Shown here one piece after another: positions 1 to 64,000 of a DNA stretch of 64,000 nt. The stretch lies in assembly GCF_017676345.1 (NCBI RefSeq), contig NZ_JAFFZM010000001.1, positions 434,001 to 498,000 on the forward strand. The letters run 5' to 3'. This stretch comes from Streptomyces smyrnaeus. GTDB taxonomy: Bacteria > Actinomycetota > Actinomycetes > Streptomycetales > Streptomycetaceae. Every line of letters begins with the position of its first letter. The first letter of the stretch is position 1. A program made the translations under genes and the position numbers. The notes below the pieces were generated by a model, which searched no databases, was not told where the DNA came from, and worked only from the letters and a program-made list of their open reading frames with translations.

Positions 1-201
1 CCGTACGGTGCCCGCGTAGGGGCGGTGCAGCAGCGCCGCGACCTTGGCGAGGGTGGACTTGCCGCAGCCGCTCGGCCCCAGCAGTCCGACCGCCTCGCTC
101 CCGTGCACGGTCAGCGAGACGTCACGCAGCACGGGCGCGCGCCGCTCGTATCCCGCGGTGATGCCGCTCAGCTCCAGCGCGGGGTGCGGGTCCGCGGTCA
201 T
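1..201 (-). CDS. ABC importer ATP-binding protein, NikE/DppF-like (partial, C-terminus off window)
   Basis: Only the first 67 codons are present; the gene runs off the left edge. Residues 42-50 read GPSGCGKST, a Walker A motif, preceded by the usual ABC beta-strands, and the lysine-serine pair is intact. The ATG overlaps the stop of the upstream ATPase gene by four-base ATGA geometry, so translation is probably coupled. As last gene of a binding protein-permease-permease-ATPase-ATPase operon it should be the second nucleotide-binding subunit of a nickel/peptide-class importer. Substrate assignment rests on the Nur-like box upstream of the operon, not on this fragment. Confidence 0.85.
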   Translation of the reverse strand, partial: MTADPHPALELSGITAGYERRAPVLRDVSLTVHGSEAVGLLGPSGCGKSTLAKVAALLHRPYAGTVR

Positions 202-1232
202 ACCTTGCTTCCTTCGCTTCCTTCGCGTCGGCCGACGGCGGGCCGGGCGCCGGTGACGGGGTGGTGACAGGCCACACCTTCCTCCGCCGCCGGCAACCGG
301 GCGCACTCGGCGCTCGCCCGGGTGCAGCGGGGCGCGAAGGCACAGCCGTCCGGGAGAGCGTCCAGTTCGGGCGGCATACCGGGGATCGGGGTGAACGCGC
401 GTTCGGGCAGCGCCGCCAGCAGACCACGGGCGTAGGGGTGGCGGGGGCCCGGCTCGCCGAAGAAGTCCCCTGCGTCGGCCAGTTCGACCACGCGCCCGGC
501 GTACATCACCGCCACCCGGTCGGCGACCCGCTCGGCGGCCGCGAGATCGTGGGTGATCAGCAGCAGGCCCCGCCCGTCGTCGGTGTGGGCACGCAGTTCG
601 TCCACGGTGCGCTCCACCAGGTCGCGGTCGAGTCCGGTGGTCGGCTCGTCGGCGAGCAGCAGCGGCGCGTCGCCGACCAGCGCCAGCGCGGTGGCGGCCC
701 GCTGGGCGAGCCCGCCGGAGAGCTGGTGCGGGTAGCGGTCCAGGTGGTCGACGGGGAAGGCGGCCCGCTCGGCCGCCGCCCGGGTCACGGCGGCCAGCTC
801 CCGCCCCCGGGCACCGGTCAGCTCCCGTACCGTCTCGGCGAGTTGGGAGCGCACCGTGCGCACCGGGGTCAGATGGGCGGCCGGGCTCTGCGGTACGAGA
901 CCGACGCGCCGCCCGCGCACCGTGCGGGCGAGGGTGGCCTCGTCGGCAGCGAGCAGATCGAGCCCGGTGCCCTGCCCGGGACCGTACAGCAGTGCGCTGC
1001 CGTCGGTGCGGGCGTTGGCCGGGAGCAGCCCGAGCAGTGCGGAGGCGAGCACCGACTTTCCGCAGCCGCTCTCCCCCACCAGCGCCAGGCACTCCCCGGC
1101 CGCCAGGTCGAAGGAGACGTCGCTGACGGCGGCGATCCGGCGGCCGTGGCGCATCCCGAAGCGAACGGTCAGCTCCCGCACCCGCAGCAGCGGGCGGCGC
1201 GTGCCGTCCGTGGTGGCCGTGTCCTGGCTCAC
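198..1232 (-). CDS. ABC importer ATP-binding protein, NikD/OppD-like
   Basis: A 344-residue ABC ATPase. Walker A GESGCGKS is at residues 53-60, the signature LSGGLAQR and Walker B LLLADEPT follow, and the C-terminus carries the Cys-containing oligopeptide-type tail (CAFAPRCTRASAEC) typical of OppD/DppD/NikD. The GTG start is chosen because it overlaps the upstream permease stop as GTGA; the open frame extends further upstream only as an antisense-like extension inside the permease gene. It hydrolyses ATP at the inner face of the membrane to drive import with the permeases at 1229-2095 and 2092-3057. Family assignment is firm; nickel as substrate is inferred from the operon's upstream site. 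Confidence 0.9.
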   Translation of the reverse strand: MSQDTATTDGTRRPLLRVRELTVRFGMRHGRRIAAVSDVSFDLAAGECLALVGESGCGKSVLASALLGLLPANARTDGSALLYGPGQGTGLDLLAADEATLARTVRGRRVGLVPQSPAAHLTPVRTVRSQLAETVRELTGARGRELAAVTRAAAERAAFPVDHLDRYPHQLSGGLAQRAATALALVGDAPLLLADEPTTGLDRDLVERTVDELRAHTDDGRGLLLITHDLAAAERVADRVAVMYAGRVVELADAGDFFGEPGPRHPYARGLLAALPERAFTPIPGMPPELDALPDGCAFAPRCTRASAECARLPAAEEGVACHHPVTGARPAVGRREGSEGSKV

Positions 1233-2095
1233 AGCATCAGCTCCGATCGGCGCCGCGGGTTGATCCGCTCCCGCCATACGCCGGCCAGTGAGGCGATGGC
1301 GAGGGTGGGGATGATGAGGAACAGGCCGGGGAAGAGTGTGGGCCACCAGTCGCCGGCCAGCAGCGTGCCCCGGGCGCTTTGGATCATGTTGCCCAGGCTG
1401 GCGCGGTGCGTGGGCAGTCCGAGGCCCAAGAAGGAGAGCGCCGACTCGTGCCAGATGGCGTGCGGCACCATCAGCACGGCGGCGAGCCCCGCCTGCGGCA
1501 GCACCCCCGGCAGCAGATGGCGTACGGCGACCCGCCACCGCGAGGCGCCGCCGGAGACCGCGGCGTCGACGAAGTCCCGGGAGCGCAGGGACAGCATCTC
1601 GGCGCGGACGATCCGTGCGGTGGACAGCCAGTGGGTGAGCCCGACGGAGGCGACGACGGGCCAGACACCGGGGCGGAACATGGCGACGATGAAGATGCCC
1701 AGCAGCAGGTGCGGTACGGAGGAGAAGACGTCCACCACCCGCATCACCATCCGGTCCGTGCGGCCGCCGGCGGCCCCGGCAGCCGCACCGACGGCGGTGC
1801 CGATGACGGTCGCCGCCAGCGCGGCCACCACGCCGACCAGCAGCGAGACGCGCAGCCCGTAGACGCAGCGCAGCAGTACGTCGCGGCCCACGTCGTCGGT
1901 GCCGAACGGGTGGGCCGCCGAGGGGGCATGCAGCTTGTTGGCCATGTCGACGGCCTGCTCGTCCAGCGGGAACAGCAGCGGCACCAGGAGTACGGCGGCG
2001 AGCACGGCCACGAGCACCGCGGCCGAGGCGCGCACGCGCAGCCTGCGGCCCCTTCCGGCTCGGAGCGTCGGGCCGCCCTTGAGTACGGCGCTCAC
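1229..2095 (-). CDS. ABC importer permease, NikC/DppC-like
   Basis: A 288-residue membrane protein with about six hydrophobic segments, starting with a helix near residue 20. The BPD_transp_1 cytoplasmic coupling loop is recognisable as DAAVSGGASRW followed by RHLLPGVLPQ. An early FGTDDVGRDV stretch is characteristic of the DppC branch of dipeptide/nickel permeases. The GTG start overlaps the previous gene's TGA (GTGA), and the stop overlaps the next ATPase start the same way, so the four transport genes look translationally coupled. It pairs with the NikB/DppB-like permease to form the membrane channel. Confidence 0.9.
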   Translation of the reverse strand: MSAVLKGGPTLRAGRGRRLRVRASAAVLVAVLAAVLLVPLLFPLDEQAVDMANKLHAPSAAHPFGTDDVGRDVLLRCVYGLRVSLLVGVVAALAATVIGTAVGAAAGAAGGRTDRMVMRVVDVFSSVPHLLLGIFIVAMFRPGVWPVVASVGLTHWLSTARIVRAEMLSLRSRDFVDAAVSGGASRWRVAVRHLLPGVLPQAGLAAVLMVPHAIWHESALSFLGLGLPTHRASLGNMIQSARGTLLAGDWWPTLFPGLFLIIPTLAIASLAGVWRERINPRRRSELML

Positions 2096-3057
2096 ATCTC
2101 CTCCAGGGCGACGCGCGGGTCGGCCAGCCCGTACAGCAGGTCGGAGAGCAGGTTCCCACCGAGCACCGCCACCGTGGCCAGGGTGGTGAGGGCCGCCAGC
2201 AGCGGGAAGTCCGTCGCGGTGGCGGCCTTGACGGTGACCGAGGCGATACCGGGCCAGCTGAAGACGGTCTCCACCAGCAGTGCTCCGGTGATGAGTTCGG
2301 GCACCCGCGAACCGACCAGCGTCAGCAGCGGCAGCAGTCCGGAGCGCAGCGCATGCTGCAGCAGCACCGTGCGCTCGGCCAGCCCTCGGGCGCGTGCCCC
2401 GCGCACGGCGTCCTCCTCCAGCGCGTCGGCGACACCCTGGCGTACGTACAGCAGGAACCACGGCACCTGTGAGAGCCCCAGCACCAGTGCGGGCAGTGCG
2501 AGATGGCGCAGCAGCGCGCCCGCGGTGACGATGTCGCTGCCGGAGTCGGTCAGCCCACCGGCCGGCAGTACGTCGAACCGGACGGCGAACAGCCAGATGC
2601 CCAGCAGCCCGATCCAGAAGGGCGGTGCGGCCTCCAGGGTGTAGGCGAGCGAGGTGACCGTCCGGTCCAGTAGCCCGCCCTTGCGGCGTGCCGCGGCGAC
2701 GCCGAGCGCCGTACCGACGAGGACGGCGAAGGCGAAGCCCACCGCGCACAGCAGCACCGACCAGCCGAGTCGTTCACCGATGACCTGGGAGACGGGCTGC
2801 CGCAGCGAGGTGGAGTCCCCCAGGTCGCCCGACAGCGCGCCGGTCAGCCAGTCCCACCAGCGCTGTGTGAAGGGCCCGTCGACGTCGAGATTGCTGCGCA
2901 GTTGGTCCAGCGTCTCCTGCGAGGCGCTGAGTCCGGCTGCTCCGGCGTACTGCTGCACGGGGTCGAAGGGGGACGCCGCCGCTACGGCGAACACCCCGAA
3001 GGTGACCGCCGCCAGAATCGGCACCGCGGCCATGAGGCGCCGCCCCACCATGCGCAT
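2092..3057 (-). CDS. ABC importer permease, NikB/DppB-like
   Basis: A 321-residue permease. It opens with a membrane helix (residues about 8-28) ending in a long periplasmic loop with QQYAGAAGLS and the DppB-type LGDSTSLRQPVS segment, then several more helices and a coupling loop (EDAVRGARARGL). ATG at 3057 is preferred over the GTG one codon earlier; no strong ribosome site is visible for either. Its start lies 266 bp downstream of the binding-protein gene, across a repeat-bearing, strongly structured gap, so expression may be uncoupled from that gene by attenuation or RNA processing. Confidence 0.88.
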   Translation of the reverse strand: MRMVGRRLMAAVPILAAVTFGVFAVAAASPFDPVQQYAGAAGLSASQETLDQLRSNLDVDGPFTQRWWDWLTGALSGDLGDSTSLRQPVSQVIGERLGWSVLLCAVGFAFAVLVGTALGVAAARRKGGLLDRTVTSLAYTLEAAPPFWIGLLGIWLFAVRFDVLPAGGLTDSGSDIVTAGALLRHLALPALVLGLSQVPWFLLYVRQGVADALEEDAVRGARARGLAERTVLLQHALRSGLLPLLTLVGSRVPELITGALLVETVFSWPGIASVTVKAATATDFPLLAALTTLATVAVLGGNLLSDLLYGLADPRVALEEM

Positions 3058-3106
3058 CACGGCGCCCCATCGCGCCCGCTCTGCATTGCTGTGCTTGGGC
3101 AGTCTG

Positions 3107-3138
3107 CTCCCCCAGCCTCCGGCCGGGAGGCGCCCCCA
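3107..3138. repeat. Streptomyces-type palindromic intergenic repeat, copy 1
   Basis: A 32-bp GC-rich element containing the hairpin core CCTCCGGCCGGGAGG flanked by C-rich arms. It is matched at 31 of 32 positions by the copy at 3250-3281 and more loosely by the copy inside the AlkB gene at 14526-14556. It lies between the binding-protein and permease genes. Confidence 0.75.
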
Positions 3139-3171
3139 GGGGCGCAGGGTGGGCAAGCGCAGCACCCACCA

Positions 3172-3220
3172 CCGGCCCGCACCCGACGGGCGCCCACGCT
3201 GCGGTGCCGGGTGCGGCCGG
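3172..3220. repeat. Imperfect inverted repeat between importer genes
   Basis: Left arm 3172-3185 and right arm 3208-3220 are complementary over 13 bases apart from one extra C in the left arm, giving a strong hairpin in the transcript. It sits between the two palindromic repeat copies, so the 266-bp gap is almost wholly structured. A role as attenuator or RNA stabiliser for the binding-protein message is inference. Confidence 0.6.
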
Positions 3221-3249
3221 TTCGCGTCTGCGGCCTGCTCGTGCCCACC

Positions 3250-3281
3250 CTCCCCCAGCCTCCGGCCGGGAGGTGCCCCCA
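3250..3281. repeat. Streptomyces-type palindromic intergenic repeat, copy 2
   Basis: A near-identical direct copy of 3107-3138 (one T for C difference in the right arm), 143 bp away in the same orientation and 42 bp downstream of the binding-protein stop codon in the transcript. Confidence 0.75.
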
Positions 3282-3323
3282 CGCCCCTGCGGAACGACTG
3301 CCCACAAGCGGATACTCCTGCTC

Positions 3324-4919
3324 TCACGCCTCCGGCTTCCAGTCCTGGAGGTTCCACCAGGGGCCGGCGCCGATGCCGTGGTCGTGGGGCTCGACCTGGG
3401 TGGTCAGGCCACGCCACTTGTCGTCGATGACATAGACGTGGTCGATGTGGGTGAGGAAGGTGTAGCCGGGGTTCTTCGCCAGCGCCCGCTGCACCTTGTC
3501 GTAGGCGTTCTTGCGCACCTCGGGGTCGCGGCTGCGGCGGGCCACGTCGAGCTGCTTGTCCACGGTCTTGTCGTGGTAGGCGGCGAGGTTGTTCCAGCCA
3601 TCACCGATCTGCGAGGAGTGCAGTGTCGGGTAGAGGTCGAAGTCGGGGTCGGCGGGGAAGCCGTTGCCCATCAGCATCGCGTCGTGGTCGAGCTTGGGGC
3701 GGACGACCTCCCGGCTGCCGGCCTGGACCTTGACGTCGATGCCGGCCTTCTTGGCGTCGGAGGCGTAGGCCAGGGCGTGGTCCTGCCGCAGCTTGTCCCC
3801 GGAGAAGTACCAGAGGGTGAACGCGGCGCGCCTGCCGTCCTTGACGCGGATGCCGTCCTTGCCCGGCTTCCAGCCCGCCTCGCCCAGGATCTTCTTGGCG
3901 CGGGCCAGGTCGTGGGGGCGCTCGGTGCCCTTGGCGAACCAGGGACTGTCGGTGGGCAGCGGACCGTAGGCAGGCTTGCCGGCACCGTTGAGGACGGACT
4001 TGACCAGGGCCTTGCGGTCGACGGCCAGGTCGAGGGCGCGGCGGACCGCCTTGTCCTTGGTGACCGGGTTGCCGCTGGGGAGCGTCACGGCGCGGTAGTC
4101 GGCGGTCTTGGCGCTGAAGGTGCGCTTCTCCTCATCCTCCTCGTACGCCTTGGCGAGGTTGGGCGGGAGGATGGCGCCGTCCAGGTCGCCGGAGCGCAAC
4201 CGGGTGGCGCGCACGTCGTCGTCCTCGATGACGGCCACGGTGAACCGCTCGACCTTCGGCTTGCCGCCCCAGTAGTGCGGGTTGGCCTTGAAGCTGAGCT
4301 TCTCGCCCTTGCGCCAGCTGGTGAGCATGTACGGCCCGGTGCCCACCGGCTTGGTGTTGTAGGAGCCGGTGTTGACGTCGGTCCTGGAGGCGACGGCCTT
4401 GGAGGCGATGGGCAGCACGGTGCGCTCGGCGAACGCGGCGTAGGGGTACTTGAGCCGGAAGACGACCCGGTGGCGGCCCTGGGCCCGGACGCTCTCGACG
4501 GCGTCCAGTTCGCCCTTGGACGCGTTGTTGGTCTTCTTGTCGAGGATCGTCTCGTAGGTGTAGACGACGTCCTCGGCGGTGAAGGGCTTGCCGTTGCTGA
4601 AGGTGACGCCCTTGCGCAGCTCGTAGGTGTAGGTGCGGCCGTCCTTGCTCACCTTCGGCAGCCGCGTGGCGAGTGCGGGCCGCAGATGCATCTTGGCGTC
4701 GTGGGTGAGCAGGCCGTCGAATATCTTCGAGTTGCCCTCCTTGCCGTAGCCCAGCAGCGGGCTGAGGGTCTCCGGCTCCTGGGCGACGCCGACCGTGAGC
4801 GAGTCCGTGCCGCCGCCCGGACCGTCACCGTCGCCGGGCGCGGAACACGCCGGGGCCCCCGCGAGCACGACCGCGGCGAGGGCCATCGCGGTGGCTGTCC
4901 GTACCGTCCGGGCAGTCAT
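3324..4919 (-). CDS. Family-5 ABC substrate-binding lipoprotein, NikA-like
   Basis: A 531-residue extracytoplasmic solute-binding protein of the SBP_bac_5 (peptide/nickel) family. A signal peptide ends at a Cys in LAGAPACSA, a slightly atypical lipobox. The mature part has the family landmarks: QEPETLSPLL, a TYELRKGVTFSNGKPFTAEDV segment and VRRALDLAVDRKALV. ATG 4919 is chosen because an AAGGAG lies 10 bases upstream; a GTG three codons earlier would be only one base from it. It heads the importer operon. The Nur-like box 35 bases upstream suggests nickel as the ligand, but related proteins bind peptides. Confidence 0.88.
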   Translation of the reverse strand: MTARTVRTATAMALAAVVLAGAPACSAPGDGDGPGGGTDSLTVGVAQEPETLSPLLGYGKEGNSKIFDGLLTHDAKMHLRPALATRLPKVSKDGRTYTYELRKGVTFSNGKPFTAEDVVYTYETILDKKTNNASKGELDAVESVRAQGRHRVVFRLKYPYAAFAERTVLPIASKAVASRTDVNTGSYNTKPVGTGPYMLTSWRKGEKLSFKANPHYWGGKPKVERFTVAVIEDDDVRATRLRSGDLDGAILPPNLAKAYEEDEEKRTFSAKTADYRAVTLPSGNPVTKDKAVRRALDLAVDRKALVKSVLNGAGKPAYGPLPTDSPWFAKGTERPHDLARAKKILGEAGWKPGKDGIRVKDGRRAAFTLWYFSGDKLRQDHALAYASDAKKAGIDVKVQAGSREVVRPKLDHDAMLMGNGFPADPDFDLYPTLHSSQIGDGWNNLAAYHDKTVDKQLDVARRSRDPEVRKNAYDKVQRALAKNPGYTFLTHIDHVYVIDDKWRGLTTQVEPHDHGIGAGPWWNLQDWKPEA

Positions 4920-4953
4920 CTGTGGCACACTCCTTGTTCGAGATCACACGCTC

Positions 4954-4970
4954 TTGCAACTCGTTCGCAA
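4954..4970 (-). promoter_or_regulatory. Candidate Nur (nickel-responsive Fur-family) box
   Basis: On the minus strand it reads TTGCGA-N5-TTGCAA, one base from the Nur consensus tTGCaa-N5-ttGCAA known upstream of S. coelicolor nikA and sodF. It lies 35 bp upstream of the binding-protein ATG, beside an AT-rich stretch (4971-4987) rare in this sequence that probably contains the promoter. Binding would repress uptake when nickel is plentiful. Confidence 0.65.
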
Positions 4971-5155
4971 TTAGACTGATTAAATCACGGGGCCTGCGGT
5001 GCGCTATGCCCCGATACCTCCCGGCTGGGCTGTCAAGGCCCGCGCAAGATCCAGCCCCAGTAACGCTGTTTCCTTCCACGCGCCGCTTCTCGGTCAGTAG
5101 CCTCAGGGCCCCGACCGGAACTCCCCGGTGAATGAAGCGAGCTGGAGACCCTTCG

Positions 5156-5977
5156 ATGGAACGTCCCGCCTGGGCCCCGCAGGGCATCGACCTCACCGTG
5201 CCGAGCGTGTCGCGGATGTACGACTACTACCTGGGCGGGTCGCACAACTTCGAGGTCGACAGGGAGACGGCACGGCGGGCGATCAGGGCCTGGCCCGGAC
5301 TACCCAAGATCATGCAGGCCAACCGCGCCTTCATGCGCCGGGCAATCCGCTTCGCCGTCCAGGAGGGGATCACCCAGTTCCTCGACATCGGCTCGGGCAT
5401 CCCCACCTTCGGCAACGTCCACGAGGTGGCCCACGCACTCGACCGCGACGCACGGGTCGTCTACGTCGACAACGACCCGGTGGCCGTCGCGCACAGCCGC
5501 GCGGTGCTGGAGGGCGACAGCAGGGTGGGCATCGTCTCGGCGGACTTCCGCTCACCGCAGGACATCCTGGAGAGCCCCGAGGTGGAGAACCTGCTGGATC
5601 CCCGCCGGCCGGTGGTGCTGATGCTCGTCGCACTGCTGCACTTCATCGAGGACCGCGACGAGCCCCGCAAGTGCGTGGCGGAGCTGGCCCGGCACCTGGC
5701 GCCCGGCAGTCTGCTGGTGCTCACCCACGGCTCCCCCGAGGGCGGGCCCGTGCGCGACGGCGGCGCGGCGCTGCAGGAGGTCTACAGCACCGCGAGCGCC
5801 CCGCTGGTCATCCGGTCCAAGCAGGAAGTGGCGGAGTTCTTCGAGGAGTTCGAGATGGTGGAGCCGGGTCTGGTCGCAGTGCCGCGCTGGCGCCCCGACA
5901 GCCCCACGGAGCACGAGGACCCCGTCGTCTTCGGCGGATTCGCGGGAGTGGGCCGTAAGGCGGGATTGTCCGAGTGA
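5156..5977 (+). CDS. SAM-dependent methyltransferase, DUF574 (Methyltransf_19) family
   Basis: A 273-residue protein of a family greatly expanded in Streptomyces. Landmarks are the N-terminal signature PSVSRMYDYYLGGSHNF, the SAM-binding loop FLDIGSGIPT at about residues 75-84, VVYVDNDPVAVAH (ribose-binding acidic strand) and a C-terminal strand/helix region. The ATG at 5156 has GGAG eight bases upstream; the in-frame ATG at 5132 has none. Substrate of this family is unknown. Its TGA overlaps the GTG of the following c-di-GMP protein (GTGA), so the two are coupled and probably co-regulated. Confidence 0.9.
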   Translation: MERPAWAPQGIDLTVPSVSRMYDYYLGGSHNFEVDRETARRAIRAWPGLPKIMQANRAFMRRAIRFAVQEGITQFLDIGSGIPTFGNVHEVAHALDRDARVVYVDNDPVAVAHSRAVLEGDSRVGIVSADFRSPQDILESPEVENLLDPRRPVVLMLVALLHFIEDRDEPRKCVAELARHLAPGSLLVLTHGSPEGGPVRDGGAALQEVYSTASAPLVIRSKQEVAEFFEEFEMVEPGLVAVPRWRPDSPTEHEDPVVFGGFAGVGRKAGLSE

Positions 5978-8157
5978 CCTCCCAGGACGAGCCCGCGCAG
6001 CACGAGGGGCATACGAGCTCGACACACGGCGGCACCGGCCCGGCGGAGGGCGAGGACGGACCGCGCCGCTTCGCGCGGATCTGGAGCCGCACCGTCTACC
6101 CGGCCACCCAGACCTCGCTCTCCCGAGCCGAGCTGGAGGACTTCCTCCACCCGCTGGCCATCCGGCTGGGAGAGGCGCTGCACGCCTACCCGTTCAGCCC
6201 GGCACCCGCCCGGGAGGTCGGCGAGGTGCTGGTGAACGAGGCGCACTGCACCAGCCCCGACGCGCTGCCGCACATCCTCGGCGTCGTCGAGTCGTATCTC
6301 GTGCTCTACGCCGGAACGCCCGGCTCGCTCGGCGTCGACGAGGCCCGCTCGCGCTGCGCCCGGCTCCAGCACGCCATCGCCGCGGGCTTCGCCCTCGCCC
6401 TGCGCGAGCGCACCTTGGCCGAGCAGGAGGCACTCTCGCGTGCGGCGCTGGCCGCGCAGACCGCCGTCGAGGAGGCCCTGCACGCCTCCGAGACCCGGTT
6501 CCGTGCCGTCTTCAAGGAAGCCACGATCGGTATCGGCATCGCCGACATGAACGGCCGGCTGCGCGACGCCAACGGCGCACTGGCGCGGATGTTCGGGCAC
6601 TCCGAGGAGGAGATGCGCCGCCGCAACATCAACGACTGGGTGCACCCGGACGACGCCCCGGACGTGTGGCGGCTGCACCGCGAGCTGGCCGCCGGCCGGC
6701 GCGACCACTTCCGCGTCGAGAAGCCCTACCAGCGTCCCGACGGCACCGTGCTGTGGACCAATCTGACGGTCTCGCTGCTGCGGGACGCCGACGGCGAACC
6801 CCGCTACCAGCTGGCCCTCATGGAGGACATCACCGAGCGCCGCCTGCTGCATCTGCGGCTGCGCTACGAGGCGACCCACGACGAGCTGACCGGGCTGCCC
6901 AACCGCACGCTGTTCGCCGAGCGCCTGGACCGCATCCTGACGCCCGGCAACGGGGTGGCCCGGTTCGGGCTGTGCTATCTGGACATCGACGGCTTCAAGA
7001 CGGTCAACGACAGCCTGGGCCACGCCGTGGGCGACCAGCTCCTGGTCGCCGTCGGCGAGCGCCTGCAGTCCTGCACCACGGCGCCCGCACACCTGGTGGC
7101 CCGCATCGGGGGCGACGAATTCGCCGTACTGATGTCCGACCCGCAGGGGACGGAGGAGGTCACCGGCCTGGCGCGGGCGCTGCTGGCGGCGCTGGCGACC
7201 CCCATCTCGGTGGACGGGCGCGAGCTGTCCGTACGCGCCAGCATCGGCATCGTCGAGGGCGCCTCCGGTCAGCTGGAGCCCGCCGAGGTGCTGCGCAGCG
7301 CCGACATCACCATGTACCGGGCCAAGGACTCGGGCGGCAACCGCTACGAGCTGGCCGACCCCGACTCCGAGGCCCGCGCCATAGACCGGCACAGCCTCAC
7401 CAACCGGCTGCCCGCCGCGCTGGAGCGGGACGAGTTCTTCCTGGAGTACCAGCCGCTGATCCGGATGAGCGACGGCCGGGTGGACGGGGCCGAGGCACTG
7501 GTGCGCTGGAGGCATCCGGTGCACGGCCGGCTCGGCCCGGACCGGTTCATCCCGCTGGCCGAACACACCGGGCTGATCGTGCCGTTGGGTCGCTGGGTGC
7601 TGGAGCAGGCGGTGGCGCAGACCTGCACCTGGGCGAGCGGACAGCCGCTGCGCGTCAACGTCAACCTCTCCCCCCGGCAGCTGCACCACCCGGATCTGGT
7701 GCCGGACACCATCGCCGTGCTGGAGGCCGCGGGCGTGGCGCCCTCCTCGCTGTGCCTGGAGGTCACCGAGAGCGCGCTGATCGGCGCGGACGAGGACGAG
7801 CTCAAACCGCTGTGGCAGCTGGCCGAGATCGGCGTCGACATCGCGCTGGACGACTTCGGCACCGGCTACTCCAACCTCGCCAATCTGCGCAAGCTGCCGG
7901 CGACCACGCTCAAGCTGGACCGCTCCTTCACCCAGGGCCTCCAGCGGCATCCGGCCGATCCGGTGGACCTCACCTTCGTGGAGGGCATCGTCTCGCTGGC
8001 GCACGCGCTCGGGCTGGCCGTCACCGTCGAGGGGGTGGAGACCGAGAGCCAGGCCGACCAGCTGCGCAACCTGGGTTGCGACACGGCGCAGGGCTGGTAC
8101 TACGCGCGTCCTTCCTCGCCCGGCGAGTTCGCCAAGGAGTGGACGACGACGGGCTGA
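5974..8157 (+). CDS. PAS-GGDEF-EAL cyclic-di-GMP turnover protein
   Basis: A 727-residue soluble protein. An N-terminal helical region (about 1-170) precedes a PAS domain (about 172-290, ending MEDITERR), a GGDEF domain with intact GGDEF near residue 380, and an EAL domain with EAL near residue 505, NVNLSPRQL and DDFGTGYSNL near 625. Both catalytic signatures are intact, so it could make and degrade c-di-GMP; no RxxD inhibitory site precedes the GGDEF. No membrane helix is seen. The layout resembles RmdA of S. coelicolor (from memory). In Streptomyces c-di-GMP controls BldD and the switch to sporulation. It is coupled to the DUF574 methyltransferase. Confidence 0.93.
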   Translation: MTSQDEPAQHEGHTSSTHGGTGPAEGEDGPRRFARIWSRTVYPATQTSLSRAELEDFLHPLAIRLGEALHAYPFSPAPAREVGEVLVNEAHCTSPDALPHILGVVESYLVLYAGTPGSLGVDEARSRCARLQHAIAAGFALALRERTLAEQEALSRAALAAQTAVEEALHASETRFRAVFKEATIGIGIADMNGRLRDANGALARMFGHSEEEMRRRNINDWVHPDDAPDVWRLHRELAAGRRDHFRVEKPYQRPDGTVLWTNLTVSLLRDADGEPRYQLALMEDITERRLLHLRLRYEATHDELTGLPNRTLFAERLDRILTPGNGVARFGLCYLDIDGFKTVNDSLGHAVGDQLLVAVGERLQSCTTAPAHLVARIGGDEFAVLMSDPQGTEEVTGLARALLAALATPISVDGRELSVRASIGIVEGASGQLEPAEVLRSADITMYRAKDSGGNRYELADPDSEARAIDRHSLTNRLPAALERDEFFLEYQPLIRMSDGRVDGAEALVRWRHPVHGRLGPDRFIPLAEHTGLIVPLGRWVLEQAVAQTCTWASGQPLRVNVNLSPRQLHHPDLVPDTIAVLEAAGVAPSSLCLEVTESALIGADEDELKPLWQLAEIGVDIALDDFGTGYSNLANLRKLPATTLKLDRSFTQGLQRHPADPVDLTFVEGIVSLAHALGLAVTVEGVETESQADQLRNLGCDTAQGWYYARPSSPGEFAKEWTTTG

Positions 8158-8175
8158 CGCGGCACGCGCGGCAGG

Positions 8176-9111
8176 CTAGGGCGCCAGATCCAGGTGGCTC
8201 TCGAACCACTCGACCAGGTCGGCCTCGACCTCGTCCCGGTTGGTCTCGTTGAGGATCTCGTGCCGTGCGCCGTCGTAGGCGCGCCAGCTCAGATCGCGCG
8301 TACCCAGGTAGCGGAAGTCCTCCAGCAGTTCGTAGACGAGCGTCATGCCCTGGTTGCACGGGTCCTGGTCGCCGACGGCGATGTGCACGGGCAGTCCGCG
8401 CGGAATACGGGCGAACTGCTCCGGGTCGTTGATCTTGCGGGAACCGCGCACCCAGTCCAGGGCCAGGCCCGCGCCGAACGGGAAGCCGCAGCGCTCGTCC
8501 TGGGCGTAGGCGTCGACCTCGGCCTCGTCGCGGGAGAGCCATTCGAAGCCGGTGCGGTGCTCGAACGGGTCGTTGAAGGAGCTGAACAGCACCGCGGTGA
8601 AGTCGGACGGTGCGTCCCTGCCCCGCTCGGCGATCTCCCGCTCCAGCCGCTGCACGGCGGCTTCGGTCTCGCAGCCGGGCAGCGAGCGGAAGGTGCCCGA
8701 CAGCACCAGCCCGGACAGCCCCTGGCCGTACTCCTGTGCGTAGTCGCGGGCGAGCTGCGAGCCCATGCTGTGCCCGAGCAGGAAGAGCGGGGCGTCGGAG
8801 GGCATATGGGCACGGACCCGGTCGCCGACCTCCTTGAGATCGGCGACCGTGGTCCGCCAGCCCTCGGCGCCCACGGCGCCGTAGCCGCCGGTGTGCGCGG
8901 CCGTGCCGCCGTGCCCCCGGTGGTCGGAGGCGACGACCGCGTAGCCGCCTGCCGTCAGCCGGCGGGCGAACCGGTCGTAGCGCAGCGCGTGTTCGGCGGC
9001 GCCGTGCGCGAGCTGGACCAGGGCGCGGACGTCGCCCTCGGGGAGCCAGGTGTAGGTCGCCACCCGGGTCCCGTCCGCCACGGTCGTGAAATCGTCCCGC
9101 CGCTCCGCCAC
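8176..9111 (-). CDS. Alpha/beta hydrolase, monoacylglycerol-lipase-like
   Basis: A 311-residue serine hydrolase of the Hydrolase_4 group. The nucleophile elbow is GHSMGS, an oxyanion-forming LAHGAAEH stretch lies near the N-terminus, a catalytic acid is likely in GDQDPCNQG, and the catalytic His is in YDGARHEILNE. No signal peptide or membrane segment is visible, so it is probably cytoplasmic. It converges with the c-di-GMP gene (18 bp apart) and lies downstream of the beta-galactosidase on the same strand. Substrate could be a monoglyceride, lysophospholipid or other ester; this cannot be decided from sequence. Confidence 0.88.
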   Translation of the reverse strand: MAERRDDFTTVADGTRVATYTWLPEGDVRALVQLAHGAAEHALRYDRFARRLTAGGYAVVASDHRGHGGTAAHTGGYGAVGAEGWRTTVADLKEVGDRVRAHMPSDAPLFLLGHSMGSQLARDYAQEYGQGLSGLVLSGTFRSLPGCETEAAVQRLEREIAERGRDAPSDFTAVLFSSFNDPFEHRTGFEWLSRDEAEVDAYAQDERCGFPFGAGLALDWVRGSRKINDPEQFARIPRGLPVHIAVGDQDPCNQGMTLVYELLEDFRYLGTRDLSWRAYDGARHEILNETNRDEVEADLVEWFESHLDLAP

Positions 9112-9179
9112 GCTCGGCTCCTCTCCGCTCGCCTGCCGCGTTCTTCCACGCGCCTGCCGCGTCCGCTACCGCCCGCGGA

Positions 9180-12404
<3,225 letters not shown>

Positions 12405-14120
12405 TCAACGCTTTCGCACAGCTTCTTTCAGGACGGGTCCACTCCTCTCCCGGTGCCGACCGACGCCCTCCGCCAGGCTCGCGCCCCGTCGGAAAGCCGC
12501 CGCCGACCCCGGAGCTCCCTTCGCCGGCAGCTCGCCGTCGCCGCGTACCGCGCGGGAGTCCCGCGCCTGCGGGACGGCACGGTTCCGCGTGGGCAGCGGC
12601 GGGCGTCCCGCGGTCTCGGCGCCACCGTCCCCCTCCGCCGCGGCAGGCGCCCCGAAGGGCAACGGTGCGGCCGGCCCCCGCCCCTTCCCCCGGGCCCGGG
12701 CGCGGGGCCGCGGATCGGTACCGGCTCCGGGGCCCGCGTCCCCGTCCCCGTCCCCGTCCATCTCCGTCTCCGGCGCGGGGGCGGGTTCGGGCGCGGGTTC
12801 GGGCGGGACGGCCGGGGCGTCCTCCCGGGACCGGCCCAGCAGGCGCCCGGGCAGCACCGCGACAGCCTGCACACCGCCGTAGATGTTGTGCTGCAGTTGG
12901 ACGACGATGCCGTGCCGACGCGCCAGGGCCGCCACGACGTAGAGGCCGATACGCCCGTCCCGCACCAGCTCGGGCACGTCGATGCCCTCCGGCTCGGCGA
13001 GCACCGCGTTGAGGCGGTGCTGCACCTCGGGGTCCATGCCCGGCCCGCGGTCCTCGATCTCGACCGCGAGCCCGGCCGTGACGCGCTGGGTGCGCACCAG
13101 TACCTGCGACCGGGGGTCCGAGAACGCCGTGGCGTTCTCGACGAGTTCGGCCAGCAGATGGATCACATCGGCGACAGCGTGCCCGCGCACCAAACCCTCG
13201 ATCGGGGGCACCAACTGGATGCGCGTGTAGTGCTCGACCTCCGCGACGGCCGAGCGCAGCACCTCGGAGAGGGAGACCGGGCGGGTCCAGTGGCGGTGGG
13301 CGAGGGCGCCACCGAGCACGGCGAGGTTCTCCGCGTGGCGCCGGGTGCGGGTGGCGAGGTGGTCGACGTCGAAGACGCCCTTGAGCAGGTCCGGGTCCTC
13401 GACCTTGTTCTCCAACGCGTCGATGAGCTCGATCTCCCGGTGCACCAGGGACTGCACCCGATGGGCGAGCTGGACGAAGACCTCGGCCCGCTCCGCACCG
13501 CCACCGCGCGGTCGGGCCGCCAGCGCGACCGCCTCCACGACGGCCGACTCCGCGGCGCACTGGGCGAGCGCGGCCTGATGGCCGAGCAGGTCCAGCGCGT
13601 CGCCGACCGGCTCGTCCCCGGGAGCGGGGGTGCGGGTGACGGGCCGCTCGCCGTGCCGCAACGTCCACAGCATCGAGCGGAGTTCGGCCTGGCCCCGTAC
13701 CAACGACCGCCGCAGCGCGGCACACCGTGCGGCCGTACCACGCGCTTCGGCCGCGGCGAGCACCCCTTGGACGCCGAGCACCGCGCAGACCAGCACGGCC
13801 CCGGTGATCAGCACCGCCCACAGCAGCGCGCCGAGCTGTCCCGCACCGGCCCCGCCCCGCAGCACGCAGCCGACCACGACGGCGCCGATGACCGCGACCA
13901 GCCCCGAGGGGAGCACGGCGAGCCGTACCAGGCGACGGCGTACGGCGGCGTCGCCCACGCCCTCGCGTGGCCGGGCCTGCGTCCGGGGCCTGCCGTGCCG
14001 CCGCCGTGCGGGGACGTTTCTCCCGGTGGTTCGGGTCGGTGGAGCGGCCGGGGCGGCGCGGGAGACGGTGCGTGGTTCCCCGTTTCCGTTCTGCGCCGGG
14101 TGGCTCGGAGATTCGGGCAT
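12405..14120 (-). CDS. Orphan CvnA-like sensor histidine kinase
   Basis: A 571-residue membrane kinase. A basic N-terminal tail precedes two close hydrophobic helices (about 66-88 and 96-118), a helical region with EIELIDALENKVEDPD, then a HATPase with N-box LLAELVENATAFS, G1 DRGPGMD and a G2 region GRIGLYVVAALARRHG. The tail is low-complexity (alternating Pro-Glu and a DGDGDGD run). This is the architecture of the CvnA/nitrate-sensor-like kinases of Streptomyces conservons, but no cvnB (roadblock), cvnC or cvnD gene follows; 33 bp downstream comes the beta-galactosidase. A GAGGA five bases upstream supports the start. Confidence 0.85.
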   Translation of the reverse strand: MPESPSHPAQNGNGEPRTVSRAAPAAPPTRTTGRNVPARRRHGRPRTQARPREGVGDAAVRRRLVRLAVLPSGLVAVIGAVVVGCVLRGGAGAGQLGALLWAVLITGAVLVCAVLGVQGVLAAAEARGTAARCAALRRSLVRGQAELRSMLWTLRHGERPVTRTPAPGDEPVGDALDLLGHQAALAQCAAESAVVEAVALAARPRGGGAERAEVFVQLAHRVQSLVHREIELIDALENKVEDPDLLKGVFDVDHLATRTRRHAENLAVLGGALAHRHWTRPVSLSEVLRSAVAEVEHYTRIQLVPPIEGLVRGHAVADVIHLLAELVENATAFSDPRSQVLVRTQRVTAGLAVEIEDRGPGMDPEVQHRLNAVLAEPEGIDVPELVRDGRIGLYVVAALARRHGIVVQLQHNIYGGVQAVAVLPGRLLGRSREDAPAVPPEPAPEPAPAPETEMDGDGDGDAGPGAGTDPRPRARARGKGRGPAAPLPFGAPAAAEGDGGAETAGRPPLPTRNRAVPQARDSRAVRGDGELPAKGAPGSAAAFRRGASLAEGVGRHRERSGPVLKEAVRKR

Positions 14121-14353
14121 GGGTTCCTCGGAAGAGTTGAGGCAGGTGAGAGGCCGACGAGCCGCGAAGGGGCCGGCCGGGCCAGCAGGCCGCTACCGCG
14201 GAGGTGGGAGGGAGGCGTCGACCGCTGGTCACGCTAGCCCGCGGTCCCGCCCCGCCCTGGCCCTTGCACCGGATTCGCCAGGGTTCGCCAGCTCCCAACG
14301 AGTGAAAGCCGATGGATTCCGCTTGACAGCCGGCGCCCGCGCAACTCGGCGCC

Positions 14354-14377
14354 TCCCGCGCCCCCTTCGCGCGCGGG
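14354..14377 (-). terminator. Hairpin immediately after the AlkB-like gene
   Basis: CCCGCGC (14354-14360) pairs with GCGCGGG (14371-14377) around a 10-base loop, directly abutting the AlkB stop codon in the minus direction. No T-tract follows, as is usual in Streptomyces. Termination is inferred. The rest of 14121-14353 contains no gene that I can recognise, only a direct TTCGCCAG repeat near 14273-14290. Confidence 0.45.
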
Positions 14378-15070
14378 TCAGTACGCCCGGACGGTGACGT
14401 TCACCCGTCCCCGCAGCCCCAGCGCGGGCGGCGCCGAGCCGGGCTCGGTACGGGGCACGCCGTGATACGCCAGCCGCGCGGGCCCGCCGAAGACGAAGGC
14501 GTCCCCGCTGCGCAGCTCCACGTCCCTCCCCCAGACTTCGTCCGGGGGGACCCCCAAGGGCCGCCCCCGCCCCTCGGTGTTTCCGAACCGGAAGACGCAG
14601 GCGTCCCCGAGGCTGAAGGAGACGACGGGCGCGGCGGAGCGCTCGTCGCTGTCCCGGTGCATGCCCATGCGCGCGCCGTCACCGTAGAAGTTCACCAGCG
14701 CGATGTCGTACTCGACGGCACACGGCACGGCTCCGAACACCGGCTCCCCGGCCACCTCGGCGGCGGCGTCCACGGCGGCCCGTGCCCACCGGCCCAACCA
14801 GTCGGGGAAGGGCTTCACCGGCTCTCCGCCGCCGTCCACGACAGTGGCGGCGTAACCGTACGGATACCAGTGCCGTCCCAGGCTGACCTGCCGCACCGAC
14901 ATCCGCGAACCGTTGGGCATCCGTACCGTCCGCAGCCCCGCGGGCGGCACCGCCCACCGCCGGCACGCCGCGAGCAGCTCGCGCTGCGCGCCGGGCGCCA
15001 GCCGACGGGGCAGATGCACGGCTCCCGCGGCGACCTGCACCGCAGGCGGAGGGAACAGCTCCTCGCTCAC
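14378..15070 (-). CDS. AlkB-like 2-oxoglutarate/Fe(II) dioxygenase
   Basis: A 230-residue protein of the DNA/RNA oxidative demethylase family. The iron ligands are His138 and Asp140 (MHRDSDE) and the later His in YHGVPR; the 2-oxoglutarate-binding arginine motif appears as RGRVNVTVR at the C-terminus. YDIALVNFYGDGARMGMH is typical of AlkB. It would repair alkylated bases by oxidative dealkylation. Start is the GTG at 15070; the longer open frame upstream is intergenic. Unusually, residues encoded by 14526-14556 (a PLGVPPDEVWG-like peptide) come from a palindromic genomic repeat inserted in frame between FRFGNTEGRGR and VELRSGD. Confidence 0.9.
   Translation of the reverse strand: MSEELFPPPAVQVAAGAVHLPRRLAPGAQRELLAACRRWAVPPAGLRTVRMPNGSRMSVRQVSLGRHWYPYGYAATVVDGGGEPVKPFPDWLGRWARAAVDAAAEVAGEPVFGAVPCAVEYDIALVNFYGDGARMGMHRDSDERSAAPVVSFSLGDACVFRFGNTEGRGRPLGVPPDEVWGRDVELRSGDAFVFGGPARLAYHGVPRTEPGSAPPALGLRGRVNVTVRAY
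14526..14556. repeat. Palindromic repeat inserted in frame in the AlkB-like gene
   Basis: A 31-bp element of the same type as 3107-3138 and 3250-3281: same CTCCCCCAG left arm, a variable palindromic core (here ACTTCGTCCGG) and a GGGGGACCCCCA right arm. It adds about ten codons to a surface-loop position between two strongly conserved AlkB motifs without breaking the frame. Confidence 0.75.
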
Positions 15071-15218
15071 CCGGCCAGCGTACGGCCTCCCAGCACAGGC
15101 GGGACCGGGCGCCGGGCGGCGGGGCGTCGTCGTGCAAGTCACCACGCAAGGACTGATCGCCTCAGGCATCCATGCCTTATGGTCGAACGGACGGTCGTCG
15201 CAGATGCTGGGAGCGCGC

Positions 15219-16013
15219 GTGAGTGTGGAGTCCGCCGAGACGGTGCTGACGGGGGTACGCAACTTCCGGGACGTCGGTGGCCTGCCGACGGTGGACGGGC
15301 GCCGGGTCCGGCGCGGGGTGCTCTTCCGCAGCGGGCACCTGGCGCAGGCGACGCCCGAGGACGCCGCCTTCCTCGGCGAGCTCAAGCTGCACACGGTCTT
15401 CGACTTCCGCAACTCCGCCGACCAGGCGCTCGACGGCCCCGACATCGAACTGCCCGGCGTCCGCAACGTCAATCTGCCGCTCTCCGACCCGGCCGACGGC
15501 GCCGAGTTCTGGAAGATGGTGCGCGACGGCGAGCTGGACCAGCTCCGGGCCGTCCTCGGCGACGGGCTCGCCGCCCGGCGGATGACCGACTCCTACCGCA
15601 CCATGATCCGCGAGCGCACGGCCGAGCACAGCCGCATCCTGCACGCGCTCGCCGAGGACAGTGTGCCCGCGCTGATGCACTGCGCGGCCGGCAAGGACCG
15701 GGCGGGCCTCTCGATCGCCATCACGCTGCTGGCGCTCGATGTCGAGCGGGCCGCCATCGAGGAGGACTACCTCCAGTCCAACCAGCCGCACCGGCGCTAC
15801 AAGGTGTACCGCAGCAGAAAGTCCAAGGCGGGGATGTCGCCGGAGGTCATGGAGCTGCTCGCCCCGCTCTTCGATGCCCGCGCCGCCTATCTGCACGCGG
15901 CCTTCGAGACCATCGACGAGACGTGGGGCGACGTGGAGACCTATCTGGCGCAGGGCCTCGCGCTCTCCCCCGCCACCCGCGCCCGGCTCAAATCCCGCCT
16001 CCTGGAGCCGTAG
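15219..16013 (+). CDS. Tyrosine-protein phosphatase (Y_phosphatase3 / LMW-unrelated PTP)
   Basis: A 264-residue cytoplasmic phosphatase. The N-terminal RNFRDVGGLPT signature and the active-site loop HCAAGKDRAG (Cys155, consensus HCX5R) are both intact, with an R-rich FRSGHL strand between. This family acts on phosphotyrosine, phosphoserine or phosphoinositides. GTG 15219 is preferred because GGGAG lies five bases upstream; an in-frame ATG at 15204 is the alternative. It is divergent from the AlkB-like gene; a TATGGT at 15178-15183 could be its -10 element, though no clear -35 is seen. Confidence 0.9.
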   Translation: MSVESAETVLTGVRNFRDVGGLPTVDGRRVRRGVLFRSGHLAQATPEDAAFLGELKLHTVFDFRNSADQALDGPDIELPGVRNVNLPLSDPADGAEFWKMVRDGELDQLRAVLGDGLAARRMTDSYRTMIRERTAEHSRILHALAEDSVPALMHCAAGKDRAGLSIAITLLALDVERAAIEEDYLQSNQPHRRYKVYRSRKSKAGMSPEVMELLAPLFDARAAYLHAAFETIDETWGDVETYLAQGLALSPATRARLKSRLLEP

Positions 16014-16067
16014 GCACCACCCGCCACTGGCCGCACCCGGCGCGCCCCCGGCTATGCTGGCCGTGCA

Positions 16068-16262
16068 GCTGGTTCGCCCCGTCCGCCAGGCGGGAGGCGT
16101 CGTAAGAGGGAACCCGGTGTGAATCCGGGACTGCCCCGCAGCGGTGAGCGGGAACGACCGCCGTCACACGCACTGGACCGAGGACCGGTCCGGGAAGCGA
16201 CGGCCAGTAGATGCCCGCCGGGAGACCGGCAGGCGTGCCCGCGAGTCCGAAGACCTGCCCGC
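16068..16262 (+). promoter_or_regulatory. Cobalamin (B12) riboswitch upstream of metE
   Basis: The conserved cobalamin-aptamer blocks occur in order: GGGAACCCGGTGTGAATCC near 16109, ACTGCCCCGCAGCGGTGA, a GCCAGTAGATGCCCG block and the B12 box GAGTCCGAAGACCTGCC near 16242-16258. The aptamer ends about 175 bases before the metE start, leaving room for an expression platform. Adenosylcobalamin binding should shut off the B12-independent enzyme when B12 is available for MetH. TATGCT at 16053-16058 is a plausible -10 element just upstream. Confidence 0.92.
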
Positions 16263-16437
16263 TGCCCGTACGCGTCCACCCGCGTACGGTCCTCCCGGAG
16301 ACCTCGAGGGCGGGTCGGAGAGCACGCGCACAAGGCGACGGACACCAGCCACGCGTCCGTCCGCACCGTGTCGCCGCCATCCCTTCGCGTCCTCGTCCCG
16401 TTCCGGGAGCGCTGAGACACTCGCGAAGGAGAGTTGC

Positions 16438-18783
16438 GTGACAGCGACAGCAGCGAACCCGGGCGCCACCGCCCCGACCGCGCCGGTGCGCGCCACCGTG
16501 CACGGCTACCCCCGGCAGGGGCCGAACCGTGAGCTCAAGAAGGCCGTCGAGGGGTACTGGGAGGGCCGCGTCACCGCCGAGGCCCTGCACTCCACGGCCG
16601 CCGAACTGCGCCGCGGCAACTGGCGGCAGCTGGCCGACGCGGGCATCGACGAGGTGCCCACCGGGGACTTCTCATACTACGACCACATGCTGGACACCAC
16701 CGTCATGGTCGGTGCCCTCCCCGAGCGGCACCGCGCAGCGGTGGCGGCCGATCCGCTGGCCGGCTACTTCGCGATGGCCCGCGGTACGCAGGAGGCGGCG
16801 CCGCTGGAGATGACCAAGTGGTTCGACACCAACTACCACTACCTGGTGCCCGAACTGGGTCCGGACACCGTCTTCCGGGCGGACGCCGGCAAGCAGACGG
16901 CCGAGCTGGGGGAAGCCCTGGCGCTGGGCGCCGCGGCGGCCCGGCCGGTACTCGTCGGCCCCGTCACCTATCTGCTGCTGGCCAAGCCGGCGCCCGGGGT
17001 CGCCCCCGACTTCGAACCGCTGACACTGCTGGAGCGGCTGCTGCCGGTCTACGCGGAGCTGCTCGCGGACCTGCGTGCCGCCGGTGCCCGATGGGTGCAG
17101 CTGGACGAGCCCGCACTGGTGCAGGACCGCACCCCTGGCGAGCTGGCGGCGGCCGGGGAGGCGTACCGGGCCCTCGGCGAGCTCGCCGACCGCCCGCGGC
17201 TGCTGGTGGCCTCCTACTTCGACCGGCTCGGTGAGGCGCTGCCCGTGCTGGCGAAGGCGCCCGTGGAGGGGCTGGCCCTCGACTTCACCGGTCCGGCCGC
17301 CGCCAACCTGGACGCGCTCGCCGCGGTCGGCGGGCTGCCCGGCAAGCGGCTGGTCGCCGGCGTCGTCGACGGCCGCAACGTGTGGATCAACGACCTCGAG
17401 CGGTCCATGGCCACCCTCGCCACCCTGCTGGGCCTCGCCGGGCGGGTCGATGTGGCGACCTCCTGCTCGCTGCTCCATGTGCCGCTGGACGCACGGGCCG
17501 AGCGCCGGATCGATCCGCAGGTCGCCCGCTGGCTGGCGTTCGCGCGCCAGAAGGCGGCCGAGGCCGCCACCCTGGCGCGCGGCCTGACAAAGGGGACCGG
17601 CGCGATCAGCGCCGAGCTGGCCGCCAACCGCGCCGACCTGGCCTCCCGTACGGCCTCGCCGCTCACCCACGACAAGGCCGTACGGGCGCGCAGCGCCGCC
17701 GTCACCGAGGCGGACACCCGCCGTGCGCTCCCGTACCACCGGCGAACGGCGGCACAGCGCACCCGGCTCGGTCTGCCGCCGCTGCCGACCACCACCATCG
17801 GCTCGTTCCCGCAGACGGCCGAGCTGCGCAGGGCCCGCGCCGATCTGCGGGCCGGCCGGATCGACGAGACCGCCTACGAGCAGCGGATCGCGGCGCAGAT
17901 CCGGGAGGTGGTCGCCTTCCAGGAGCGGGCCGGACTCGATGTGCTGGTGCACGGCGAGGGCGAACGCAACGACATGGTGCAGTACTTCGCCGAACAGCTC
18001 ACCGGGTATCTCGCCACCCGGCACGGCTGGGTGCAGTCGTACGGCACCCGCTATGTGCGCCCGCCGATCCTCGCCGGAGATGTCGCCCGCCCGCGGCCGA
18101 TGTCGGTCCGCTGGACGCAGTACGCCCAGTCGCTGACCTCCCGCCCGGTCAAGGGCATGCTCACCGGTCCGGTCACCATGCTCGCCTGGTCGTTCGTACG
18201 GGACGACCAGCCGGTGGCCGAAACGGCGCGCCAGGTGGCGCTCGCGCTGCGCGACGAGGTGTGCGAGCTGGAGGCCGGCGGGGCCGCCGTCATCCAGGTC
18301 GACGAGCCCGCGCTGCGCGAGACGCTGCCGCTGCGCGCGGCCGACCGGCCCGGATATCTGGCGTGGGCGACGGCCGCCTTCCGGCTCGCCACCAGCGGGG
18401 TGCGCCCGGACACCCAGATCCACACCCATATGTGCTACGCGGAGTTCGGCGACATCATCGGGGCGATCGAACAGCTCGACGCCGACGTCATCAGCCTGGA
18501 GGCGGCCCGCTCCCATATGCAGGTGGCGGACGAGCTGGCGGGCCACGGGTATCCGCGTGAGGCGGGCCCCGGCGTGTACGACATCCACTCACCGCGCGTT
18601 CCCGGTCCCGAGGAGCTGGCGGCCCTGCTGCGCAAGGGACTTACGGCCATCCCCGCCGACCGGCTGTGGGCGAACCCCGACTGCGGTCTGAAGACCCGCG
18701 GCTGGCCGGAGGTCCGTGAGGCGCTGCGGAACATGGTGGCCGCCGCCCGCACGGTGCGCCGGGAGCTGCCGCGCCAGAGCTGA
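16438..18783 (+). CDS. metE: Cobalamin-independent methionine synthase
   Basis: A 781-residue enzyme that transfers a methyl group from 5-methyltetrahydropteroyltri-L-glutamate to homocysteine, the last step of methionine synthesis. Both barrels are present: the N-terminal one ([19 protein letters not shown]) and the C-terminal catalytic one ([24 protein letters not shown]). Zinc ligands His664, Cys666, Glu688 and Cys749 are all present ([23 protein letters not shown]). GTG 16438 has an AGGAG six bases upstream. Length is normal for MetE. The B12 riboswitch in its leader implies repression by cobalamin. Confidence 0.97.
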
Positions 18784-18889
18784 CCCTCTGGGGCCTGCGT
18801 ACCCCGCGCATGGAGAGGTGCGCGGCTGGTCACGGGCTGCCCCGTCCTGTGCGTTGCAGGCTGCGGCGTACACCGTGGCTGGTCGCGCC

Positions 18890-18920
18890 GTTCCCCGCGC
18901 CCCTTCGGGGCGCGGGGAAC
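18890..18920. terminator. Bidirectional hairpin between metE and the hopanoid operon
   Basis: A perfect 14-bp stem (18890-18903 with 18907-18920) closed by a TTC loop, between converging genes and 3 bp from the aminotransferase stop. The preceding CTGGTCGCGCCGTTCCCCGCGCCCC phrase, here split by the stem, is a sequence recurrent in Streptomyces genomes (from memory). No T-tract is present, so termination is by structure. Confidence 0.7.
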
Positions 18921-18923
18921 CCC

Positions 18924-20303
18924 TCAGCGGTTGGCCACCGCCTGGCGGACCAAGGTGCGCCCGAAGTCCCACATCAGGCCGCCGTTGTGCGCGTCCTCCA
19001 TGACCTGCGTGAACGCGCTCACGAAGCGGTCCACTTCGGCCTCGCCGATCACCAGCGGCGGGATCAGCTTGATGACCTCCAGATGGTCACCGGAGACCTG
19101 GGTGAGAATGCGGTGCTTCTGCAGCAGCGGCACGACGACCATCTGTGCGAACAGCCCCTTGCGCGCGGCCTGGAGCATCGTCCAGCGGCTGCGCAGCTTC
19201 AGCGATCTGGGCCGGCCGAACTCGATGCCGATCATCAGCCCCCGACCGCGCACCTCGTGCAGCAGCTCGTAGGTGTCCACGAGCGCCGCCAGCCGGGTGC
19301 GCAGCAGATCGCCGGTGCGGCGGGCGTTCTCGGTGAGGCGTTCGTCGTCCATGACGGCGAGGGTGGCCAGACCCGCCGCCATGGCCTGGGCGTTGGCGCC
19401 GAAGCTGGCGGAGTGGACGAGCACCCGGTCCATGGACGAGTAGACCCTTTTGAAGATCCACTCCTTGCCGAGCGTCGCACCCACCGGGACGTAGCCGCCG
19501 GACAGCGACTTGGCCACGCACACCAGGTCGGGCTCGACGTCCTTCTCGTGCTGGTAGGCGAAGAAGTCCCCGGTACGGCCGAGCCCCGTCTGCACCTCGT
19601 CGACGATCAGCAGTGCCCCGTACCGGTGCAGCAGCTCCCGTGCGGTGCGCAGATAGCCGGGCGGTGCCGCGTGCACACCCTTGCCCTGGACGGGCTCGAC
19701 GACCAGCGCGGCCACGTCCTTCTTCCGCAACTGACGCTCCAGCGCCTCCAGATCGCCCAGCGGGACGGAGGTGTCGGGCAGCAGGGGAGCGAAGCCGTCG
19801 CGGAAGCCGTCCTCGCCATTGACGGAGAGCGACCCGGCGGTCAGTCCGTGGAAGGCGTGGGCGCAGTACAGCACCCTGGGCCTGCCGGTGGCGCAGCGGG
19901 CGAACTTGAGCGCGGTCTCCACCGCTTCGGTGCCGCTGTTGCCGAAGAAGACCCGGTCGAGCTCCGGCGCGTACGAGAGGAGCTTCTCGGCCAGCAGTCC
20001 GGGCAGTGGCTGGCAGTCGAAGCGGGTGAGGTCGGCCAGCTGTGCGTCCAGTACGTCGTGCAGTGCCTCCCGTACGACCGGATGATGGCGGCCCACGCCC
20101 ATGACACCGAAGCCGGCGAGCATGTCGAGGTAGTCGTTGCCCTCGGCGTCGTAGAAGTAGGCCCCCTCCGCCCGCTCGTAGACCTTGTCGAAACCGATGG
20201 TGCGCAGCATGCGCGGCAGCTGGTGGTTGAGGTGGCGCATGTGCAGCTCATAGCGCTCGCCGCCCCGTTCGGCCAGCAGCTTCGTCAGGTCGAAGCCGGT
20301 CAC
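18924..20303 (-). CDS. hpnO: Class III PLP aminotransferase, hopanoid-linked (HpnO-like)
   Basis: A 459-residue class III aminotransferase. PLP-binding features are the GTEAVE stretch, LLIVDEVQTGLGRTG and the Schiff-base Lys265 in VAKSLSGG. Last gene of the hopanoid operon. In Streptomyces this protein is thought to aminate the C35 ribosylhopane-derived aldehyde to aminobacteriohopanetriol; ornithine-type donors are likely. GTG 20303 has a GGGGAG eight bases upstream and overlaps the stop of the small ORF before it (GTGA). Function is inferred from family and position; the sequence alone says only omega-aminotransferase. Confidence 0.88.
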   Translation of the reverse strand: MTGFDLTKLLAERGGERYELHMRHLNHQLPRMLRTIGFDKVYERAEGAYFYDAEGNDYLDMLAGFGVMGVGRHHPVVREALHDVLDAQLADLTRFDCQPLPGLLAEKLLSYAPELDRVFFGNSGTEAVETALKFARCATGRPRVLYCAHAFHGLTAGSLSVNGEDGFRDGFAPLLPDTSVPLGDLEALERQLRKKDVAALVVEPVQGKGVHAAPPGYLRTARELLHRYGALLIVDEVQTGLGRTGDFFAYQHEKDVEPDLVCVAKSLSGGYVPVGATLGKEWIFKRVYSSMDRVLVHSASFGANAQAMAAGLATLAVMDDERLTENARRTGDLLRTRLAALVDTYELLHEVRGRGLMIGIEFGRPRSLKLRSRWTMLQAARKGLFAQMVVVPLLQKHRILTQVSGDHLEVIKLIPPLVIGEAEVDRFVSAFTQVMEDAHNGGLMWDFGRTLVRQAVANR

Positions 20304-20542
20304 GCCATACTCCCCTCACCCGTGCGGGCCACGCCCACGCGTGCCGCACCCCGCGGGCCCTTCGCGCTCTTCGGCCGCCGGCGCCCGCACCCGGCCCGGC
20401 CGCCCTCCTCGACAGGCGCCGGGTCCGCCCACGCGGGGTGACCCCAGGGACTGGCCTCGGCCCGCAGCCCGGCGGGTGCCCGCTGCCCGGCGGACAGCGC
20501 GTCGAGGTCGGGTAGCCCGTCGACGGGCTCCGGCAAGGACAT
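20300..20542 (-). CDS. Small ORF between hpnH and aminotransferase, possible remnant of dxs
   Basis: Eighty codons with a G-rich ribosome site seven bases before the ATG. The first 20 residues (VDGLPDLDALSAGQ) resemble the start of 1-deoxyxylulose-5-phosphate synthase (consensus roughly I-x-G-P-x-D-L-x-x-L-S-x-x-x-L); the remainder is Pro/Ala/Arg-rich with no recognisable fold. In S. coelicolor, as I recall, ispG and dxs occupy exactly this slot. I read it as the 5' end of a deleted dxs fused to unrelated sequence, but a genuine small protein or a non-coding frame cannot be excluded. It also accounts for the 302-bp gap here. Confidence 0.35.
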   Translation of the reverse strand: MSLPEPVDGLPDLDALSAGQRAPAGLRAEASPWGHPAWADPAPVEEGGRAGCGRRRPKSAKGPRGAARVGVARTGEGSMA

Positions 20543-20605
20543 GGTCGGCCCCCCTGCTCCAGCGGTTCGGTCCGGTGATCCGGGGCGGTGGCGGCGCCCG
20601 GTGCG

Positions 20606-21628
20606 TCAGCGCGACGGGCTTCCCGCGGTCTCACGGGCGGCGCGCAGGGACTCCTTGAGGGAGCCCATGGTCGCAAGTACGGCGGTCGGCTCGTAACCGC
20701 AGTGCGCCATGCAGTTGGCGCAGCGGGGGTCCTTGCCACGGCCGTACTTGTCCCAGTCGGTCTCCTCCACCAGCTCACGGTACGTGGGCACATAGCCGTC
20801 GCTCATCAGGTAGCAGGGGCGCTGCCAGCCGAAGAGGGAGTAGTTGGGAATGGCCCATGCGGTGCAGTCGAAGTCGGCCTTGCCCTCCAGGAAGTCGAGG
20901 AAGAGCGGGCTGTGGTTGAGTCGCCAGCGCTCCCTGTTGCCCCCGGAGAACGCCTTCTTGAACAGCTCCCTGGTCTGTTCGACTCCGAGGAAGTGCTCCT
21001 GGTCGGGGGCCTTTTCATAGGCGTAGGCGGGCGAGACCATCATCTCGTCCACCTTCAGTTCGTCGTTGAGGTAGTTGAGGACCTCGACGACGGTCTGCGG
21101 GGTGTCGGTGTTGAAGAAGGTCGAGTTGGTGGTGACCCGGAATCCGCGGCGCTTCGCCTCCTTCATCGCCGCCACCGCTTCGTCGAAGACGCCCTCCTTG
21201 GCGACGGATTCGTCGTGCCGCTCCCGCAACCCGTCGATGTGCACGGCGAACGCGAAATACGGGGAAGGCTTGAACTCGTCCATCTTCTTGCGCAGCAGCA
21301 TGGCGTTGGTACACAGAAAGACATATTTGCGCCGGGCCACCAGCTGCCGCACGATCTCCCCGATCTGCGGGTGCATCAGCGGCTCGCCACCCGCGATGGA
21401 GACCATCGGCGCACCGGATTCCAGCACCGCTCCGACCGCCTGGGCCACCGGCATCCGCTGCTTGAGCACCCCGGCCGGGTGCTGGATCTTTCCACAGCCC
21501 TCACATTTGAGATTGCAGGCGAAGAGTGGTTCGAGCTCCACGATCAAGGGGAACTTCTCCCGCTTGCGGAGCTTCTGCTGAAAGAGATACGTCCCGATAC
21601 GGAGTGTCTGGCGGAGCGGCATGGCCAT
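20606..21628 (-). CDS. hpnH: Adenosylhopane synthase, radical SAM
   Basis: A 340-residue radical SAM enzyme that joins a 5'-deoxyadenosyl radical to diploptene, creating the C35 side chain. The iron-sulphur motif CX3CX2C is Cys38-Cys42-Cys45 (ACNLKCEGC), followed by the GGEPL motif (SIAGGEPLMH). The C-terminal CANCMAHCGYEP cluster is the DUF3463 tail typical of HpnH. The ATG at 21628 has GGAGGTGA eight bases upstream; the ATG two codons later is less well placed. Only seven bases separate it from hpnG. Confidence 0.95.
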   Translation of the reverse strand: MAMPLRQTLRIGTYLFQQKLRKREKFPLIVELEPLFACNLKCEGCGKIQHPAGVLKQRMPVAQAVGAVLESGAPMVSIAGGEPLMHPQIGEIVRQLVARRKYVFLCTNAMLLRKKMDEFKPSPYFAFAVHIDGLRERHDESVAKEGVFDEAVAAMKEAKRRGFRVTTNSTFFNTDTPQTVVEVLNYLNDELKVDEMMVSPAYAYEKAPDQEHFLGVEQTRELFKKAFSGGNRERWRLNHSPLFLDFLEGKADFDCTAWAIPNYSLFGWQRPCYLMSDGYVPTYRELVEETDWDKYGRGKDPRCANCMAHCGYEPTAVLATMGSLKESLRAARETAGSPSR

Positions 21629-21635
21629 TTCTGGC

Positions 21636-22301
21636 TCACCTCCAGGGGAGCAGCAGGGATCGGTGCCATTCAAGGAATGCGGGCAGGACACCGCGAAGGA
21701 CGCGGAATGCCGATATTCCACCCCGCAGTGTCCCGATGCGGATCAGTTCATGGCCCGGAGCGTCCACCACCACCCGTACGGCCGCAACCGGACGCCGGGC
21801 CGTGCCCGCGGCGGCGACGTCCAAGGTGGCGGCGGACTCCATGTCGGCGGCGATGGCTCCGGCGTCGTGCAGTGCGGTTCTGGCCTGGCCCCGCACCACC
21901 TGGTCGGTGCCCGCCAGAGTGCCCACGTGGACCGTGCCGTACCGGGCCAGCGCGACGGCCAGCAGTTCGGTTCCGGTGCAGGGCGTATGTCCCCGCGCGT
22001 CGCGGGTCTGTGCGGCCACGACCAGGTCACCCGGCCGCATCCCGGGCACCAGCCCCGCACAGAAACCGGTGGCCAGTACGGCGGTGCCGCCGGGCACGGT
22101 CTCCTGGGCGAGTGCCCGGGTCGTGGCGCGCCGCGCGGCCTGGGCGCCCATTCCGCTGCACAGCAGCCGCACGTTGTCGGGGCCGGTTCCCCCGTTCGGG
22201 TCGGGGATGCCCGGGCCTCCCAGGCCGCGGCGCAGCGCGAGGTGCTCGATGCCGAGCGCACACGTCAGCAGCAGCGGGTGGGGGGCTGCCGGGCTCTCCA
22301 T
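21636..22301 (-). CDS. hpnG: Hopanoid-associated nucleoside phosphorylase
   Basis: A 221-residue PNP/UDP phosphorylase-fold protein. It releases adenine from adenosylhopane to give (phospho)ribosylhopane. Recognisable parts are CSGMGAQAARRAT, VLATGFCAGLVPGMRPGD and the catalytic-loop segment ADMESAATLDVA, in which the Met-Glu pair binds ribose. The ATG overlaps the shc stop by one base (TGATG). Between shc and hpnH, its place is diagnostic for HpnG rather than a housekeeping nucleosidase. Confidence 0.92.
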   Translation of the reverse strand: MESPAAPHPLLLTCALGIEHLALRRGLGGPGIPDPNGGTGPDNVRLLCSGMGAQAARRATTRALAQETVPGGTAVLATGFCAGLVPGMRPGDLVVAAQTRDARGHTPCTGTELLAVALARYGTVHVGTLAGTDQVVRGQARTALHDAGAIAADMESAATLDVAAAGTARRPVAAVRVVVDAPGHELIRIGTLRGGISAFRVLRGVLPAFLEWHRSLLLPWR

Positions 22302-24301
22302 CACACGTCCCGCCGCACGACCCGCTCCAGGCCGTCACCGTGCAGATAGCGCCCCAGGGCGGTGAGTGGGAAGACCATCCGGTAGAGGTGGTAGTTGATC
22401 GAGAAGTCCCAGGGGAAGCCGGTGCCGGTGAAGTACGGCTCGTCCCAGTAGCCGTCCTCCCGCTGGGTGGCGGCCAGCCATTCGACACCGCGTTCGACGG
22501 CCTTGCCGTCCTTCTCACCGGCCGCCAGCAGCGCCATCAGCGCCCACCCGGTCTGCGACGCGGTGGAGGTGCCGTTGGCGGCCCACTCGGAGTCGATGTA
22601 GGAGCGCAGGTCCTCTCCCCAGCCTCCGTCGTCGTTCTGGACGCTCTCCAGCCAGTTGACGGCGCGCCGGATGGCGGGGTGCGAGGGGGGCATCCCGGCA
22701 GCGACCAGCGCCGGTACGACGGAGCCCGTGCCGTAGAGGTAGTTGACGCCCCAGCGGCCGAACCAGGAGCCGTCGGTCTCCTGTTCGGCCAGCAGCCAGG
22801 AGATGGCCTTGCGGGTGCGCGGGTCGTGCTGCTTGCCCTCGGCGGCCAGCATCTCCACCACATGCGCCGTCACATCGGCCGACGGGGGGTCGATGACCTC
22901 GCCGAAGTCGCAGAACGGCAGCCGATTGGGGAACTTGCTGGTGTTGTCGACGTCGAAGGCGCCCCACGCGCCGTCGCTGGACTGCATACCGAGATTCCAG
23001 CGCACTGCGCGGCCGATGGCCCGCTCGACCCGCTCGGGGTCGGGGTGCTGGATGCGGCGCAGCGCCAGTGCGACCTCGGCGGTGTCGTCGGTGTCGGGGT
23101 AGTTGTCGTTGTGGAACTCGAACGCCCAGCCGCCGGGGACCAGTTGGGGACGGCGCACGGACCAGTCGCCGGGCCGTACGACCTGCTCGCCGAGCATCCA
23201 GTCGGCCGCCTTGACGAGTGCGGGGTGGTCGCGGGGCAGTCCGGCGTCGGCCAGCGCGATGGACGCCAGGCAGGTGTCCCACACCGGGGACTGGCACGCC
23301 TCGACCATCCTGGTGTGCTCGTCGGGCCAGACGGCGAACCGGTCCAGCGATTCCAGTCCGGCCCGCATCACCGGGTGGTCCAGGTCGTAGCCGAGCAGCC
23401 GCAGCGCGATCAGCGAGTAGACGGCGGGCGGCTGGATGCCGCCCCAGCAGCCGTCGTTCTCCTGGCGCTCGATGATCCAGCGTGAGGCGTCCTTGAGGGC
23501 CGCGCGGCGCAGCCGGCGGGAGGCCACCTTGCGGTAGGCGTGCAGCGCGCGGTCGATCCGCTGGAAGGCGCCGTCCCAGGTGGTGGCGGGCGCCATCGGG
23601 GTGTGCGGCAGCGGGCGGGCGGGATCGCGGTGCAGCTCGTCCAGCCGGAAGGTCGCGGGATGGACGGGGCGGAAGGCGGAGACGACGGTGAGGGGCACGA
23701 TGGTCTGCCGGGCCCAGCAGCCGAAGTCGTAGATGTTGAGGGGCACCCATTTGGGCAAGTAGATGATCTCCGGGGGCAGCTCCGGCAGGTCCTCCCAGCG
23801 CCACCAGCCGAACAGGGCGAGCCAGATGCGGGTGAAGACCCTGCTGCGGGCCACTCCCCCGCGCTCGCGCACCCACTGTGCGGCGCGCGTCATATGGGGT
23901 GCCTCGGGGTCGTCTCCCGCGAGCTTGAGGGCCACATATCCCTCGACGGTGGCGGACAGGTCACCGGGACCGCCGTAGAAGGTGGCCCAGGTGCCGTCCG
24001 CGCGCTGCTGCGAGCGGATGAACCGGGCGGCCGCTGCGGTGGTGCGCTCGTCGCGGACGCCGAGGAACTCGCGCAGCAGCAGGTCCTCGGCGTCCATGGT
24101 GATGTTGGTTTCCAGGTCGCCCTTCCACCAGCCGGCCTCGTCCTGGCGGGCGAGCAGATGGTCGACGGCGCGGGCCGCGGTCCGCTCCGCCAGCGCGGTC
24201 ACACCGCCGGTTCCCGCAGGGGCCGCGGTGGCAAGGTCGCGCTCTTTGTTCTTCGTTCCGGAGACGCCGGGTCCAGCGGGTCCGTCCGTCGTGGCTGTCA
24301 T
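22301..24301 (-). CDS. shc: Squalene-hopene cyclase
   Basis: A 666-residue cyclase that folds squalene to hopene/hopanol in one step at the inner membrane face. The protonating DXDD motif is DTDD near residue 405 (YPDTDDTAEV). Several QW repeats are visible (QRADGTWATFYGG, QENDGCWGG, QSSDGAWGAFD, QETDGSWFGRWG, QNDDGGWGED). A 40-residue hydrophilic extension precedes the conserved domain. AAGGAG lies five bases before the ATG. It is 53 bp downstream of the polyprenyl synthase gene. Confidence 0.97.
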   Translation of the reverse strand: MTATTDGPAGPGVSGTKNKERDLATAAPAGTGGVTALAERTAARAVDHLLARQDEAGWWKGDLETNITMDAEDLLLREFLGVRDERTTAAAARFIRSQQRADGTWATFYGGPGDLSATVEGYVALKLAGDDPEAPHMTRAAQWVRERGGVARSRVFTRIWLALFGWWRWEDLPELPPEIIYLPKWVPLNIYDFGCWARQTIVPLTVVSAFRPVHPATFRLDELHRDPARPLPHTPMAPATTWDGAFQRIDRALHAYRKVASRRLRRAALKDASRWIIERQENDGCWGGIQPPAVYSLIALRLLGYDLDHPVMRAGLESLDRFAVWPDEHTRMVEACQSPVWDTCLASIALADAGLPRDHPALVKAADWMLGEQVVRPGDWSVRRPQLVPGGWAFEFHNDNYPDTDDTAEVALALRRIQHPDPERVERAIGRAVRWNLGMQSSDGAWGAFDVDNTSKFPNRLPFCDFGEVIDPPSADVTAHVVEMLAAEGKQHDPRTRKAISWLLAEQETDGSWFGRWGVNYLYGTGSVVPALVAAGMPPSHPAIRRAVNWLESVQNDDGGWGEDLRSYIDSEWAANGTSTASQTGWALMALLAAGEKDGKAVERGVEWLAATQREDGYWDEPYFTGTGFPWDFSINYHLYRMVFPLTALGRYLHGDGLERVVRRDV

Positions 24302-24354
24302 CCCTTCTCCTTCCGAAGTGTCCGATTGCTCGGAGCGGCGAGTGGGAGTTGTGC

Positions 24355-25542
24355 TCACCCCCGCCGTACGACGACGAAGTCGGCGAGTGCGGCGAACCGG
24401 TCGCGCACCCTGCCCGGCATCTCGACCGAGTCGAGCGCCGCCAGGGCCGTGGTGTGCTGGCGCTGGGCCTCCTGCGAGGTCCACTCGCGGCCGCCGGCCT
24501 CCTCGATCAGCGCGGCCCGCTCGGCGAACTCCGCCTCCTGGAAGTCCTCGAACTCCGCCTGGCTCTTCTTGGCGTCCTCCGTCATCAGCTTCGCGAGCCG
24601 CGCCGCGGCGGGGCCCTGGGAGCCGAGTGCGGCGGCGACGGGCAGCGACTTCTTGCGTTGCCGCAGGTCGCTCCAGGTCTGCTTGCCGGTGGCCTGGGGG
24701 TCGCCCCAGATGCCGAGCAGGTCGTCGACGGCCTGGAAGGCGAGGCCCAGATGGTGGCCGTAGGCCTCCAGCGCGTCCGCCGTGCGGTCGTCGGCACCGC
24801 CGAGCACCGCGCCGATGGAGGCGGCGCAGGCCAGCAGCGCGCCGGTCTTGTTCCCCTCCATCTCCAGGCATTCCTCCACCGTCACCAGGTCGCGGTGCTC
24901 GTAGGAGATGTCCTGTGCCTGGCCGTCGATGAGCTTGCGGGTCGCCACCGTGAGCCGCCGGGTGGCGCGCCCGGCCTCCACCGTGCCCAGCTCCAGCAGT
25001 ATCTCCCCGGCGAGTGCGAACAGCGCGTCTCCCACAAGGATGGCCTGCGCCGGCCCGTGCACCTTCCAGACCGTGTCGCGGTGGCGGCGCTGTTCGTCGC
25101 CGTCCATCAGGTCGTCGTGCAGCAGCGAGAAGTTGTGTACCAGTTCGACGGCGACGGCGCCGGGGATACCGGTCTGCGGCGGGCCGCCGGTCACCTCGGC
25201 GGACAGCAGCGCCAGCGCGGGCCGTACCGCCTTGCCGCCCGCGGCGTCCGAGGGGCGGCCGTCGGCGTCGATCCAGCCGAAGTGGTAGGCGGCGACGGTG
25301 TCCATCGGCGGGGCCAGCCGCTCGACAGCAGCGCGCAGTACCGGGGTGGAGAGGGTGCGCCCACGCTCCAGCAGTGCGCTCACGTCCCTGCCGGCCTCTT
25401 CGCCCTTCACGCCCTCGTCGTCCTCGTTCACGAGTTGTTGGTTCGGCGGGGTCACAGGGTCTCCTCTGTGCGGTGCTGTCGTGCTGGCTGTGCTGGCCGG
25501 GATGCCTGGGCCGGCCGGACCTACTGCGTCAGTGGTGCTCAT
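24355..25542 (-). CDS. Polyprenyl (farnesyl/geranylgeranyl) diphosphate synthase
   Basis: A 395-residue trans-isoprenyl diphosphate synthase. First Asp-rich motif is LLHDDLMDGDEQRR; the second is VDDLLGIWGDP. In the hopanoid operon it presumably supplies farnesyl diphosphate to HpnD, though chain length cannot be set from sequence with confidence. An unusual hydrophilic N-terminus of about 50 residues precedes the fold. The start overlaps the hpnE end by 14 bp; an AAGGA lies upstream of the ATG at 25542. Confidence 0.92.
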   Translation of the reverse strand: MSTTDAVGPAGPGIPASTASTTAPHRGDPVTPPNQQLVNEDDEGVKGEEAGRDVSALLERGRTLSTPVLRAAVERLAPPMDTVAAYHFGWIDADGRPSDAAGGKAVRPALALLSAEVTGGPPQTGIPGAVAVELVHNFSLLHDDLMDGDEQRRHRDTVWKVHGPAQAILVGDALFALAGEILLELGTVEAGRATRRLTVATRKLIDGQAQDISYEHRDLVTVEECLEMEGNKTGALLACAASIGAVLGGADDRTADALEAYGHHLGLAFQAVDDLLGIWGDPQATGKQTWSDLRQRKKSLPVAAALGSQGPAAARLAKLMTEDAKKSQAEFEDFQEAEFAERAALIEEAGGREWTSQEAQRQHTTALAALDSVEMPGRVRDRFAALADFVVVRRG

Positions 25543-26986
25543 GGGCCCTTCCTTCGATGCCGGGGACCGGTTCCGACCCGTACGGGCGGCCCAGTGCGAC
25601 GAGGGCTTCGCGCGCGGCTGTGGCCCCACTGCGGACAGCGCTTTCCATGGTCGCGGGCCAGCCCGTGGCGGTCCATGCGCCCGCGAGATAGACGCCGGGG
25701 GCCGAGGTGCGTGCCGCGGGGCGCAGCCGCCCGACCCCGGGCGCCGGGTCGAAGGTGGCGGTGCGCTCCCGGGTGACGAAGAAGTCCCGCACACCGGCGC
25801 CCCTGGCGGCGGGCAGCAACCGCTCCAGCTCGGGCAGGTACCGCTCGCGGAGCGCGGCGACCGGCAGGTCGATCTCGTCGTGCGCGACCGACTGGGAGAG
25901 CGCCAGATACTGGCCGCCGCCGGTGAGGCCGGAGGCCGCGGTGCGGTCGAAGACCCATTGGACGGGTGTGCCGAGTGCGGCGAAGAAGGGTCTGCGCAGC
26001 ACCTTGCGGTCGTAGACCACATGGACGTTGAGGATGGGCGCCGTGCCGATGTCCAGCAGCCTCCCCGGGTCGGCGAGGGCGCCGGCGGGCAGCAGCCGGT
26101 GTGCCTCGCGCTGCGGGACGGCGAGCACGACCGTGCCGGCCGCCAGTTCGTCGGCGCCGCTGCCGCCCTGATCGACCGTCACCCGCCAGCCGCCCTCCTC
26201 GGCGGCCTCGACGGCTCGCGCCCGGGTACGCAGCAGGATGCGCACCCCGGCCTTCTCCAGCGCCGTGCGGGCGAGGACGTCGTGGATGTCGCCGAGCGGG
26301 ACGTGCGAGAAGCCGATGTCGGCGGCCCCCGGTTCGGAGAGCAGACCGGTCTTGAAGACCATCGCCGCCAGCCCCATGGAGGCCTGCGGGGCGCGGGCGT
26401 TGAGGGTGGCGGTGCCCACCAGGTCCCACAGCGCCTCGACGGTGCGGGCCGACTGGCCGTGCCGGTGCAGCCAGGTGCCGAAGTCGATGGCGTCCAGCGC
26501 CGGGTCGGCCGGGTCGAGCCCCTTGAGGGCGAGCGCCGCGCGGGCCACCGCACCGCGTTCGGCGAGCGAGAGGTGCGGATAGCCGGCCAGGCTCGCCGCC
26601 AGGTGCAGCGGTACGGGCAGCGCGGTGCGGCGCAGCCGTCCGAGCCGGGGGCGGCCGCCGCCGACGTCGAGGACCGGCACATCCAGCCGGTCCTGCAGCG
26701 GGGCGAGCCCGGCGGCGCCCACCCGGTCCAGGAACCAGCTGTAGGCGGTGCAGCAGCGCAGATGGACGTGCTGGCCGTTGTCGACGGTCAGTGGTCCGGC
26801 GGCGGAGTCGCGCCGGAAGGAGAAGGCGAGCCCGCCCAGCCGGGGGCGGCTCTCCACGAGGGTGGTCTCCACTCCCGCCTCGGCCAGCCGCAGCGCGGCC
26901 GTCGTTCCGGCCAGACCGCCGCCGAGGACCACGGCGCGGCGCGCCCCGCCCGACCGCTCACCGGACCGCACATCGTCCGCCGTCAT
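25529..26986 (-). CDS. hpnE: Hydroxysqualene dehydroxylase (FAD-dependent)
   Basis: A 485-residue amine-oxidase-fold flavoprotein. The FAD motif is VVLGGGLAGTTAALRLAEAG with a following ESRPRLGG; the C-terminal FAD contact is GVYLAGAWTATGWPATMESAVRSG. It reduces hydroxysqualene to squalene, the third step of the HpnCDE route. GGAGGAG lies five bases before the ATG. It sits 115 bp after hpnD and overlaps the next gene. Bacterial phytoene desaturases share the fold; context decides. Confidence 0.93.
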   Translation of the reverse strand: MTADDVRSGERSGGARRAVVLGGGLAGTTAALRLAEAGVETTLVESRPRLGGLAFSFRRDSAAGPLTVDNGQHVHLRCCTAYSWFLDRVGAAGLAPLQDRLDVPVLDVGGGRPRLGRLRRTALPVPLHLAASLAGYPHLSLAERGAVARAALALKGLDPADPALDAIDFGTWLHRHGQSARTVEALWDLVGTATLNARAPQASMGLAAMVFKTGLLSEPGAADIGFSHVPLGDIHDVLARTALEKAGVRILLRTRARAVEAAEEGGWRVTVDQGGSGADELAAGTVVLAVPQREAHRLLPAGALADPGRLLDIGTAPILNVHVVYDRKVLRRPFFAALGTPVQWVFDRTAASGLTGGGQYLALSQSVAHDEIDLPVAALRERYLPELERLLPAARGAGVRDFFVTRERTATFDPAPGVGRLRPAARTSAPGVYLAGAWTATGWPATMESAVRSGATAAREALVALGRPYGSEPVPGIEGRAHEHH

Positions 26987-27101
26987 GGACGCTCCTCCCC
27001 CTGGGTCCGGTGCGTGGGTGTGCTCCGCTTCCGCTGGGACGCCCCACCGTCGCGGCGGGTTGCCCGGCGGCGGGCCGGCAGCGGCGTCGTCCGCAGCGGC
27101 A

Positions 27102-28094
27102 TCAGGCGCTCCGCCGCGACGTCTGGCGGGAGACCAGCCGCGCGTCGAAGCCGGACAGGCCGCGCACGGCCACGTACGCCTTCTCGTGTCCCGGCAGGGA
27201 GACGCGGCCGCGCAGCACCGCGGCGGGGTCCGCCGCGATGCGGTCGAGCAGGCGATGGTAGATCCCGGCCATCGCCGCGACGCAGGCGCCCGAACGCCGA
27301 TCGAGCATCGGCAGCAGTCGGTAGCCCTCGGCGAAGAGCGCGCGTGCGCGCCGCACCTCGAAGTGGACCAGCCCGGTGAAGTCGGCGCCGGGCGGCACCG
27401 TGTCGGTGGTAAATCCCGCGGCACAGCCAAATTTCTCGAGATCCTCCGAGGGCAGGTACGTTCGTCCGCCCTCGGCGTCTTCCCGCACGTCCCGGAGGAT
27501 ATTGGTCAGTTGGAGGGCGAGCCCGAGGGTGTCGGCGTACTCGGAGGCGCGGGACGTCTCGCGTGCGCCGGGTACGGTGCCGAAGACGCCGAGCGAGAGC
27601 CGGCCGATGGCGCCGGCCACACAGCGGCAGTACACCTTCAGCTCCTCCCAGGTCTCGTAGCCGGCGCCGCGCACATCCATCAGCACGCCGTCGATGAGCT
27701 CGTCGAGCGCGTCGAGCGGGATCGGGAAGCGGCCCGCCGCGTGGCTGAGTGCCACCGCGACCGGGTCGGTGTCGTCCGGGGGGACCTCGCCGTCCTTGAT
27801 CCGGGCGAGCAGTGCGCGGGTCTCCTCCAGCCGCCGCTGTTTGGCCTCCGGGGCGAGGCCGCCGTCGCCGATGTCGTCCACCCGCCGGGAGAAGGCGTAC
27901 AGCGCGGACATGGCCTGCCGCTTGGCCGCGGGCAGCAGCCGGATGCCGTAGGCGAAGTTACGGGCCTGCGCCCCGGTGACGGCCTCGCAGTAGCGATAGG
28001 CGGCGGTCACCTGAGCGGGGAGCTGCTGCGCGGGCCTGGCCCGGGGCCGCTGCGCTCCGGCGGCCTTCTCCGGCTTCCCCACCGTCCCGGTCAC
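27102..28094 (-). CDS. hpnD: Presqualene diphosphate synthase
   Basis: A 330-residue squalene/phytoene-synthase-fold protein. First Asp motif is RRVDDIGDG, second is TNILRDVREDAEGGRTYLP, both complete. It condenses two farnesyl diphosphates to presqualene diphosphate. GTG 28094 overlaps the hpnC stop as GTGA. A basic, Pro/Ala-rich stretch of about 25 residues precedes the conserved YCEAVTGAQARNFAYG start of the fold. Confidence 0.95.
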   Translation of the reverse strand: MTGTVGKPEKAAGAQRPRARPAQQLPAQVTAAYRYCEAVTGAQARNFAYGIRLLPAAKRQAMSALYAFSRRVDDIGDGGLAPEAKQRRLEETRALLARIKDGEVPPDDTDPVAVALSHAAGRFPIPLDALDELIDGVLMDVRGAGYETWEELKVYCRCVAGAIGRLSLGVFGTVPGARETSRASEYADTLGLALQLTNILRDVREDAEGGRTYLPSEDLEKFGCAAGFTTDTVPPGADFTGLVHFEVRRARALFAEGYRLLPMLDRRSGACVAAMAGIYHRLLDRIAADPAAVLRGRVSLPGHEKAYVAVRGLSGFDARLVSRQTSRRSA

Positions 28095-29050
28095 CCCTCT
28101 CCTCGCAGGCTCGCCCAGGACTCGCGCAGCACAACTGCGGCGCCGGCCCGGGGGGCTCCCGCCAGTACGTCGTACCGCGCGGCCCGCAGGGCGGAGGCCG
28201 CCGCGCGCCCGCCGCCGGTGAACCCAGCCAGCAGCAGCCGGAGTCTGCCGTGCACGCTGCGCACCAGCGGGGTGCCCTCGTCCAGCAGGCCGAGCGCGCG
28301 TTCGGTCTCGTAGGCGATCAGGGCACGCACCGAGGCGTTCGCGGTGGGGGCCGCCAGATCCGTCTCGGCGACCCGGAAGCGGGCCATGTCCTCGGCCGGC
28401 AGATAGATCCGGTCCCGGGCCAGGTCCTCGGCGACGTCCTGGAGATGTTCGATGATCTGGAGCCCCGTGCAGACCGCGTCCGAGCGGCGTACCCGCTCGG
28501 GTGTCATGGTGCCGGTGATGGCGAGGACGAGACGGCCGACGGGGTTGGCGGACAGCTCGCAGTAGGCCAGGAGTTCGGCGTAGGTGGCGTAGCGGCGGAC
28601 CTTCTGGTCCTGCCGGTTGGCCTCGATCAGGGCGAGGAACGGCTCGGGGGTCAGCCCCCGGCGGCGGACGGTGGGCACCAGGTCGCGCAGCAGCGGGTGG
28701 CCCGGCCCGTGTCCGGCACCGGCTGCGCCGTACGGGGAGGGTCCGTCGGACGGGGGGCCGCCCGGGATGGCGCCGTCGAACACCCGGTGGACGTCGGCCT
28801 CGAACGCGTCCAGCATGGCGAGCGGGTCGTCGGCCTGGCCGGGGGCGAGGCCGAGGGAGGCGGCGTGCGCGGGACCGGAGTCGCCCAGGTCCCCGTCGCC
28901 GATGTCGTCGACCAGACGGGCGAATCCGTAGACGGCCATCAGATCGTCCCGCCAGGCACGGGGGAGGAAACGGGGCGCCACCGGGAAGTTCTCCGCCTTG
29001 GCCTTGGAGAGCACCGCGCTCGCGTGCGCGTCCTCCTCCGCGGTCACCAC
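28091..29050 (-). CDS. hpnC: Hydroxysqualene synthase
   Basis: A 319-residue partner of HpnD that converts presqualene diphosphate to hydroxysqualene. It carries AENFPVAPRFLPRAWR, RLVDDIGDGD and EHLQDVAEDLARDRIYLP. An insertion rich in Gly/Pro (near DGPSPYGAAGAG) separates two helices. The start is uncertain: GTG codons at 29050 and 29047 fit the protein, but the nearest good GGAG is about 28 bases upstream, and two ATGs in between are out of frame. First gene of the eight-gene hopanoid operon. Confidence 0.92.
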   Translation of the reverse strand: MVTAEEDAHASAVLSKAKAENFPVAPRFLPRAWRDDLMAVYGFARLVDDIGDGDLGDSGPAHAASLGLAPGQADDPLAMLDAFEADVHRVFDGAIPGGPPSDGPSPYGAAGAGHGPGHPLLRDLVPTVRRRGLTPEPFLALIEANRQDQKVRRYATYAELLAYCELSANPVGRLVLAITGTMTPERVRRSDAVCTGLQIIEHLQDVAEDLARDRIYLPAEDMARFRVAETDLAAPTANASVRALIAYETERALGLLDEGTPLVRSVHGRLRLLLAGFTGGGRAAASALRAARYDVLAGAPRAGAAVVLRESWASLRGEG

Positions 29051-29594
29051 GTGCTGCCCATGGCCATTGCCGTCACATCTCCGTTTCTACACCGCTGCGC
29101 CAGAAGATCCTATTTCGGACACGCCGCACGCGCTGGCCTGCGAAAGCGGCCGACGGCACAGTCCGGCCGGGCCCTGTTCGCCCGACTTACCGCGAATCAG
29201 CACCGAAACAGCTTACGCCGTACATCAACCCCGTGTGTGCGGGGTGAGGGTCCTGGGCCGGGCCGGATCCCGACCCCGCGTCGGGGCCGCATTTCGCCCG
29301 GACGGGTATCGAACACCCCCGGAACAGCCGGACCCCCGGGCGCGGTACGGCGACACCTCGGCCGGTGGAGGGGGTTCGGCCGCAGGGCGGTGTTCGGCCA
29401 CAGCGCGAGTGCGACCGCAGGCGGAGGTTCGGCCACCGGGGTGACCGGGCCACCCGCCCGGCACCGGAGGACCGGCAGCCGGTGACGGCCGGGGCGCCGC
29501 GACGGGGGGGGGCGGTGGGCCCGCCGACGGGTCGGCGCGACGGCGCGACGGCGCGACGGCGGGTCAGCGGGTCGACGCGACGGCGGGTCGACCG
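29051..29594. other. Intergenic region: hopanoid operon promoter side and 8-bp tandem repeats
   Basis: No gene is recognisable. Next to hpnC an island of lower GC (about 29075-29115) probably holds the hopanoid promoter. Around 29370-29440 the word GTTCGGCC recurs three times. From 29535 to about 29590 an 8-bp period is obvious: three perfect GCGCGACG units followed by GCGGGTCA, GCGGGTCG, ACGCGACG and GCGGGTCG, stopping at the TetR stop codon. A run of eight G lies at 29504-29511. The end of a neighbouring gene or a lost gene cannot be excluded. Confidence 0.5.
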
Positions 29595-30290
29595 TCAGGG
29601 GGTGGTCAGACCGGCGATGACGTCGCGCAGGACCCGCTCGATGACATAGCCCGCCTCCTCCTCGGAGAGCACATCCAGCGGCCCGTCGAGGAAGAGCATC
29701 GCCGTGCCGTGCACCATGGCCCAGGCGCTGAGCTCGGCTCCGGGCCTGCGCTCGGGCGGGATCAGGCCGACGGTGACCGCCTCGTCCAGCGTCTCGGTGA
29801 GCATTTCGAACGAGCGCGCCTCCCAGCCGGGCTGGTGGCCGGCTTCCGTGACGGCACCTTCCTCGGTGACGCCGAAGCCGCCGAGGGCCTTGCGACAGAA
29901 GGCCGTGCGGTAGAGACCGGGTTCCTGCCTGGCGAAGCCGATGTAGCCGCGGCCGAGTCCCAGCATGCGCTGCCTGGTCGCCTCCGGGCCCGAGCCGCGC
30001 ACCTCGCGCCCACCCGCCTCCATGCACTCGACCAACCGCTGCTGACCGTGGTCCTTGACCGCTCCCAGCAGGTCGCTGTGGCTGTCGAAGTGCCGGTAGG
30101 CAGCGGTGGCGGAGACCCCCACCTTGCGGGCGGCGGCGCGCAGGACGACGGCGTCCGGGCCGCCTTCGGCGGCCAGCTCGATGGCGGCCCGGATCAGCGC
30201 GTTGCGCAGGTCTCCGTGGTGGTAGCGGCCTTTACCGGGGCGTCCTCCTGCCGCTGCGCCCGTGGCTTCGGTGTTCGCGTTCGCCTGCAT
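29595..30290 (-). CDS. TetR-family transcriptional repressor of the MmpL exporter
   Basis: A 231-residue regulator. After a 20-residue tail the helix-turn-helix is clear: GRYHHGDLRNALIRAAI, then DAVVLRAAARKVGVSATAAYRHF. The C-terminal half is a TetR_C_33-like ligand domain (AWAMVHGTAMLFLDGPL). ATG 30290 keeps both operator copies outside the gene; an AGGA sits seven bases upstream. It is divergent from the exporter gene, and two near-identical inverted repeats lie between them, so self-repression and repression of the exporter are likely. The inducer is unknown. Confidence 0.9.
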   Translation of the reverse strand: MQANANTEATGAAAGGRPGKGRYHHGDLRNALIRAAIELAAEGGPDAVVLRAAARKVGVSATAAYRHFDSHSDLLGAVKDHGQQRLVECMEAGGREVRGSGPEATRQRMLGLGRGYIGFARQEPGLYRTAFCRKALGGFGVTEEGAVTEAGHQPGWEARSFEMLTETLDEAVTVGLIPPERRPGAELSAWAMVHGTAMLFLDGPLDVLSEEEAGYVIERVLRDVIAGLTTP

Positions 30291-30306
30291 GCCTCCATCC
30301 TGCCCG

Positions 30307-30325
30307 ATGTTGACAGCAATAACAT
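30307..30325. promoter_or_regulatory. TetR operator copy 1, overlapping exporter -35
   Basis: ATGTTGACAGCAATAACAT: ATGTT and AACAT arms, 9-bp centre, related to the ideal palindrome ATGTTGAC-N3-GTCAACAT with two mismatches. A perfect TTGACA (30310-30315) lies inside it, 16 bp before CATGAT (30332-30337), a plausible promoter for the plus-strand exporter. Confidence 0.65.
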
Positions 30326-30339
30326 CCATGGCATGATGC

Positions 30340-30358
30340 ATGTTGACGCCGTGAACAT
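30340..30358. promoter_or_regulatory. TetR operator copy 2
   Basis: ATGTTGACGCCGTGAACAT, with one mismatch from the same ideal palindrome. Its centre is 33 bp from that of copy 1, about three helical turns, so two dimers could bind one face of the DNA. Confidence 0.65.
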
Positions 30359-30408
30359 CTGGTCGGCGCCATCCTTCCATCCTCACTAGCGCTCCCGGGG
30401 GACCCGAC

Positions 30409-32634
30409 GTGCTGGACCGCATAGCCAACCTGACCTATCGCAGGGCACGAGGTGTGCTCGTGCTCTCCCTGCTCGCGGTGGTGGCCCTGGCCGCCGTCGG
30501 TTTCGGCGCCTTCGGCAAACTCCAGGGCGGCGGGTTCGACGACCCCGACTCGCCCTCCTCACGCGCCGCAGCGCTGATCGACGAGAAGTTCCACGGCCAG
30601 GACAACCTCGTCCTCCTCGTCCGCGCCAAGGACGGAGACCTCCGGGCGCCCGAGGTCGAACAGGCCGGACAGCGGCTGACCCGCGGCCTGCGCAAGGAGC
30701 CCGGCGTCACCCAGGTGACCTCCTACTGGGCACCCGGCGGTTCGGCCCTCACCTCACGCGACGGCGCCCAGGCGCTGGTGCTCGCCCACATGGACGAGAA
30801 CGACACCGAGCGCGTCTCCGAGGTGACCGAGAAGTGGACCGGCGAGCGGGGTGCCGTCCAGGTCCGCGCGGGCGGCGGAGCCGCACTCAACGAACAGATC
30901 AACGCGCAGGTCTCCAAGGACCTCGCGATCGCCGAGGCGATCGCCGTACCCGTGACGCTGCTGCTGCTCATCGTCGCGTTCGGCAGCGTCGTCGCGGCGT
31001 TGCTGCCGCTGGCCATCGGGCTCGTCGCGATCCTGGGCACCTTCGCAGAGCTGTATGTGCTCGGCAGCATCACGGACGTCTCCGTCTTCGCGGTCAACCT
31101 CACCACCGCGCTGGGCCTCGGGCTGGGCATCGACTACGGCCTGCTGCTCGTCAGCCGCTTCCGCGAGCGGCTCGGCGCCGGGGACGAGACGGCACAGGCG
31201 CTGCGCACCACCGTGCGCACGGCGGGCCGGACCGTGCTGTTCTCCGCCGCCACCGTGGTCGCCGCACTCGCCGCACTGCTGCTCTTCCCACCGTTCTTCC
31301 TGCGCTCCTTCGCCTACGCGGGCATCGGCGTGGTCGCCATCGCCGCGCTCTCCGCGCTGCTGATCGTCCCGGCGCTGCTGGCGGTGCTCGGGCCCCGCGT
31401 CAACAAGGGGCGGCTGCCGTGGGCGGACGCGGTGCGCAAGCCGGAGGCCCCGCTGTGGGGCAAGCTGGCCCGCACGGTGATGCGGCGGCCCGCGCTGACC
31501 GCGCTGCCGGTGCTGGCCGTACTGCTGCTGGCCGCGAGCCCACTGCTGGGCGCCACGTTCGGCACCCCCGACGCACGGGTGCTCCCCGAGAGCGCGGAGA
31601 GCCGCCAGGTCTCCACCGCGATCCAGCACGACTTCGCGGGCAACGACGCGGCGGGCGTCTCGATCGTCGTCGAGGGGCGGACCACCGGCCAGGCCGTGGA
31701 CGGCTACGCCGCCCGGCTCTCCCGGCTGGAGGGCGTCACCCGTGTCCAGGCGGCCACCGGCACCTACGCCCAAGGGCGCTCGGTACGGGCGCCGGGCGCC
31801 GCGAGTGCCGCCTTCGAGCAGAGCGGCACCCACCGGCTTACGGTCACCTCCGGCCTCACACCCGCCTCGGACAAGGCGCAGGACCTCGTACGCGAGATCC
31901 GCGGCCTTTCGGGGCCCGGTGGGGCCAAGACCCTGGTCGGCGGCCAGGACGCACAGCTGATCGACTCCAAGAAGGCCATCGCCGACAAGTTGCCGGCCGC
32001 CGTGGCCTGGGTCGTCGGCTCGACGTTCGTGCTGCTGTTCCTATTCACCGGCAGCGTCATGCAGCCGCTGCGCGCCCTGGTGCTGAACGCCGTCAGCCTG
32101 ACCGCCGCGATCGGCGCGATGGTGTGGATCTTCCAGGACGGGCATCTCTCCTCGCTGCTGGGCTTCACCCCGATGCCGATGGACACCTCCATGACGGTGC
32201 TGATGTTCTGCATCGTCTTCGGCCTGTCCATGGACTACGAGGTCTTCGTGACCAGCCGCATCAAGGAGCTGCACGACGCCGGGGCCGACAACCGCGAGGC
32301 GGTGACCGGCGGGCTCTCCCGCACCGGACGGATCGTGACCATGGCGGCCGGACTGCTGGCGGTCAGCTTCTTCGCCTTCGCCACCAGCAGCGTCTCCTTC
32401 ATCCAGATGTTCGGCCTGGGCAGCGGGCTGGCCATCCTCATCGACGCGGTGGCGGTTCGCGGGGTGCTGGTACCGGCCGCGATGCGGGTGCTCGGCCGTA
32501 CGGCCTGGTACGCCCCGGCCCTGCTGCGCAGGGTGCATGCGAAGGCCGGGCTGAGCGAGGGAGCGGACCCCGACACCGCCGAACCGCCGCACGGGCGGCC
32601 CGACGAGCGGGAGCCCGCCCGTACCGGGGTGTGA
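30409..32634 (+). CDS. MMPL/RND-family exporter
   Basis: A 741-residue membrane protein with two MMPL repeats. Each has an extracytoplasmic domain followed by a helix bundle; the proton-relay Asp-Tyr pairs are in GLGIDYGLLLVSRFRER (repeat 1) and GLSMDYEVFVTSRIKE (repeat 2). First helix at about residues 15-36. Such proteins export lipids, siderophores or drugs across the membrane by proton antiport. GTG 30409 is preceded by GGGGGA. It is controlled, by inference, by the divergent TetR repressor. The cargo is unknown; the neighbouring hopanoid cluster is one tempting source, unproven. Confidence 0.93.
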   Translation: MLDRIANLTYRRARGVLVLSLLAVVALAAVGFGAFGKLQGGGFDDPDSPSSRAAALIDEKFHGQDNLVLLVRAKDGDLRAPEVEQAGQRLTRGLRKEPGVTQVTSYWAPGGSALTSRDGAQALVLAHMDENDTERVSEVTEKWTGERGAVQVRAGGGAALNEQINAQVSKDLAIAEAIAVPVTLLLLIVAFGSVVAALLPLAIGLVAILGTFAELYVLGSITDVSVFAVNLTTALGLGLGIDYGLLLVSRFRERLGAGDETAQALRTTVRTAGRTVLFSAATVVAALAALLLFPPFFLRSFAYAGIGVVAIAALSALLIVPALLAVLGPRVNKGRLPWADAVRKPEAPLWGKLARTVMRRPALTALPVLAVLLLAASPLLGATFGTPDARVLPESAESRQVSTAIQHDFAGNDAAGVSIVVEGRTTGQAVDGYAARLSRLEGVTRVQAATGTYAQGRSVRAPGAASAAFEQSGTHRLTVTSGLTPASDKAQDLVREIRGLSGPGGAKTLVGGQDAQLIDSKKAIADKLPAAVAWVVGSTFVLLFLFTGSVMQPLRALVLNAVSLTAAIGAMVWIFQDGHLSSLLGFTPMPMDTSMTVLMFCIVFGLSMDYEVFVTSRIKELHDAGADNREAVTGGLSRTGRIVTMAAGLLAVSFFAFATSSVSFIQMFGLGSGLAILIDAVAVRGVLVPAAMRVLGRTAWYAPALLRRVHAKAGLSEGADPDTAEPPHGRPDEREPARTGV

Positions 32635-32652
32635 CCCCGGGGCCCGCTCACA

Positions 32653-32702
32653 CCGAAGCGGCCCGCTCCACCGGTGGCCACCGGTGGAGCGGGCCGCTTC
32701 GG
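32653..32702. terminator. Perfect 50-bp palindrome between converging genes
   Basis: Bases 32653-32677 are the exact reverse complement of 32678-32702 with no spacer, giving a 25-bp stem. It lies 18 bp after the exporter stop and 27 bp from the end of the opposing ABC ATPase gene, so it can terminate both transcripts. Confidence 0.8.
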
Positions 32703-32729
32703 CGCTTGCGCCAGGCAGGGGCCCACCAG

Positions 32730-33575
32730 CTACTTGCTGGTGAACTTCTCGTACTCCTTCAGGACCTCTTCGGTCGGCCCGTCCAGCATGAGCTCGCCCT
32801 TCTCCAGCCACAGCACCCGCTCGCACGTGTCGCGGATGGACTTGTTGTTGTGGCTGACGAGGAAGACCGTGCCGGCTTCCTTGCGGAGCTCGCGGATGCG
32901 GGCCTCGGAGCGCTTCTGGAACCTCTTGTCACCGGTCGCCAGCGCCTCGTCGATCATGAGGACGTCGTGGTTCTTGGCGGCGGCGATGGAAAAGCGCAGC
33001 CGGGCCGCCATGCCGGAGGAGTAGGTCCGCATCGGCAGGGTGATGAAGTCGCCCTTCTCGTTGATGCCCGAGAAGTCGACGATGTCCTGGTAGCGACGGG
33101 CGACCTCCTCGCGGGACATCCCCATCGCCAGGCCGCCCAGAACGACGTTCCGCTCGCCGGTCAGGTCGTTCATCATGGCCGCGTTGACGCCCAGCAGCGA
33201 GGGCTGACCGTCGGTGTAGACCTTGCCGCTCTCGGCCGGCAGCAGCCCGGCGATGGCCTTGAGCAGCGTGGACTTCCCCGAGCCGTTGGAGCCGATGAGC
33301 CCGATGGCCTGGCCCCGGTACGCGGTGAAGCTGACGCCCCGCACCGCGTGCACCTCGCGCATGCCGCCGCCCGGCTTGCGGCGGACGATCCGGTTGAGGG
33401 CCGCGGTGGCGCTGCCCTTGCCCTTGGAGCCGCCGTAGACGCGGTAGACGATGTGCAGGTCCTCGGCGATGACGGTGGGCACCCAGGGGCCAGGAGTCTG
33501 CGCCGCCTCCGCCTCCGTCTTGGTGCCGGACTCGGCGGACGCTCCGCTCTGCTCGGTCTGCTCAGCCACGGCCAT
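32730..33575 (-). CDS. Polysaccharide/teichoate-type ABC exporter ATPase (Wzt/TagH-like)
   Basis: A 281-residue ATPase with Walker A IGSNGSGKST, signature YSSGMAARLRF, Walker B VLMIDEALATGD and switch VSHNN. The EALATGD form is typical of the O-antigen/teichoic acid exporter subfamily. No C-terminal carbohydrate-binding extension is present, so substrate recognition must lie elsewhere. GGAGGAG lies four bases before ATG 33575, which overlaps the permease end by 14 bp. It is the last gene of the seven-gene glycolipid-like operon. Confidence 0.92.
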   Translation of the reverse strand: MAVAEQTEQSGASAESGTKTEAEAAQTPGPWVPTVIAEDLHIVYRVYGGSKGKGSATAALNRIVRRKPGGGMREVHAVRGVSFTAYRGQAIGLIGSNGSGKSTLLKAIAGLLPAESGKVYTDGQPSLLGVNAAMMNDLTGERNVVLGGLAMGMSREEVARRYQDIVDFSGINEKGDFITLPMRTYSSGMAARLRFSIAAAKNHDVLMIDEALATGDKRFQKRSEARIRELRKEAGTVFLVSHNNKSIRDTCERVLWLEKGELMLDGPTEEVLKEYEKFTSK

Positions 33576-34515
33576 AACGCTCCTCCGCCTTCCAGAAGAA
33601 AACAAATCCGCCGATGCCCACGACCACGGCCCAGCCCAGCGCGAGCGCCCAGACGTGCGGGGGGAGCTGGCTGCTGGGGTACTCCTCGATGAAGGCGAAC
33701 CGCATCAGGTCCATGTAGACCGCGGCGGGATTGGCCTGCAGCAGGTCGGCCAGCCAGCCCGGAGCGCTCGCCCGCTTCTCCAGCATGTACTTGAGCGGGA
33801 ACATCACACCGGACGCGTACATCCAGGTGCGGGTTATGAACGGCATCAGCTGTGCCAGGTCGGGCGTCTTGCTGCCGAGCCGGGCCAGGATCAGCGCCAG
33901 TCCGGTGTTGAAGACGAACTGGAAGGCCAGCGTCGGGAGGATCAGCAGCCAGGAAAGCCGCGGCAGCTCACCGAACCCGAGCAGGATGACGACCAGCACG
34001 ATCATCGAATAGAGCAGCTGCTGGAGCTGCTGGAGCGCCACCGAGATCGGCAGTGCCGCGCGCGGGAAGTGCAGCGCGCGCACCAGCCCGAGGTTCGAGG
34101 AGATCGCCCGCACCCCGTTGAGCACCGAGGTCTGGGTGAAGGTGAAGACGAACACCCCGGTGATCAGGAACGGGACGTAGTTGTCCTTGCCGCCCGGGGT
34201 GCCGTCCCGGCCGCCGAGCAGCACACCGAAGATGAAGTAGTAGACGGCCGCGTTCAGCAGCGGTGTGGCGACCTGCCACAACTGGCCCAGCTTCGCCTGG
34301 CTGTACTGCGCCGTCAGCTTCGCCCGGGAGAAGGCGAGAATGAAATGCCGCCGCGCCCAGAGCTGCCGCACGTAGTCGGGCAGCGAGGGGCGCGCTCCGC
34401 TCACCGACAGGCCGTATTTGGCCGCGAGTTCGGACGGAGTCAGACGGTCGTCCGGTGACGGCGGAGGCAGCACGCCGACCGAGCTGTCGGCGCTGTCGTG
34501 GGTTGTCTCGCTCAC
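33562..34515 (-). CDS. ABC-2 polysaccharide/teichoate exporter permease (Wzm/TagG-like)
   Basis: A 317-residue permease with about six membrane helices (for example YYFIFGVLLGG, LITGVFVFTFTQ, LYSMIVLVVILLGFG, ALALGWAVVVGIGGFVFFW). The N-terminal amphipathic stretch RQLWARRHFILAFSRAKL followed by YSQAKLGQLWQV is typical of TagG/RfbA permeases. GTG 34515 is my choice, with GAGGACG upstream; in-frame GTG 34536 and TTG 34545 remain possible. With the ATPase it should move a lipid-linked polymer or glycolipid across the membrane. Confidence 0.9.
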   Translation of the reverse strand: MSETTHDSADSSVGVLPPPSPDDRLTPSELAAKYGLSVSGARPSLPDYVRQLWARRHFILAFSRAKLTAQYSQAKLGQLWQVATPLLNAAVYYFIFGVLLGGRDGTPGGKDNYVPFLITGVFVFTFTQTSVLNGVRAISSNLGLVRALHFPRAALPISVALQQLQQLLYSMIVLVVILLGFGELPRLSWLLILPTLAFQFVFNTGLALILARLGSKTPDLAQLMPFITRTWMYASGVMFPLKYMLEKRASAPGWLADLLQANPAAVYMDLMRFAFIEEYPSSQLPPHVWALALGWAVVVGIGGFVFFWKAEERYGRG

Positions 34516-34582
34516 GTTGGAAACTTTCGTCCTCACACTGCGCAAGTGGATCCGGGGCTGATGCTCGTCAGGGACGAGCTTG

Positions 34583-35476
34583 TCAGATCACGGGCGGGCG
34601 TCCCAGCCGCGTCAGACGCCATACCGTACGCCACCGCATCGGCCTGCGGGCTCCCGCGGGCGTGGTCCAGCCTTCCTTGAAGCCGCCCAGCCAGGCCCGC
34701 AGTGCCGGCATGGAGGGGCGCCGGGCGAGCGTGAGCAGCAGCCACACGCCCAGGTAGACGGGGACGAGCAGCGCGGGAAGGTTGCGCCGGGCGAGCCAGA
34801 CGCGGTTGCGGGCCACCATCCGGTGGTACACGGCATGCCTGCTGGGAGCGGTGGTCGGGTGGTGCAGCACCATGTCGGCGCGGTACTCGATGCCCCAGCC
34901 GGCGTCGAGCGCACGCCAGGCCAGGTCGGTCTCCTCATGGGCGTAGAAGAACTCGTCGGGCAGACCGCCGACTTCGGCCAGCACCTTGGTGCGCACGGCG
35001 TTGGCGCCACCGAGGAAGGTGGTGACCTTCGAGGAGCGCATCGGGTCGGAGGCGCGCAGCCGGGGCACGTGGCGGCGCTGGGTGACGCCCGTGTCCGGGT
35101 CGGCGATGCGGAAGCTGATGATGCCGAGTTTCGGGTCGGCCTCGAACGCCTCGCGCACCAGTTCGGCGGTGTCGGAGGAGGGCAGCAGCCCGTCGTCGTC
35201 CAGGAAGAGCAGCGCGTCCACCTCGGCACCCGAGGGGCCGAACGCCTCGATACCGACATTCCGCCCACCGGGGATGCCGAGATTTTCCGGAAGCTCGACC
35301 TTCCGTACACCGTCCGGCAGCTCGGGCAACGGCGCGCCGTTACCCACCACGACGACCTCGATCGGCTCGCCGTCCTGCTTGGCGACCGACTCCAGCAGTG
35401 CGCGCAGCTCCTCGGGGCGGTTGCCCATGGTGAGTACGACGGCACCCAGTCGCATCGCTTTCCCGGCCTCCGTCAC
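34583..35476 (-). CDS. Family-2 glycosyltransferase
   Basis: A 297-residue GT-A enzyme. Sugar-nucleotide-binding acidic motif FLDDDG lies about residue 92; GGANAVRTKVL and the acceptor-side HEETDLAWRALDAGW motif follow. The C-terminus has one membrane-like stretch (LLVPVYLGVWLLLTLA), suggesting peripheral or integral attachment. The closest look is to rhamnosyl/galactosyl transferases, but the donor cannot be named. GTG 35476 has GGAGG eight bases upstream. Confidence 0.9.
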   Translation of the reverse strand: MTEAGKAMRLGAVVLTMGNRPEELRALLESVAKQDGEPIEVVVVGNGAPLPELPDGVRKVELPENLGIPGGRNVGIEAFGPSGAEVDALLFLDDDGLLPSSDTAELVREAFEADPKLGIISFRIADPDTGVTQRRHVPRLRASDPMRSSKVTTFLGGANAVRTKVLAEVGGLPDEFFYAHEETDLAWRALDAGWGIEYRADMVLHHPTTAPSRHAVYHRMVARNRVWLARRNLPALLVPVYLGVWLLLTLARRPSMPALRAWLGGFKEGWTTPAGARRPMRWRTVWRLTRLGRPPVI

Positions 35477-35504
35477 TTCTTCCCGCCTCCTGTCACTTCA
35501 GCGG

Positions 35505-36284
35505 TCACTTCAGCCTGCTGGAGGCGAGGATGGACACCAGGTGCAGCAGCGTCTGCAGCACCGCGATACCGGCGAGCACCGCGACGCCGAGCCGGGTGAG
35601 GAACAGATCGCCGCGGATCTGGTCCACGACCGCCACCACCAGGATCAGCAGCGACGCCTCGATCCCCAGCACCAGCCGGTGGAACTTCAGCGCCGCGGCG
35701 GCCTTGCGCGCCAGCGCCAGCCCCGAGGAGCGCGGCTCGGACGCCGACTCCTTGACCGGCGGCAGCCCGCCCTGGTGGCGGGCGACGCCCACCAGGTCGG
35801 ACTCCGCCTTGATCAGGATGGCCCCGAGCGCGGCCAGCGTGCCCAGGAAGGCCCACAGCCAGTCGATCCGGCCGCCGCCCCACAGGTCTGCGGCACGCAG
35901 CCCGAAGCCGACCAGCACCGCCGCGTCGCACAGATAAGCGCCGACGCGGTCCAGGTAGACCCCGCCCAGCGAGAACTGCTTCTTCCAGCGGGCCACCTCG
36001 CCGTCGACACAGTCGAGCAGCAGGTAGAGCTGGACCATCACCACACCCAGCACCGCGCCGACGATCCCCGGCACCAGCAGCGCCGGCAGCGCCAGCACTC
36101 CGGCGAGGGTCATCACATACGTCAGCTGGTTGGGGGTGATCCGGGTGTTCACCAGGTGCCGGTCGACGCGCAGCGACAGCTCGCGCATGTAGAGGCGGCC
36201 GGCCCAGTGCTCACCGCTTCGCCGGTCCTTCACCCCGGCGGGGTGGACGACCGGCCGCAGCTCAGCTACCGATGGTTTGTGCAT
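35505..36284 (-). CDS. CDP-alcohol phosphatidyltransferase-family protein lacking the last catalytic Asp
   Basis: A 259-residue membrane protein with about six helices. The family motif D-x2-D-G-x2-A-R-x8-G-x3-D-x3-D reads Asp91, Asp94, Gly95, Ala98, Arg99, Gly108, Asp112, and then Ala116 where the fourth Asp, the proposed catalytic base, should be (segment GGVYLDRVGAYLCD). The metal- and CDP-binding part is intact. It therefore may bind but not turn over a CDP-alcohol, or use another base (Asp120 is four residues on). It overlaps the next gene by 23 bp. Substrate unknown. Confidence 0.85.
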   Translation of the reverse strand: MHKPSVAELRPVVHPAGVKDRRSGEHWAGRLYMRELSLRVDRHLVNTRITPNQLTYVMTLAGVLALPALLVPGIVGAVLGVVMVQLYLLLDCVDGEVARWKKQFSLGGVYLDRVGAYLCDAAVLVGFGLRAADLWGGGRIDWLWAFLGTLAALGAILIKAESDLVGVARHQGGLPPVKESASEPRSSGLALARKAAAALKFHRLVLGIEASLLILVVAVVDQIRGDLFLTRLGVAVLAGIAVLQTLLHLVSILASSRLK

Positions 36285-37323
36285 AGTCCGCGTACGCGTC
36301 CCTGATCTGGTCGGTGGACAGGTCGAGGTGTTCCAGGATCGTGTACCGCCCGGGGCGGGTCTGCGGCGCGTACGCGACGGCCTCGACGAACTCGTCCGGG
36401 TCGAAGCCGATGTCGGCGGGCAGCACCGGCAGCTTGTGCCGACGCAGCACCTGGACCATCAGCTTGGCCGTGTCCTTGTCCCCGCGCAGATAGGTGGCGA
36501 AGGCGGCGCCGAGGCCGCACTGCTCGCCGTGCGGAGCGGCACGCTTGGGGTAGAGCAGGTCGAAGGCATGGTTGATCTCGTGGCAGGCGCCCGAGGCCGG
36601 ACGGCTGTCCCCGGCCACCGACATCGAGATGCCGGTGAGCACCAGGCCCTCGGCGAGCACCTGGAGGAAGTTGTCGTCGCTGACGTCCCCCGGGTGGTGC
36701 AGGATCGCCTCTCCGGCCTGCCGGGCCATGGCGGCGGCCAGCCCGTCGATGGCCTCGCCGCGCACCTCGTGCCCCAGCTCCCAGTCCTTGACGGCCGAGA
36801 CGTTGGAGATCACATCGCCGATCCCGGAGCGGATGTAGCGCTCGGGGGCCTCGCGGATGACGTCGAGGTCGATGACGACGGCGATCGGGTTGGGCACCCC
36901 GTAGGAGCCGCGGCCCGCGTCGTTGTCGAGGGTGGCGACCGGTGAGCACAGTCCGTCGTGCGACAGATTGGTGGCCACCGCCACCAGCGGCAGGCCGATC
37001 CGGGCCGCCGCGTACTTCGCACAGTCGATGATCTTGCCGCCGCCGAGTCCGACCACCGCGTCGTAGCGGCCGGACTTCATCGCGTCGGCGAGCTTGATCG
37101 CGTCGTCCAGCGTGCCGCCGCCGACCTCGTACCAGGAGGCGTTGGGCAGCAGAGGTGCGAAACGCTCGCGCAGCGCGGCACCGGAGCCGCCGCTGATGGC
37201 GAAGGCGAGCTTGCCGTTGGTGGAGATCCGCTGATCGGCCAACAGGCCCGCCAGGTCGTCCAGCGCGCCGCGGCTGATGTCCACGACGACCGGCGACGGG
37301 ATGAGGCGGGTCAGTACTGGCAT
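36262..37323 (-). CDS. Glycerol-1-phosphate-dehydrogenase-like enzyme (Fe-ADH_2)
   Basis: A 353-residue member of the family of AraM/EgsA and dehydroquinate synthase. Nucleotide-binding motif VVGLGGGKIIDCAKYAA; metal ligands are probably the Asp and His residues in NLSHDGLCSP, GACHEINHAFD and PHGEQCGLG. Known members reduce dihydroxyacetone phosphate to sn-glycerol 1-phosphate with NAD(P)H. GGGAG lies five bases before ATG 37323, which overlaps the nucleotidyltransferase end. In this operon it likely makes the polyol phosphate that is then activated and transferred; other polyol substrates are possible. Confidence 0.88.
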   Translation of the reverse strand: MPVLTRLIPSPVVVDISRGALDDLAGLLADQRISTNGKLAFAISGGSGAALRERFAPLLPNASWYEVGGGTLDDAIKLADAMKSGRYDAVVGLGGGKIIDCAKYAAARIGLPLVAVATNLSHDGLCSPVATLDNDAGRGSYGVPNPIAVVIDLDVIREAPERYIRSGIGDVISNVSAVKDWELGHEVRGEAIDGLAAAMARQAGEAILHHPGDVSDDNFLQVLAEGLVLTGISMSVAGDSRPASGACHEINHAFDLLYPKRAAPHGEQCGLGAAFATYLRGDKDTAKLMVQVLRRHKLPVLPADIGFDPDEFVEAVAYAPQTRPGRYTILEHLDLSTDQIRDAYADYAQTIGS

Positions 37324-38048
37324 GCGATCTCCCGGCCCTTGGCGAGGTCGTCGTGGTTGTCGATCTCGACCCACTTGACGTCCCCGATGGGGGCGATGTC
37401 GACCTTGAAGCCGCGGTTGACCAGCTCCTGGTAGCCGTCCTCGTAGTAGAGCTGCGGGTCGCGCTCGAAGGTGGCCTTCAGCGCGTCGGCCAGCTCGGCG
37501 CCGGCCTCCGGCTCGATCAGGGTGAGGCCGATGTACTCGCCGGTCGCCTCGGCGGGGTCCATCAGCTTGGTGATGCGCTGGACGCCCTTGGCGGGGTCGA
37601 CGACGACCTTCATCTCCTCGTCGGCGAGGTCCTTGACGGTGTCGAGGGCCAGGATGATCTTCCGGCCGTCACCGCGCGCGTTCAGCAGCGTCTGCTCGAC
37701 CGAGACGGGGTGCACGGTGTCGCCGTTGGCGAGCAGCACGCCCTCCTTGAAGACATCCCGGGCGCAGTAGAGGGAGTAGGCGTTGTTCCACTCCTCGGCC
37801 TTGTCGTTGTCGATCAGGGTGAGCTTGACGCCGTGCTTGGCCTCCAGCTCGGCCTGCCGCTCGTAGACGGCTTCCTTGCGGTAGCCCACGACGACCGCGA
37901 CATCGGTGAGACCGACCTGTGCGAAGTTGGCCAGGGCGATGTCGAGGACGGTGGTCTCGCCATCGACGGGCACCAGGGCCTTGGGCAGGGTGTCGGTGTA
38001 GGGGCGCAGACGCCGTCCGGCGCCGGCGGCCAGCACGAGGCCGATCAT
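37311..38048 (-). CDS. Sugar/polyol-phosphate nucleotidyltransferase (MobA-like/GT-A fold)
   Basis: A 245-residue enzyme. Nucleotide-binding signature LAAGAGRRLRP and substrate motif PKALVPV open the protein; NNAYSLYCARDVF and LLANGDTVH supply the metal-binding Asp. Nearest relatives by pattern are choline-phosphate or inositol-1-phosphate cytidylyltransferases. Between a polyol-phosphate dehydrogenase and two CDP-alcohol transferases, a CTP-using role is the simplest reading. AAGGAG lies seven bases before the ATG. ATGA overlap with the DUF5941 gene couples them. Confidence 0.9.
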   Translation of the reverse strand: MIGLVLAAGAGRRLRPYTDTLPKALVPVDGETTVLDIALANFAQVGLTDVAVVVGYRKEAVYERQAELEAKHGVKLTLIDNDKAEEWNNAYSLYCARDVFKEGVLLANGDTVHPVSVEQTLLNARGDGRKIILALDTVKDLADEEMKVVVDPAKGVQRITKLMDPAEATGEYIGLTLIEPEAGAELADALKATFERDPQLYYEDGYQELVNRGFKVDIAPIGDVKWVEIDNHDDLAKGREIACQY

Positions 38049-39820
38049 GCGGGTTCTCCTTCGTCGTGTACTGCGGGTGCTTGCGACGACACCCAGAAAC
38101 GGATGCTCTCGACGAGCACCACGGCCGCGATGACCACGGCGAGCGTGGTCAGCGCGAAGATGAAGCCTTGTGTGCGGCCTCCGCCGCCCAGCCAGAGGGC
38201 CGCGGCGACGGTGACCAGCAGGGTCCGTCCTTCGTGCCCCCCGACCGCCCGCACCAGCCAGTGCGGAGGCGCTCCGGTGCCACCGCGGATGCGGTACACC
38301 GTGTCGTAGTGATGGTAGGCGAGAGCCGCCACCAGCCCGAATGCCGCGGGAAGCGCGCCGTCGGTCTCCGTACGGGCGGCCAGCACCAGGATCGTGCCGT
38401 ATTCCGCGATACGAAAGAAGGGTGGCAGCAGCCAGTCGACGGGGCCCTTGAGGGGCCTCGCGAGGGCGACCCCGGCGCACAGGGCGTAGACCACGGCGGC
38501 CGGTACGGGCCAGGGGCTGCCCAGTGGCGCGGCCCACGCGGTGGCGAGGATCACGGCACCGCCGAGGAAGGCGACGGCGGGCGCGGCAGCCGGGGGCAGC
38601 GGGAGCGGGCGCAGCAGCCGGGCACCGAGTTCGGCGAGGGGGCCGCTGTCGGTGAGCGCGCGGACCCCCTCGGCCGCGCGGTCGGTGCGGGCCCTGCGGT
38701 GCAGGGAGCGCAGCAGCCGGCCTGCCGTGGTGTAGCAGGCGGCGAGGGTCCCGGCGACGAGCAGTACGAGGAAGGTGATGCGCGGTGTGGTGGCGGCCGT
38801 CAGCACGGCGATGAGGGCCCAGCGCTCCCCGATGGGCAGCACTATCATCCGCCGGGCCCACACGGTCCACCCCGCGCTGTCCAGCCGGCTGGAGAGCGCG
38901 GCGGTGCGGCTGGTGGTGGCGCCCTCGTCGCGCGCGGCCTCGTTGAAGGAGAAGTCGACGGTGTGCCGCGCGGTCATCAGCAGCATGGCGCCGAGCGCGA
39001 GCGCCCACACGTCGTCGTGGCTGCCGCGTGCGGCCCCGAGCGCCAGGCCCGCGTAGTAGGCGTACTCCTTGGCCCGGTCGAAGGTGGCGTCCAGCCAGGC
39101 GCCGAGCTTGGAGTACTGCAGGTCGTAGCGGGCGAGCTGGCCGTCCGTCGCGTCCAGCACGAACGAGGCGATCAGCAGCACCCCGGCGGTCACGAAGCCC
39201 CACCGCTCGCCCGTCGCGGCGCACCCCGCGGCGATCAGCGCGGTGAGCAGCGAGGCCGTGGTGACCTGGTTGGGGGTCAGCCCGCGGCGGGCGCACCAGC
39301 GGGCGAGGTAGCGCGAGTAGGGGCTGACGCAGAAGGTGGTGAAGAAGCCGTCGCGGGACTTGACCGCGGAACGCAGCCGGACGGCTTCGTCGTCGACGGC
39401 GGCGACGGCGGCCTCGGCTTCCTTGCGGGCCGTCTCGTCGGCGGGCACCGTCGCCACGAGAGTCCCCAGCTCGGGCCGGTGGATCTCGACGCCCGCCGCC
39501 TCCAGCGCTGTGGCCGCCTCCTGGGGGCCGCCCGTCAGGTCGGGCGGCAGCGCGCGCCGCGCCTCGGGGGTGACACCGAGCACACCGGGCAGCGCGCCCG
39601 CCTCGAAGCGGGGGTCCTTCAGGGCGAGCCGCAGCGCATGGGTGTGGCCGACGAAGCGCGGGTCGATCAGGGCGAGCCGTTCGTTCGCCGCGGCGGCGGC
39701 AAGGTGGGTGCTGACCTCGGCGGGCCGGGAGGCCACACGCACATCGAAACCGAGCGAGCGCAGGTCGGTCTCGAGCGACGACCCGGCAACCGGCGGACCG
39801 GTGAGGATGGCGGTCGACAG
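38045..39820 (-). CDS. DUF5941 / CDP-alcohol phosphatidyltransferase fusion
   Basis: A 591-residue membrane protein. An N-terminal soluble domain (about 1-150; LIDPRFVGHTHALRLALKDPRF) is followed by a CDP-alcohol transferase domain with a complete motif (DATDGQLARY, LGAWLDATFDRAKEY) and a C-terminal helix-rich half with eight or so membrane segments. It is probably the active polyol-phosphate transferase of the operon. No ATG or GTG is available near the conserved start: an AAGGAG at 39831-39836 is ten bases before a CTG at the position where I recall homologues starting with M-S-T-A-I-L. I chose that CTG; a TTG at 39868 is the fallback. Confidence 0.85.
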   Translation of the reverse strand: MSTAILTGPPVAGSSLETDLRSLGFDVRVASRPAEVSTHLAAAAANERLALIDPRFVGHTHALRLALKDPRFEAGALPGVLGVTPEARRALPPDLTGGPQEAATALEAAGVEIHRPELGTLVATVPADETARKEAEAAVAAVDDEAVRLRSAVKSRDGFFTTFCVSPYSRYLARWCARRGLTPNQVTTASLLTALIAAGCAATGERWGFVTAGVLLIASFVLDATDGQLARYDLQYSKLGAWLDATFDRAKEYAYYAGLALGAARGSHDDVWALALGAMLLMTARHTVDFSFNEAARDEGATTSRTAALSSRLDSAGWTVWARRMIVLPIGERWALIAVLTAATTPRITFLVLLVAGTLAACYTTAGRLLRSLHRRARTDRAAEGVRALTDSGPLAELGARLLRPLPLPPAAAPAVAFLGGAVILATAWAAPLGSPWPVPAAVVYALCAGVALARPLKGPVDWLLPPFFRIAEYGTILVLAARTETDGALPAAFGLVAALAYHHYDTVYRIRGGTGAPPHWLVRAVGGHEGRTLLVTVAAALWLGGGGRTQGFIFALTTLAVVIAAVVLVESIRFWVSSQAPAVHDEGEPA

Positions 39821-40043
39821 AACGAACTCACTCCTTGGAAGCTGGCATACCCGCGCGAGAGGGGACAACTGAGGCAGCGGGCAGCGTGCGCCGTCACCCG
39901 CAAGGGGTCGGCGGCACGTCGGCAGAGAGTATCGGATCGCCGGAGGGAGCCTTCACCGAGCGTTCATCGCCCCGGTGTTGCCCGGGAAGCGCCCGCGCGC
40001 CCCAGCATGGTGGATCATGGGCTCGCGCCACAACCGGGGCCGA

Positions 40044-40056
40044 TAGGGTTCGGGAC
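40044..40056 (+). promoter_or_regulatory. -10 element placing galE transcription start at its ATG
   Basis: TAGGGT (40044-40049) is followed after seven bases by the galE ATG at 40057, and no ribosome site is present. This is the usual layout of leaderless actinobacterial genes. No convincing -35 element is seen. Confidence 0.5.
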
Positions 40057-41055
40057 ATGACGTGGTTGATCACAGGCGGCGCGGGGTACATCGGCGCGCA
40101 TGTCGCACGAGCCATGACGGCCGCCGGTGAGCGGGCCGTCGCGCTGGACGACCTCTCCTCGGGGCTGGCCGAGCGGCTGCCCGCCGAGGTGCCGCTGGTG
40201 CGCGGCTCGGTGCTCGACCGTCCGACGCTGGACCGCGTGCTCGCCGAGCACGACGTGAGCGGTGTGATCCATCTCGCGGCCAAGAAGCAGGTCGGCGAGT
40301 CCGTCGAGCAGCCGCTGTCCTACTACGAGGAGAACGTGCACGGTCTGGTCACCCTGCTGGGCGCGGTGGTCGACGCGGGGGTGGGCCGCTTCGTCTTCTC
40401 CTCCTCGGCCGCCGTCTACGGCATGCCGGACGTGGACCTGGTCACCGAGCGGACCCCGACGGTACCGATGAACCCGTACGGCGAGACCAAGCTGGCCGGC
40501 GAGTGGCTGGTACGGGCGGCGGGCCGGGCGCACGGGCTGTCCACCGCCTGTCTGCGCTACTTCAACGTCGCCGGGACCGCGGAGCCCGAGCTGGCCGACA
40601 GCGGAGTCTCCAACATCGTTCCGATGTTCTTCGACGCGCTGACCCGCGGCGAGGCCCCCCGGATCTTCGGCGACGACTATCCGACCCCGGACGGCACCTG
40701 TGTGCGGGACTACATCCATGTCCAGGACCTGGCCGAGGCGCATGTCACCGCGGCCCGCGCGCTGGCGGCGGGCGGCACCGGCGCGGGCGGTGATCTGACG
40801 CTCAACGTCGGTACCGGCGCGGGCGTCTCCGTGCGGGAGATGGCCGAGCTCGTCGCCGAGGTCACCGGCAGGCGGGAGCCGGCGCCCCTGGTGGTCGCGC
40901 GCCGCCCCGGTGACCCGGCACGGGTGGTCGCCTCGGCGGACCGGATCCGCAAGGAGCTGGGCTGGGAGCCGCACTGCGGGGTGCGCGAGATGGTCGCCTC
41001 GGCGTGGGAGGGCTGGCTGCTGCGCCATCCGGAGGCTCGTACCTCGACGGGTTGA
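40057..41055 (+). CDS. galE: UDP-glucose 4-epimerase family protein
   Basis: A 332-residue extended SDR. NAD motif GGAGYIGAHVA, catalytic Ser in FSSSAAVYG and Tyr-x3-Lys in NPYGETKLAGE; LRYFNVAGT and RDYIHVQDLAEAH are standard GalE features. It should interconvert UDP-glucose and UDP-galactose, feeding galactosyl donor to the glycosyltransferase of the divergent operon. Divergent placement beside the polyol-lipid operon supports that link. The gene appears leaderless. Confidence 0.93.
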   Translation: MTWLITGGAGYIGAHVARAMTAAGERAVALDDLSSGLAERLPAEVPLVRGSVLDRPTLDRVLAEHDVSGVIHLAAKKQVGESVEQPLSYYEENVHGLVTLLGAVVDAGVGRFVFSSSAAVYGMPDVDLVTERTPTVPMNPYGETKLAGEWLVRAAGRAHGLSTACLRYFNVAGTAEPELADSGVSNIVPMFFDALTRGEAPRIFGDDYPTPDGTCVRDYIHVQDLAEAHVTAARALAAGGTGAGGDLTLNVGTGAGVSVREMAELVAEVTGRREPAPLVVARRPGDPARVVASADRIRKELGWEPHCGVREMVASAWEGWLLRHPEARTSTG

Positions 41056-41182
41056 GGCCGCAGAACGACAGCAATGGGCACAGATGTGCGCGATATAGAC
41101 AGAATCCCGCAGAATGCGGAGTTACCGCGTCGCCTGCGGCACACTGGATCACGCTGCCCACAGGCCCACCCGAAGGATCACC

Positions 41183-41743
41183 ATGGCGAACAGCTCAGCG
41201 GCCCCGATCATGCTCGAACTGGTCGACGAGGACGGGACGACGATCGGTACCGCGGAGAAGCTCTCCGCCCATGTGGCCCCCGGGCGGCTGCACCGCGCCT
41301 TTTCCGTCTTCCTCTTCGACGAGGAGGGCAGACTCCTCCTCCAGCGCCGTGCGCTGGGCAAATACCACTCTCCGGGGGTGTGGTCCAACACCTGCTGCGG
41401 CCATCCCTATCCCGGTGAGCCGCCGTTCGCCGCCGCCACCCGGCGGGTCGGCGAGGAGTTGGGGGTGGCGCCCTCGCTGCTGCGGGAGGCCGGCACCGTC
41501 CGCTACAACCACCCGGACCCGGCCTCGGGGCTGGTCGAGCAGGAGTTCAACCATCTGTTCGTAGGGCTGCTGCGCCAGGAGCCGCGGCCGGACCCCGCGG
41601 AGATCGCCGAGACCGCGTTCGTGACCTGGGACGAGCTGGACAAGCGGCATGCGACGGACACGTTCTCCACCTGGTTCATGACCGTGCTGGACGCGGCCCG
41701 TCCGGCCATCCGCGAGGTGACGGGCGGCGCCGGGAGCTGGTGA
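41183..41743 (+). CDS. idi: Isopentenyl-diphosphate delta-isomerase, type I
   Basis: A 186-residue Nudix-fold isomerase. Active-site Cys and metal ligands are in SNTCCGHPYPGE; LHRAFSVFLFD and the Nudix helix RRVGEELGV are present, and the catalytic Glu region is EQEFNHLF. It balances isopentenyl and dimethylallyl diphosphate for the hopanoid pathway encoded 12 kb away. GAAGGA lies before the ATG. 127 bp separate it from galE. Confidence 0.95.
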   Translation: MANSSAAPIMLELVDEDGTTIGTAEKLSAHVAPGRLHRAFSVFLFDEEGRLLLQRRALGKYHSPGVWSNTCCGHPYPGEPPFAAATRRVGEELGVAPSLLREAGTVRYNHPDPASGLVEQEFNHLFVGLLRQEPRPDPAEIAETAFVTWDELDKRHATDTFSTWFMTVLDAARPAIREVTGGAGSW

Positions 41744-41802
41744 CCGCCGCAGGACCGACGCCGGTGCTCACCGAGGAGGAGCAGTACCGCGCCACCGGTC
41801 CC

Positions 41803-42492
41803 TCATCGCAGGGCGCGGGGATCGGCGCCCGCCGCTTGCGGGGACAGCGGCAGTGCGGCCCACACGACCTTGCCACCGGTGCTGGTCTGCTCCACGTCGC
41901 AGACGCCGCCCGCCTCGAAGGTGAGCGTCTTGACCAGCAGCAGACCCCGGCCACCGGTGTGCTCCCGGAACGGCTCGGCCTCCAGCGCCTTGGGCCGGTA
42001 GGGGTGGCTGTCCTCCACGGCCACCCGGAGCCATCCGCCGTCCAGCGCGACCTCGACCGCGATCTCGGGCGACAGCAGCGCCGCGTGCTGCACGGCGTTG
42101 GTGACCAGTTCCGAGAGGATCAGTAGCGCCCCCTGCAACGCCTCCGCCGGAACACCGGCGGGCCGGCGCTCCAGCAGATCCCGCACGGCATGCCGCAACC
42201 GGGGCACCGAGGAGGCGGTCGCCGGCGCGGTGAACCGCCACTCCCCTTCCTGGGCGGGGCCCGGCGCGGTGGAATGTGCGCTCCCCGGCGAGCCCTCATG
42301 GCCGCACCCGAGTGTTCTGGGCGCGGACCTGCGCTGCCGCTCCGCCCGCTCCCGCAGCGGCAGGACGGTGGCGACGGCACTCACCGCGCCCGTCCCCACC
42401 CCGCTGCGCACCGCGCTCAGGGATTCGTTTCTCTCCCCGGCTGGTGGAGCCTCGTCGACAACGCCGGTCAGCTGCCCACCGCGGCTCTCCAT
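41803..42492 (-). CDS. Anti-sigma-factor-type ATP-binding protein (HATPase_c_2)
   Basis: A 229-residue protein with an RsbW-like ATPase domain in its C-terminal 130 residues: N-box LILSELVTNAVQHA, G1-like VEDSHPYRP and GGRGLLLVKTL. The N-terminal 90 residues are Pro/Ser/Arg-rich and unconserved. Proteins like this in Streptomyces often pair with DUF397/XRE regulators, but none is adjacent. Start at ATG 42492 has AGGAG 13-14 bases upstream, a little far; in-frame upstream codons exist. Upstream lie tandem 12-bp repeats. Confidence 0.85.
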   Translation of the reverse strand: MESRGGQLTGVVDEAPPAGERNESLSAVRSGVGTGAVSAVATVLPLRERAERQRRSAPRTLGCGHEGSPGSAHSTAPGPAQEGEWRFTAPATASSVPRLRHAVRDLLERRPAGVPAEALQGALLILSELVTNAVQHAALLSPEIAVEVALDGGWLRVAVEDSHPYRPKALEAEPFREHTGGRGLLLVKTLTFEAGGVCDVEQTSTGGKVVWAALPLSPQAAGADPRALR

Positions 42493-42521
42493 CTGAGCAC
42501 CCACTCTCCTGCTCCGTACCG

Positions 42522-42550
42522 GATGTACTTGCAGATGTACTTGCATTGCA
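42522..42550. repeat. Tandem 12-bp direct repeat upstream of the ATP-binding regulator
   Basis: GATGTACTTGCA occurs twice head-to-tail (42522-42533 and 42534-42545), followed at once by TTGCA. A further ACTTGCA is on the opposite strand at 42585-42591. Placed 30-60 bp upstream of the regulator start, it looks like a binding-site array; the protein is not identified. Confidence 0.6.
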
Positions 42551-42864
42551 TGGTGGTACCGCGCGCGGCGGACCTGGCCGGGTGACTGCAAGTTGGCACG
42601 TATCGATGGCATTTGACAGAAGACTTACGCCACGGTCAGCTCCATGACAGATCGTGGAACGCCCCGGATACGATCACGCCCATGGAGCCGACCCTCGCAC
42701 CTGGTGGGACCGGCCACCGCCGAGTTCCTTCACCAAGAACGCCGCCACTCCCTCTGCGGCCTTGCCGCCGTCGGCCGCCTCGCGCTGCCGATGCTCGACC
42801 CGGCCCGGTCCGCAGCGCCCGTCCGGCGTCGACCGGTTCCCCGCTCCCTTGATGGGGCGCAGCC
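42551..42864. other. Intergenic stretch, no gene recognised
   Basis: Between the divergent ATP-binding regulator and the SCO6745-family gene. Open frames here have no plausible ribosome sites or conserved content. Base composition is lower in GC near 42600-42640, suggesting promoters there. Confidence 0.4.
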
Positions 42865-42893
42865 TTCAAGCGTGACGTACCCAGCGGTAGCGT
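42865..42893 (+). promoter_or_regulatory. Promoter of a leaderless gene (SCO6745 family)
   Basis: TTCAAG (42865-42870), 17-bp spacer, TAGCGT (42888-42893), then six bases to the ATG at 42900. No ribosome site precedes the ATG. The -35 matches only loosely. Confidence 0.45.
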
Positions 42894-42899
42894 ACGGGC

Positions 42900-43772
42900 A
42901 TGACGCCACTTCCCGAACGCGCCGGGCGGCGCTGCCACAACGCCCTGAACGCCCTGCACTCCGCGCTCTACTTCTCACCCGCGCTGGGGAAGGAGCTCTC
43001 GCCCTACGGCATCGACGACCCGCACGCGGTCAATCTGGCCGCGCGGTCGGCGCCGCTGGGCGCCGTGGGCGCGGGCACGGTGACGGCCACCTTCTACAAC
43101 TACAGCCACGCGCTGGTCGCCCGATTCGTCCCCGAGGTGTGGGACGCCGCGTCGCCGGAGACCGTACTGGCCGCACGGCTGCGCGCCGCCGACACCACAC
43201 TGCGCGACCTGCTGGGCGAGGAGGCCGTGCACTCCGCGGAGATGACGGAGGCCGCGCGGCTGGCGCTGCGCGCCGCCGAGGGCTGCACCCGCTCCGGGCG
43301 CCCGCTGCACTCCGCCAACGCGGACCTGCCCGTGCCACCGGTGGACCAGTCGCCGCACCTGGCGCTGTGGCACGCGGCGACGCTGCTGCGCGAGCACCGC
43401 GGGGACGGCCACATAGCGGCCCTGCAGAACGCCGAACTGGACGCGTTGGAGGCCGTGGTGAGCCACACCGCCAGCGGACGCGGAATGAACCCCAAGTGGG
43501 TGATGAGCACCCGTGGCTACAACGAGCGGGACTGGGCGGCGGCGCAGCAGCGGCTGACCGGGCGCGGACTGCTGGACGCCGACTGTGAGCTGACCGAGCA
43601 GGGCGTGGAGCTGCGAAAGCACCTGGAGGCGGAGACCGATCGGCTGGACCGTCGGCCCTACGAGCTGCTGGGCGCCGAGGGCGTGGCGCGGCTGACGGAG
43701 CTGGCGGGCGGTTTCGCGCGGACGGCGACCGAGGCGGGCGCGTTCCCCGCCGATCTGATCAGCAAGGGCTGA
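42900..43772 (+). CDS. SCO6745-family (SalK-like) helix-turn-helix protein
   Basis: A 290-residue, mostly helical soluble protein. Features recalled for the family are [16 protein letters not shown] at the start, [20 protein letters not shown], and a C-terminal winged-helix-like part ([25 protein letters not shown]) with [18 protein letters not shown]. The namesake lies near idi in S. coelicolor, so position supports the call. Biochemical function is not established; a regulatory role is possible. Transcription seems to begin at the start codon. Confidence 0.85.
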
Positions 43773-43909
43773 CCGGCAGCACTACGACGGGCCGGCGCCC
43801 CCCGGCGGGGGCCCGCCGTCGCGCCCGCCTGCGCGGGGCTGTCCGACCCGCCTGCCACAATGCATGCCTACCGGGGGACCACAGCACCGAGAAGGCGGAA
43901 CGAACCATC

Positions 43910-46312
43910 GTGACGACGACCATCGAAGGCAGGATCGCCGAGGAACTCGGCGTACGCGAGCGGCAGGTCCGCGCCGCTGTCGAGCTGCTCGACGGCGGGT
44001 CGACCGTGCCGTTCATCGCGCGCTACCGCAAGGAAGCGACCGAGACGCTCGACGACGCGCAGCTGCGCTCCCTGGAGGAGCGGCTGCGCTATCTGCGGGA
44101 GCTGGAGGAGCGGCGCGAGTCGATCCTGGAATCCGTACGCGGGCAGGGCAAGCTCACCGACGAGCTGGCGGAGCAGATCCGCGCCGCCGACTCCAAGGCG
44201 CGCCTGGAGGACATCTACCTGCCGTACAAGCCCAAGCGGCGCACCAAGGCGCAGATCGCCCGCGAGGCCGGTCTCGAACCACTGGCCGAAGGGCTGCTCG
44301 CCGACCCGACGGTGGAGCCGTCCGCCGCGGCTGCCGCGTTCGTCGACGCGGACAAGGGCGTCGCGGACACCGCCGCCGCTCTGGAGGGTGCGCGCGCGAT
44401 CCTGGCCGAGCGCTTCAGCGAGGACGCCGACCTGATCGGCGAGCTGCGCGAGCGCATGTGGGAGCAGGGCCGGCTGGCGGCCAAGGTGCGGGAGGGCAAG
44501 GAGGAGCAGGGCGCCAAGTTCGCCGACTACTTCGACTTCTCCGAGGGCTTCACCGAGCTGCCCTCGCACCGGGTCCTGGCGATGCTGCGCGGCGAGAAGG
44601 AAGAGGTCCTCGACCTCACCATGGAGCCCGAGCCGGCCGGCGCGCCGAGCACGGTGCCGGAGGGGCCGAGCTCCTACGAGCGCTCCATCGCCCACCGCTT
44701 CGGGGTGCGCGACGAGGGCCGCCCGGCCGACGCCTGGCTGGCCGAGACGGTGCGCTGGGCATGGCGTACGCGCATCCTGGTGCATCTGGGGATCGACCTG
44801 CGCACCCGGCTGCGGACGGCGGCCGAGGACGAGGCGGTGCGGGTCTTCGCGGCCAACCTGCGCGACCTGCTGCTGGCCGCGCCCGCGGGCACCCGTGCGA
44901 CCCTCGGTCTGGACCCGGGACTGCGGACGGGTGTGAAGGTGGCCGTGATCGACGCGACGGGCAAGGTGGCCGCCACGGACACCATCTACCCGCACGCCCC
45001 GCAGAAGCAGTGGGACCAGTCGCTGGCGAAGCTGGCGGCGCTCGCCGAGGCGCACAAGGTGGAGCTCGTCGCGATCGGCAACGGCACCGCGTCCCGCGAG
45101 ACCGACAAGCTCGCGGGTGAACTCATCGCGGCCAGGCCGGAGCTCAAGCTGACCAAGGTGATGGTCTCGGAGGCGGGCGCCTCCGTCTACTCCGCCTCGG
45201 CCTACGCCTCGCAGGAGCTGCCCGAGCTGGATGTGTCGCTGCGCGGCGCCGTCTCCATCGCCCGCCGGCTGCAGGACCCGCTGGCCGAGCTGGTGAAGAT
45301 CGACCCCAAGTCGATCGGCGTGGGGCAGTACCAGCACGACCTGTCCGAGGTGAAGCTCTCGCGCTCGCTGGACGCCGTGGTGGAGGACTGTGTGAACGGC
45401 GTCGGAGTGGACGTCAACACGGCCTCGGCACCGCTGCTCTCCCGCGTCTCGGGCATCGGCTCGGTACTGGCGGAGAACATCGTCGCGCACCGCGACGCCA
45501 ACGGCCCGTTCAAGAGCCGTCAGGAGCTCAAGGACGTCGCACGGCTCGGTCCCAAGGCGTTCGAGCAGTGCGCGGGCTTCCTGCGGATCCGCGGCGGGGA
45601 CGACCCGCTGGACGCCTCGGCGGTGCACCCGGAGGCGTACCCGGTCGTGCGGGACATGGTGACGAAGGCGGGCACCGATGTGCCGTCGCTGATCGGCAAC
45701 GCGAAGGTGCTGCGCGCGCTGGATCCGAAGGAGTTCGTCAACGGCTCGTTCGGTCTGCCCACGGTCACCGACATCCTGCGCGAGCTGGAGAAGCCGGGCC
45801 GCGACCCGCGTCCCGCGTTCCGCACGGCGAGCTTCAAGGAGGGCGTCGAGAAGCTCGGCGACCTGTCCAAGGGCATGGTCCTGGAGGGCGTGGTCACCAA
45901 TGTCGCCGCGTTCGGCGCCTTTGTGGACGTCGGGGTGCACCAGGACGGTCTGGTGCATGTCTCGGCGATGTCGAAGACGTTCGTGAAGGACCCGCGCGAT
46001 GTGGTCAAGCCCGGCGACATCGTCAAGGTGCGGGTGCTGGACGTCGACGAGGCGCGCAAGCGGATCTCGCTGACGCTCCGGCTGGACGACGAGCCCGAGT
46101 CCGGTGGCGGTTCCCGACGGGGCGGCCGTCGCGGCGGTGCCCCCGCGGGCGGCGGCGCCCCGCGCCAGCGCCAGGGCTCGCCCAAGGGCGGCGGCAACAA
46201 CGGCGGCGGCAACGGTGGTGGCGGCAACAAGCGCCGCGGCCAGGGCTCGTCGGCCCCGGCGCCGAACAACAGCGAGATGGCCGAGGCCCTCCGCCGCGCC
46301 GGCCTGGCCTGA
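43910..46312 (+). CDS. tex: Tex-family RNA-binding transcription accessory protein
   Basis: An 800-residue protein: Tex N-terminal helical domain (about 1-200), YqgF-like fold (about 328-450, starting [17 protein letters not shown]), helix-hairpin-helix part (about 490-560, [17 protein letters not shown]) and an S1 RNA-binding domain (about 650-725, [21 protein letters not shown]). A Gly/Arg/Asn-rich tail of about 60 residues follows, unlike E. coli YhgF, and may add RNA contact or phase-separation tendency. It binds nucleic acids and helps transcription or stalled-complex rescue. Start is a GTG after an A/G-rich leader. Confidence 0.95.
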
Positions 46313-46368
46313 CGACCCGCGGACCGTCCCGTCCACCCGCCCCCCTTCCGTCCGTCGGGACGGCGGGG

Positions 46369-46415
46369 GCCCGGCGGTGCCGCCGATCGGCTGAGCCCGG
46401 TCGGCGGCACCGGGC
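46369..46415. terminator. Hairpin between tex and the lipoprotein gene
   Basis: Arms of about 19 bp, GCCCGG..GTGCCGCCGA.CGG on the left and their complement on the right, with a 2-base bulge and an A/C loop, lie between converging genes about 57 bp after tex. It could serve both strands. Confidence 0.6.
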
Positions 46416-46466
46416 GGGAGGGCCGGCAAGGGGCGAGCCGCACCGGTCCTCGAGCGCCCGGTGACC

Positions 46467-47531
46467 TCAGGTGTCGGTGCCGGGCATCTTGCCGTTCTGG
46501 TCGGAGCCGGCGGCGGCGCCGGTCATCTCGTACTCGGTGCCGAGGAGCTCGGCCTTGCCCTTCGCCGGGATGTGGGCGCTGGATATGTGCAGCCAGTCCA
46601 CGAAGAAGGAGGGCGCCGAGGTGTTGCCGACGTAGACCTTCATCGAGTCGGACGGGTGGATGGTGGCGGTCACCTGGGTGCCCCGGTCGTGTTCGCGTAC
46701 CTGGGTGCTGAAGACGGCGAACGAGCCGCCGTCCTCGGTGCGGAGCGCGTGGATCTTCTCGTGGGTCGCCTCGCCCCGGCTGTAGACGGCTTCACCGTAG
46801 GGGCGCAGCAGCTTGTTCTGCGAGCCGGGGATCTTGCCGATCGAGTCGGTGGACTTCGAGGTGCGGAAGCCGCTGTTGGCGGCGCCCTTCTTGGTGTAGA
46901 GGTCCAGCAGGGAGTCGGAGAGGGAGTCCGGTGCCATGGCACCCGACTTCTTCGCCGTGTCGGAAACGGGCTTCACGAAGCCGTCCTTGTCCTTGGCGAG
47001 CTTCGGCAGCCGCTTGCTCTCGCTGTAGCTGCTGGAGACCATCTTCCAGTCGCCGCTCTTCTGCTTCTCCATGATGAGGACGCCGGGGTACTTGCCCTTC
47101 TTCTCCCCCGGTGACTTGGAGTACGCCACCATCGCGAACCAGTCGGCGGAGCCCTTCCGGGGGATGTGGAACTTCCGGTCGACGTAGTGGAACGGTTCCC
47201 GGTAGTCGGCCCGCTCCTTGGCCGACCAGTTCTTCTGCATCTTGTAGACGGCCTTGCTCTGCTCGAAGACCGCTCCGCCTTCCACGGTGGACAGCAGCTT
47301 CGGGTCCGAGTTCTTGTTGGCCCGGTTGTTGACCTTCTCGTAGTGGTTGACGAGCTGCTCGGCCTTGGCGCGGCTGACGACACCGACCGCGGCCGGCTGC
47401 TCCTTCTTGTCGTCGGCGGAGCCCGAACCGCCCGCGGAATCCTTCTCGGAACCGCCGCCGCACCCCGCCACCATGAGGACCAGACCGCTCACGCAGGCCA
47501 CGCCCGCGATCCCCCGTACCGCACTCTTCAT
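46467..47531 (-). CDS. Lipoprotein of unknown function
   Basis: A 354-residue protein with a clean lipobox VAGC at Cys24 and a Gly/Ser linker. The mature part is Lys- and Ser-rich, with a VVSRAKAEQLVNHYEKVNNRAN opening shared (from memory) by a group of Streptomyces lipoproteins assigned to a domain of unknown function. No enzyme motif is seen. GGGAG lies seven bases before the ATG. It stands alone, converging with tex and 74 bp from the nitroreductase gene on the same strand. Confidence 0.85.
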   Translation of the reverse strand: MKSAVRGIAGVACVSGLVLMVAGCGGGSEKDSAGGSGSADDKKEQPAAVGVVSRAKAEQLVNHYEKVNNRANKNSDPKLLSTVEGGAVFEQSKAVYKMQKNWSAKERADYREPFHYVDRKFHIPRKGSADWFAMVAYSKSPGEKKGKYPGVLIMEKQKSGDWKMVSSSYSESKRLPKLAKDKDGFVKPVSDTAKKSGAMAPDSLSDSLLDLYTKKGAANSGFRTSKSTDSIGKIPGSQNKLLRPYGEAVYSRGEATHEKIHALRTEDGGSFAVFSTQVREHDRGTQVTATIHPSDSMKVYVGNTSAPSFFVDWLHISSAHIPAKGKAELLGTEYEMTGAAAGSDQNGKMPGTDT

Positions 47532-47605
47532 CGCATGCTCCCGTTGCTCACTGATGTGCGCTGGGAGTATGCCGGGTGATCCAGCCCCTGGTGACGGCGG
47601 GGTCC

Positions 47606-48295
47606 TCACAAACGCACCAGCACCTCCTCCAGTTCCTTCCTGGTGAGGTCCGGGACCCGGGTGCCGGGGGCCGGGTAGCCGACGGGGATGACATAGGCGC
47701 CGCGTTCCTCGGCGGGGCGTTCGCAGATCTCGTTGAGGAACCGCATGGGGCTGGGGGTGTGGGTGAGGGTGGCCAGGCCCGCCTGATGCAGGGTGGCGAG
47801 GAGGAAGCCGACGGCGATGCCGACCGACTCCTTGGTGTAGTAGGGGCGCGGCGTGTGCGGGCCCTTGTGCACCTCGAAGACCACGATGACGGCGGGTGCT
47901 TCTTGAAGGAACGGCTTGTGCTCGTCGGTGCCGAGCGGGGCGAGGGCCGCCAGCCATTCGTCGGAGGCGCGCCGCCGGTAGAACTCGCGCTCCTCCTCCT
48001 CGGCGGCGGCCCGCAGCCGCCGCTTGCGGTCGGGGTCGGTGAGCACCACGAACCGCCAGGGCTGGACGTGTGCCCCGCTGGGAGCGGTCGCGGCGGTACG
48101 GACCGCCCACTCCAGGACGGCTTCGGGGACGGGGCGGCTGTCGAAGTCGCGGACGGTGCGGCGGCGGGACATGATCTCGTAGAAGGACCTGGCGCGGTCC
48201 TCGGCCTGCTGCGCGGGGATCTCCAGCGGCCGGAGCGGAACCGTCGGGTAGCGGCTCGGACCGGAACCGGAACTGGGATGACTGGTACGGACCAT
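47606..48295 (-). CDS. Nitroreductase-family flavoprotein (iodotyrosine-deiodinase-like)
   Basis: A 229-residue FMN enzyme. SRRRTVRDFDSRPVPE, TAPSGAHVQPWRFVVL and the C-terminal LNEICERPAEERGAYVIPVGYPA are together closer to the iodotyrosine-deiodinase branch than to NfsB. YYTKESVGIAVGFLLATLHQAGL supplies the dimer and FMN contacts. Such bacterial enzymes reductively dehalogenate or reduce phenolic or nitro substrates; the substrate here is unknown. ATG 48295 starts the conserved part; the divergent ABC-F promoter starts 39 bp away. Confidence 0.87.
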   Translation of the reverse strand: MVRTSHPSSGSGPSRYPTVPLRPLEIPAQQAEDRARSFYEIMSRRRTVRDFDSRPVPEAVLEWAVRTAATAPSGAHVQPWRFVVLTDPDRKRRLRAAAEEEEREFYRRRASDEWLAALAPLGTDEHKPFLQEAPAVIVVFEVHKGPHTPRPYYTKESVGIAVGFLLATLHQAGLATLTHTPSPMRFLNEICERPAEERGAYVIPVGYPAPGTRVPDLTRKELEEVLVRL

Positions 48296-48333
48296 GCCCG
48301 CAGCACAGCACACCGCGGCGCGCGGAAAAAGAG

Positions 48334-48363
48334 TTGCGGGCCGCAGAATTACGGGCCTATCGT
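48334..48363 (+). promoter_or_regulatory. Promoter and long leader of the ABC-F gene
   Basis: TTGCGG (48334-48339), 18-bp spacer, TATCGT (48358-48363) fits a housekeeping sigma promoter. Transcription from about 48370 would leave a leader of about 215 bases. An AGGAGAGG (48390-48397) precedes the three-codon frame TTG CGT ATC TGA (M-R-I), a possible leader peptide. Confidence 0.5.
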
Positions 48364-48585
48364 CCTCGACGACTCTGTTGTCGTCGTCAGGAGAGGCCGT
48401 TGCGTATCTGAGGTCTGAGACACCGTGTGCCCTGTCTGTGTGCCACGAGTGTGACCTCGGAAGCGAGTCGGCCGGCGATCTGCGCCCCTCTTCTCCTTTC
48501 TGATCTCCGTCCCCAGGTGCAGCCGCCGGGGCCCGGTGTCTCCCGCGTTGTCCATCCCCCACCGCGAGACGACCAGGAGGCCCCT

Positions 48586-50208
48586 GTGACCACCCCTGCC
48601 CACTCCCCCTCTCTCAGCTGCTCCCGACTGTCCTTCTCCTGGCCGGACGGCAGTCCCGTCTTCACCGACTTCGACCTGGCCGTCGGCCCCGGCCGTACCG
48701 GCCTGATCGGGCTCAACGGCAGTGGCAAGTCCACCCTGTTGAAGCTGCTCGCGGGCGAGCTGCGGCCGGACGCGGGGAGCGTCAGCGCCCTGGGCGAGGT
48801 CGGCTATCTGCCGCAGGATCTCACCCTCGACACCGCCCTGCGGGTGGACGAGGCGCTGGGCATCGCCGGCGCCAGGGCCGCGCTGCACGCCATCGAGGCG
48901 GGTGACGTCAGCGAGGAGCAGTTCACCGCCGTCGGCGACGACTGGGATGTCGAGGAGCGTGCCCGGGCGACGCTGGACCAGCTCGGCCTCGCCCATGTGG
49001 AGCTGGATCGAACCATCGGCGAGGTGTCCGGCGGCGAGTCGGTACTGCTGCGCCTGGCCGCACTGCTGCTGGCCCGGCCGGACGTCCTGCTGCTGGACGA
49101 GCCCACCAACAACCTCGACCGGGCCGCCCGGCGGCGCCTCCACGACGCGGTCGCCTCCTTCAACGGTGTACTCGTGGTGGTCAGCCACGATCGTGAACTG
49201 CTCGCGCTGGTCGATCGGATCGCCGATCTGCGCGGCGGCGAGGTCGTGTGGTACGGCGGCAATCTGGCGGCGTACGAGGAGGCCGTCGCCGCCGAGCAGC
49301 AGGCGGCCGAACGGATGGTACGCGCGGCCGAGACCGACGTGCGGCGGCAGCAGCGCGAACTGTCCGAGGCCCGCACCAAGCTGGCCCGGCGCGCCCGGTA
49401 CGGCAACAAGGTGCAGGCCAGTAGGAGCGAGCCGAAGATCCTGATGGGAGCGCGCAAACGGAAGGCGCAGGAGTCGGCGGGCAAGCACCGCATTCTGCAC
49501 GAGCAGCGCCTCGAAGAGGCGAAGGAGCGGCTGGAGGAGGCGGCCGAACGGGTCCGGGAGGACGACGAGATCCGTATCGAGCTGCCGTTCACCGCGGTAC
49601 CGCGCGGACGGAAGGTGCTGGAGCTGGACGACGTGGAGCTGCGCAACGGCGCCCGCGTCACGCTGGATGTGCACGGCCCCGACCGGATCGCACTCGTCGG
49701 CGCCAACGGTGCGGGCAAGACCACGCTGCTGCGTACGATCACCGGTCAGCCGGCACCGGCGGCGGGCGAGGTGCGCACCCATGTGCCGCTGCGCTACCTC
49801 CCCCAGCGGCTGGATGTGCTCGATGACGCGCTGTCGCTCGTCGAGAACGTCGCCGCGCTCGCCCCGGAGGCGACCAACCAGCAGATCCGCTCGCGGCTGG
49901 CCCGGTTCCTCTTCCGCGGCCGGCACGCCGACCGCGCGGTGGGCACGCTCTCCGGCGGCGAGCGCTTCCGCGCGACGCTCGCCGCGGTGATGCTGACCGA
50001 GCCCGGTCCCCAGTTGCTGCTGCTGGACGAGCCGACCAACAATCTGGACCTCTCCAGCGTCCGGCAGTTGCGCGAGGCGCTCGCCGCGTACGAGGGGGCG
50101 CTGATCGTCGCCAGCCATGACGTCCCGTTCCTCCACGAGTTGGGCATCACCCGGTGGCTGGAGCTGGACGGTGAGCTGCGGGAGGTGGATCCGACGGTGC
50201 TGCGATAA
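48586..50208 (+). CDS. ABC-F family ATPase (ribosome-protection type)
   Basis: A 540-residue protein with two nucleotide-binding domains and no membrane segment. NBD1: GLNGSGKST, SGGESVLL, LLLDEPTNNLD; NBD2: GANGAGKTT, LSGGERFRA, LLLDEPTNNLD. The linker is long, helical and highly charged (about residues 225-330). ABC-F proteins bind the ribosomal E site; some confer resistance to macrolide, lincosamide or pleuromutilin drugs. AGGAGG lies five bases before the GTG. Whether this is a resistance or housekeeping member cannot be told from sequence, though its long leader resembles drug-inducible members. Confidence 0.92.
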   Translation: MTTPAHSPSLSCSRLSFSWPDGSPVFTDFDLAVGPGRTGLIGLNGSGKSTLLKLLAGELRPDAGSVSALGEVGYLPQDLTLDTALRVDEALGIAGARAALHAIEAGDVSEEQFTAVGDDWDVEERARATLDQLGLAHVELDRTIGEVSGGESVLLRLAALLLARPDVLLLDEPTNNLDRAARRRLHDAVASFNGVLVVVSHDRELLALVDRIADLRGGEVVWYGGNLAAYEEAVAAEQQAAERMVRAAETDVRRQQRELSEARTKLARRARYGNKVQASRSEPKILMGARKRKAQESAGKHRILHEQRLEEAKERLEEAAERVREDDEIRIELPFTAVPRGRKVLELDDVELRNGARVTLDVHGPDRIALVGANGAGKTTLLRTITGQPAPAAGEVRTHVPLRYLPQRLDVLDDALSLVENVAALAPEATNQQIRSRLARFLFRGRHADRAVGTLSGGERFRATLAAVMLTEPGPQLLLLDEPTNNLDLSSVRQLREALAAYEGALIVASHDVPFLHELGITRWLELDGELREVDPTVLR

Positions 50209-50253
50209 GGGGCTCCCCCGTCTCCCCCTGCCGAGCTTGCCCACCGTGCCGGG

Positions 50254-51135
50254 CTACCGAAGCGCCTGGTCCAGCAACTGCTGGAGCCGCAACCCGCGTT
50301 GCGCGTCGACAGGCCCGGCGGAGCCACTCCGTACGGCGGCAGCGAACTCGCGGCGCAGCACCGGCCAGCACTCCTCGTGATCGAGGTCGGCGGTGTCGTA
50401 GACCAGCTCCCCCTCGGGTCCGTACAGCTCCACCCTGGTACGGGCCCGGGGCAGCGCGACCGCGCCGGAGAGTGACGCCTGACTGACGGCGCCGTTCTCG
50501 TGCTCGCACGTCAGCTCCGTCCAGCGGCGCGGATCGCCGGTGCCGTGCACGGCGGTGACGGGGCCGACGGCGAGGTCGAGCAGGTCGAGCAGGTGCGGGC
50601 CCAGGTCGAGCAGGGCGCCGTGTGCCAGCCGCCAGGCCGTGGCCTGGTCGCCGCCGAGGAAGGCGCCGTGCAGATAGCAGGAGCGGGCCCCGGTGACCGT
50701 CATCCCACGGGCCCGGGCGAGAAAGTGCCGGGTGGCCGGGTGGTAGCGCTTGGTCAGCACCAGCTGGGAGACGACGCCGGATTCCGCGACCGCGTCGGCG
50801 ACGGCGCGGGCGGCGGCAAGGTCGGGCCCCAGCGGCTTCTCCAGCAGCAGCGCCCGGCCCGCGCGGGCGGCGCGGGGCGCCAGCTGGGCCTGGACGGCGG
50901 GGGGCACGGCGAAGGCGACGGCCTCGCACCTCTCGAAGAGCTCGTCGGGACAGGCCGCGGTCCTCGCGCCGTGTTCCACGGCGACCTGGGCGGCGGCCTC
51001 CGGCCTGCGTGCCCAGACGGCGGTCAGCTCGGTCTCCGGCCCGGCGGCGAGCATGCGGGCGTGCATGGTGCGGGCCCACGGCCCGGCACCGACGAGCCCG
51101 ACGCGTATCGCCGGGCCGGTCCAGGGTGCGGTCAT
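50254..51135 (-). CDS. Gfo/Idh/MocA-family oxidoreductase
   Basis: A 293-residue NAD(P)-dependent sugar/polyol dehydrogenase. Rossmann motif GLVGAGPWARTMHARML, the EKP catalytic motif in LLLEKPLGPD and a conserved GPHLLDLLD with catalytic His. It is the last gene of the sugar-import operon, 37 bp after the ROK regulator. Likely oxidises a ring hydroxyl or the anomeric carbon of the imported sugar. Start ATG 51135. Confidence 0.88.
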   Translation of the reverse strand: MTAPWTGPAIRVGLVGAGPWARTMHARMLAAGPETELTAVWARRPEAAAQVAVEHGARTAACPDELFERCEAVAFAVPPAVQAQLAPRAARAGRALLLEKPLGPDLAAARAVADAVAESGVVSQLVLTKRYHPATRHFLARARGMTVTGARSCYLHGAFLGGDQATAWRLAHGALLDLGPHLLDLLDLAVGPVTAVHGTGDPRRWTELTCEHENGAVSQASLSGAVALPRARTRVELYGPEGELVYDTADLDHEECWPVLRREFAAAVRSGSAGPVDAQRGLRLQQLLDQALR

Positions 51136-51172
51136 GGTGCTGTCTCCTGCGAACGCGTGGGGGCGGCGGCGG

Positions 51173-52384
51173 TCACCGTGCCGACGCGGCCAGCCGGGCG
51201 TCGGCGCGGTCGGGGGCGTAGCGGTCCTCCACGACCATGGCGGCGGCGCCGATCAGACCGGCCCGCTCGCCCAGCCGCGAGGTGACCACGTTGAGGTGGG
51301 CCGTGGTGCGGGGCATGGCGCGCTGGTACAGCAGCTCCCGTACGCCGGTCAGGAACGGGGTACCGGCCAGGTCGCCGGCGATCATCAGCACCCCGGGGTT
51401 GAGCAGCGTGACCACGGTCACCAGCACCTCCCCCACCCGGCGCCCGGCCTCGCGGGCCAGCCGGACCGCCTCGGGCCGGCCCGAGGCGAGGTGCTCGCGG
51501 ACGCCGGAGCCGGAGGTGGTGGGCACACCGGCGGCGGTGAGCTGCTTGGCCAGCGCGCGCCCGCTGGCGACGGCGGCGAGGCAGCCGTAGTTGCCGCACA
51601 TGCACAGCGCGTCCTGGCAGTCGTGCAGCCGGATGTGGCCGATGTCGCCGGCGCCGCCGTCGATGCCTCGGTAGGGCTGCCCGTCCACGACGACGCCCGC
51701 ACCGATACCGGTGGCCACCTTGATCAGCAGGAAGGCCGCACAGTCGGGATGGCCGACGCGCTGTTCGGCGTAGGCCATGAGGTTGGCGTCGTTGTCGACG
51801 AGCACGGGCACGGGCGCTCCCGCCCGCACATGTGCCGCGTACGCCTCCTGCATCCGCTCGCGCAGCGGGTAGCCGTCCCAGCCGGGCATGATCGGCGGCT
51901 GGATGACCAGCCCGGAGTCGTAATCGACCGGCCCGGGCACCGACAGACCGATGCCGCAGATCCGGGAGGGGTCCGTGCCCTGCTCCTTGAGCAGCTCGGC
52001 GAACCACTGCCCGAGCCGGTCGAGCACCTGGTCGGGTCCGTCGCCTATGACCAGCTCGCCCGAGCGTTCGACCAGCACGTTCCCGGCGAGGTCGAGCAGG
52101 CCCACGGCGGCGTGCCGGGTGCCGAGGTCGGCGGCGAGCACCGCGGCGTGCCCGGTGTCGAACTCCAGACGTGCCGAGGGCCGCCCGCCGGTGGAGCCCG
52201 CTGTCGGCCGGGCCTCGCCCTCGCGCAGCCAGCCCGCCGCGAAGAGCTGGTCGAGCCGGTGTCCGACGGTGGACCTGGACAGCCCGGTGGCCTGCTGCAG
52301 GGCACCGCGGGTGGTGGCCCGGCCGTCCCGGATGAGCTGCAGCAGATGGCCCGCGCTCGACTGGTTGCCGGTGGTACCGGTCAT
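51173..52384 (-). CDS. ROK-family transcriptional regulator
   Basis: A 403-residue repressor-type ROK protein. Winged helix-turn-helix about 20-65 (TTRGALQQATGLSRSTVGHRL); sugar kinase-like domain with DLGTRHAAVGLLD and the ROK zinc motif CxCGxxGC (CMCGNYGCLA). The catalytic Asp in VDNDANLMAYAE is present. Located inside the importer operon between permease and oxidoreductase genes; it starts seven bases after the permease stop. Likely controls the divergent promoters at 55778-55848. Confidence 0.92.
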   Translation of the reverse strand: MTGTTGNQSSAGHLLQLIRDGRATTRGALQQATGLSRSTVGHRLDQLFAAGWLREGEARPTAGSTGGRPSARLEFDTGHAAVLAADLGTRHAAVGLLDLAGNVLVERSGELVIGDGPDQVLDRLGQWFAELLKEQGTDPSRICGIGLSVPGPVDYDSGLVIQPPIMPGWDGYPLRERMQEAYAAHVRAGAPVPVLVDNDANLMAYAEQRVGHPDCAAFLLIKVATGIGAGVVVDGQPYRGIDGGAGDIGHIRLHDCQDALCMCGNYGCLAAVASGRALAKQLTAAGVPTTSGSGVREHLASGRPEAVRLAREAGRRVGEVLVTVVTLLNPGVLMIAGDLAGTPFLTGVRELLYQRAMPRTTAHLNVVTSRLGERAGLIGAAAMVVEDRYAPDRADARLAASAR

Positions 52385-52391
52385 GCTCTCC

Positions 52392-53282
52392 TCAGCTCTT
52401 GTCCGCGCCGCTGGTCAGGCCCTCGGTCAGGAGCCGTTCCGCGGCGAAGAACAGCCCGACGACGGGGATGGTCAACACCACCGATCCTGCCATCAGCACC
52501 GTCTTGGAGACCTCGACACCGTTGGCGAGCTGCTGCAGCCCGAGCGAGACCGTCCACTTCTCCGGCTGCGCGGCCAGGAAGAGCAGCGCGAAGAGGAACT
52601 CGTTCCAGGCGATCATGAAGACGTAGAGTCCGGTCGCCATCAGCGAGGGCGCGGCCAGCGGCAGGACCACTTTGCGCACCGTCTGCAGCCGAGTGCAGCC
52701 GTCGAGGGCCGCCGCCTCCTCGATGGAGTAGGGAATGGTGACGAAGTAGTTCTTCATCATGTAGATCGACACCGGCACGGTCTGCGCGATGTAGACGATG
52801 GCGAGCCCGACCAGGCTGCCCTGGAGCCCCATCTTGGCGAACATCACGAACAGCGGCACGGCCAGCAGCGTCGCGGGGAAGAGGTAGACCGCGAGGAAGA
52901 GGACGCTCACCTGCCTGTTGCCGAAGAAGTTCAGCCGGCTGACCGCGTAGGCGCCGGGGATGGCGGCGAGCAGGGTCAGTACCACCGCGCCGAGGGAGAC
53001 GAGCGCGGAGTTGGCGAGCATGTGCACAAAGCCCTGGCCGCCCTCGGAGGTGGGCTTCAGCACCTCCTCGTAGGTGCTGAGGGTGAAGTCCTCGGCGCTG
53101 ACCCACAGTTGTCCCGGGTTCAGCAGCAGTGCGTCGATGGGTTTCACCGACAGCAGCAGCATGTAGCAGAAGGGCAGCAGGGTGATCAGCGCCAGGAAGG
53201 CGATCACCACCCGCCGGAGCACCCCGAAGAGCCGCTCCTCGAACTGCGCGCGGCTCGGCAGGGAGGTTCGCACACCGCTCAT
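52392..53282 (-). CDS. Carbohydrate ABC permease (MalG/UgpE-like)
   Basis: A 296-residue permease with six helices; EAA coupling loop is EEAAALDGCTRLQTVRKVVLP. The start overlaps the previous permease stop by one base (TGATG). It forms the importer with the MalF-like permease and the lipoprotein; no ATPase gene is in the operon, so a shared MsiK-type ATPase is expected, as is usual in Streptomyces. Confidence 0.9.
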   Translation of the reverse strand: MSGVRTSLPSRAQFEERLFGVLRRVVIAFLALITLLPFCYMLLLSVKPIDALLLNPGQLWVSAEDFTLSTYEEVLKPTSEGGQGFVHMLANSALVSLGAVVLTLLAAIPGAYAVSRLNFFGNRQVSVLFLAVYLFPATLLAVPLFVMFAKMGLQGSLVGLAIVYIAQTVPVSIYMMKNYFVTIPYSIEEAAALDGCTRLQTVRKVVLPLAAPSLMATGLYVFMIAWNEFLFALLFLAAQPEKWTVSLGLQQLANGVEVSKTVLMAGSVVLTIPVVGLFFAAERLLTEGLTSGADKS

Positions 53283-54334
53283 CACGCCTCCTCCTCGACC
53301 TTCTTGGCGAAGAACTTGAAGTACACGCCCAGCAGCGCCATCAGTACGACGGCGAGCACCAGCGCCTGGGCCGCGGCGGCACCCACGTCGAAGCGTGCCG
53401 TGAGGAAGTCGTAGACCCGTACGGCCACCACGTCGGTGCCGGAGCCGCCGCCGGTGAGCAGGTAGATGTCGTCGAACTTGTTGAACGTCATGATGAAGCG
53501 CAGGACGCACAGCAGCGCGATGACCGGCATCAGCTGGGGCAGCAGGACGTGGCGGAAGCGCTGGGTGGGCGTGGCGCCGTCGACCGTGGCGGCTTCCTCC
53601 AGGACGTCGGGGACCGCCTGGAGGCGGGCCAGCAGGAAGAGGAAGGCGAACGGGAAGTAGCGCCAGGTCTCGAAGGCGATGACGGTCAGCAGCGCCAGCG
53701 GCACATCGAAGTGCAGCCCGAGCAGGGAGACCTCGTAGGAGCGGGTGGAGAGGAAGGCGACGGGGTCGTCCCAGCCCAGCAGCTTGCCGCCCCACTCGTT
53801 GACGATCCCGAACTGCGGACTGAGCGCGATCTGCCACACGAAGGCGGCGGCCACCACGGGCGCCACGTACGGCAGCAGCATGGAGCCGCGCAGCAGACCG
53901 CGGCCGCGGAACGGTCTGCGCAGCGCGAGGGCGGCGACCAGTCCGAGGACGACGGAGCCCGCGGTGGAGCCGACGGTGTACAGCAGGGTCGTCCACAGGC
54001 TGGTCCAGAACCCGGGCGAGGTGAGGATGCCGGTGAAGTTGTGCAGCGACCAGTTGCCGAACAGGCCCATGCTCTGGATGTCCACCAGCCGGGCGCGCTG
54101 GAAGGCCAGCAGCACCGTCCAGAGGATCGGCAGGACGACGACCACGAGGACGACGAGAAAGGTGGGCGTGACGAAGGCCAGTCCGGCCCGGTTCTCCCGT
54201 GCGGCGCCGGTCAGCGGGCGGCGGTCGGGGCGGCGGGAGCCCGGTCCGCGCCCTTTGCGCCCGCTGCCGGTTGCGCCGACGCTGTCGGCCGACGCGGGCG
54301 CCGCGCTCGACGGGGTGGGGGATGTGGTGCTCAT
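53282..54334 (-). CDS. Carbohydrate ABC permease (MalF/UgpA-like)
   Basis: A 350-residue permease. A 50-residue Ser/Pro/Arg-rich cytoplasmic tail precedes six helices; the EAA loop is EEAATVDGATPTQRFRHVLLPQL. The ATG overlaps the binding-protein stop by ATGA. Paired with the MalG-like permease. Confidence 0.9.
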   Translation of the reverse strand: MSTTSPTPSSAAPASADSVGATGSGRKGRGPGSRRPDRRPLTGAARENRAGLAFVTPTFLVVLVVVVLPILWTVLLAFQRARLVDIQSMGLFGNWSLHNFTGILTSPGFWTSLWTTLLYTVGSTAGSVVLGLVAALALRRPFRGRGLLRGSMLLPYVAPVVAAAFVWQIALSPQFGIVNEWGGKLLGWDDPVAFLSTRSYEVSLLGLHFDVPLALLTVIAFETWRYFPFAFLFLLARLQAVPDVLEEAATVDGATPTQRFRHVLLPQLMPVIALLCVLRFIMTFNKFDDIYLLTGGGSGTDVVAVRVYDFLTARFDVGAAAAQALVLAVVLMALLGVYFKFFAKKVEEEA

Positions 54335-55743
54335 CGCAGGGACCTCCGCAGTGCGCCGACTTCCTCGTCGACCGCGCGGGCCGTCTCATCGGGTTCCGTC
54401 TGCCCGGCGGCCAGCTCGCCGACGGCCTTGGCGACGGGCAGCTCGCCGTTGGTGGCGCCGACCAGCGCGCCCTCGCCTTCGGCGATGCCCCAGCGGCGCA
54501 GGTGGCCGACGCCCTCGGTCAGCTCCTCCAGCAGCTTGTCGGGGTAGATCTCATCGAGCCGCTTGCGGTGGGTGGCCTCGACCCCGAGCCGGCTGCCGCG
54601 CCATGCGCGGGTGTATTTGCGCGGGTCCTCGGCCGTGCCCTGCCGGACCGGGATCTTGCCCTCGGGTGCCATGCCGAACCAGTCCTGGTACCCGGTGCCC
54701 ATCATGTACTCGACGAAGCCGCGGGAGGCCGCCGTCTCGGCGGTCCTGGTCACCGTCCAGGACGTGATCTCGCCGAACTGGCCGGCCTCGGCCGCGTCCG
54801 GGCCCTTGAGCGCGGTGGTGATCCCGCTGTGCTCGGCGAGGAAGCCGGGGTCGTCCTTGCACCGAGGGCAGCTGGGGCGGGCGTCGGCGCGCTCCCCGGC
54901 CAGCTCGTCCAGCAGGAAGGAGGACCACATCACCATGGGTGAGCGGCCCGCGAAGTAGGTGGCGCGGGTCGAGTCGACCGTCTGGGTGCCCACCGGGCCG
55001 TGATCGCGGGCGAGTGTCCGGTAGGTGGCGAAGGCCCGGCGGCAGGCGGGCGAGTCGAGCGCCACCTCACCCTTGGTGATCAGTTGGCAGTCGTTGGCCA
55101 GCGCCAGGTTCTCGAAGCTCTGCTGGGTGAAGGCGTCGCCCGGGTCGGTGGCCAGCGAGATGCCGTCCATCCGGCCCTTGTCGAGCTTCCTGGCGGCCTT
55201 CGTCATGGTGGCGTAGCTGGTGGGGGGCTCAAGGCCCGCCTTGTTGAACAGGTCCTTGCGGTAGACGAGCAGCTGGAGCCAGGCGTCGGAGGGGACCGTC
55301 AGCCGGGTGCTGCCGTCGGCGGTGAGCCGTAGCGCGTTGGCGTTGAAGGTGCCGGGGCCGAGCTTCTTGACGACCTGTGCCGGGATCTCGGTGTTGAGCA
55401 GGTCGTTCTCGTACATCTGCCACACCTGGCCGAGCGGGAGCGCGCCGATCACATCGGGGAGGTCGCCCGCGGCGGCGGCCGACATGATCAGCTGCGGGAG
55501 CTGTCCCTCGTCGACGCCGACGAGCTTGACCTGGACGCCGCTCCTGCGCTCATAGCGGGAGACGATCTTCTTGGTGGCCGCCATGCGGGCCGGCAGGTTC
55601 TCCAGGGTCCACACCGTAAGCTTTTTGTCCGGTTTGTCCGGACCTGCCGCAGCACTTCCGGAGCAGCCGGCCAGGAGACCCGCCCCGAGCACTCCGGCGA
55701 GCCCGGCCGCGGCCACCCTCGATCGCCGCATCCACCTTTGCAT
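54331..55743 (-). CDS. Family-1 sugar ABC substrate-binding lipoprotein
   Basis: A 470-residue solute-binding protein with lipobox LLAGC (Cys27). Conserved family-1 features: LTVWTLENLPARM, MSAAAAGDLPDVIGA and the C-terminal EYMMGTGYQDWFG. Four extra Cys, including a CPRC pair near residue 290, could form disulphides outside the cell. First gene of the minus-strand operon. Ribosome site is weak (GTGAGG) for ATG 55743; an internal ATG at 55731 is possible. Sugar specificity unknown; the two glycosidase genes suggest an oligosaccharide. Confidence 0.9.
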   Translation of the reverse strand: MQRWMRRSRVAAAGLAGVLGAGLLAGCSGSAAAGPDKPDKKLTVWTLENLPARMAATKKIVSRYERRSGVQVKLVGVDEGQLPQLIMSAAAAGDLPDVIGALPLGQVWQMYENDLLNTEIPAQVVKKLGPGTFNANALRLTADGSTRLTVPSDAWLQLLVYRKDLFNKAGLEPPTSYATMTKAARKLDKGRMDGISLATDPGDAFTQQSFENLALANDCQLITKGEVALDSPACRRAFATYRTLARDHGPVGTQTVDSTRATYFAGRSPMVMWSSFLLDELAGERADARPSCPRCKDDPGFLAEHSGITTALKGPDAAEAGQFGEITSWTVTRTAETAASRGFVEYMMGTGYQDWFGMAPEGKIPVRQGTAEDPRKYTRAWRGSRLGVEATHRKRLDEIYPDKLLEELTEGVGHLRRWGIAEGEGALVGATNGELPVAKAVGELAAGQTEPDETARAVDEEVGALRRSLR

Positions 55744-55777
55744 GCCTCACCCTCGGTTCCGACGTCGGTTCGCCATG

Positions 55778-55848
55778 AATTCAGCTTGTGAGTTACGCAT
55801 CTCAACACCAGTTCTGTCTGTTCACAAGACGTAACTCCGATGTATCTT
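55778..55848. promoter_or_regulatory. Divergent promoters sharing an 8-bp operator word
   Basis: Plus strand: TTCACA (55821-55826), 16-bp spacer, TATCTT (55843-55848). Minus strand: TTGAGA (55805-55800), 16-bp spacer, TGAATT (55783-55778). CGTAACTC lies in both spacers in the same orientation relative to transcription (55830-55837 plus; 55797-55790 minus), with CACAAG beside each. It is a candidate operator for the ROK regulator. Confidence 0.55.
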
Positions 55849-55886
55849 CTACGAAACCGCCGCCGCCGAGCCGTTCGGAGTCCCTT

Positions 55887-56933
55887 GTGGAGCGAGTTGT
55901 CCAGTTCACCGGCCCGCGAGCGGTCGAGGTGGCAGAGCAGGAGAGCGCACCCCTGCCGCCCGGCCACTTGCGCGTCCGCACCCGCTATTCGGGCATATCG
56001 GCAGGCACGGAACTGACCGCGTACCGGGGAACGAACCCCTACCTCACCCGCACCTGGGACCCGGAGGCACGGCTCTTCCGGGAGGGCGCGGCGGGCATCG
56101 CGTACCCGGTGACCGGCTGGGGCTACTCGGAGGTCGGCGAAGTCACCGAGGTGTCGCCCGAGTTGGCCGACACGCCCGGCATCCCCCGCGCGGGCGACCT
56201 GGTGTGGGGCATCTGGGGCCACCGCAGCGAAGGCATCGTCCCCGCCGAGCGGATGGCCGGGCACACCCTGCCCGACGGGCTCGACCCGCTGGCCGGAGCG
56301 TTCGCGCGGGTCGGCGCCATCGCCTACAACGCCGTCCTCGGCGCCGACATCCACCTCGGCGAGGACATCGCCGTCTTCGGCCAGGGCGTCATCGGTCTGC
56401 TGGCCACCCGGCTCGCCCGGCTCAACGGTGCCCGCGTGACGGCCGTCGACGCGCTGGACGTACGGCTGGAGCACGCGAGGAGCCACGGCGCCGACCAGCT
56501 GCTCAACGCCCGCACCGACAGCGTCGCGGAGCGGATCCGCGAGACGACGGACGGGCGCGGCGCCGACGCGGCGATCGAGATCAGCGGTGCCTACCCCGCA
56601 CTGCACGAGGCGCTGCGGTCGGTCGCGGTCGGCGGGCGCGTGGTCGCCTCCGGCTTCTACCAGGGCGACGGGGCCGGACTACGGCTCGGCGACGAGTTCC
56701 ACCACAACCGCGCCCAGCTCGTCTGCTCCCAGATCGGCGGCGTCCCGCAGGCCCTCTCCTGCCGGTGGACCGTCGAGCGGTTGCAGCGGACCTTCCTGCG
56801 GCTGGTGGCCGAGGGCCGGGTGGATGTCGCTTCGCTGGTCAGCCATGTGGTGCCGGTGGCCGACGCCGCGAACGCGTATGTGCTGCTGGACGAGCGGCCC
56901 CAGGACGCGTTGCAGGTGGTGCTGGAGTTCTGA
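55887..56933 (+). CDS. Zinc-type medium-chain alcohol/polyol dehydrogenase
   Basis: A 348-residue MDR-family enzyme with a nucleotide site VFGQGVIGLLATRLARLNG. The N-terminal part (VRTRYSGISAGTELTAYRG) lacks the usual catalytic GHE Cys/His/Glu set, so it probably works without catalytic zinc. GTG 55887 has GGAG seven bases upstream; an upstream start at 55788 would run through the promoter. First gene of the plus-strand arm. Likely dehydrogenates a sugar derivative. Confidence 0.85.
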   Translation: MERVVQFTGPRAVEVAEQESAPLPPGHLRVRTRYSGISAGTELTAYRGTNPYLTRTWDPEARLFREGAAGIAYPVTGWGYSEVGEVTEVSPELADTPGIPRAGDLVWGIWGHRSEGIVPAERMAGHTLPDGLDPLAGAFARVGAIAYNAVLGADIHLGEDIAVFGQGVIGLLATRLARLNGARVTAVDALDVRLEHARSHGADQLLNARTDSVAERIRETTDGRGADAAIEISGAYPALHEALRSVAVGGRVVASGFYQGDGAGLRLGDEFHHNRAQLVCSQIGGVPQALSCRWTVERLQRTFLRLVAEGRVDVASLVSHVVPVADAANAYVLLDERPQDALQVVLEF

Positions 56934-57009
56934 CGCCCCTTCGGCCGGACCCTTCGGCGTTCGGCACCGAGCTCACCGGCAGCACCCCCGACCTTCCGAA
57001 AGGCGAACC

Positions 57010-57828
57010 ATGTTCAAGACGGCCTGCCAGGAGCAGCTGCTCCCGGGCGAAACCCTGCAGCACAAGTGGGAGTTCGCCCAGGAGGCCGGGTACGACGGCA
57101 TCGAACTGCGCGGCAAGGGCGACTTCCACTTCCGCGACCGGCTGCCCGAGCTGCGCCGGGCCAAGGCGGACGGTGTGGTGATGCCGACGGTCTGCGTGGA
57201 CATGCTGCACTTCTTCGCGGCCTTCGACTCGGACCTGCGCCGCGACGCGCTCGCCCAGTTGACCTCCCAGCTCTCGGTCATCGCCGAGCTGGGCGGCGTA
57301 GGGGCGCAGACCCCCGCCTCGTACGGGATGTTCTCGCGCCGGCTGCCGCCCTTCACCCCGCCCCGCAGCGCGGAGCAGGACCGCGATGTGCTCCTCGACG
57401 GGCTGACGAGGCTGGGCGAGCACGCCCGTGCCGAGGGGGTCACCCTCTTCCTGGAGCCGCTGAACCGCTACGAGGACCACATGGTCAACCGGCTGGAGCA
57501 GGCGGCGGAGCTGATCCGCACCGTCGGCCTGGACTCCGTCCGCATCGGGATCGACAGCTACCACATGAACATCGAGGAGGCCGACCCACCGGCCGCGATC
57601 CTGGCGGCGGCCCCGTACATCGGGCACGCGCAGGTCAGCGACTCCAACCGGTACCAGCCGGGCGCCGGGCACCTGGACTGGTCCGCGTGGCTGGGGGCCC
57701 TGGACAGCGCCGGTTACGACGGGTACCTGGCCGTGGAGTGCCGGCTGGCGCCGGAGGCGGAACCCGCCGAGGCCCTCGCCTCCATACCGCCGTTCCTCGC
57801 CGCCCGCGCGGGAGGGACGGTACGGTGA
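57010..57828 (+). CDS. Sugar isomerase/epimerase-like TIM barrel (AP_endonuc_2)
   Basis: A 272-residue xylose-isomerase-like TIM-barrel protein. Metal-binding positions seen in FLEPLNRYEDH (Glu), GIDSYHMNIEE (Asp, His), HAQVSDSNR (His) and LAVECRL (Glu). Members isomerise or epimerise keto sugars; some act on 3-keto glycosides. GAAAGG precedes ATG 57010. TGA overlaps the next gene's GTG (GTGA). Confidence 0.88.
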   Translation: MFKTACQEQLLPGETLQHKWEFAQEAGYDGIELRGKGDFHFRDRLPELRRAKADGVVMPTVCVDMLHFFAAFDSDLRRDALAQLTSQLSVIAELGGVGAQTPASYGMFSRRLPPFTPPRSAEQDRDVLLDGLTRLGEHARAEGVTLFLEPLNRYEDHMVNRLEQAAELIRTVGLDSVRIGIDSYHMNIEEADPPAAILAAAPYIGHAQVSDSNRYQPGAGHLDWSAWLGALDSAGYDGYLAVECRLAPEAEPAEALASIPPFLAARAGGTVR

Positions 57829-59348
57829 CGCTTCCCGCAGCGCCGACCGCCACCGCCTCCCCCGCCGCGGCGCCCCGCGCCCCGGAGCCGTCGCAACGGG
57901 CCGGGACCGGCGGTGACCTGCGCCGCGCCGCCTGCCAGGTGCTGCTCGGCAACTGGACCGGCAGCTCGACCGTGCCGTCCCACCAGCTGTATCCGCACCA
58001 GTGGAGCTGGGATTCGGCCTTCATCGCCATCGGACTGCGCCACCTCTCCCCCGTGCGGGCACAGCAGGAGGTGGAGACGCTGCTGGCCGCGCAGTGGGGC
58101 GACGGACGCGTGCCGCACATCGTCTTCAACCGCGCGGTGCCGCTGGACGCGTACTTCCCCAGCCCGGACTTCTGGCGCTCCTCCTCGGCGGGCGCCGCGG
58201 CCGGTGCGCCGCGCACGACCGAGACGTCCGGTGTGGTGCAGCCACCGGTGCACGCGCTGGCCGCCTGGCTGGTGCACAGCGCCGATCCGGACACCTCGGC
58301 ACGGCGCGGCTTTCTGGCCCGGGTGTATCCGCGGCTGGTGGCCTGGCACCGCTATCTGGCCGACCACCGCGACCTGGGCGGGCACGGGCTGGCGGCCGTG
58401 GTGCACCCCTGGGAGCCGGGGATGGACAACAGCCCGTGCTGGGACGGCCCGCTGGCCCGCGTCGAGCCCGCGGCGGCCGGTTCGTTCCGGCGTGCCGACC
58501 TGGTGCACGGATCGGCGGCCGACCGGCCCACCGATCTGGACTACCGGCGCTATGTGCGGCTGGCCGCCGAATACCGCGACCACGGCTACCGCGACGCCGA
58601 GGCCCCGCACTCCTTCGCCGTGGAGGACCCCGGGTTCAACGCCCTGTTCATCGCCGCCGAGTACGCGCTGGCCCGGATCGCCGAGGCGCTGGGTGGGGAA
58701 GCCGAGCCGCACCGGCAGCGGGCCGCGGCGCTGACCGAGGCGCTGGTGGAGCGGCTGTGGTCGCCCGAGGCCGGGCAGTTCCTCTGCCGCGACCTGCGCG
58801 CGGCATCCGGTGGCCGGGCGGCGCGGGACGGGCAGGGCGGGCGGCTGGTGGCCGAGCGCAGCGCCGCCGGGCTGCTGCCGCTGGTGGCCCCGCAACTGCC
58901 CCGCCCCATCGTGCGGACGCTGCTGCGCACGGTCTCGGGCGAGCACTACGGACTGGGCACGGCCGTGCGGCTGCTGCCCAGTTACGACCTGCGCGGCGCG
59001 GCGTTCGACCGGCACCGCTACTGGCGCGGTCCGGCCTGGTTCAACGTCAACTGGCTGCTGGAGCGCGGACTTCGCCGGCACGGCGAGGAAGCGCGCGCCG
59101 ACGCGCTGGCCGCCGAGGTGCTGCACGCCGCTGCGGCCAGCGGCTTCGCGGAGTACCTCGACCCGTACACCGGGCAGGGCCGTGGTGCCCGCGGCTTCAG
59201 CTGGACGGCCGCACTCGCCCTCGACCTGCTCGCCCGGGACGCGGCCGGCCCGAAGCCCGCCGCCGCTGAGGCCCCTCCGGCGGCGTCCGGCCCCGCACCG
59301 CGCATTCCGGCGCCCGCGCCGGTGCCCGCGTCCGAGAAGGGACCGTGA
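57825..59348 (+). CDS. GH63-like / MGH1-type (alpha/alpha)6 glycosidase
   Basis: A 507-residue predicted glycosidase. The signature stretches WSWDSAFIAIGL, WEPGMDNSPCWD and YWRGPAWFNVNWLL are those of the mannosylglycerate-hydrolase-like and GH63 group; the Asp in GMDNSP is the expected acid. A Pro/Ala-rich tail ends the protein. No signal peptide is visible, so it acts on imported sugars in the cytoplasm. Starts at a GTG overlapping the isomerase stop. Confidence 0.87.
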   Translation: MTLPAAPTATASPAAAPRAPEPSQRAGTGGDLRRAACQVLLGNWTGSSTVPSHQLYPHQWSWDSAFIAIGLRHLSPVRAQQEVETLLAAQWGDGRVPHIVFNRAVPLDAYFPSPDFWRSSSAGAAAGAPRTTETSGVVQPPVHALAAWLVHSADPDTSARRGFLARVYPRLVAWHRYLADHRDLGGHGLAAVVHPWEPGMDNSPCWDGPLARVEPAAAGSFRRADLVHGSAADRPTDLDYRRYVRLAAEYRDHGYRDAEAPHSFAVEDPGFNALFIAAEYALARIAEALGGEAEPHRQRAAALTEALVERLWSPEAGQFLCRDLRAASGGRAARDGQGGRLVAERSAAGLLPLVAPQLPRPIVRTLLRTVSGEHYGLGTAVRLLPSYDLRGAAFDRHRYWRGPAWFNVNWLLERGLRRHGEEARADALAAEVLHAAAASGFAEYLDPYTGQGRGARGFSWTAALALDLLARDAAGPKPAAAEAPPAASGPAPRIPAPAPVPASEKGP

Positions 59349-59352
59349 ACCG

Positions 59353-61398
59353 ATGACGGTGACCGAGCACCGGCTGCTCGTGCACGACGGGACCTTCGCG
59401 GTACTGGCCCCTTCCGGGGACATCGCCGGAGCCTCCTCGGGGACGACGCCGCAGGGGCTCTTCCGCCGGGACACCCGCCATCTGAGCCGCTGGCAGCTGA
59501 CGCTGGACGGCTCGGCCCCGACGGTGCTGGTCCCGGCCCCGGAGCCCGACCGGGACGGTGACCCGGCCGCTGCCGTGCTGACTCCGCCCGGCACCCGCGA
59601 GGCGCCGCCCGGGGTCACCCTCTTCCGTGAACAAGCCGTGGCGGACGGTGTGCTGACGGAGCACATACGCCTCGTCAGCAACCGTGGCACGGTGGCCCCG
59701 GTACGGCTGTCCCTGACCGTGGACGCCGACTTCGCCGACCAGCTGGAGCTGCGCTCGCCGCACCACCGCCACCCGGGACCGGACACCGTACGCGGCGCCG
59801 TCACCCGCCCGGACGGGATCGAGTTCCACCACCGGCGCGGGGCGCGCTGGCACGCCCGTACGGTCGTCACCGCCGACCCCGCGCCCGTCGAGGCCACGCC
59901 CGCCGAGGCCACGCCCGCCGCCGAGGACGCGGTGACCGGGCCCGTGGCGATCGGGGCCACGGCATCCGAGGGCACGGCACACACCCTCAGCTGGCTGCTG
60001 GAGCCGTCGCCGCACGGCGCGGTCGAGCTGCGGCTGCGGGTGACGGCGCTGCCGCACGGCACCCCGCAGGCCGACCCGGCCACCGCGGCGGACGCGAGCC
60101 GGGACCCGGCTCCCGTACGGCGGCGACTGGCCGCCGAGCGGCAGGCGTTCGTGGCGGCCGAGCCGTCCCCGAGCCTGCGTACCGCCAGCCGTGAGCTGGC
60201 CCGCGCCTGCGAGCGGGGGCTGGCCGACCTGGCCGGGCTGCGCGTCACCGTCCCCGGTCCCGACGGTGCGCCACTGCGGGTACCGGGCGCCGGAGTGCCC
60301 TGGTTCCTGGCGCTGTTCGGCCGGGACTCGCTCCTCACCTCCTACTTCGCGCTCCCCTACCGCCCGGGGCTCGCCGAGGCCACCCTGCTGGCGCTGGCCG
60401 CCACCCAGTCCACTACGACCGACCCGGAGCGGGTGGCCGAGCCGGGGAAGATCGTGCACGAGGTGCGGCACGGTGAACTCGCCTCGTTCGGACAGGTGCC
60501 CTACGGCCGCTACTACGGATCCGTCGACTCCACCCCGCTCTTCCTCGTCCTCCTCGGCGCGTACGCCCAGCAGCAGGGTGCCCGGGGCCGGAGGCTCGCC
60601 GCCCGCCTGGAGCCGCAGGCGCGGGCCGCCGTGGAGTGGATGTTCACCCACGGTGGCCTGGAGGAGACGGGCTACCTCGCCTACCGGCCGGACGAAGGCG
60701 GCCTGGCCAACCAGAACTGGAAGGACTCCCCCGGCGCGATCTGCGCGGCCGACGGCACCCTGCCGACCGGCGCGGTGCTGGTCGCCGAGGTGCAGGGCTA
60801 CGCGTACGACGCGCTGTGCCGCACCGCCGAGCTCGCCCGTACGGTCTGGGACGACCCCGGTTACGCGGGCCGGCTGGAGCGGGCCGCGGCCGAGCTGCGC
60901 CGGCGTTTCGGGGCGGACTTCTGGCTGCCGGAGCACGGCTTCCCACCGCTCGCGCTGGACGGGACCGGACGCCGCCTGGACGCGCTCGCCTCCGACGCGG
61001 GGCATCTGCTGTGGTCGGGCATCCTGGGGCAGCGCCGGGGCGAGACGGTGGGACGGCGGCTGCTGGAGCCGGACTTCTTCTCCGGCTGGGGCGTGCGCAC
61101 GCTGGCCGCCGGGCAGGGCGCCTACCATCCGCTCTCCTACCACCGGGGCAGCGTCTGGCCGCAGGACAACGCGCTGATCGCACTCGGCCTGGCCCGCTAC
61201 AGCATGCGCGCGGAAGCCGCACGGCTGGCGGAGGGCCTGCTGGCCGCGGCGGCGCACCACGGGTACCGGCTGCCGGAAGTCCTGGCGGGCTACTCCCGCG
61301 ACGACCATCCCGCCCCGGTGCCCTATCCGCACGCCTGCTCCCCCCAGGCGTGGGCGGCAGCCACCCCGCTGGCACTGCTGACGGCGCTGGACCGATGA
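59353..61398 (+). CDS. Amylo-alpha-1,6-glucosidase-like protein with GDE N-terminal domain
   Basis: A 681-residue protein. N-terminal beta domain (about 1-200; FAVLAPSGDI, LFRRDTRHLSRW) is the GDE_N_bis module; the C-terminal (alpha/alpha)6 part (about 310-681) has FGRDSLLTSYFALPY, NQNWKDSPGAI and YHRGSVWPQDNALIA. Debranching-type glycosidase; probably acts on glucosidic branches of the imported oligosaccharide. Four bases separate it from the preceding stop. No signal peptide. Confidence 0.9.
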   Translation: MTVTEHRLLVHDGTFAVLAPSGDIAGASSGTTPQGLFRRDTRHLSRWQLTLDGSAPTVLVPAPEPDRDGDPAAAVLTPPGTREAPPGVTLFREQAVADGVLTEHIRLVSNRGTVAPVRLSLTVDADFADQLELRSPHHRHPGPDTVRGAVTRPDGIEFHHRRGARWHARTVVTADPAPVEATPAEATPAAEDAVTGPVAIGATASEGTAHTLSWLLEPSPHGAVELRLRVTALPHGTPQADPATAADASRDPAPVRRRLAAERQAFVAAEPSPSLRTASRELARACERGLADLAGLRVTVPGPDGAPLRVPGAGVPWFLALFGRDSLLTSYFALPYRPGLAEATLLALAATQSTTTDPERVAEPGKIVHEVRHGELASFGQVPYGRYYGSVDSTPLFLVLLGAYAQQQGARGRRLAARLEPQARAAVEWMFTHGGLEETGYLAYRPDEGGLANQNWKDSPGAICAADGTLPTGAVLVAEVQGYAYDALCRTAELARTVWDDPGYAGRLERAAAELRRRFGADFWLPEHGFPPLALDGTGRRLDALASDAGHLLWSGILGQRRGETVGRRLLEPDFFSGWGVRTLAAGQGAYHPLSYHRGSVWPQDNALIALGLARYSMRAEAARLAEGLLAAAAHHGYRLPEVLAGYSRDDHPAPVPYPHACSPQAWAAATPLALLTALDR

Positions 61399-61423
61399 CC
61401 GTCCGCCGCGCGGGACGTAGTGT
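61395..61423 (+). promoter_or_regulatory. Promoter of the D-amino-acid-oxidase-like gene
   Basis: ATGACC (61395-61400), 17-bp spacer, TAGTGT (61418-61423). Transcription would begin near 61430, giving a 16-base leader with GAGGT seven bases before ATG 61446. The -35 overlaps the end of the upstream glucosidase gene. Confidence 0.5.
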
Positions 61424-61445
61424 CGCGGCATGGGCGAGGTGACAT

Positions 61446-62384
61446 ATGAGTGAGGCGCATCGGCACGGCGGCGTGGTCGTCCTGGGCGGCGGGGTCATCG
61501 GGCTGACGACGGCCGTGGTGCTGGCGGAGCGCGGCACGGACGTACGGGTGTGGAGCCCGGAGCCGCCCGGCGCGACGACCTCCGCGGTGGCGGGCGGACT
61601 GATCTGGCCGTACCGCATCGAGCCGGAGAAGCAGGCCCTTGAGTGGGCGGTGCGCTCCTTCCGGCACTTCTCCTGGCTCGCCGAGCAGCCGCCGACCACC
61701 GGGGTGCGGCTGGTGCGCGGCCGGATGCCGGGCTCCGCTCCGCCCCCGGAGTGGACCGCGCTGACCGGTACGCCGCCCCGTGCGCCGCTTGTCGACATGG
61801 GGACCTATCTGCGGTATCTGCGCGGCCGGTTCGAGGCCGCGGGCGGCCGCTGGGAGCAGCGCGCGGCCCGCTCCCTCACCGAGGCGGCGGCAGCGGCCCC
61901 CACCGTCGTGAACTGCAGCGGCCTCGGTGCCCGTCAGTTGGTGCCCGACCCGACGGTGAGTGCCGTGCGCGGTCAGGTCCTCGTCGTCGAGGACCCGGGC
62001 ATCGAGGAGTGGTACGTGGCCGCGAGCGACAGCGCCCGTGAGACGACGTACATCCTGCCGCAGCCCTACGGGGTGGTCCTCGGCGGTACGGCGGACGACG
62101 GCGCCGAGGACCGCGAGCCGGCCCCCGCGACGGCGGCGGCCATCGTGGAGCGGTGCGCCGCCGTCCATCCCGAGCTGGCCACCGCCGCGGTCCTCGAACA
62201 CCGGGTGGGTCTGCGGCCGTTCCGTCCCAGCGTCCGGCTGGAGGCGGAGCGGGTGCCCGACGGGCGGGGAGGCACCTCGCTGTGTGTGCACAACTACGGG
62301 CACGGGGGCGCGGGCGTCACCGTCTCCTGGGGCTGCGCGGTGGACGCCGCCCGCCTGGTCGGCCCGCCCGACCCGGCCGGCTGA
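61446..62384 (+). CDS. D-amino-acid oxidase-like FAD enzyme
   Basis: A 312-residue flavoprotein. FAD motif VVLGGGVIGLTTAVVLAERG, AGGLIWPYR, a substrate-contact Arg in GLRPFRPSVRLE and the C-terminal VHNYGHGGAGVTVSWGCA all match D-amino-acid oxidases. It converts D-amino acids to keto acids with peroxide. It has its own promoter and is not obviously part of the sugar operon. Cytoplasmic. Confidence 0.9.
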   Translation: MSEAHRHGGVVVLGGGVIGLTTAVVLAERGTDVRVWSPEPPGATTSAVAGGLIWPYRIEPEKQALEWAVRSFRHFSWLAEQPPTTGVRLVRGRMPGSAPPPEWTALTGTPPRAPLVDMGTYLRYLRGRFEAAGGRWEQRAARSLTEAAAAAPTVVNCSGLGARQLVPDPTVSAVRGQVLVVEDPGIEEWYVAASDSARETTYILPQPYGVVLGGTADDGAEDREPAPATAAAIVERCAAVHPELATAAVLEHRVGLRPFRPSVRLEAERVPDGRGGTSLCVHNYGHGGAGVTVSWGCAVDAARLVGPPDPAG

Positions 62385-62411
62385 CCGGCATCGCACCTGG
62401 CGAGGCCCCGC

Positions 62412-63791
62412 TCACCCGCACTTCGCCACCGGCCTCCCCGCCGTCAGCCCGAATTTCGCGCGCCCGTCCAGCAGCAGCGGCACCAGCGCCCGCTGCGACT
62501 GCCGCAACGGCACGAACGCTCCGCCGCCGCGCCGCCGCTCGACCCGCACACCGTGCAGCTCCAGCGTGGAGCCGACCTCGCGCCACTGCCCCGCACTCAG
62601 CGCGTACCCGCAAGGAGGGTCGGTCAGCACCTGGTCGTCGGCGGGCTCGTCGTTGTCCGCGCCGTCCAGATGGACGGGGCCGCGGTCGGCCAGGCCGCGC
62701 TTGCGGGCCCGGTCGGTGGCCGCCTCGATACGGCCGCGGCGGCTGTCGGCGAAGTCGAACGCGCCCTTGAGCGCCGCAAGATGGGAGCCGACACGGCGGC
62801 GGTTGTTGCGCGCCTCCCGGTCCCCTTGGGTGAGCGCAGCGGGATGGAGGGCCTCCCGGCCGGAGACCGGGGGAGGGTCGGTGCGCGTCTCGGCCAGCAG
62901 CCCGACGGAGTGTTTGACGCCCACCGTGTTGCGCAGGATGCGCTCCTGCCCGTCGCCGGCTACCTGTTTGACGGGATCGCCGGTCTCCGGGTCGGTCCAG
63001 ATGCCGTAGATGCCGGTGCTGCGGCCCTTCCGTTCGGCGGCCGGGCGCACATACCTCTCGGACAGCACGGTGGACTCCCGGCGCACGGCGGGGTCCGCGT
63101 TGAGGTTGCGGGGCCACAGGGTGAGCAGATCCTTGACGTAGTACGGCGCGTGGGCGCTGTACTCGTGCAGATCGTGGACGATGTCGGGACGCCGGTCGCG
63201 CAGCACGGCCGCGATGGCGCGGGCCTCGGCCGTCCTCAGGGCGAGGTGGTCGCGATTGATGTCGGTGCCGGTGGAGTTGGTGCGGGTGCCGGCGGCCCTG
63301 CCATCGGGGTTGGCGGTGGGGACGACCAGCAGCGTCGTACGGGAGAGAAAGCGCCGGGTGGCGCGGTCCTCGGCGAACGCCAGATCCCGCACGGTGGTCA
63401 GGCACGCCTCCCGGCCCGCGGGTTCGTCACCGTGCTGGGAGCAGATGAGCAGCATCGAGTTGCCGCCGCGCGCCCGGGCCGGGCCCGCCGGTGCGGGGGA
63501 GCCGATACGGACGAGTCGCACGGGGCGGCCCTGCGCGGTACGGCCGAGGGTGTCGAGGTCGACGTGGCGGCCGGCCGCCTCGACGGTGCGCAGGAACCGC
63601 TCTTCCTCGGACTGTGTCGTCCAGCGCGCGCCGTGCGAGCGTTCGAACCCGGTGCGGGGCACCGGGGACGCCCCCGGCGAGCCCTGGGTGGCCTGCGCGG
63701 ACGTGGTGGCGAGCGGCGGAACGAGCAGCACGGCCGCGGTCAGGGCCGCGGTCTTCCACCGGGAGCGGCCGGGCCGCGGGCGTATCACCAT
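62412..63791 (-). CDS. Secreted M14-family zinc carboxypeptidase
   Basis: A 459-residue exported peptidase. Signal peptide about residues 1-33 (WKTAALTAAVLLVPPLA). Zinc ligands: His and Glu in SQHGDEPAGREA and the later His in HDLHEYS; Arg in TDINRDH binds the substrate carboxylate; the catalytic Glu is probably in GLLAETR. ATG 63791 gives a normal leader but has no clear ribosome site; an ATG at 63902 has GGTGG upstream but would add a non-signal extension. It may trim peptides or murein outside the cell. Confidence 0.88.
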   Translation of the reverse strand: MVIRPRPGRSRWKTAALTAAVLLVPPLATTSAQATQGSPGASPVPRTGFERSHGARWTTQSEEERFLRTVEAAGRHVDLDTLGRTAQGRPVRLVRIGSPAPAGPARARGGNSMLLICSQHGDEPAGREACLTTVRDLAFAEDRATRRFLSRTTLLVVPTANPDGRAAGTRTNSTGTDINRDHLALRTAEARAIAAVLRDRRPDIVHDLHEYSAHAPYYVKDLLTLWPRNLNADPAVRRESTVLSERYVRPAAERKGRSTGIYGIWTDPETGDPVKQVAGDGQERILRNTVGVKHSVGLLAETRTDPPPVSGREALHPAALTQGDREARNNRRRVGSHLAALKGAFDFADSRRGRIEAATDRARKRGLADRGPVHLDGADNDEPADDQVLTDPPCGYALSAGQWREVGSTLELHGVRVERRRGGGAFVPLRQSQRALVPLLLDGRAKFGLTAGRPVAKCG

Positions 63792-63947
63792 ATGGGGGAC
63801 GGTAATCGCACGCACTGTCGTGCAGAAGGGGGCGCATGGCAACCGGACGACGGCCGAATGACAGTGGTTGCTGTGGACATGCAATGTGACGTGGGAGTAC
63901 ATACGCTTCCACCGAAGTGACTCCTGTCGCGAAGAGTTGGAGGACTC

Positions 63948-64000
63948 GTGCGTCACAGACTGATCGTCCCGGGTGCCATAGCGGCGGCCTCGCTGCTGCT
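63948..64000 (+). CDS. Start of an exported protein (partial, C-terminus off window)
   Basis: Only 17 full codons are visible: GTG start with GGAGG (63939-63943) four bases upstream, then a basic head MRHRL and hydrophobic IVPGAIAAASLLL, the beginning of a signal peptide. It is divergent from the M14 carboxypeptidase. Function cannot be judged. Confidence 0.7.
   Translation, partial: MRHRLIVPGAIAAASLL

Follow-up and report, generated by a model that had tools for sequence, protein, structure and literature searches.

A conserved operon of Streptomyces smyrnaeus as a possible actinobacterial glycerol-1-phosphate surface-polymer system

Gene content and organization of the operon

The window, a stretch of 64,000 nucleotides from Streptomyces smyrnaeus, carries on its minus strand seven ORFs, here called genes A to G in the order of transcription (Table 1). 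Position, order and gene families were as given in the initial annotation, and were recovered from the ORF list and from Pfam and NCBIfam searches. Its description of a closely packed operon was likewise borne out, but not the single loose junction that it claimed, since all six junctions overlap or span at most 37 bp when the longest ORFs are considered. Overlaps of 4, 13, 23, and 44 bp were found for A/B, B/C, C/D, and F/G, and gaps of 28 and 37 bp for D/E and E/F, the sizes of E/F and F/G hinging on uncertain start codons. The start of gene A is either a TTG (39868), which is listed first, or a CTG (39820) located ten bases past an AAGGAG sequence.

For none of the seven proteins did the best NCBIfam model reach its cut-off. 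The gene F product reached 60 bits with the Wzm model (cut-off 380), and the best named model for gene G was TagH, with 179.5 bits (cut-off 320).

Table 1. Features of the operon (window positions) and the evidence used to assign them.
Feature	Position	Strand	Description	Evidence
Operon	32730-39820	-	seven ORFs, A to G	ORF list, Pfam/NCBIfam
Gene A	38045..39820	-	CDP-alcohol phosphotransferase (CDP-OH_P_transf) fused to DUF5941	Pfam; motif
Gene A catalytic motif	39077..39154	-	all four Asp present	sequence; DxxDGxxAR at residue 223 from 39820
Gene A DUF5941 domain	38048..38683	-	DUF5941	Pfam, 314 bits
Gene B	37311..38048	-	LicC/IPCT-like NTP transferase, starts ATG	Pfam NTP_transferase, 56 bits
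Gene C	36262..37323	-	glycerol-1-phosphate dehydrogenase-like (EgsA/AraM family)	Pfam Fe-ADH_2; solved relatives
Gene D	35505..36284	-	second CDP-alcohol phosphotransferase, diverged active site	Pfam CDP-OH_P_transf, 30.3 bits
Gene D motif	35937..36014	-	Ala (residue 116) in place of the fourth Asp	sequence
Gene E	34583..35476	-	GT2 glycosyltransferase	Pfam Glycos_transf_2, 44 bits
Gene F	33562..34545	-	Wzm/TagG-like ABC-2 permease, start uncertain	Pfam ABC2_membrane, 47 bits
Gene G	32730..33605	-	Wzt/TagH-like ATPase, start uncertain	Pfam ABC_tran, 71 bits

The B and C pair and conservation of the gene set

The best solved relatives of the gene C product are glycerol-1-phosphate (G1P) dehydrogenases (E 1.4e-44), which outrank most glycerol dehydrogenases and 3-dehydroquinate synthases among solved structures. 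The Asp/His/His columns aligned with the metal-ligand positions are conserved. The score with the NCBIfam glycerol-1-phosphate dehydrogenase model was 244 bits, for an equivalog cut-off of 413 bits. C is thus a diverged member, and it might reduce a pentulose or other ketose phosphate for a polymer with ribitol, arabitol, or a similar polyol, the TagF family also including ribitol-phosphate transferases; we consider this unlikely, however, given the G1P dehydrogenases among its closest solved structures and its conserved putative metal-binding residues.

For gene B, the best solved relative was the CDP-choline enzyme LicC (1jyk, E 9.6e-14), and we propose B as a putative CTP:glycerol-1-phosphate cytidylyltransferase. 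In favour of this, COG1213 cytidylyltransferases are reported to accept varied small phosphates; against it, one of them, CpgD, reportedly did not use glycerol-1-phosphate (PMC12275187). B and C form the core of the set: in 103 of the 105 distinct non-Streptomyces loci (111 minus 6 duplicates), B was encoded on the strand of C and no more than 132 bp from it, the distance being within 60 bp in 99 of them.

Gene C was present in all 121 Streptomyces genomes searched and gene D in all 61, and the set turned up again in further families and classes, where several gene orders were seen and the rearranged ones retained it; the set is therefore not a chance assembly. One of the scans for relatives kept the best 80 of 590 matches, and its taxa lean to Streptosporangiales. 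The possibility, raised at the outset as a ground for rejection, that the homologues never occur together elsewhere fails, because B, C, D, and E were found jointly in 91 of the 105 distinct loci. In four genomes outside the class, C, D, and E were always kept, B was kept in three, and the permease/ATPase pair and A with DUF5941 in two each. The earlier statement that bacteria other than Bacillus rarely use G1P calls for amendment: G1P dehydrogenase homologues had been reported in Actinobacteria (PMC5059525), and C was found in every Streptomyces genome searched.

When one best profile was counted per ORF, the neighbours in the 105 distinct loci included LCP wall-polymer-ligase-like genes (76 loci), GDPD (45), Wzt-like (44), and TagF-like genes (30). 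The TagF-like counts include TagF12, which belongs only distantly to PF04464 (five ORFs at 26-39 bits and one at 31 bits; cut-off 22). ORFs matching TagF17 at about 670-745 bits (L080, L081, L083, and L087) contained only Pfam glycosyltransferase domains and were excluded from the TagF counts, and TagF17 matches of 40-70 bits were taken as glycosyltransferase domains.

In Streptomyces, the operon adjoins squalene/hopene genes and an idi-like gene (18924-29050 and 41114-41743 in the window), and HpnC and HpnD likewise lay near the operon in the 12 further Streptomyces loci inspected. Such an arrangement would fit an operon decorating hopanoids made by the adjacent cluster. However, none of 115 non-Streptomyces loci (duplicates counted) contained a match of more than 80 bits to HpnC, HpnD, SHC, HpnH, MMPL, or idi, and this highly improbable link was thus dropped.

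CDP-alcohol transferases and the DUF5941 domain

The nearest solved relatives of A and D are AF2299 and IPCT-DIPPS (AF2299 for gene D, E 2.7e-11), whose donors are presumably soluble CDP-alcohols. The window protein A has a complete DxxDGxxAR(x8)GxxxDxxxD motif, whereas that of D is incomplete and lacks the fourth Asp. This position was Ala in the window and in 7 other Streptomyces loci; of 100 D proteins drawn from the 111 non-Streptomyces loci (6 of them duplicates), 86 had His here and 14 had Ala. The predicted structure of A, of low confidence (pLDDT 67), had AF2299 as its best Foldseek match along most of its length (E 7.8e-9). Its N-terminal region (around residues 1-150) was poorly modelled, and a degenerate nucleotidyltransferase domain could not be called there on so poor a model. 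In 35 of 94 relatives' loci the A protein contained no recognisable motif, and some of these may be wrong ORF picks; 22 belonged to Nocardiopsis and close genera, 5 to Actinomadura, and 8 were the remaining ones.

A nucleotidyltransferase and a CDP-alcohol transferase, presumably using a soluble CDP-alcohol, are shared with the Archaeoglobus IPCT-DIPPS/AF2299 system, from which the operon differs in its separate genes, its altered D motif, and its linkage to GT2, exporter, and polymer genes. A, B, and D matched the bifunctional IPCT-DIPPS model with 45.5, 46.5, and 48.3 bits (cut-off 580). A soluble phosphodiester of the glycerophosphoinositol or di-inositol-phosphate type could be made in this manner, and archaeal glycerophosphoinositol is said to require CDP-1-glycerol (PMC8262930). 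We nevertheless regard such a product as very unlikely, as the GT2, the polysaccharide-type ABC exporter, and the LCP, TagF, and GDPD neighbours have no obvious role with a compatible solute.

The AlphaFold2 model of DUF5941 (pLDDT 85) was aligned by VIA with PIP synthase 5d92 (Z 16.1, rmsd 3.1, 181 aligned positions); the top 15 rows were all CDP-alcohol transferases (Z 10.0-16.1), and the next, unrelated row had a Z of 7.9. A first structure alignment had been set aside because its DUF5941 rows fell on another domain. The best Foldseek E-value was only 0.029, and a profile-profile comparison of DUF5941 with gene A (hhalign) found no relation (probability 0.2), so that it is the predicted fold from which their kinship is drawn. 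None of the 88 stand-alone DUF5941 ORFs, duplicates included, contained the CDP-alcohol-transferase motif. DUF5941 is thus predicted to have the fold of these transferases without their active-site motif, that is, to be catalytically dead, and it looks like a pseudo-enzyme partner. In the non-Streptomyces relatives, DUF5941 was usually encoded by its own gene, preceding B. The name DUF5941 was not found in any paper of the literature collection searched.

A putative glycerol-1-phosphate route to the cell surface

We give roughly even odds (about 0.5) to the operon being an actinobacterial glycerol-1-phosphate (Gro1P) surface-polymer system, the substrates, reactions, acceptor, and final product being those that gene content, conservation, co-occurrence, predicted folds, and motif state suggest. 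C would reduce dihydroxyacetone phosphate to sn-glycerol-1-phosphate, and B would convert this with CTP into CDP-1-glycerol, a mirror-image counterpart of the CDP-glycerol produced by TagD from sn-glycerol-3-phosphate. Gro1P would be passed to an acceptor in the membrane by D together with A, the DUF5941 pseudo-enzyme half of A being a built-in partner; E would add a sugar, and the Wzm/Wzt pair F/G would carry the product outward. TagF-family polymerases, encoded elsewhere on the chromosome in Streptomyces and inside the locus in some other genera, may share the CDP-1-glycerol pool to build a teichoic- or lipoteichoic-type polymer. Gene context supports the initial annotation in part, namely in that the genes would act as a single unit in which a polyol phosphate is activated with CDP, transferred at the membrane, and exported.

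The TagD model gave no match over its cut-off in 61 Streptomyces and 197 class genomes, and 2 of 14 control genomes had a match over it; two class genomes, both without C, came within 1 bit of it. Weaker matches were found in 44 of the 61 Streptomyces (26 of them at 58-70 bits) and in 73 of the 197 class genomes, and those of Streptomyces might make CDP-glycerol. With the caveat that species are not independent, TagD-like matches of at least 100 bits occurred in 0/47 C-positive and 13/150 C-negative class genomes, and TagF family matches over the cut-off in 45/47 and 45/150, respectively. A strong TagF was present in 65 class genomes, of which 16 had neither C nor a TagD-like gene.

The genome of the window has two strong PF04464 genes at C13, outside the operon. 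Strong TagF was present in 56 of the 61 Streptomyces genomes; no match at E 1e-30 or better was found in the other 5, one of which is 82% complete. As all 61 contain C and D, TagF cannot be the sole consumer. This would agree with a Kennedy-type transfer by D of glycerol-1-phosphate from CDP-1-glycerol onto diacylglycerol or a glycolipid, with no long polymer. E would glycosylate the resulting phosphatidylglycerol-like lipid or glycerophospho-glycolipid, and F/G would flip it; A and D are relatives of membrane CDP-alcohol transferases, and the glycerol head of phosphatidylglycerol has the sn-1 configuration (PMC7086022). The LCP, TagF-like, and Wzt-like neighbours nevertheless favour a polymer, and we find this lipid route somewhat unlikely. 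Eleven second copies of C were seen in Streptomyces, and nine were fetched (those of genomes G102 and G116 were left out); a full TagF lay within 10 kb in five and was not found near the other four. As TagF also lay within 10 kb of obgE in one of six single-C genomes, this association is weak.

The predicted system shares with Bacillus wall teichoic acid synthesis (TagD-TagB/TagF-TagGH) a CDP-activated glycerol phosphate, TagF-family polymerases in the genome, a two-component ABC exporter, and, near many relatives' loci, LCP genes. It differs in that TagD over the cut-off is absent and a G1P-dehydrogenase-like gene and a LicC-type nucleotidyltransferase are present, in the two CDP-alcohol transferases and DUF5941, and in the predicted opposite configuration of glycerol. 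As in the LtaS pathway, Gro1P units would be found at the surface, but from cytoplasmic CDP-1-glycerol instead of phosphatidylglycerol; actinobacteria are described as having no clear LtaS orthologues (PMC3196553). The AraM-PcrB ether-lipid route of Bacillus shares the G1P dehydrogenase family; PcrB matched none of 21 Streptomyces genomes and 7 of 14 control genomes, and this route and its archaeal counterpart were dropped, in agreement with the initial annotation.

Streptomyces lipoteichoic acid is a polyglycerol phosphate (PMC3196553), and that of Bacillus contains Gro1P (PMC7086022); counting against the proposed system, Streptomyces walls are reported to carry mainly a phosphate-free teichulosonic acid (PMC11481543). 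Of two TagF-like polymerases, Cps7D can polymerise pure CDP-1-glycerol and Cps3D does not use it (PMC8262930). We tentatively suggest, at lower confidence than for the system as a whole, a dedicated CDP-1-glycerol pathway that would make a Gro1P-type lipoteichoic (perhaps wall teichoic) acid inside actinobacterial cells without LtaS or TagD, DUF5941 being a dead transferase pseudo-dimerised with an active neighbour. The locus has not escaped notice: Streptomyces clusters with araM, tagG, and tagH were listed in a 2026 synteny survey, which links them to teichoic acid biosynthesis (PMC13118837); the Streptomyces synteny of the operon is thus published. No paper proposing this pathway for actinobacteria was recognised among the matches listed from a collection with few subscription papers. 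We take SCO6743-6757 to be the counterpart region in S. coelicolor, and its locus numbers led only to papers on the neighbouring SCO6743 and to a network-inference paper.

How actinomycetes synthesize polyglycerol-phosphate lipoteichoic acid without LtaS has been stated as an open question (PMC3196553), and CDP-1-glycerol is described as likely absent from bacteria (PMC8262930), which makes the prediction from this operon a sharp one. Since G1P-dehydrogenase-like and cytidylyltransferase-like enzymes are paired here, both statements are testable with two purified enzymes. If the prediction is true, bacterial G1P would gain a role at the cell surface beyond ether lipids, DUF5941 would acquire a likely role, and the stereochemistry of glycerol would be tied to its biosynthetic route. 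In this way the operon could account for surface-polymer synthesis that bypasses the usual enzymes in Streptomyces and in many related soil bacteria, where it is conserved.

Architecture and conservation of the operon

The seven-gene operon proposed in the initial annotation was borne out: all seven genes, referred to as A to G, lie on the minus strand, and neighbours overlap or almost touch. Pfam and NCBIfam profiles assigned A to the CDP-alcohol transferases (with an additional DUF5941 domain), B to the NTP transferases, C to the iron-ADH/glycerol-1-phosphate (G1P) dehydrogenase-like proteins, D to the CDP-alcohol transferases, E to the GT2 glycosyltransferases, F to the ABC-2 permeases, and G to the ABC ATPases. 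In this genome (~8.1 Mb, 69 contigs), the operon is flanked on one side by genes for an MMPL transporter, a TetR protein, and squalene/hopene enzymes, and on the other by an epimerase (galE-like) gene and a NUDIX gene, which we take to be idi-like. These hopanoid-type and idi-like neighbours were found beside the operon in Streptomyces and at none of 115 non-Streptomyces loci tested. The MMPL gene was present in just one of seven other Streptomyces operon loci (L094).

Location of features in the window and in other genomes or fetched loci
Feature	Location	Strand	Remarks
Seven-gene operon	window ~39820 to 32730	minus	genes A to G
MMPL transporter gene	window 30409-32634	+	between hopanoid genes and operon
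Hopanoid-type genes	window 18924-29050		two squalene/phytoene synthases, amine-oxidase family, polyprenyl synthetase, squalene-hopene cyclase, radical SAM DUF3463, class-III aminotransferase
idi-like gene (presumed)	window 41114-41743		
Cobalamin riboswitch	window 16053-16276		directly precedes the next feature
Cobalamin-independent methionine synthase gene	window 16144-18783		
TagD relative (65 bits)	Streptomyces genome G000 C45:343434-344427		convergent with another CDP-alcohol transferase
GT2 protein with TarS linker domain	L080 17202-19247		close to C-D-E genes
Different CDP-alcohol transferase	L062 10539-11255		follows B-C; complete motif

Within the genus, C was found in 121 of 121 genomes and D in 61 of 61. 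In a sample of 197 genomes of the class, a C orthologue (threshold of at least 330 bits) was detected in 47, 16 of them Streptomyces and 31 others. Stretches of at most 20 kb were fetched around the 31 non-Streptomyces C genes, together with nine Streptomyces stretches and a further 80 named loci, the best 80 of 590, from Nocardiopsis, Streptomonospora, Actinomadura, Thermomonospora, Streptosporangium, Microbispora, Nonomuraea, and other genera. Among 105 distinct non-Streptomyces loci, with some fetched loci truncated by contig ends, B was present in 103, D in 95, and E in 93, and the four genes B, C, D, and E occurred together in 91. B lay within 132 bp of C on the same strand in all 103 loci having it. 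The most frequent order was A core, DUF5941, B, C, D, E; among the alternatives were B-C-F-G-A-D-E in L065 and A-F-G-B-C-D-E in L071.

C orthologues (466-533 bits) were also found in four genomes outside the class, accompanied by D and E in all four, B in three, the permease/ATPase pair in two, and A with DUF5941 in two. The operon is real and widely conserved. More distant C relatives (216-273 bits) occurred in 13 genomes; the six loci fetched from these (L195-L200) all contained a B-like gene, touching C in five and about 3 kb away in one. In L062 and L064, B-C is followed by a different CDP-alcohol transferase, and no match to A, D, E, or F was found in the fetched stretches.

Predicted synthesis of CDP-1-glycerol by B and C

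The top solved relatives of C were G1P dehydrogenases (1.4e-44), whereas glycerol dehydrogenases matched at 1e-16 or weaker, except for 3ce9, a chain labelled as glycerol dehydrogenase (8.9e-42). Asp, His, and His columns, presumably the metal ligands, were conserved in the alignment of C. The closest solved relative of B was LicC. One study indicates that the LicC/IPCT group, which B resembles, uses small alcohol phosphates, and reports that CpgD does not use glycerol-1-phosphate (PMC12275187), so that family membership does not define the substrate of B. Given the overlap of B and C in the window and their near-universal pairing, the simplest chain is one in which C would convert dihydroxyacetone phosphate to G1P, and B would convert G1P to CDP-1-glycerol. 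B and C thus probably make CDP-1-glycerol by this route, and we infer the mechanism of the operon with moderate confidence.

Relation to TagD, TagF, and teichoic acids

No gene exceeded the cut-off of the TagD model in 61 Streptomyces or 197 class genomes, two genomes lacking C falling less than 1 bit short; weaker matches were common (44/61 and 73/197, respectively), and relatives of 58-70 bits occurred in 26 of the 61 Streptomyces. TagF-family proteins over the cut-off were found in 45 of 47 C-positive versus 45 of 150 C-negative class genomes (Fisher p 9e-17), and TagD-like genes of at least 100 bits in 0 of 47 versus 13 of 150 (Fisher p 0.04), both without correction for relatedness. Distant TagF-like genes were observed in 30 of the 105 loci, LCP genes in 76, and GDPD genes in 45. 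Two counts speak against this link being exclusive: strong TagF was missing in five of 61 Streptomyces genomes although these retained both C and D, and neither C nor a TagD-like gene was present in 16 of 65 class genomes with strong TagF. A and D may therefore be the core consumers, alongside TagF as one further consumer.

A second C copy was present in eleven Streptomyces genomes of the genus and class samples. The nine that were fetched (L095-L100, L102, L104, and L106) all adjoin rplU and obgE, with rne on the far side in eight and the contig start in the ninth, and B accompanies six. A full TagF lay within 10 kb in five and was not found near the second C in the other four; since one of six single-C genomes also had TagF no more than 10 kb from obgE, a tie between second C copies and TagF is only suggestive.

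Transferases A and D, DUF5941, and previous reports

A retains all four Asp of the motif DxxDGxxAR(x8)GxxxDxxxD. The motif was not found in the A protein picked at 35 of 94 loci (22 from Nocardiopsis and close genera, 5 from Actinomadura, 8 of unassigned genus), although a few of these ORFs may have been picked wrongly. In this motif the acceptor hydroxyl is activated by the fourth Asp, which acts as the base. In D this residue is replaced by His (86 of 100 proteins) or Ala (14 of 100, 13 of these from Nonomuraea loci); Ala also occupies this position in the D protein of the window and at seven further Streptomyces loci. A D paralogue, 52-58% identical, was observed elsewhere in five Streptomyces genomes (G011, G017, G024, G033, and G040).

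DUF5941 is fused to A in Streptomyces, and in relatives is usually its own gene immediately upstream of B. Its predicted structure (pLDDT 85) matched CDP-alcohol transferases with Z up to 16.1, the next unrelated row being at 7.9; eleven rows were above Z 13, below which helical bundles may match through arrangement alone. The best Foldseek E was only 0.029, profile comparison with A gave no match, and the catalytic motif was found in 0 of 88 stand-alone DUF5941 ORFs. Since CDP-alcohol transferases are dimers, a pseudo-dimer involving DUF5941 would be the natural guess.

The synteny in Streptomyces and its teichoic-acid association (PMC13118837) and G1P dehydrogenase in Actinobacteria (PMC5059525) are already published, and a 2026 paper still assigns bacterial AraM to "some species", notably Bacillus (PMC13400652). 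Streptomyces lipoteichoic acid is described as polyglycerol phosphate, its LtaS-free synthesis being an open question there (PMC3196553); in Bacillus, wall teichoic acid is a Gro3P polymer and lipoteichoic acid a Gro1P polymer (PMC7086022). Pure CDP-1-glycerol, described as likely absent from bacteria, was accepted by one TagF-like enzyme and not by another (PMC5974469, PMC8262930). No paper combining these points for actinobacteria was found in a search that covered subscription journals thinly. The points of interest are the observations on DUF5941 and on the active site of D.
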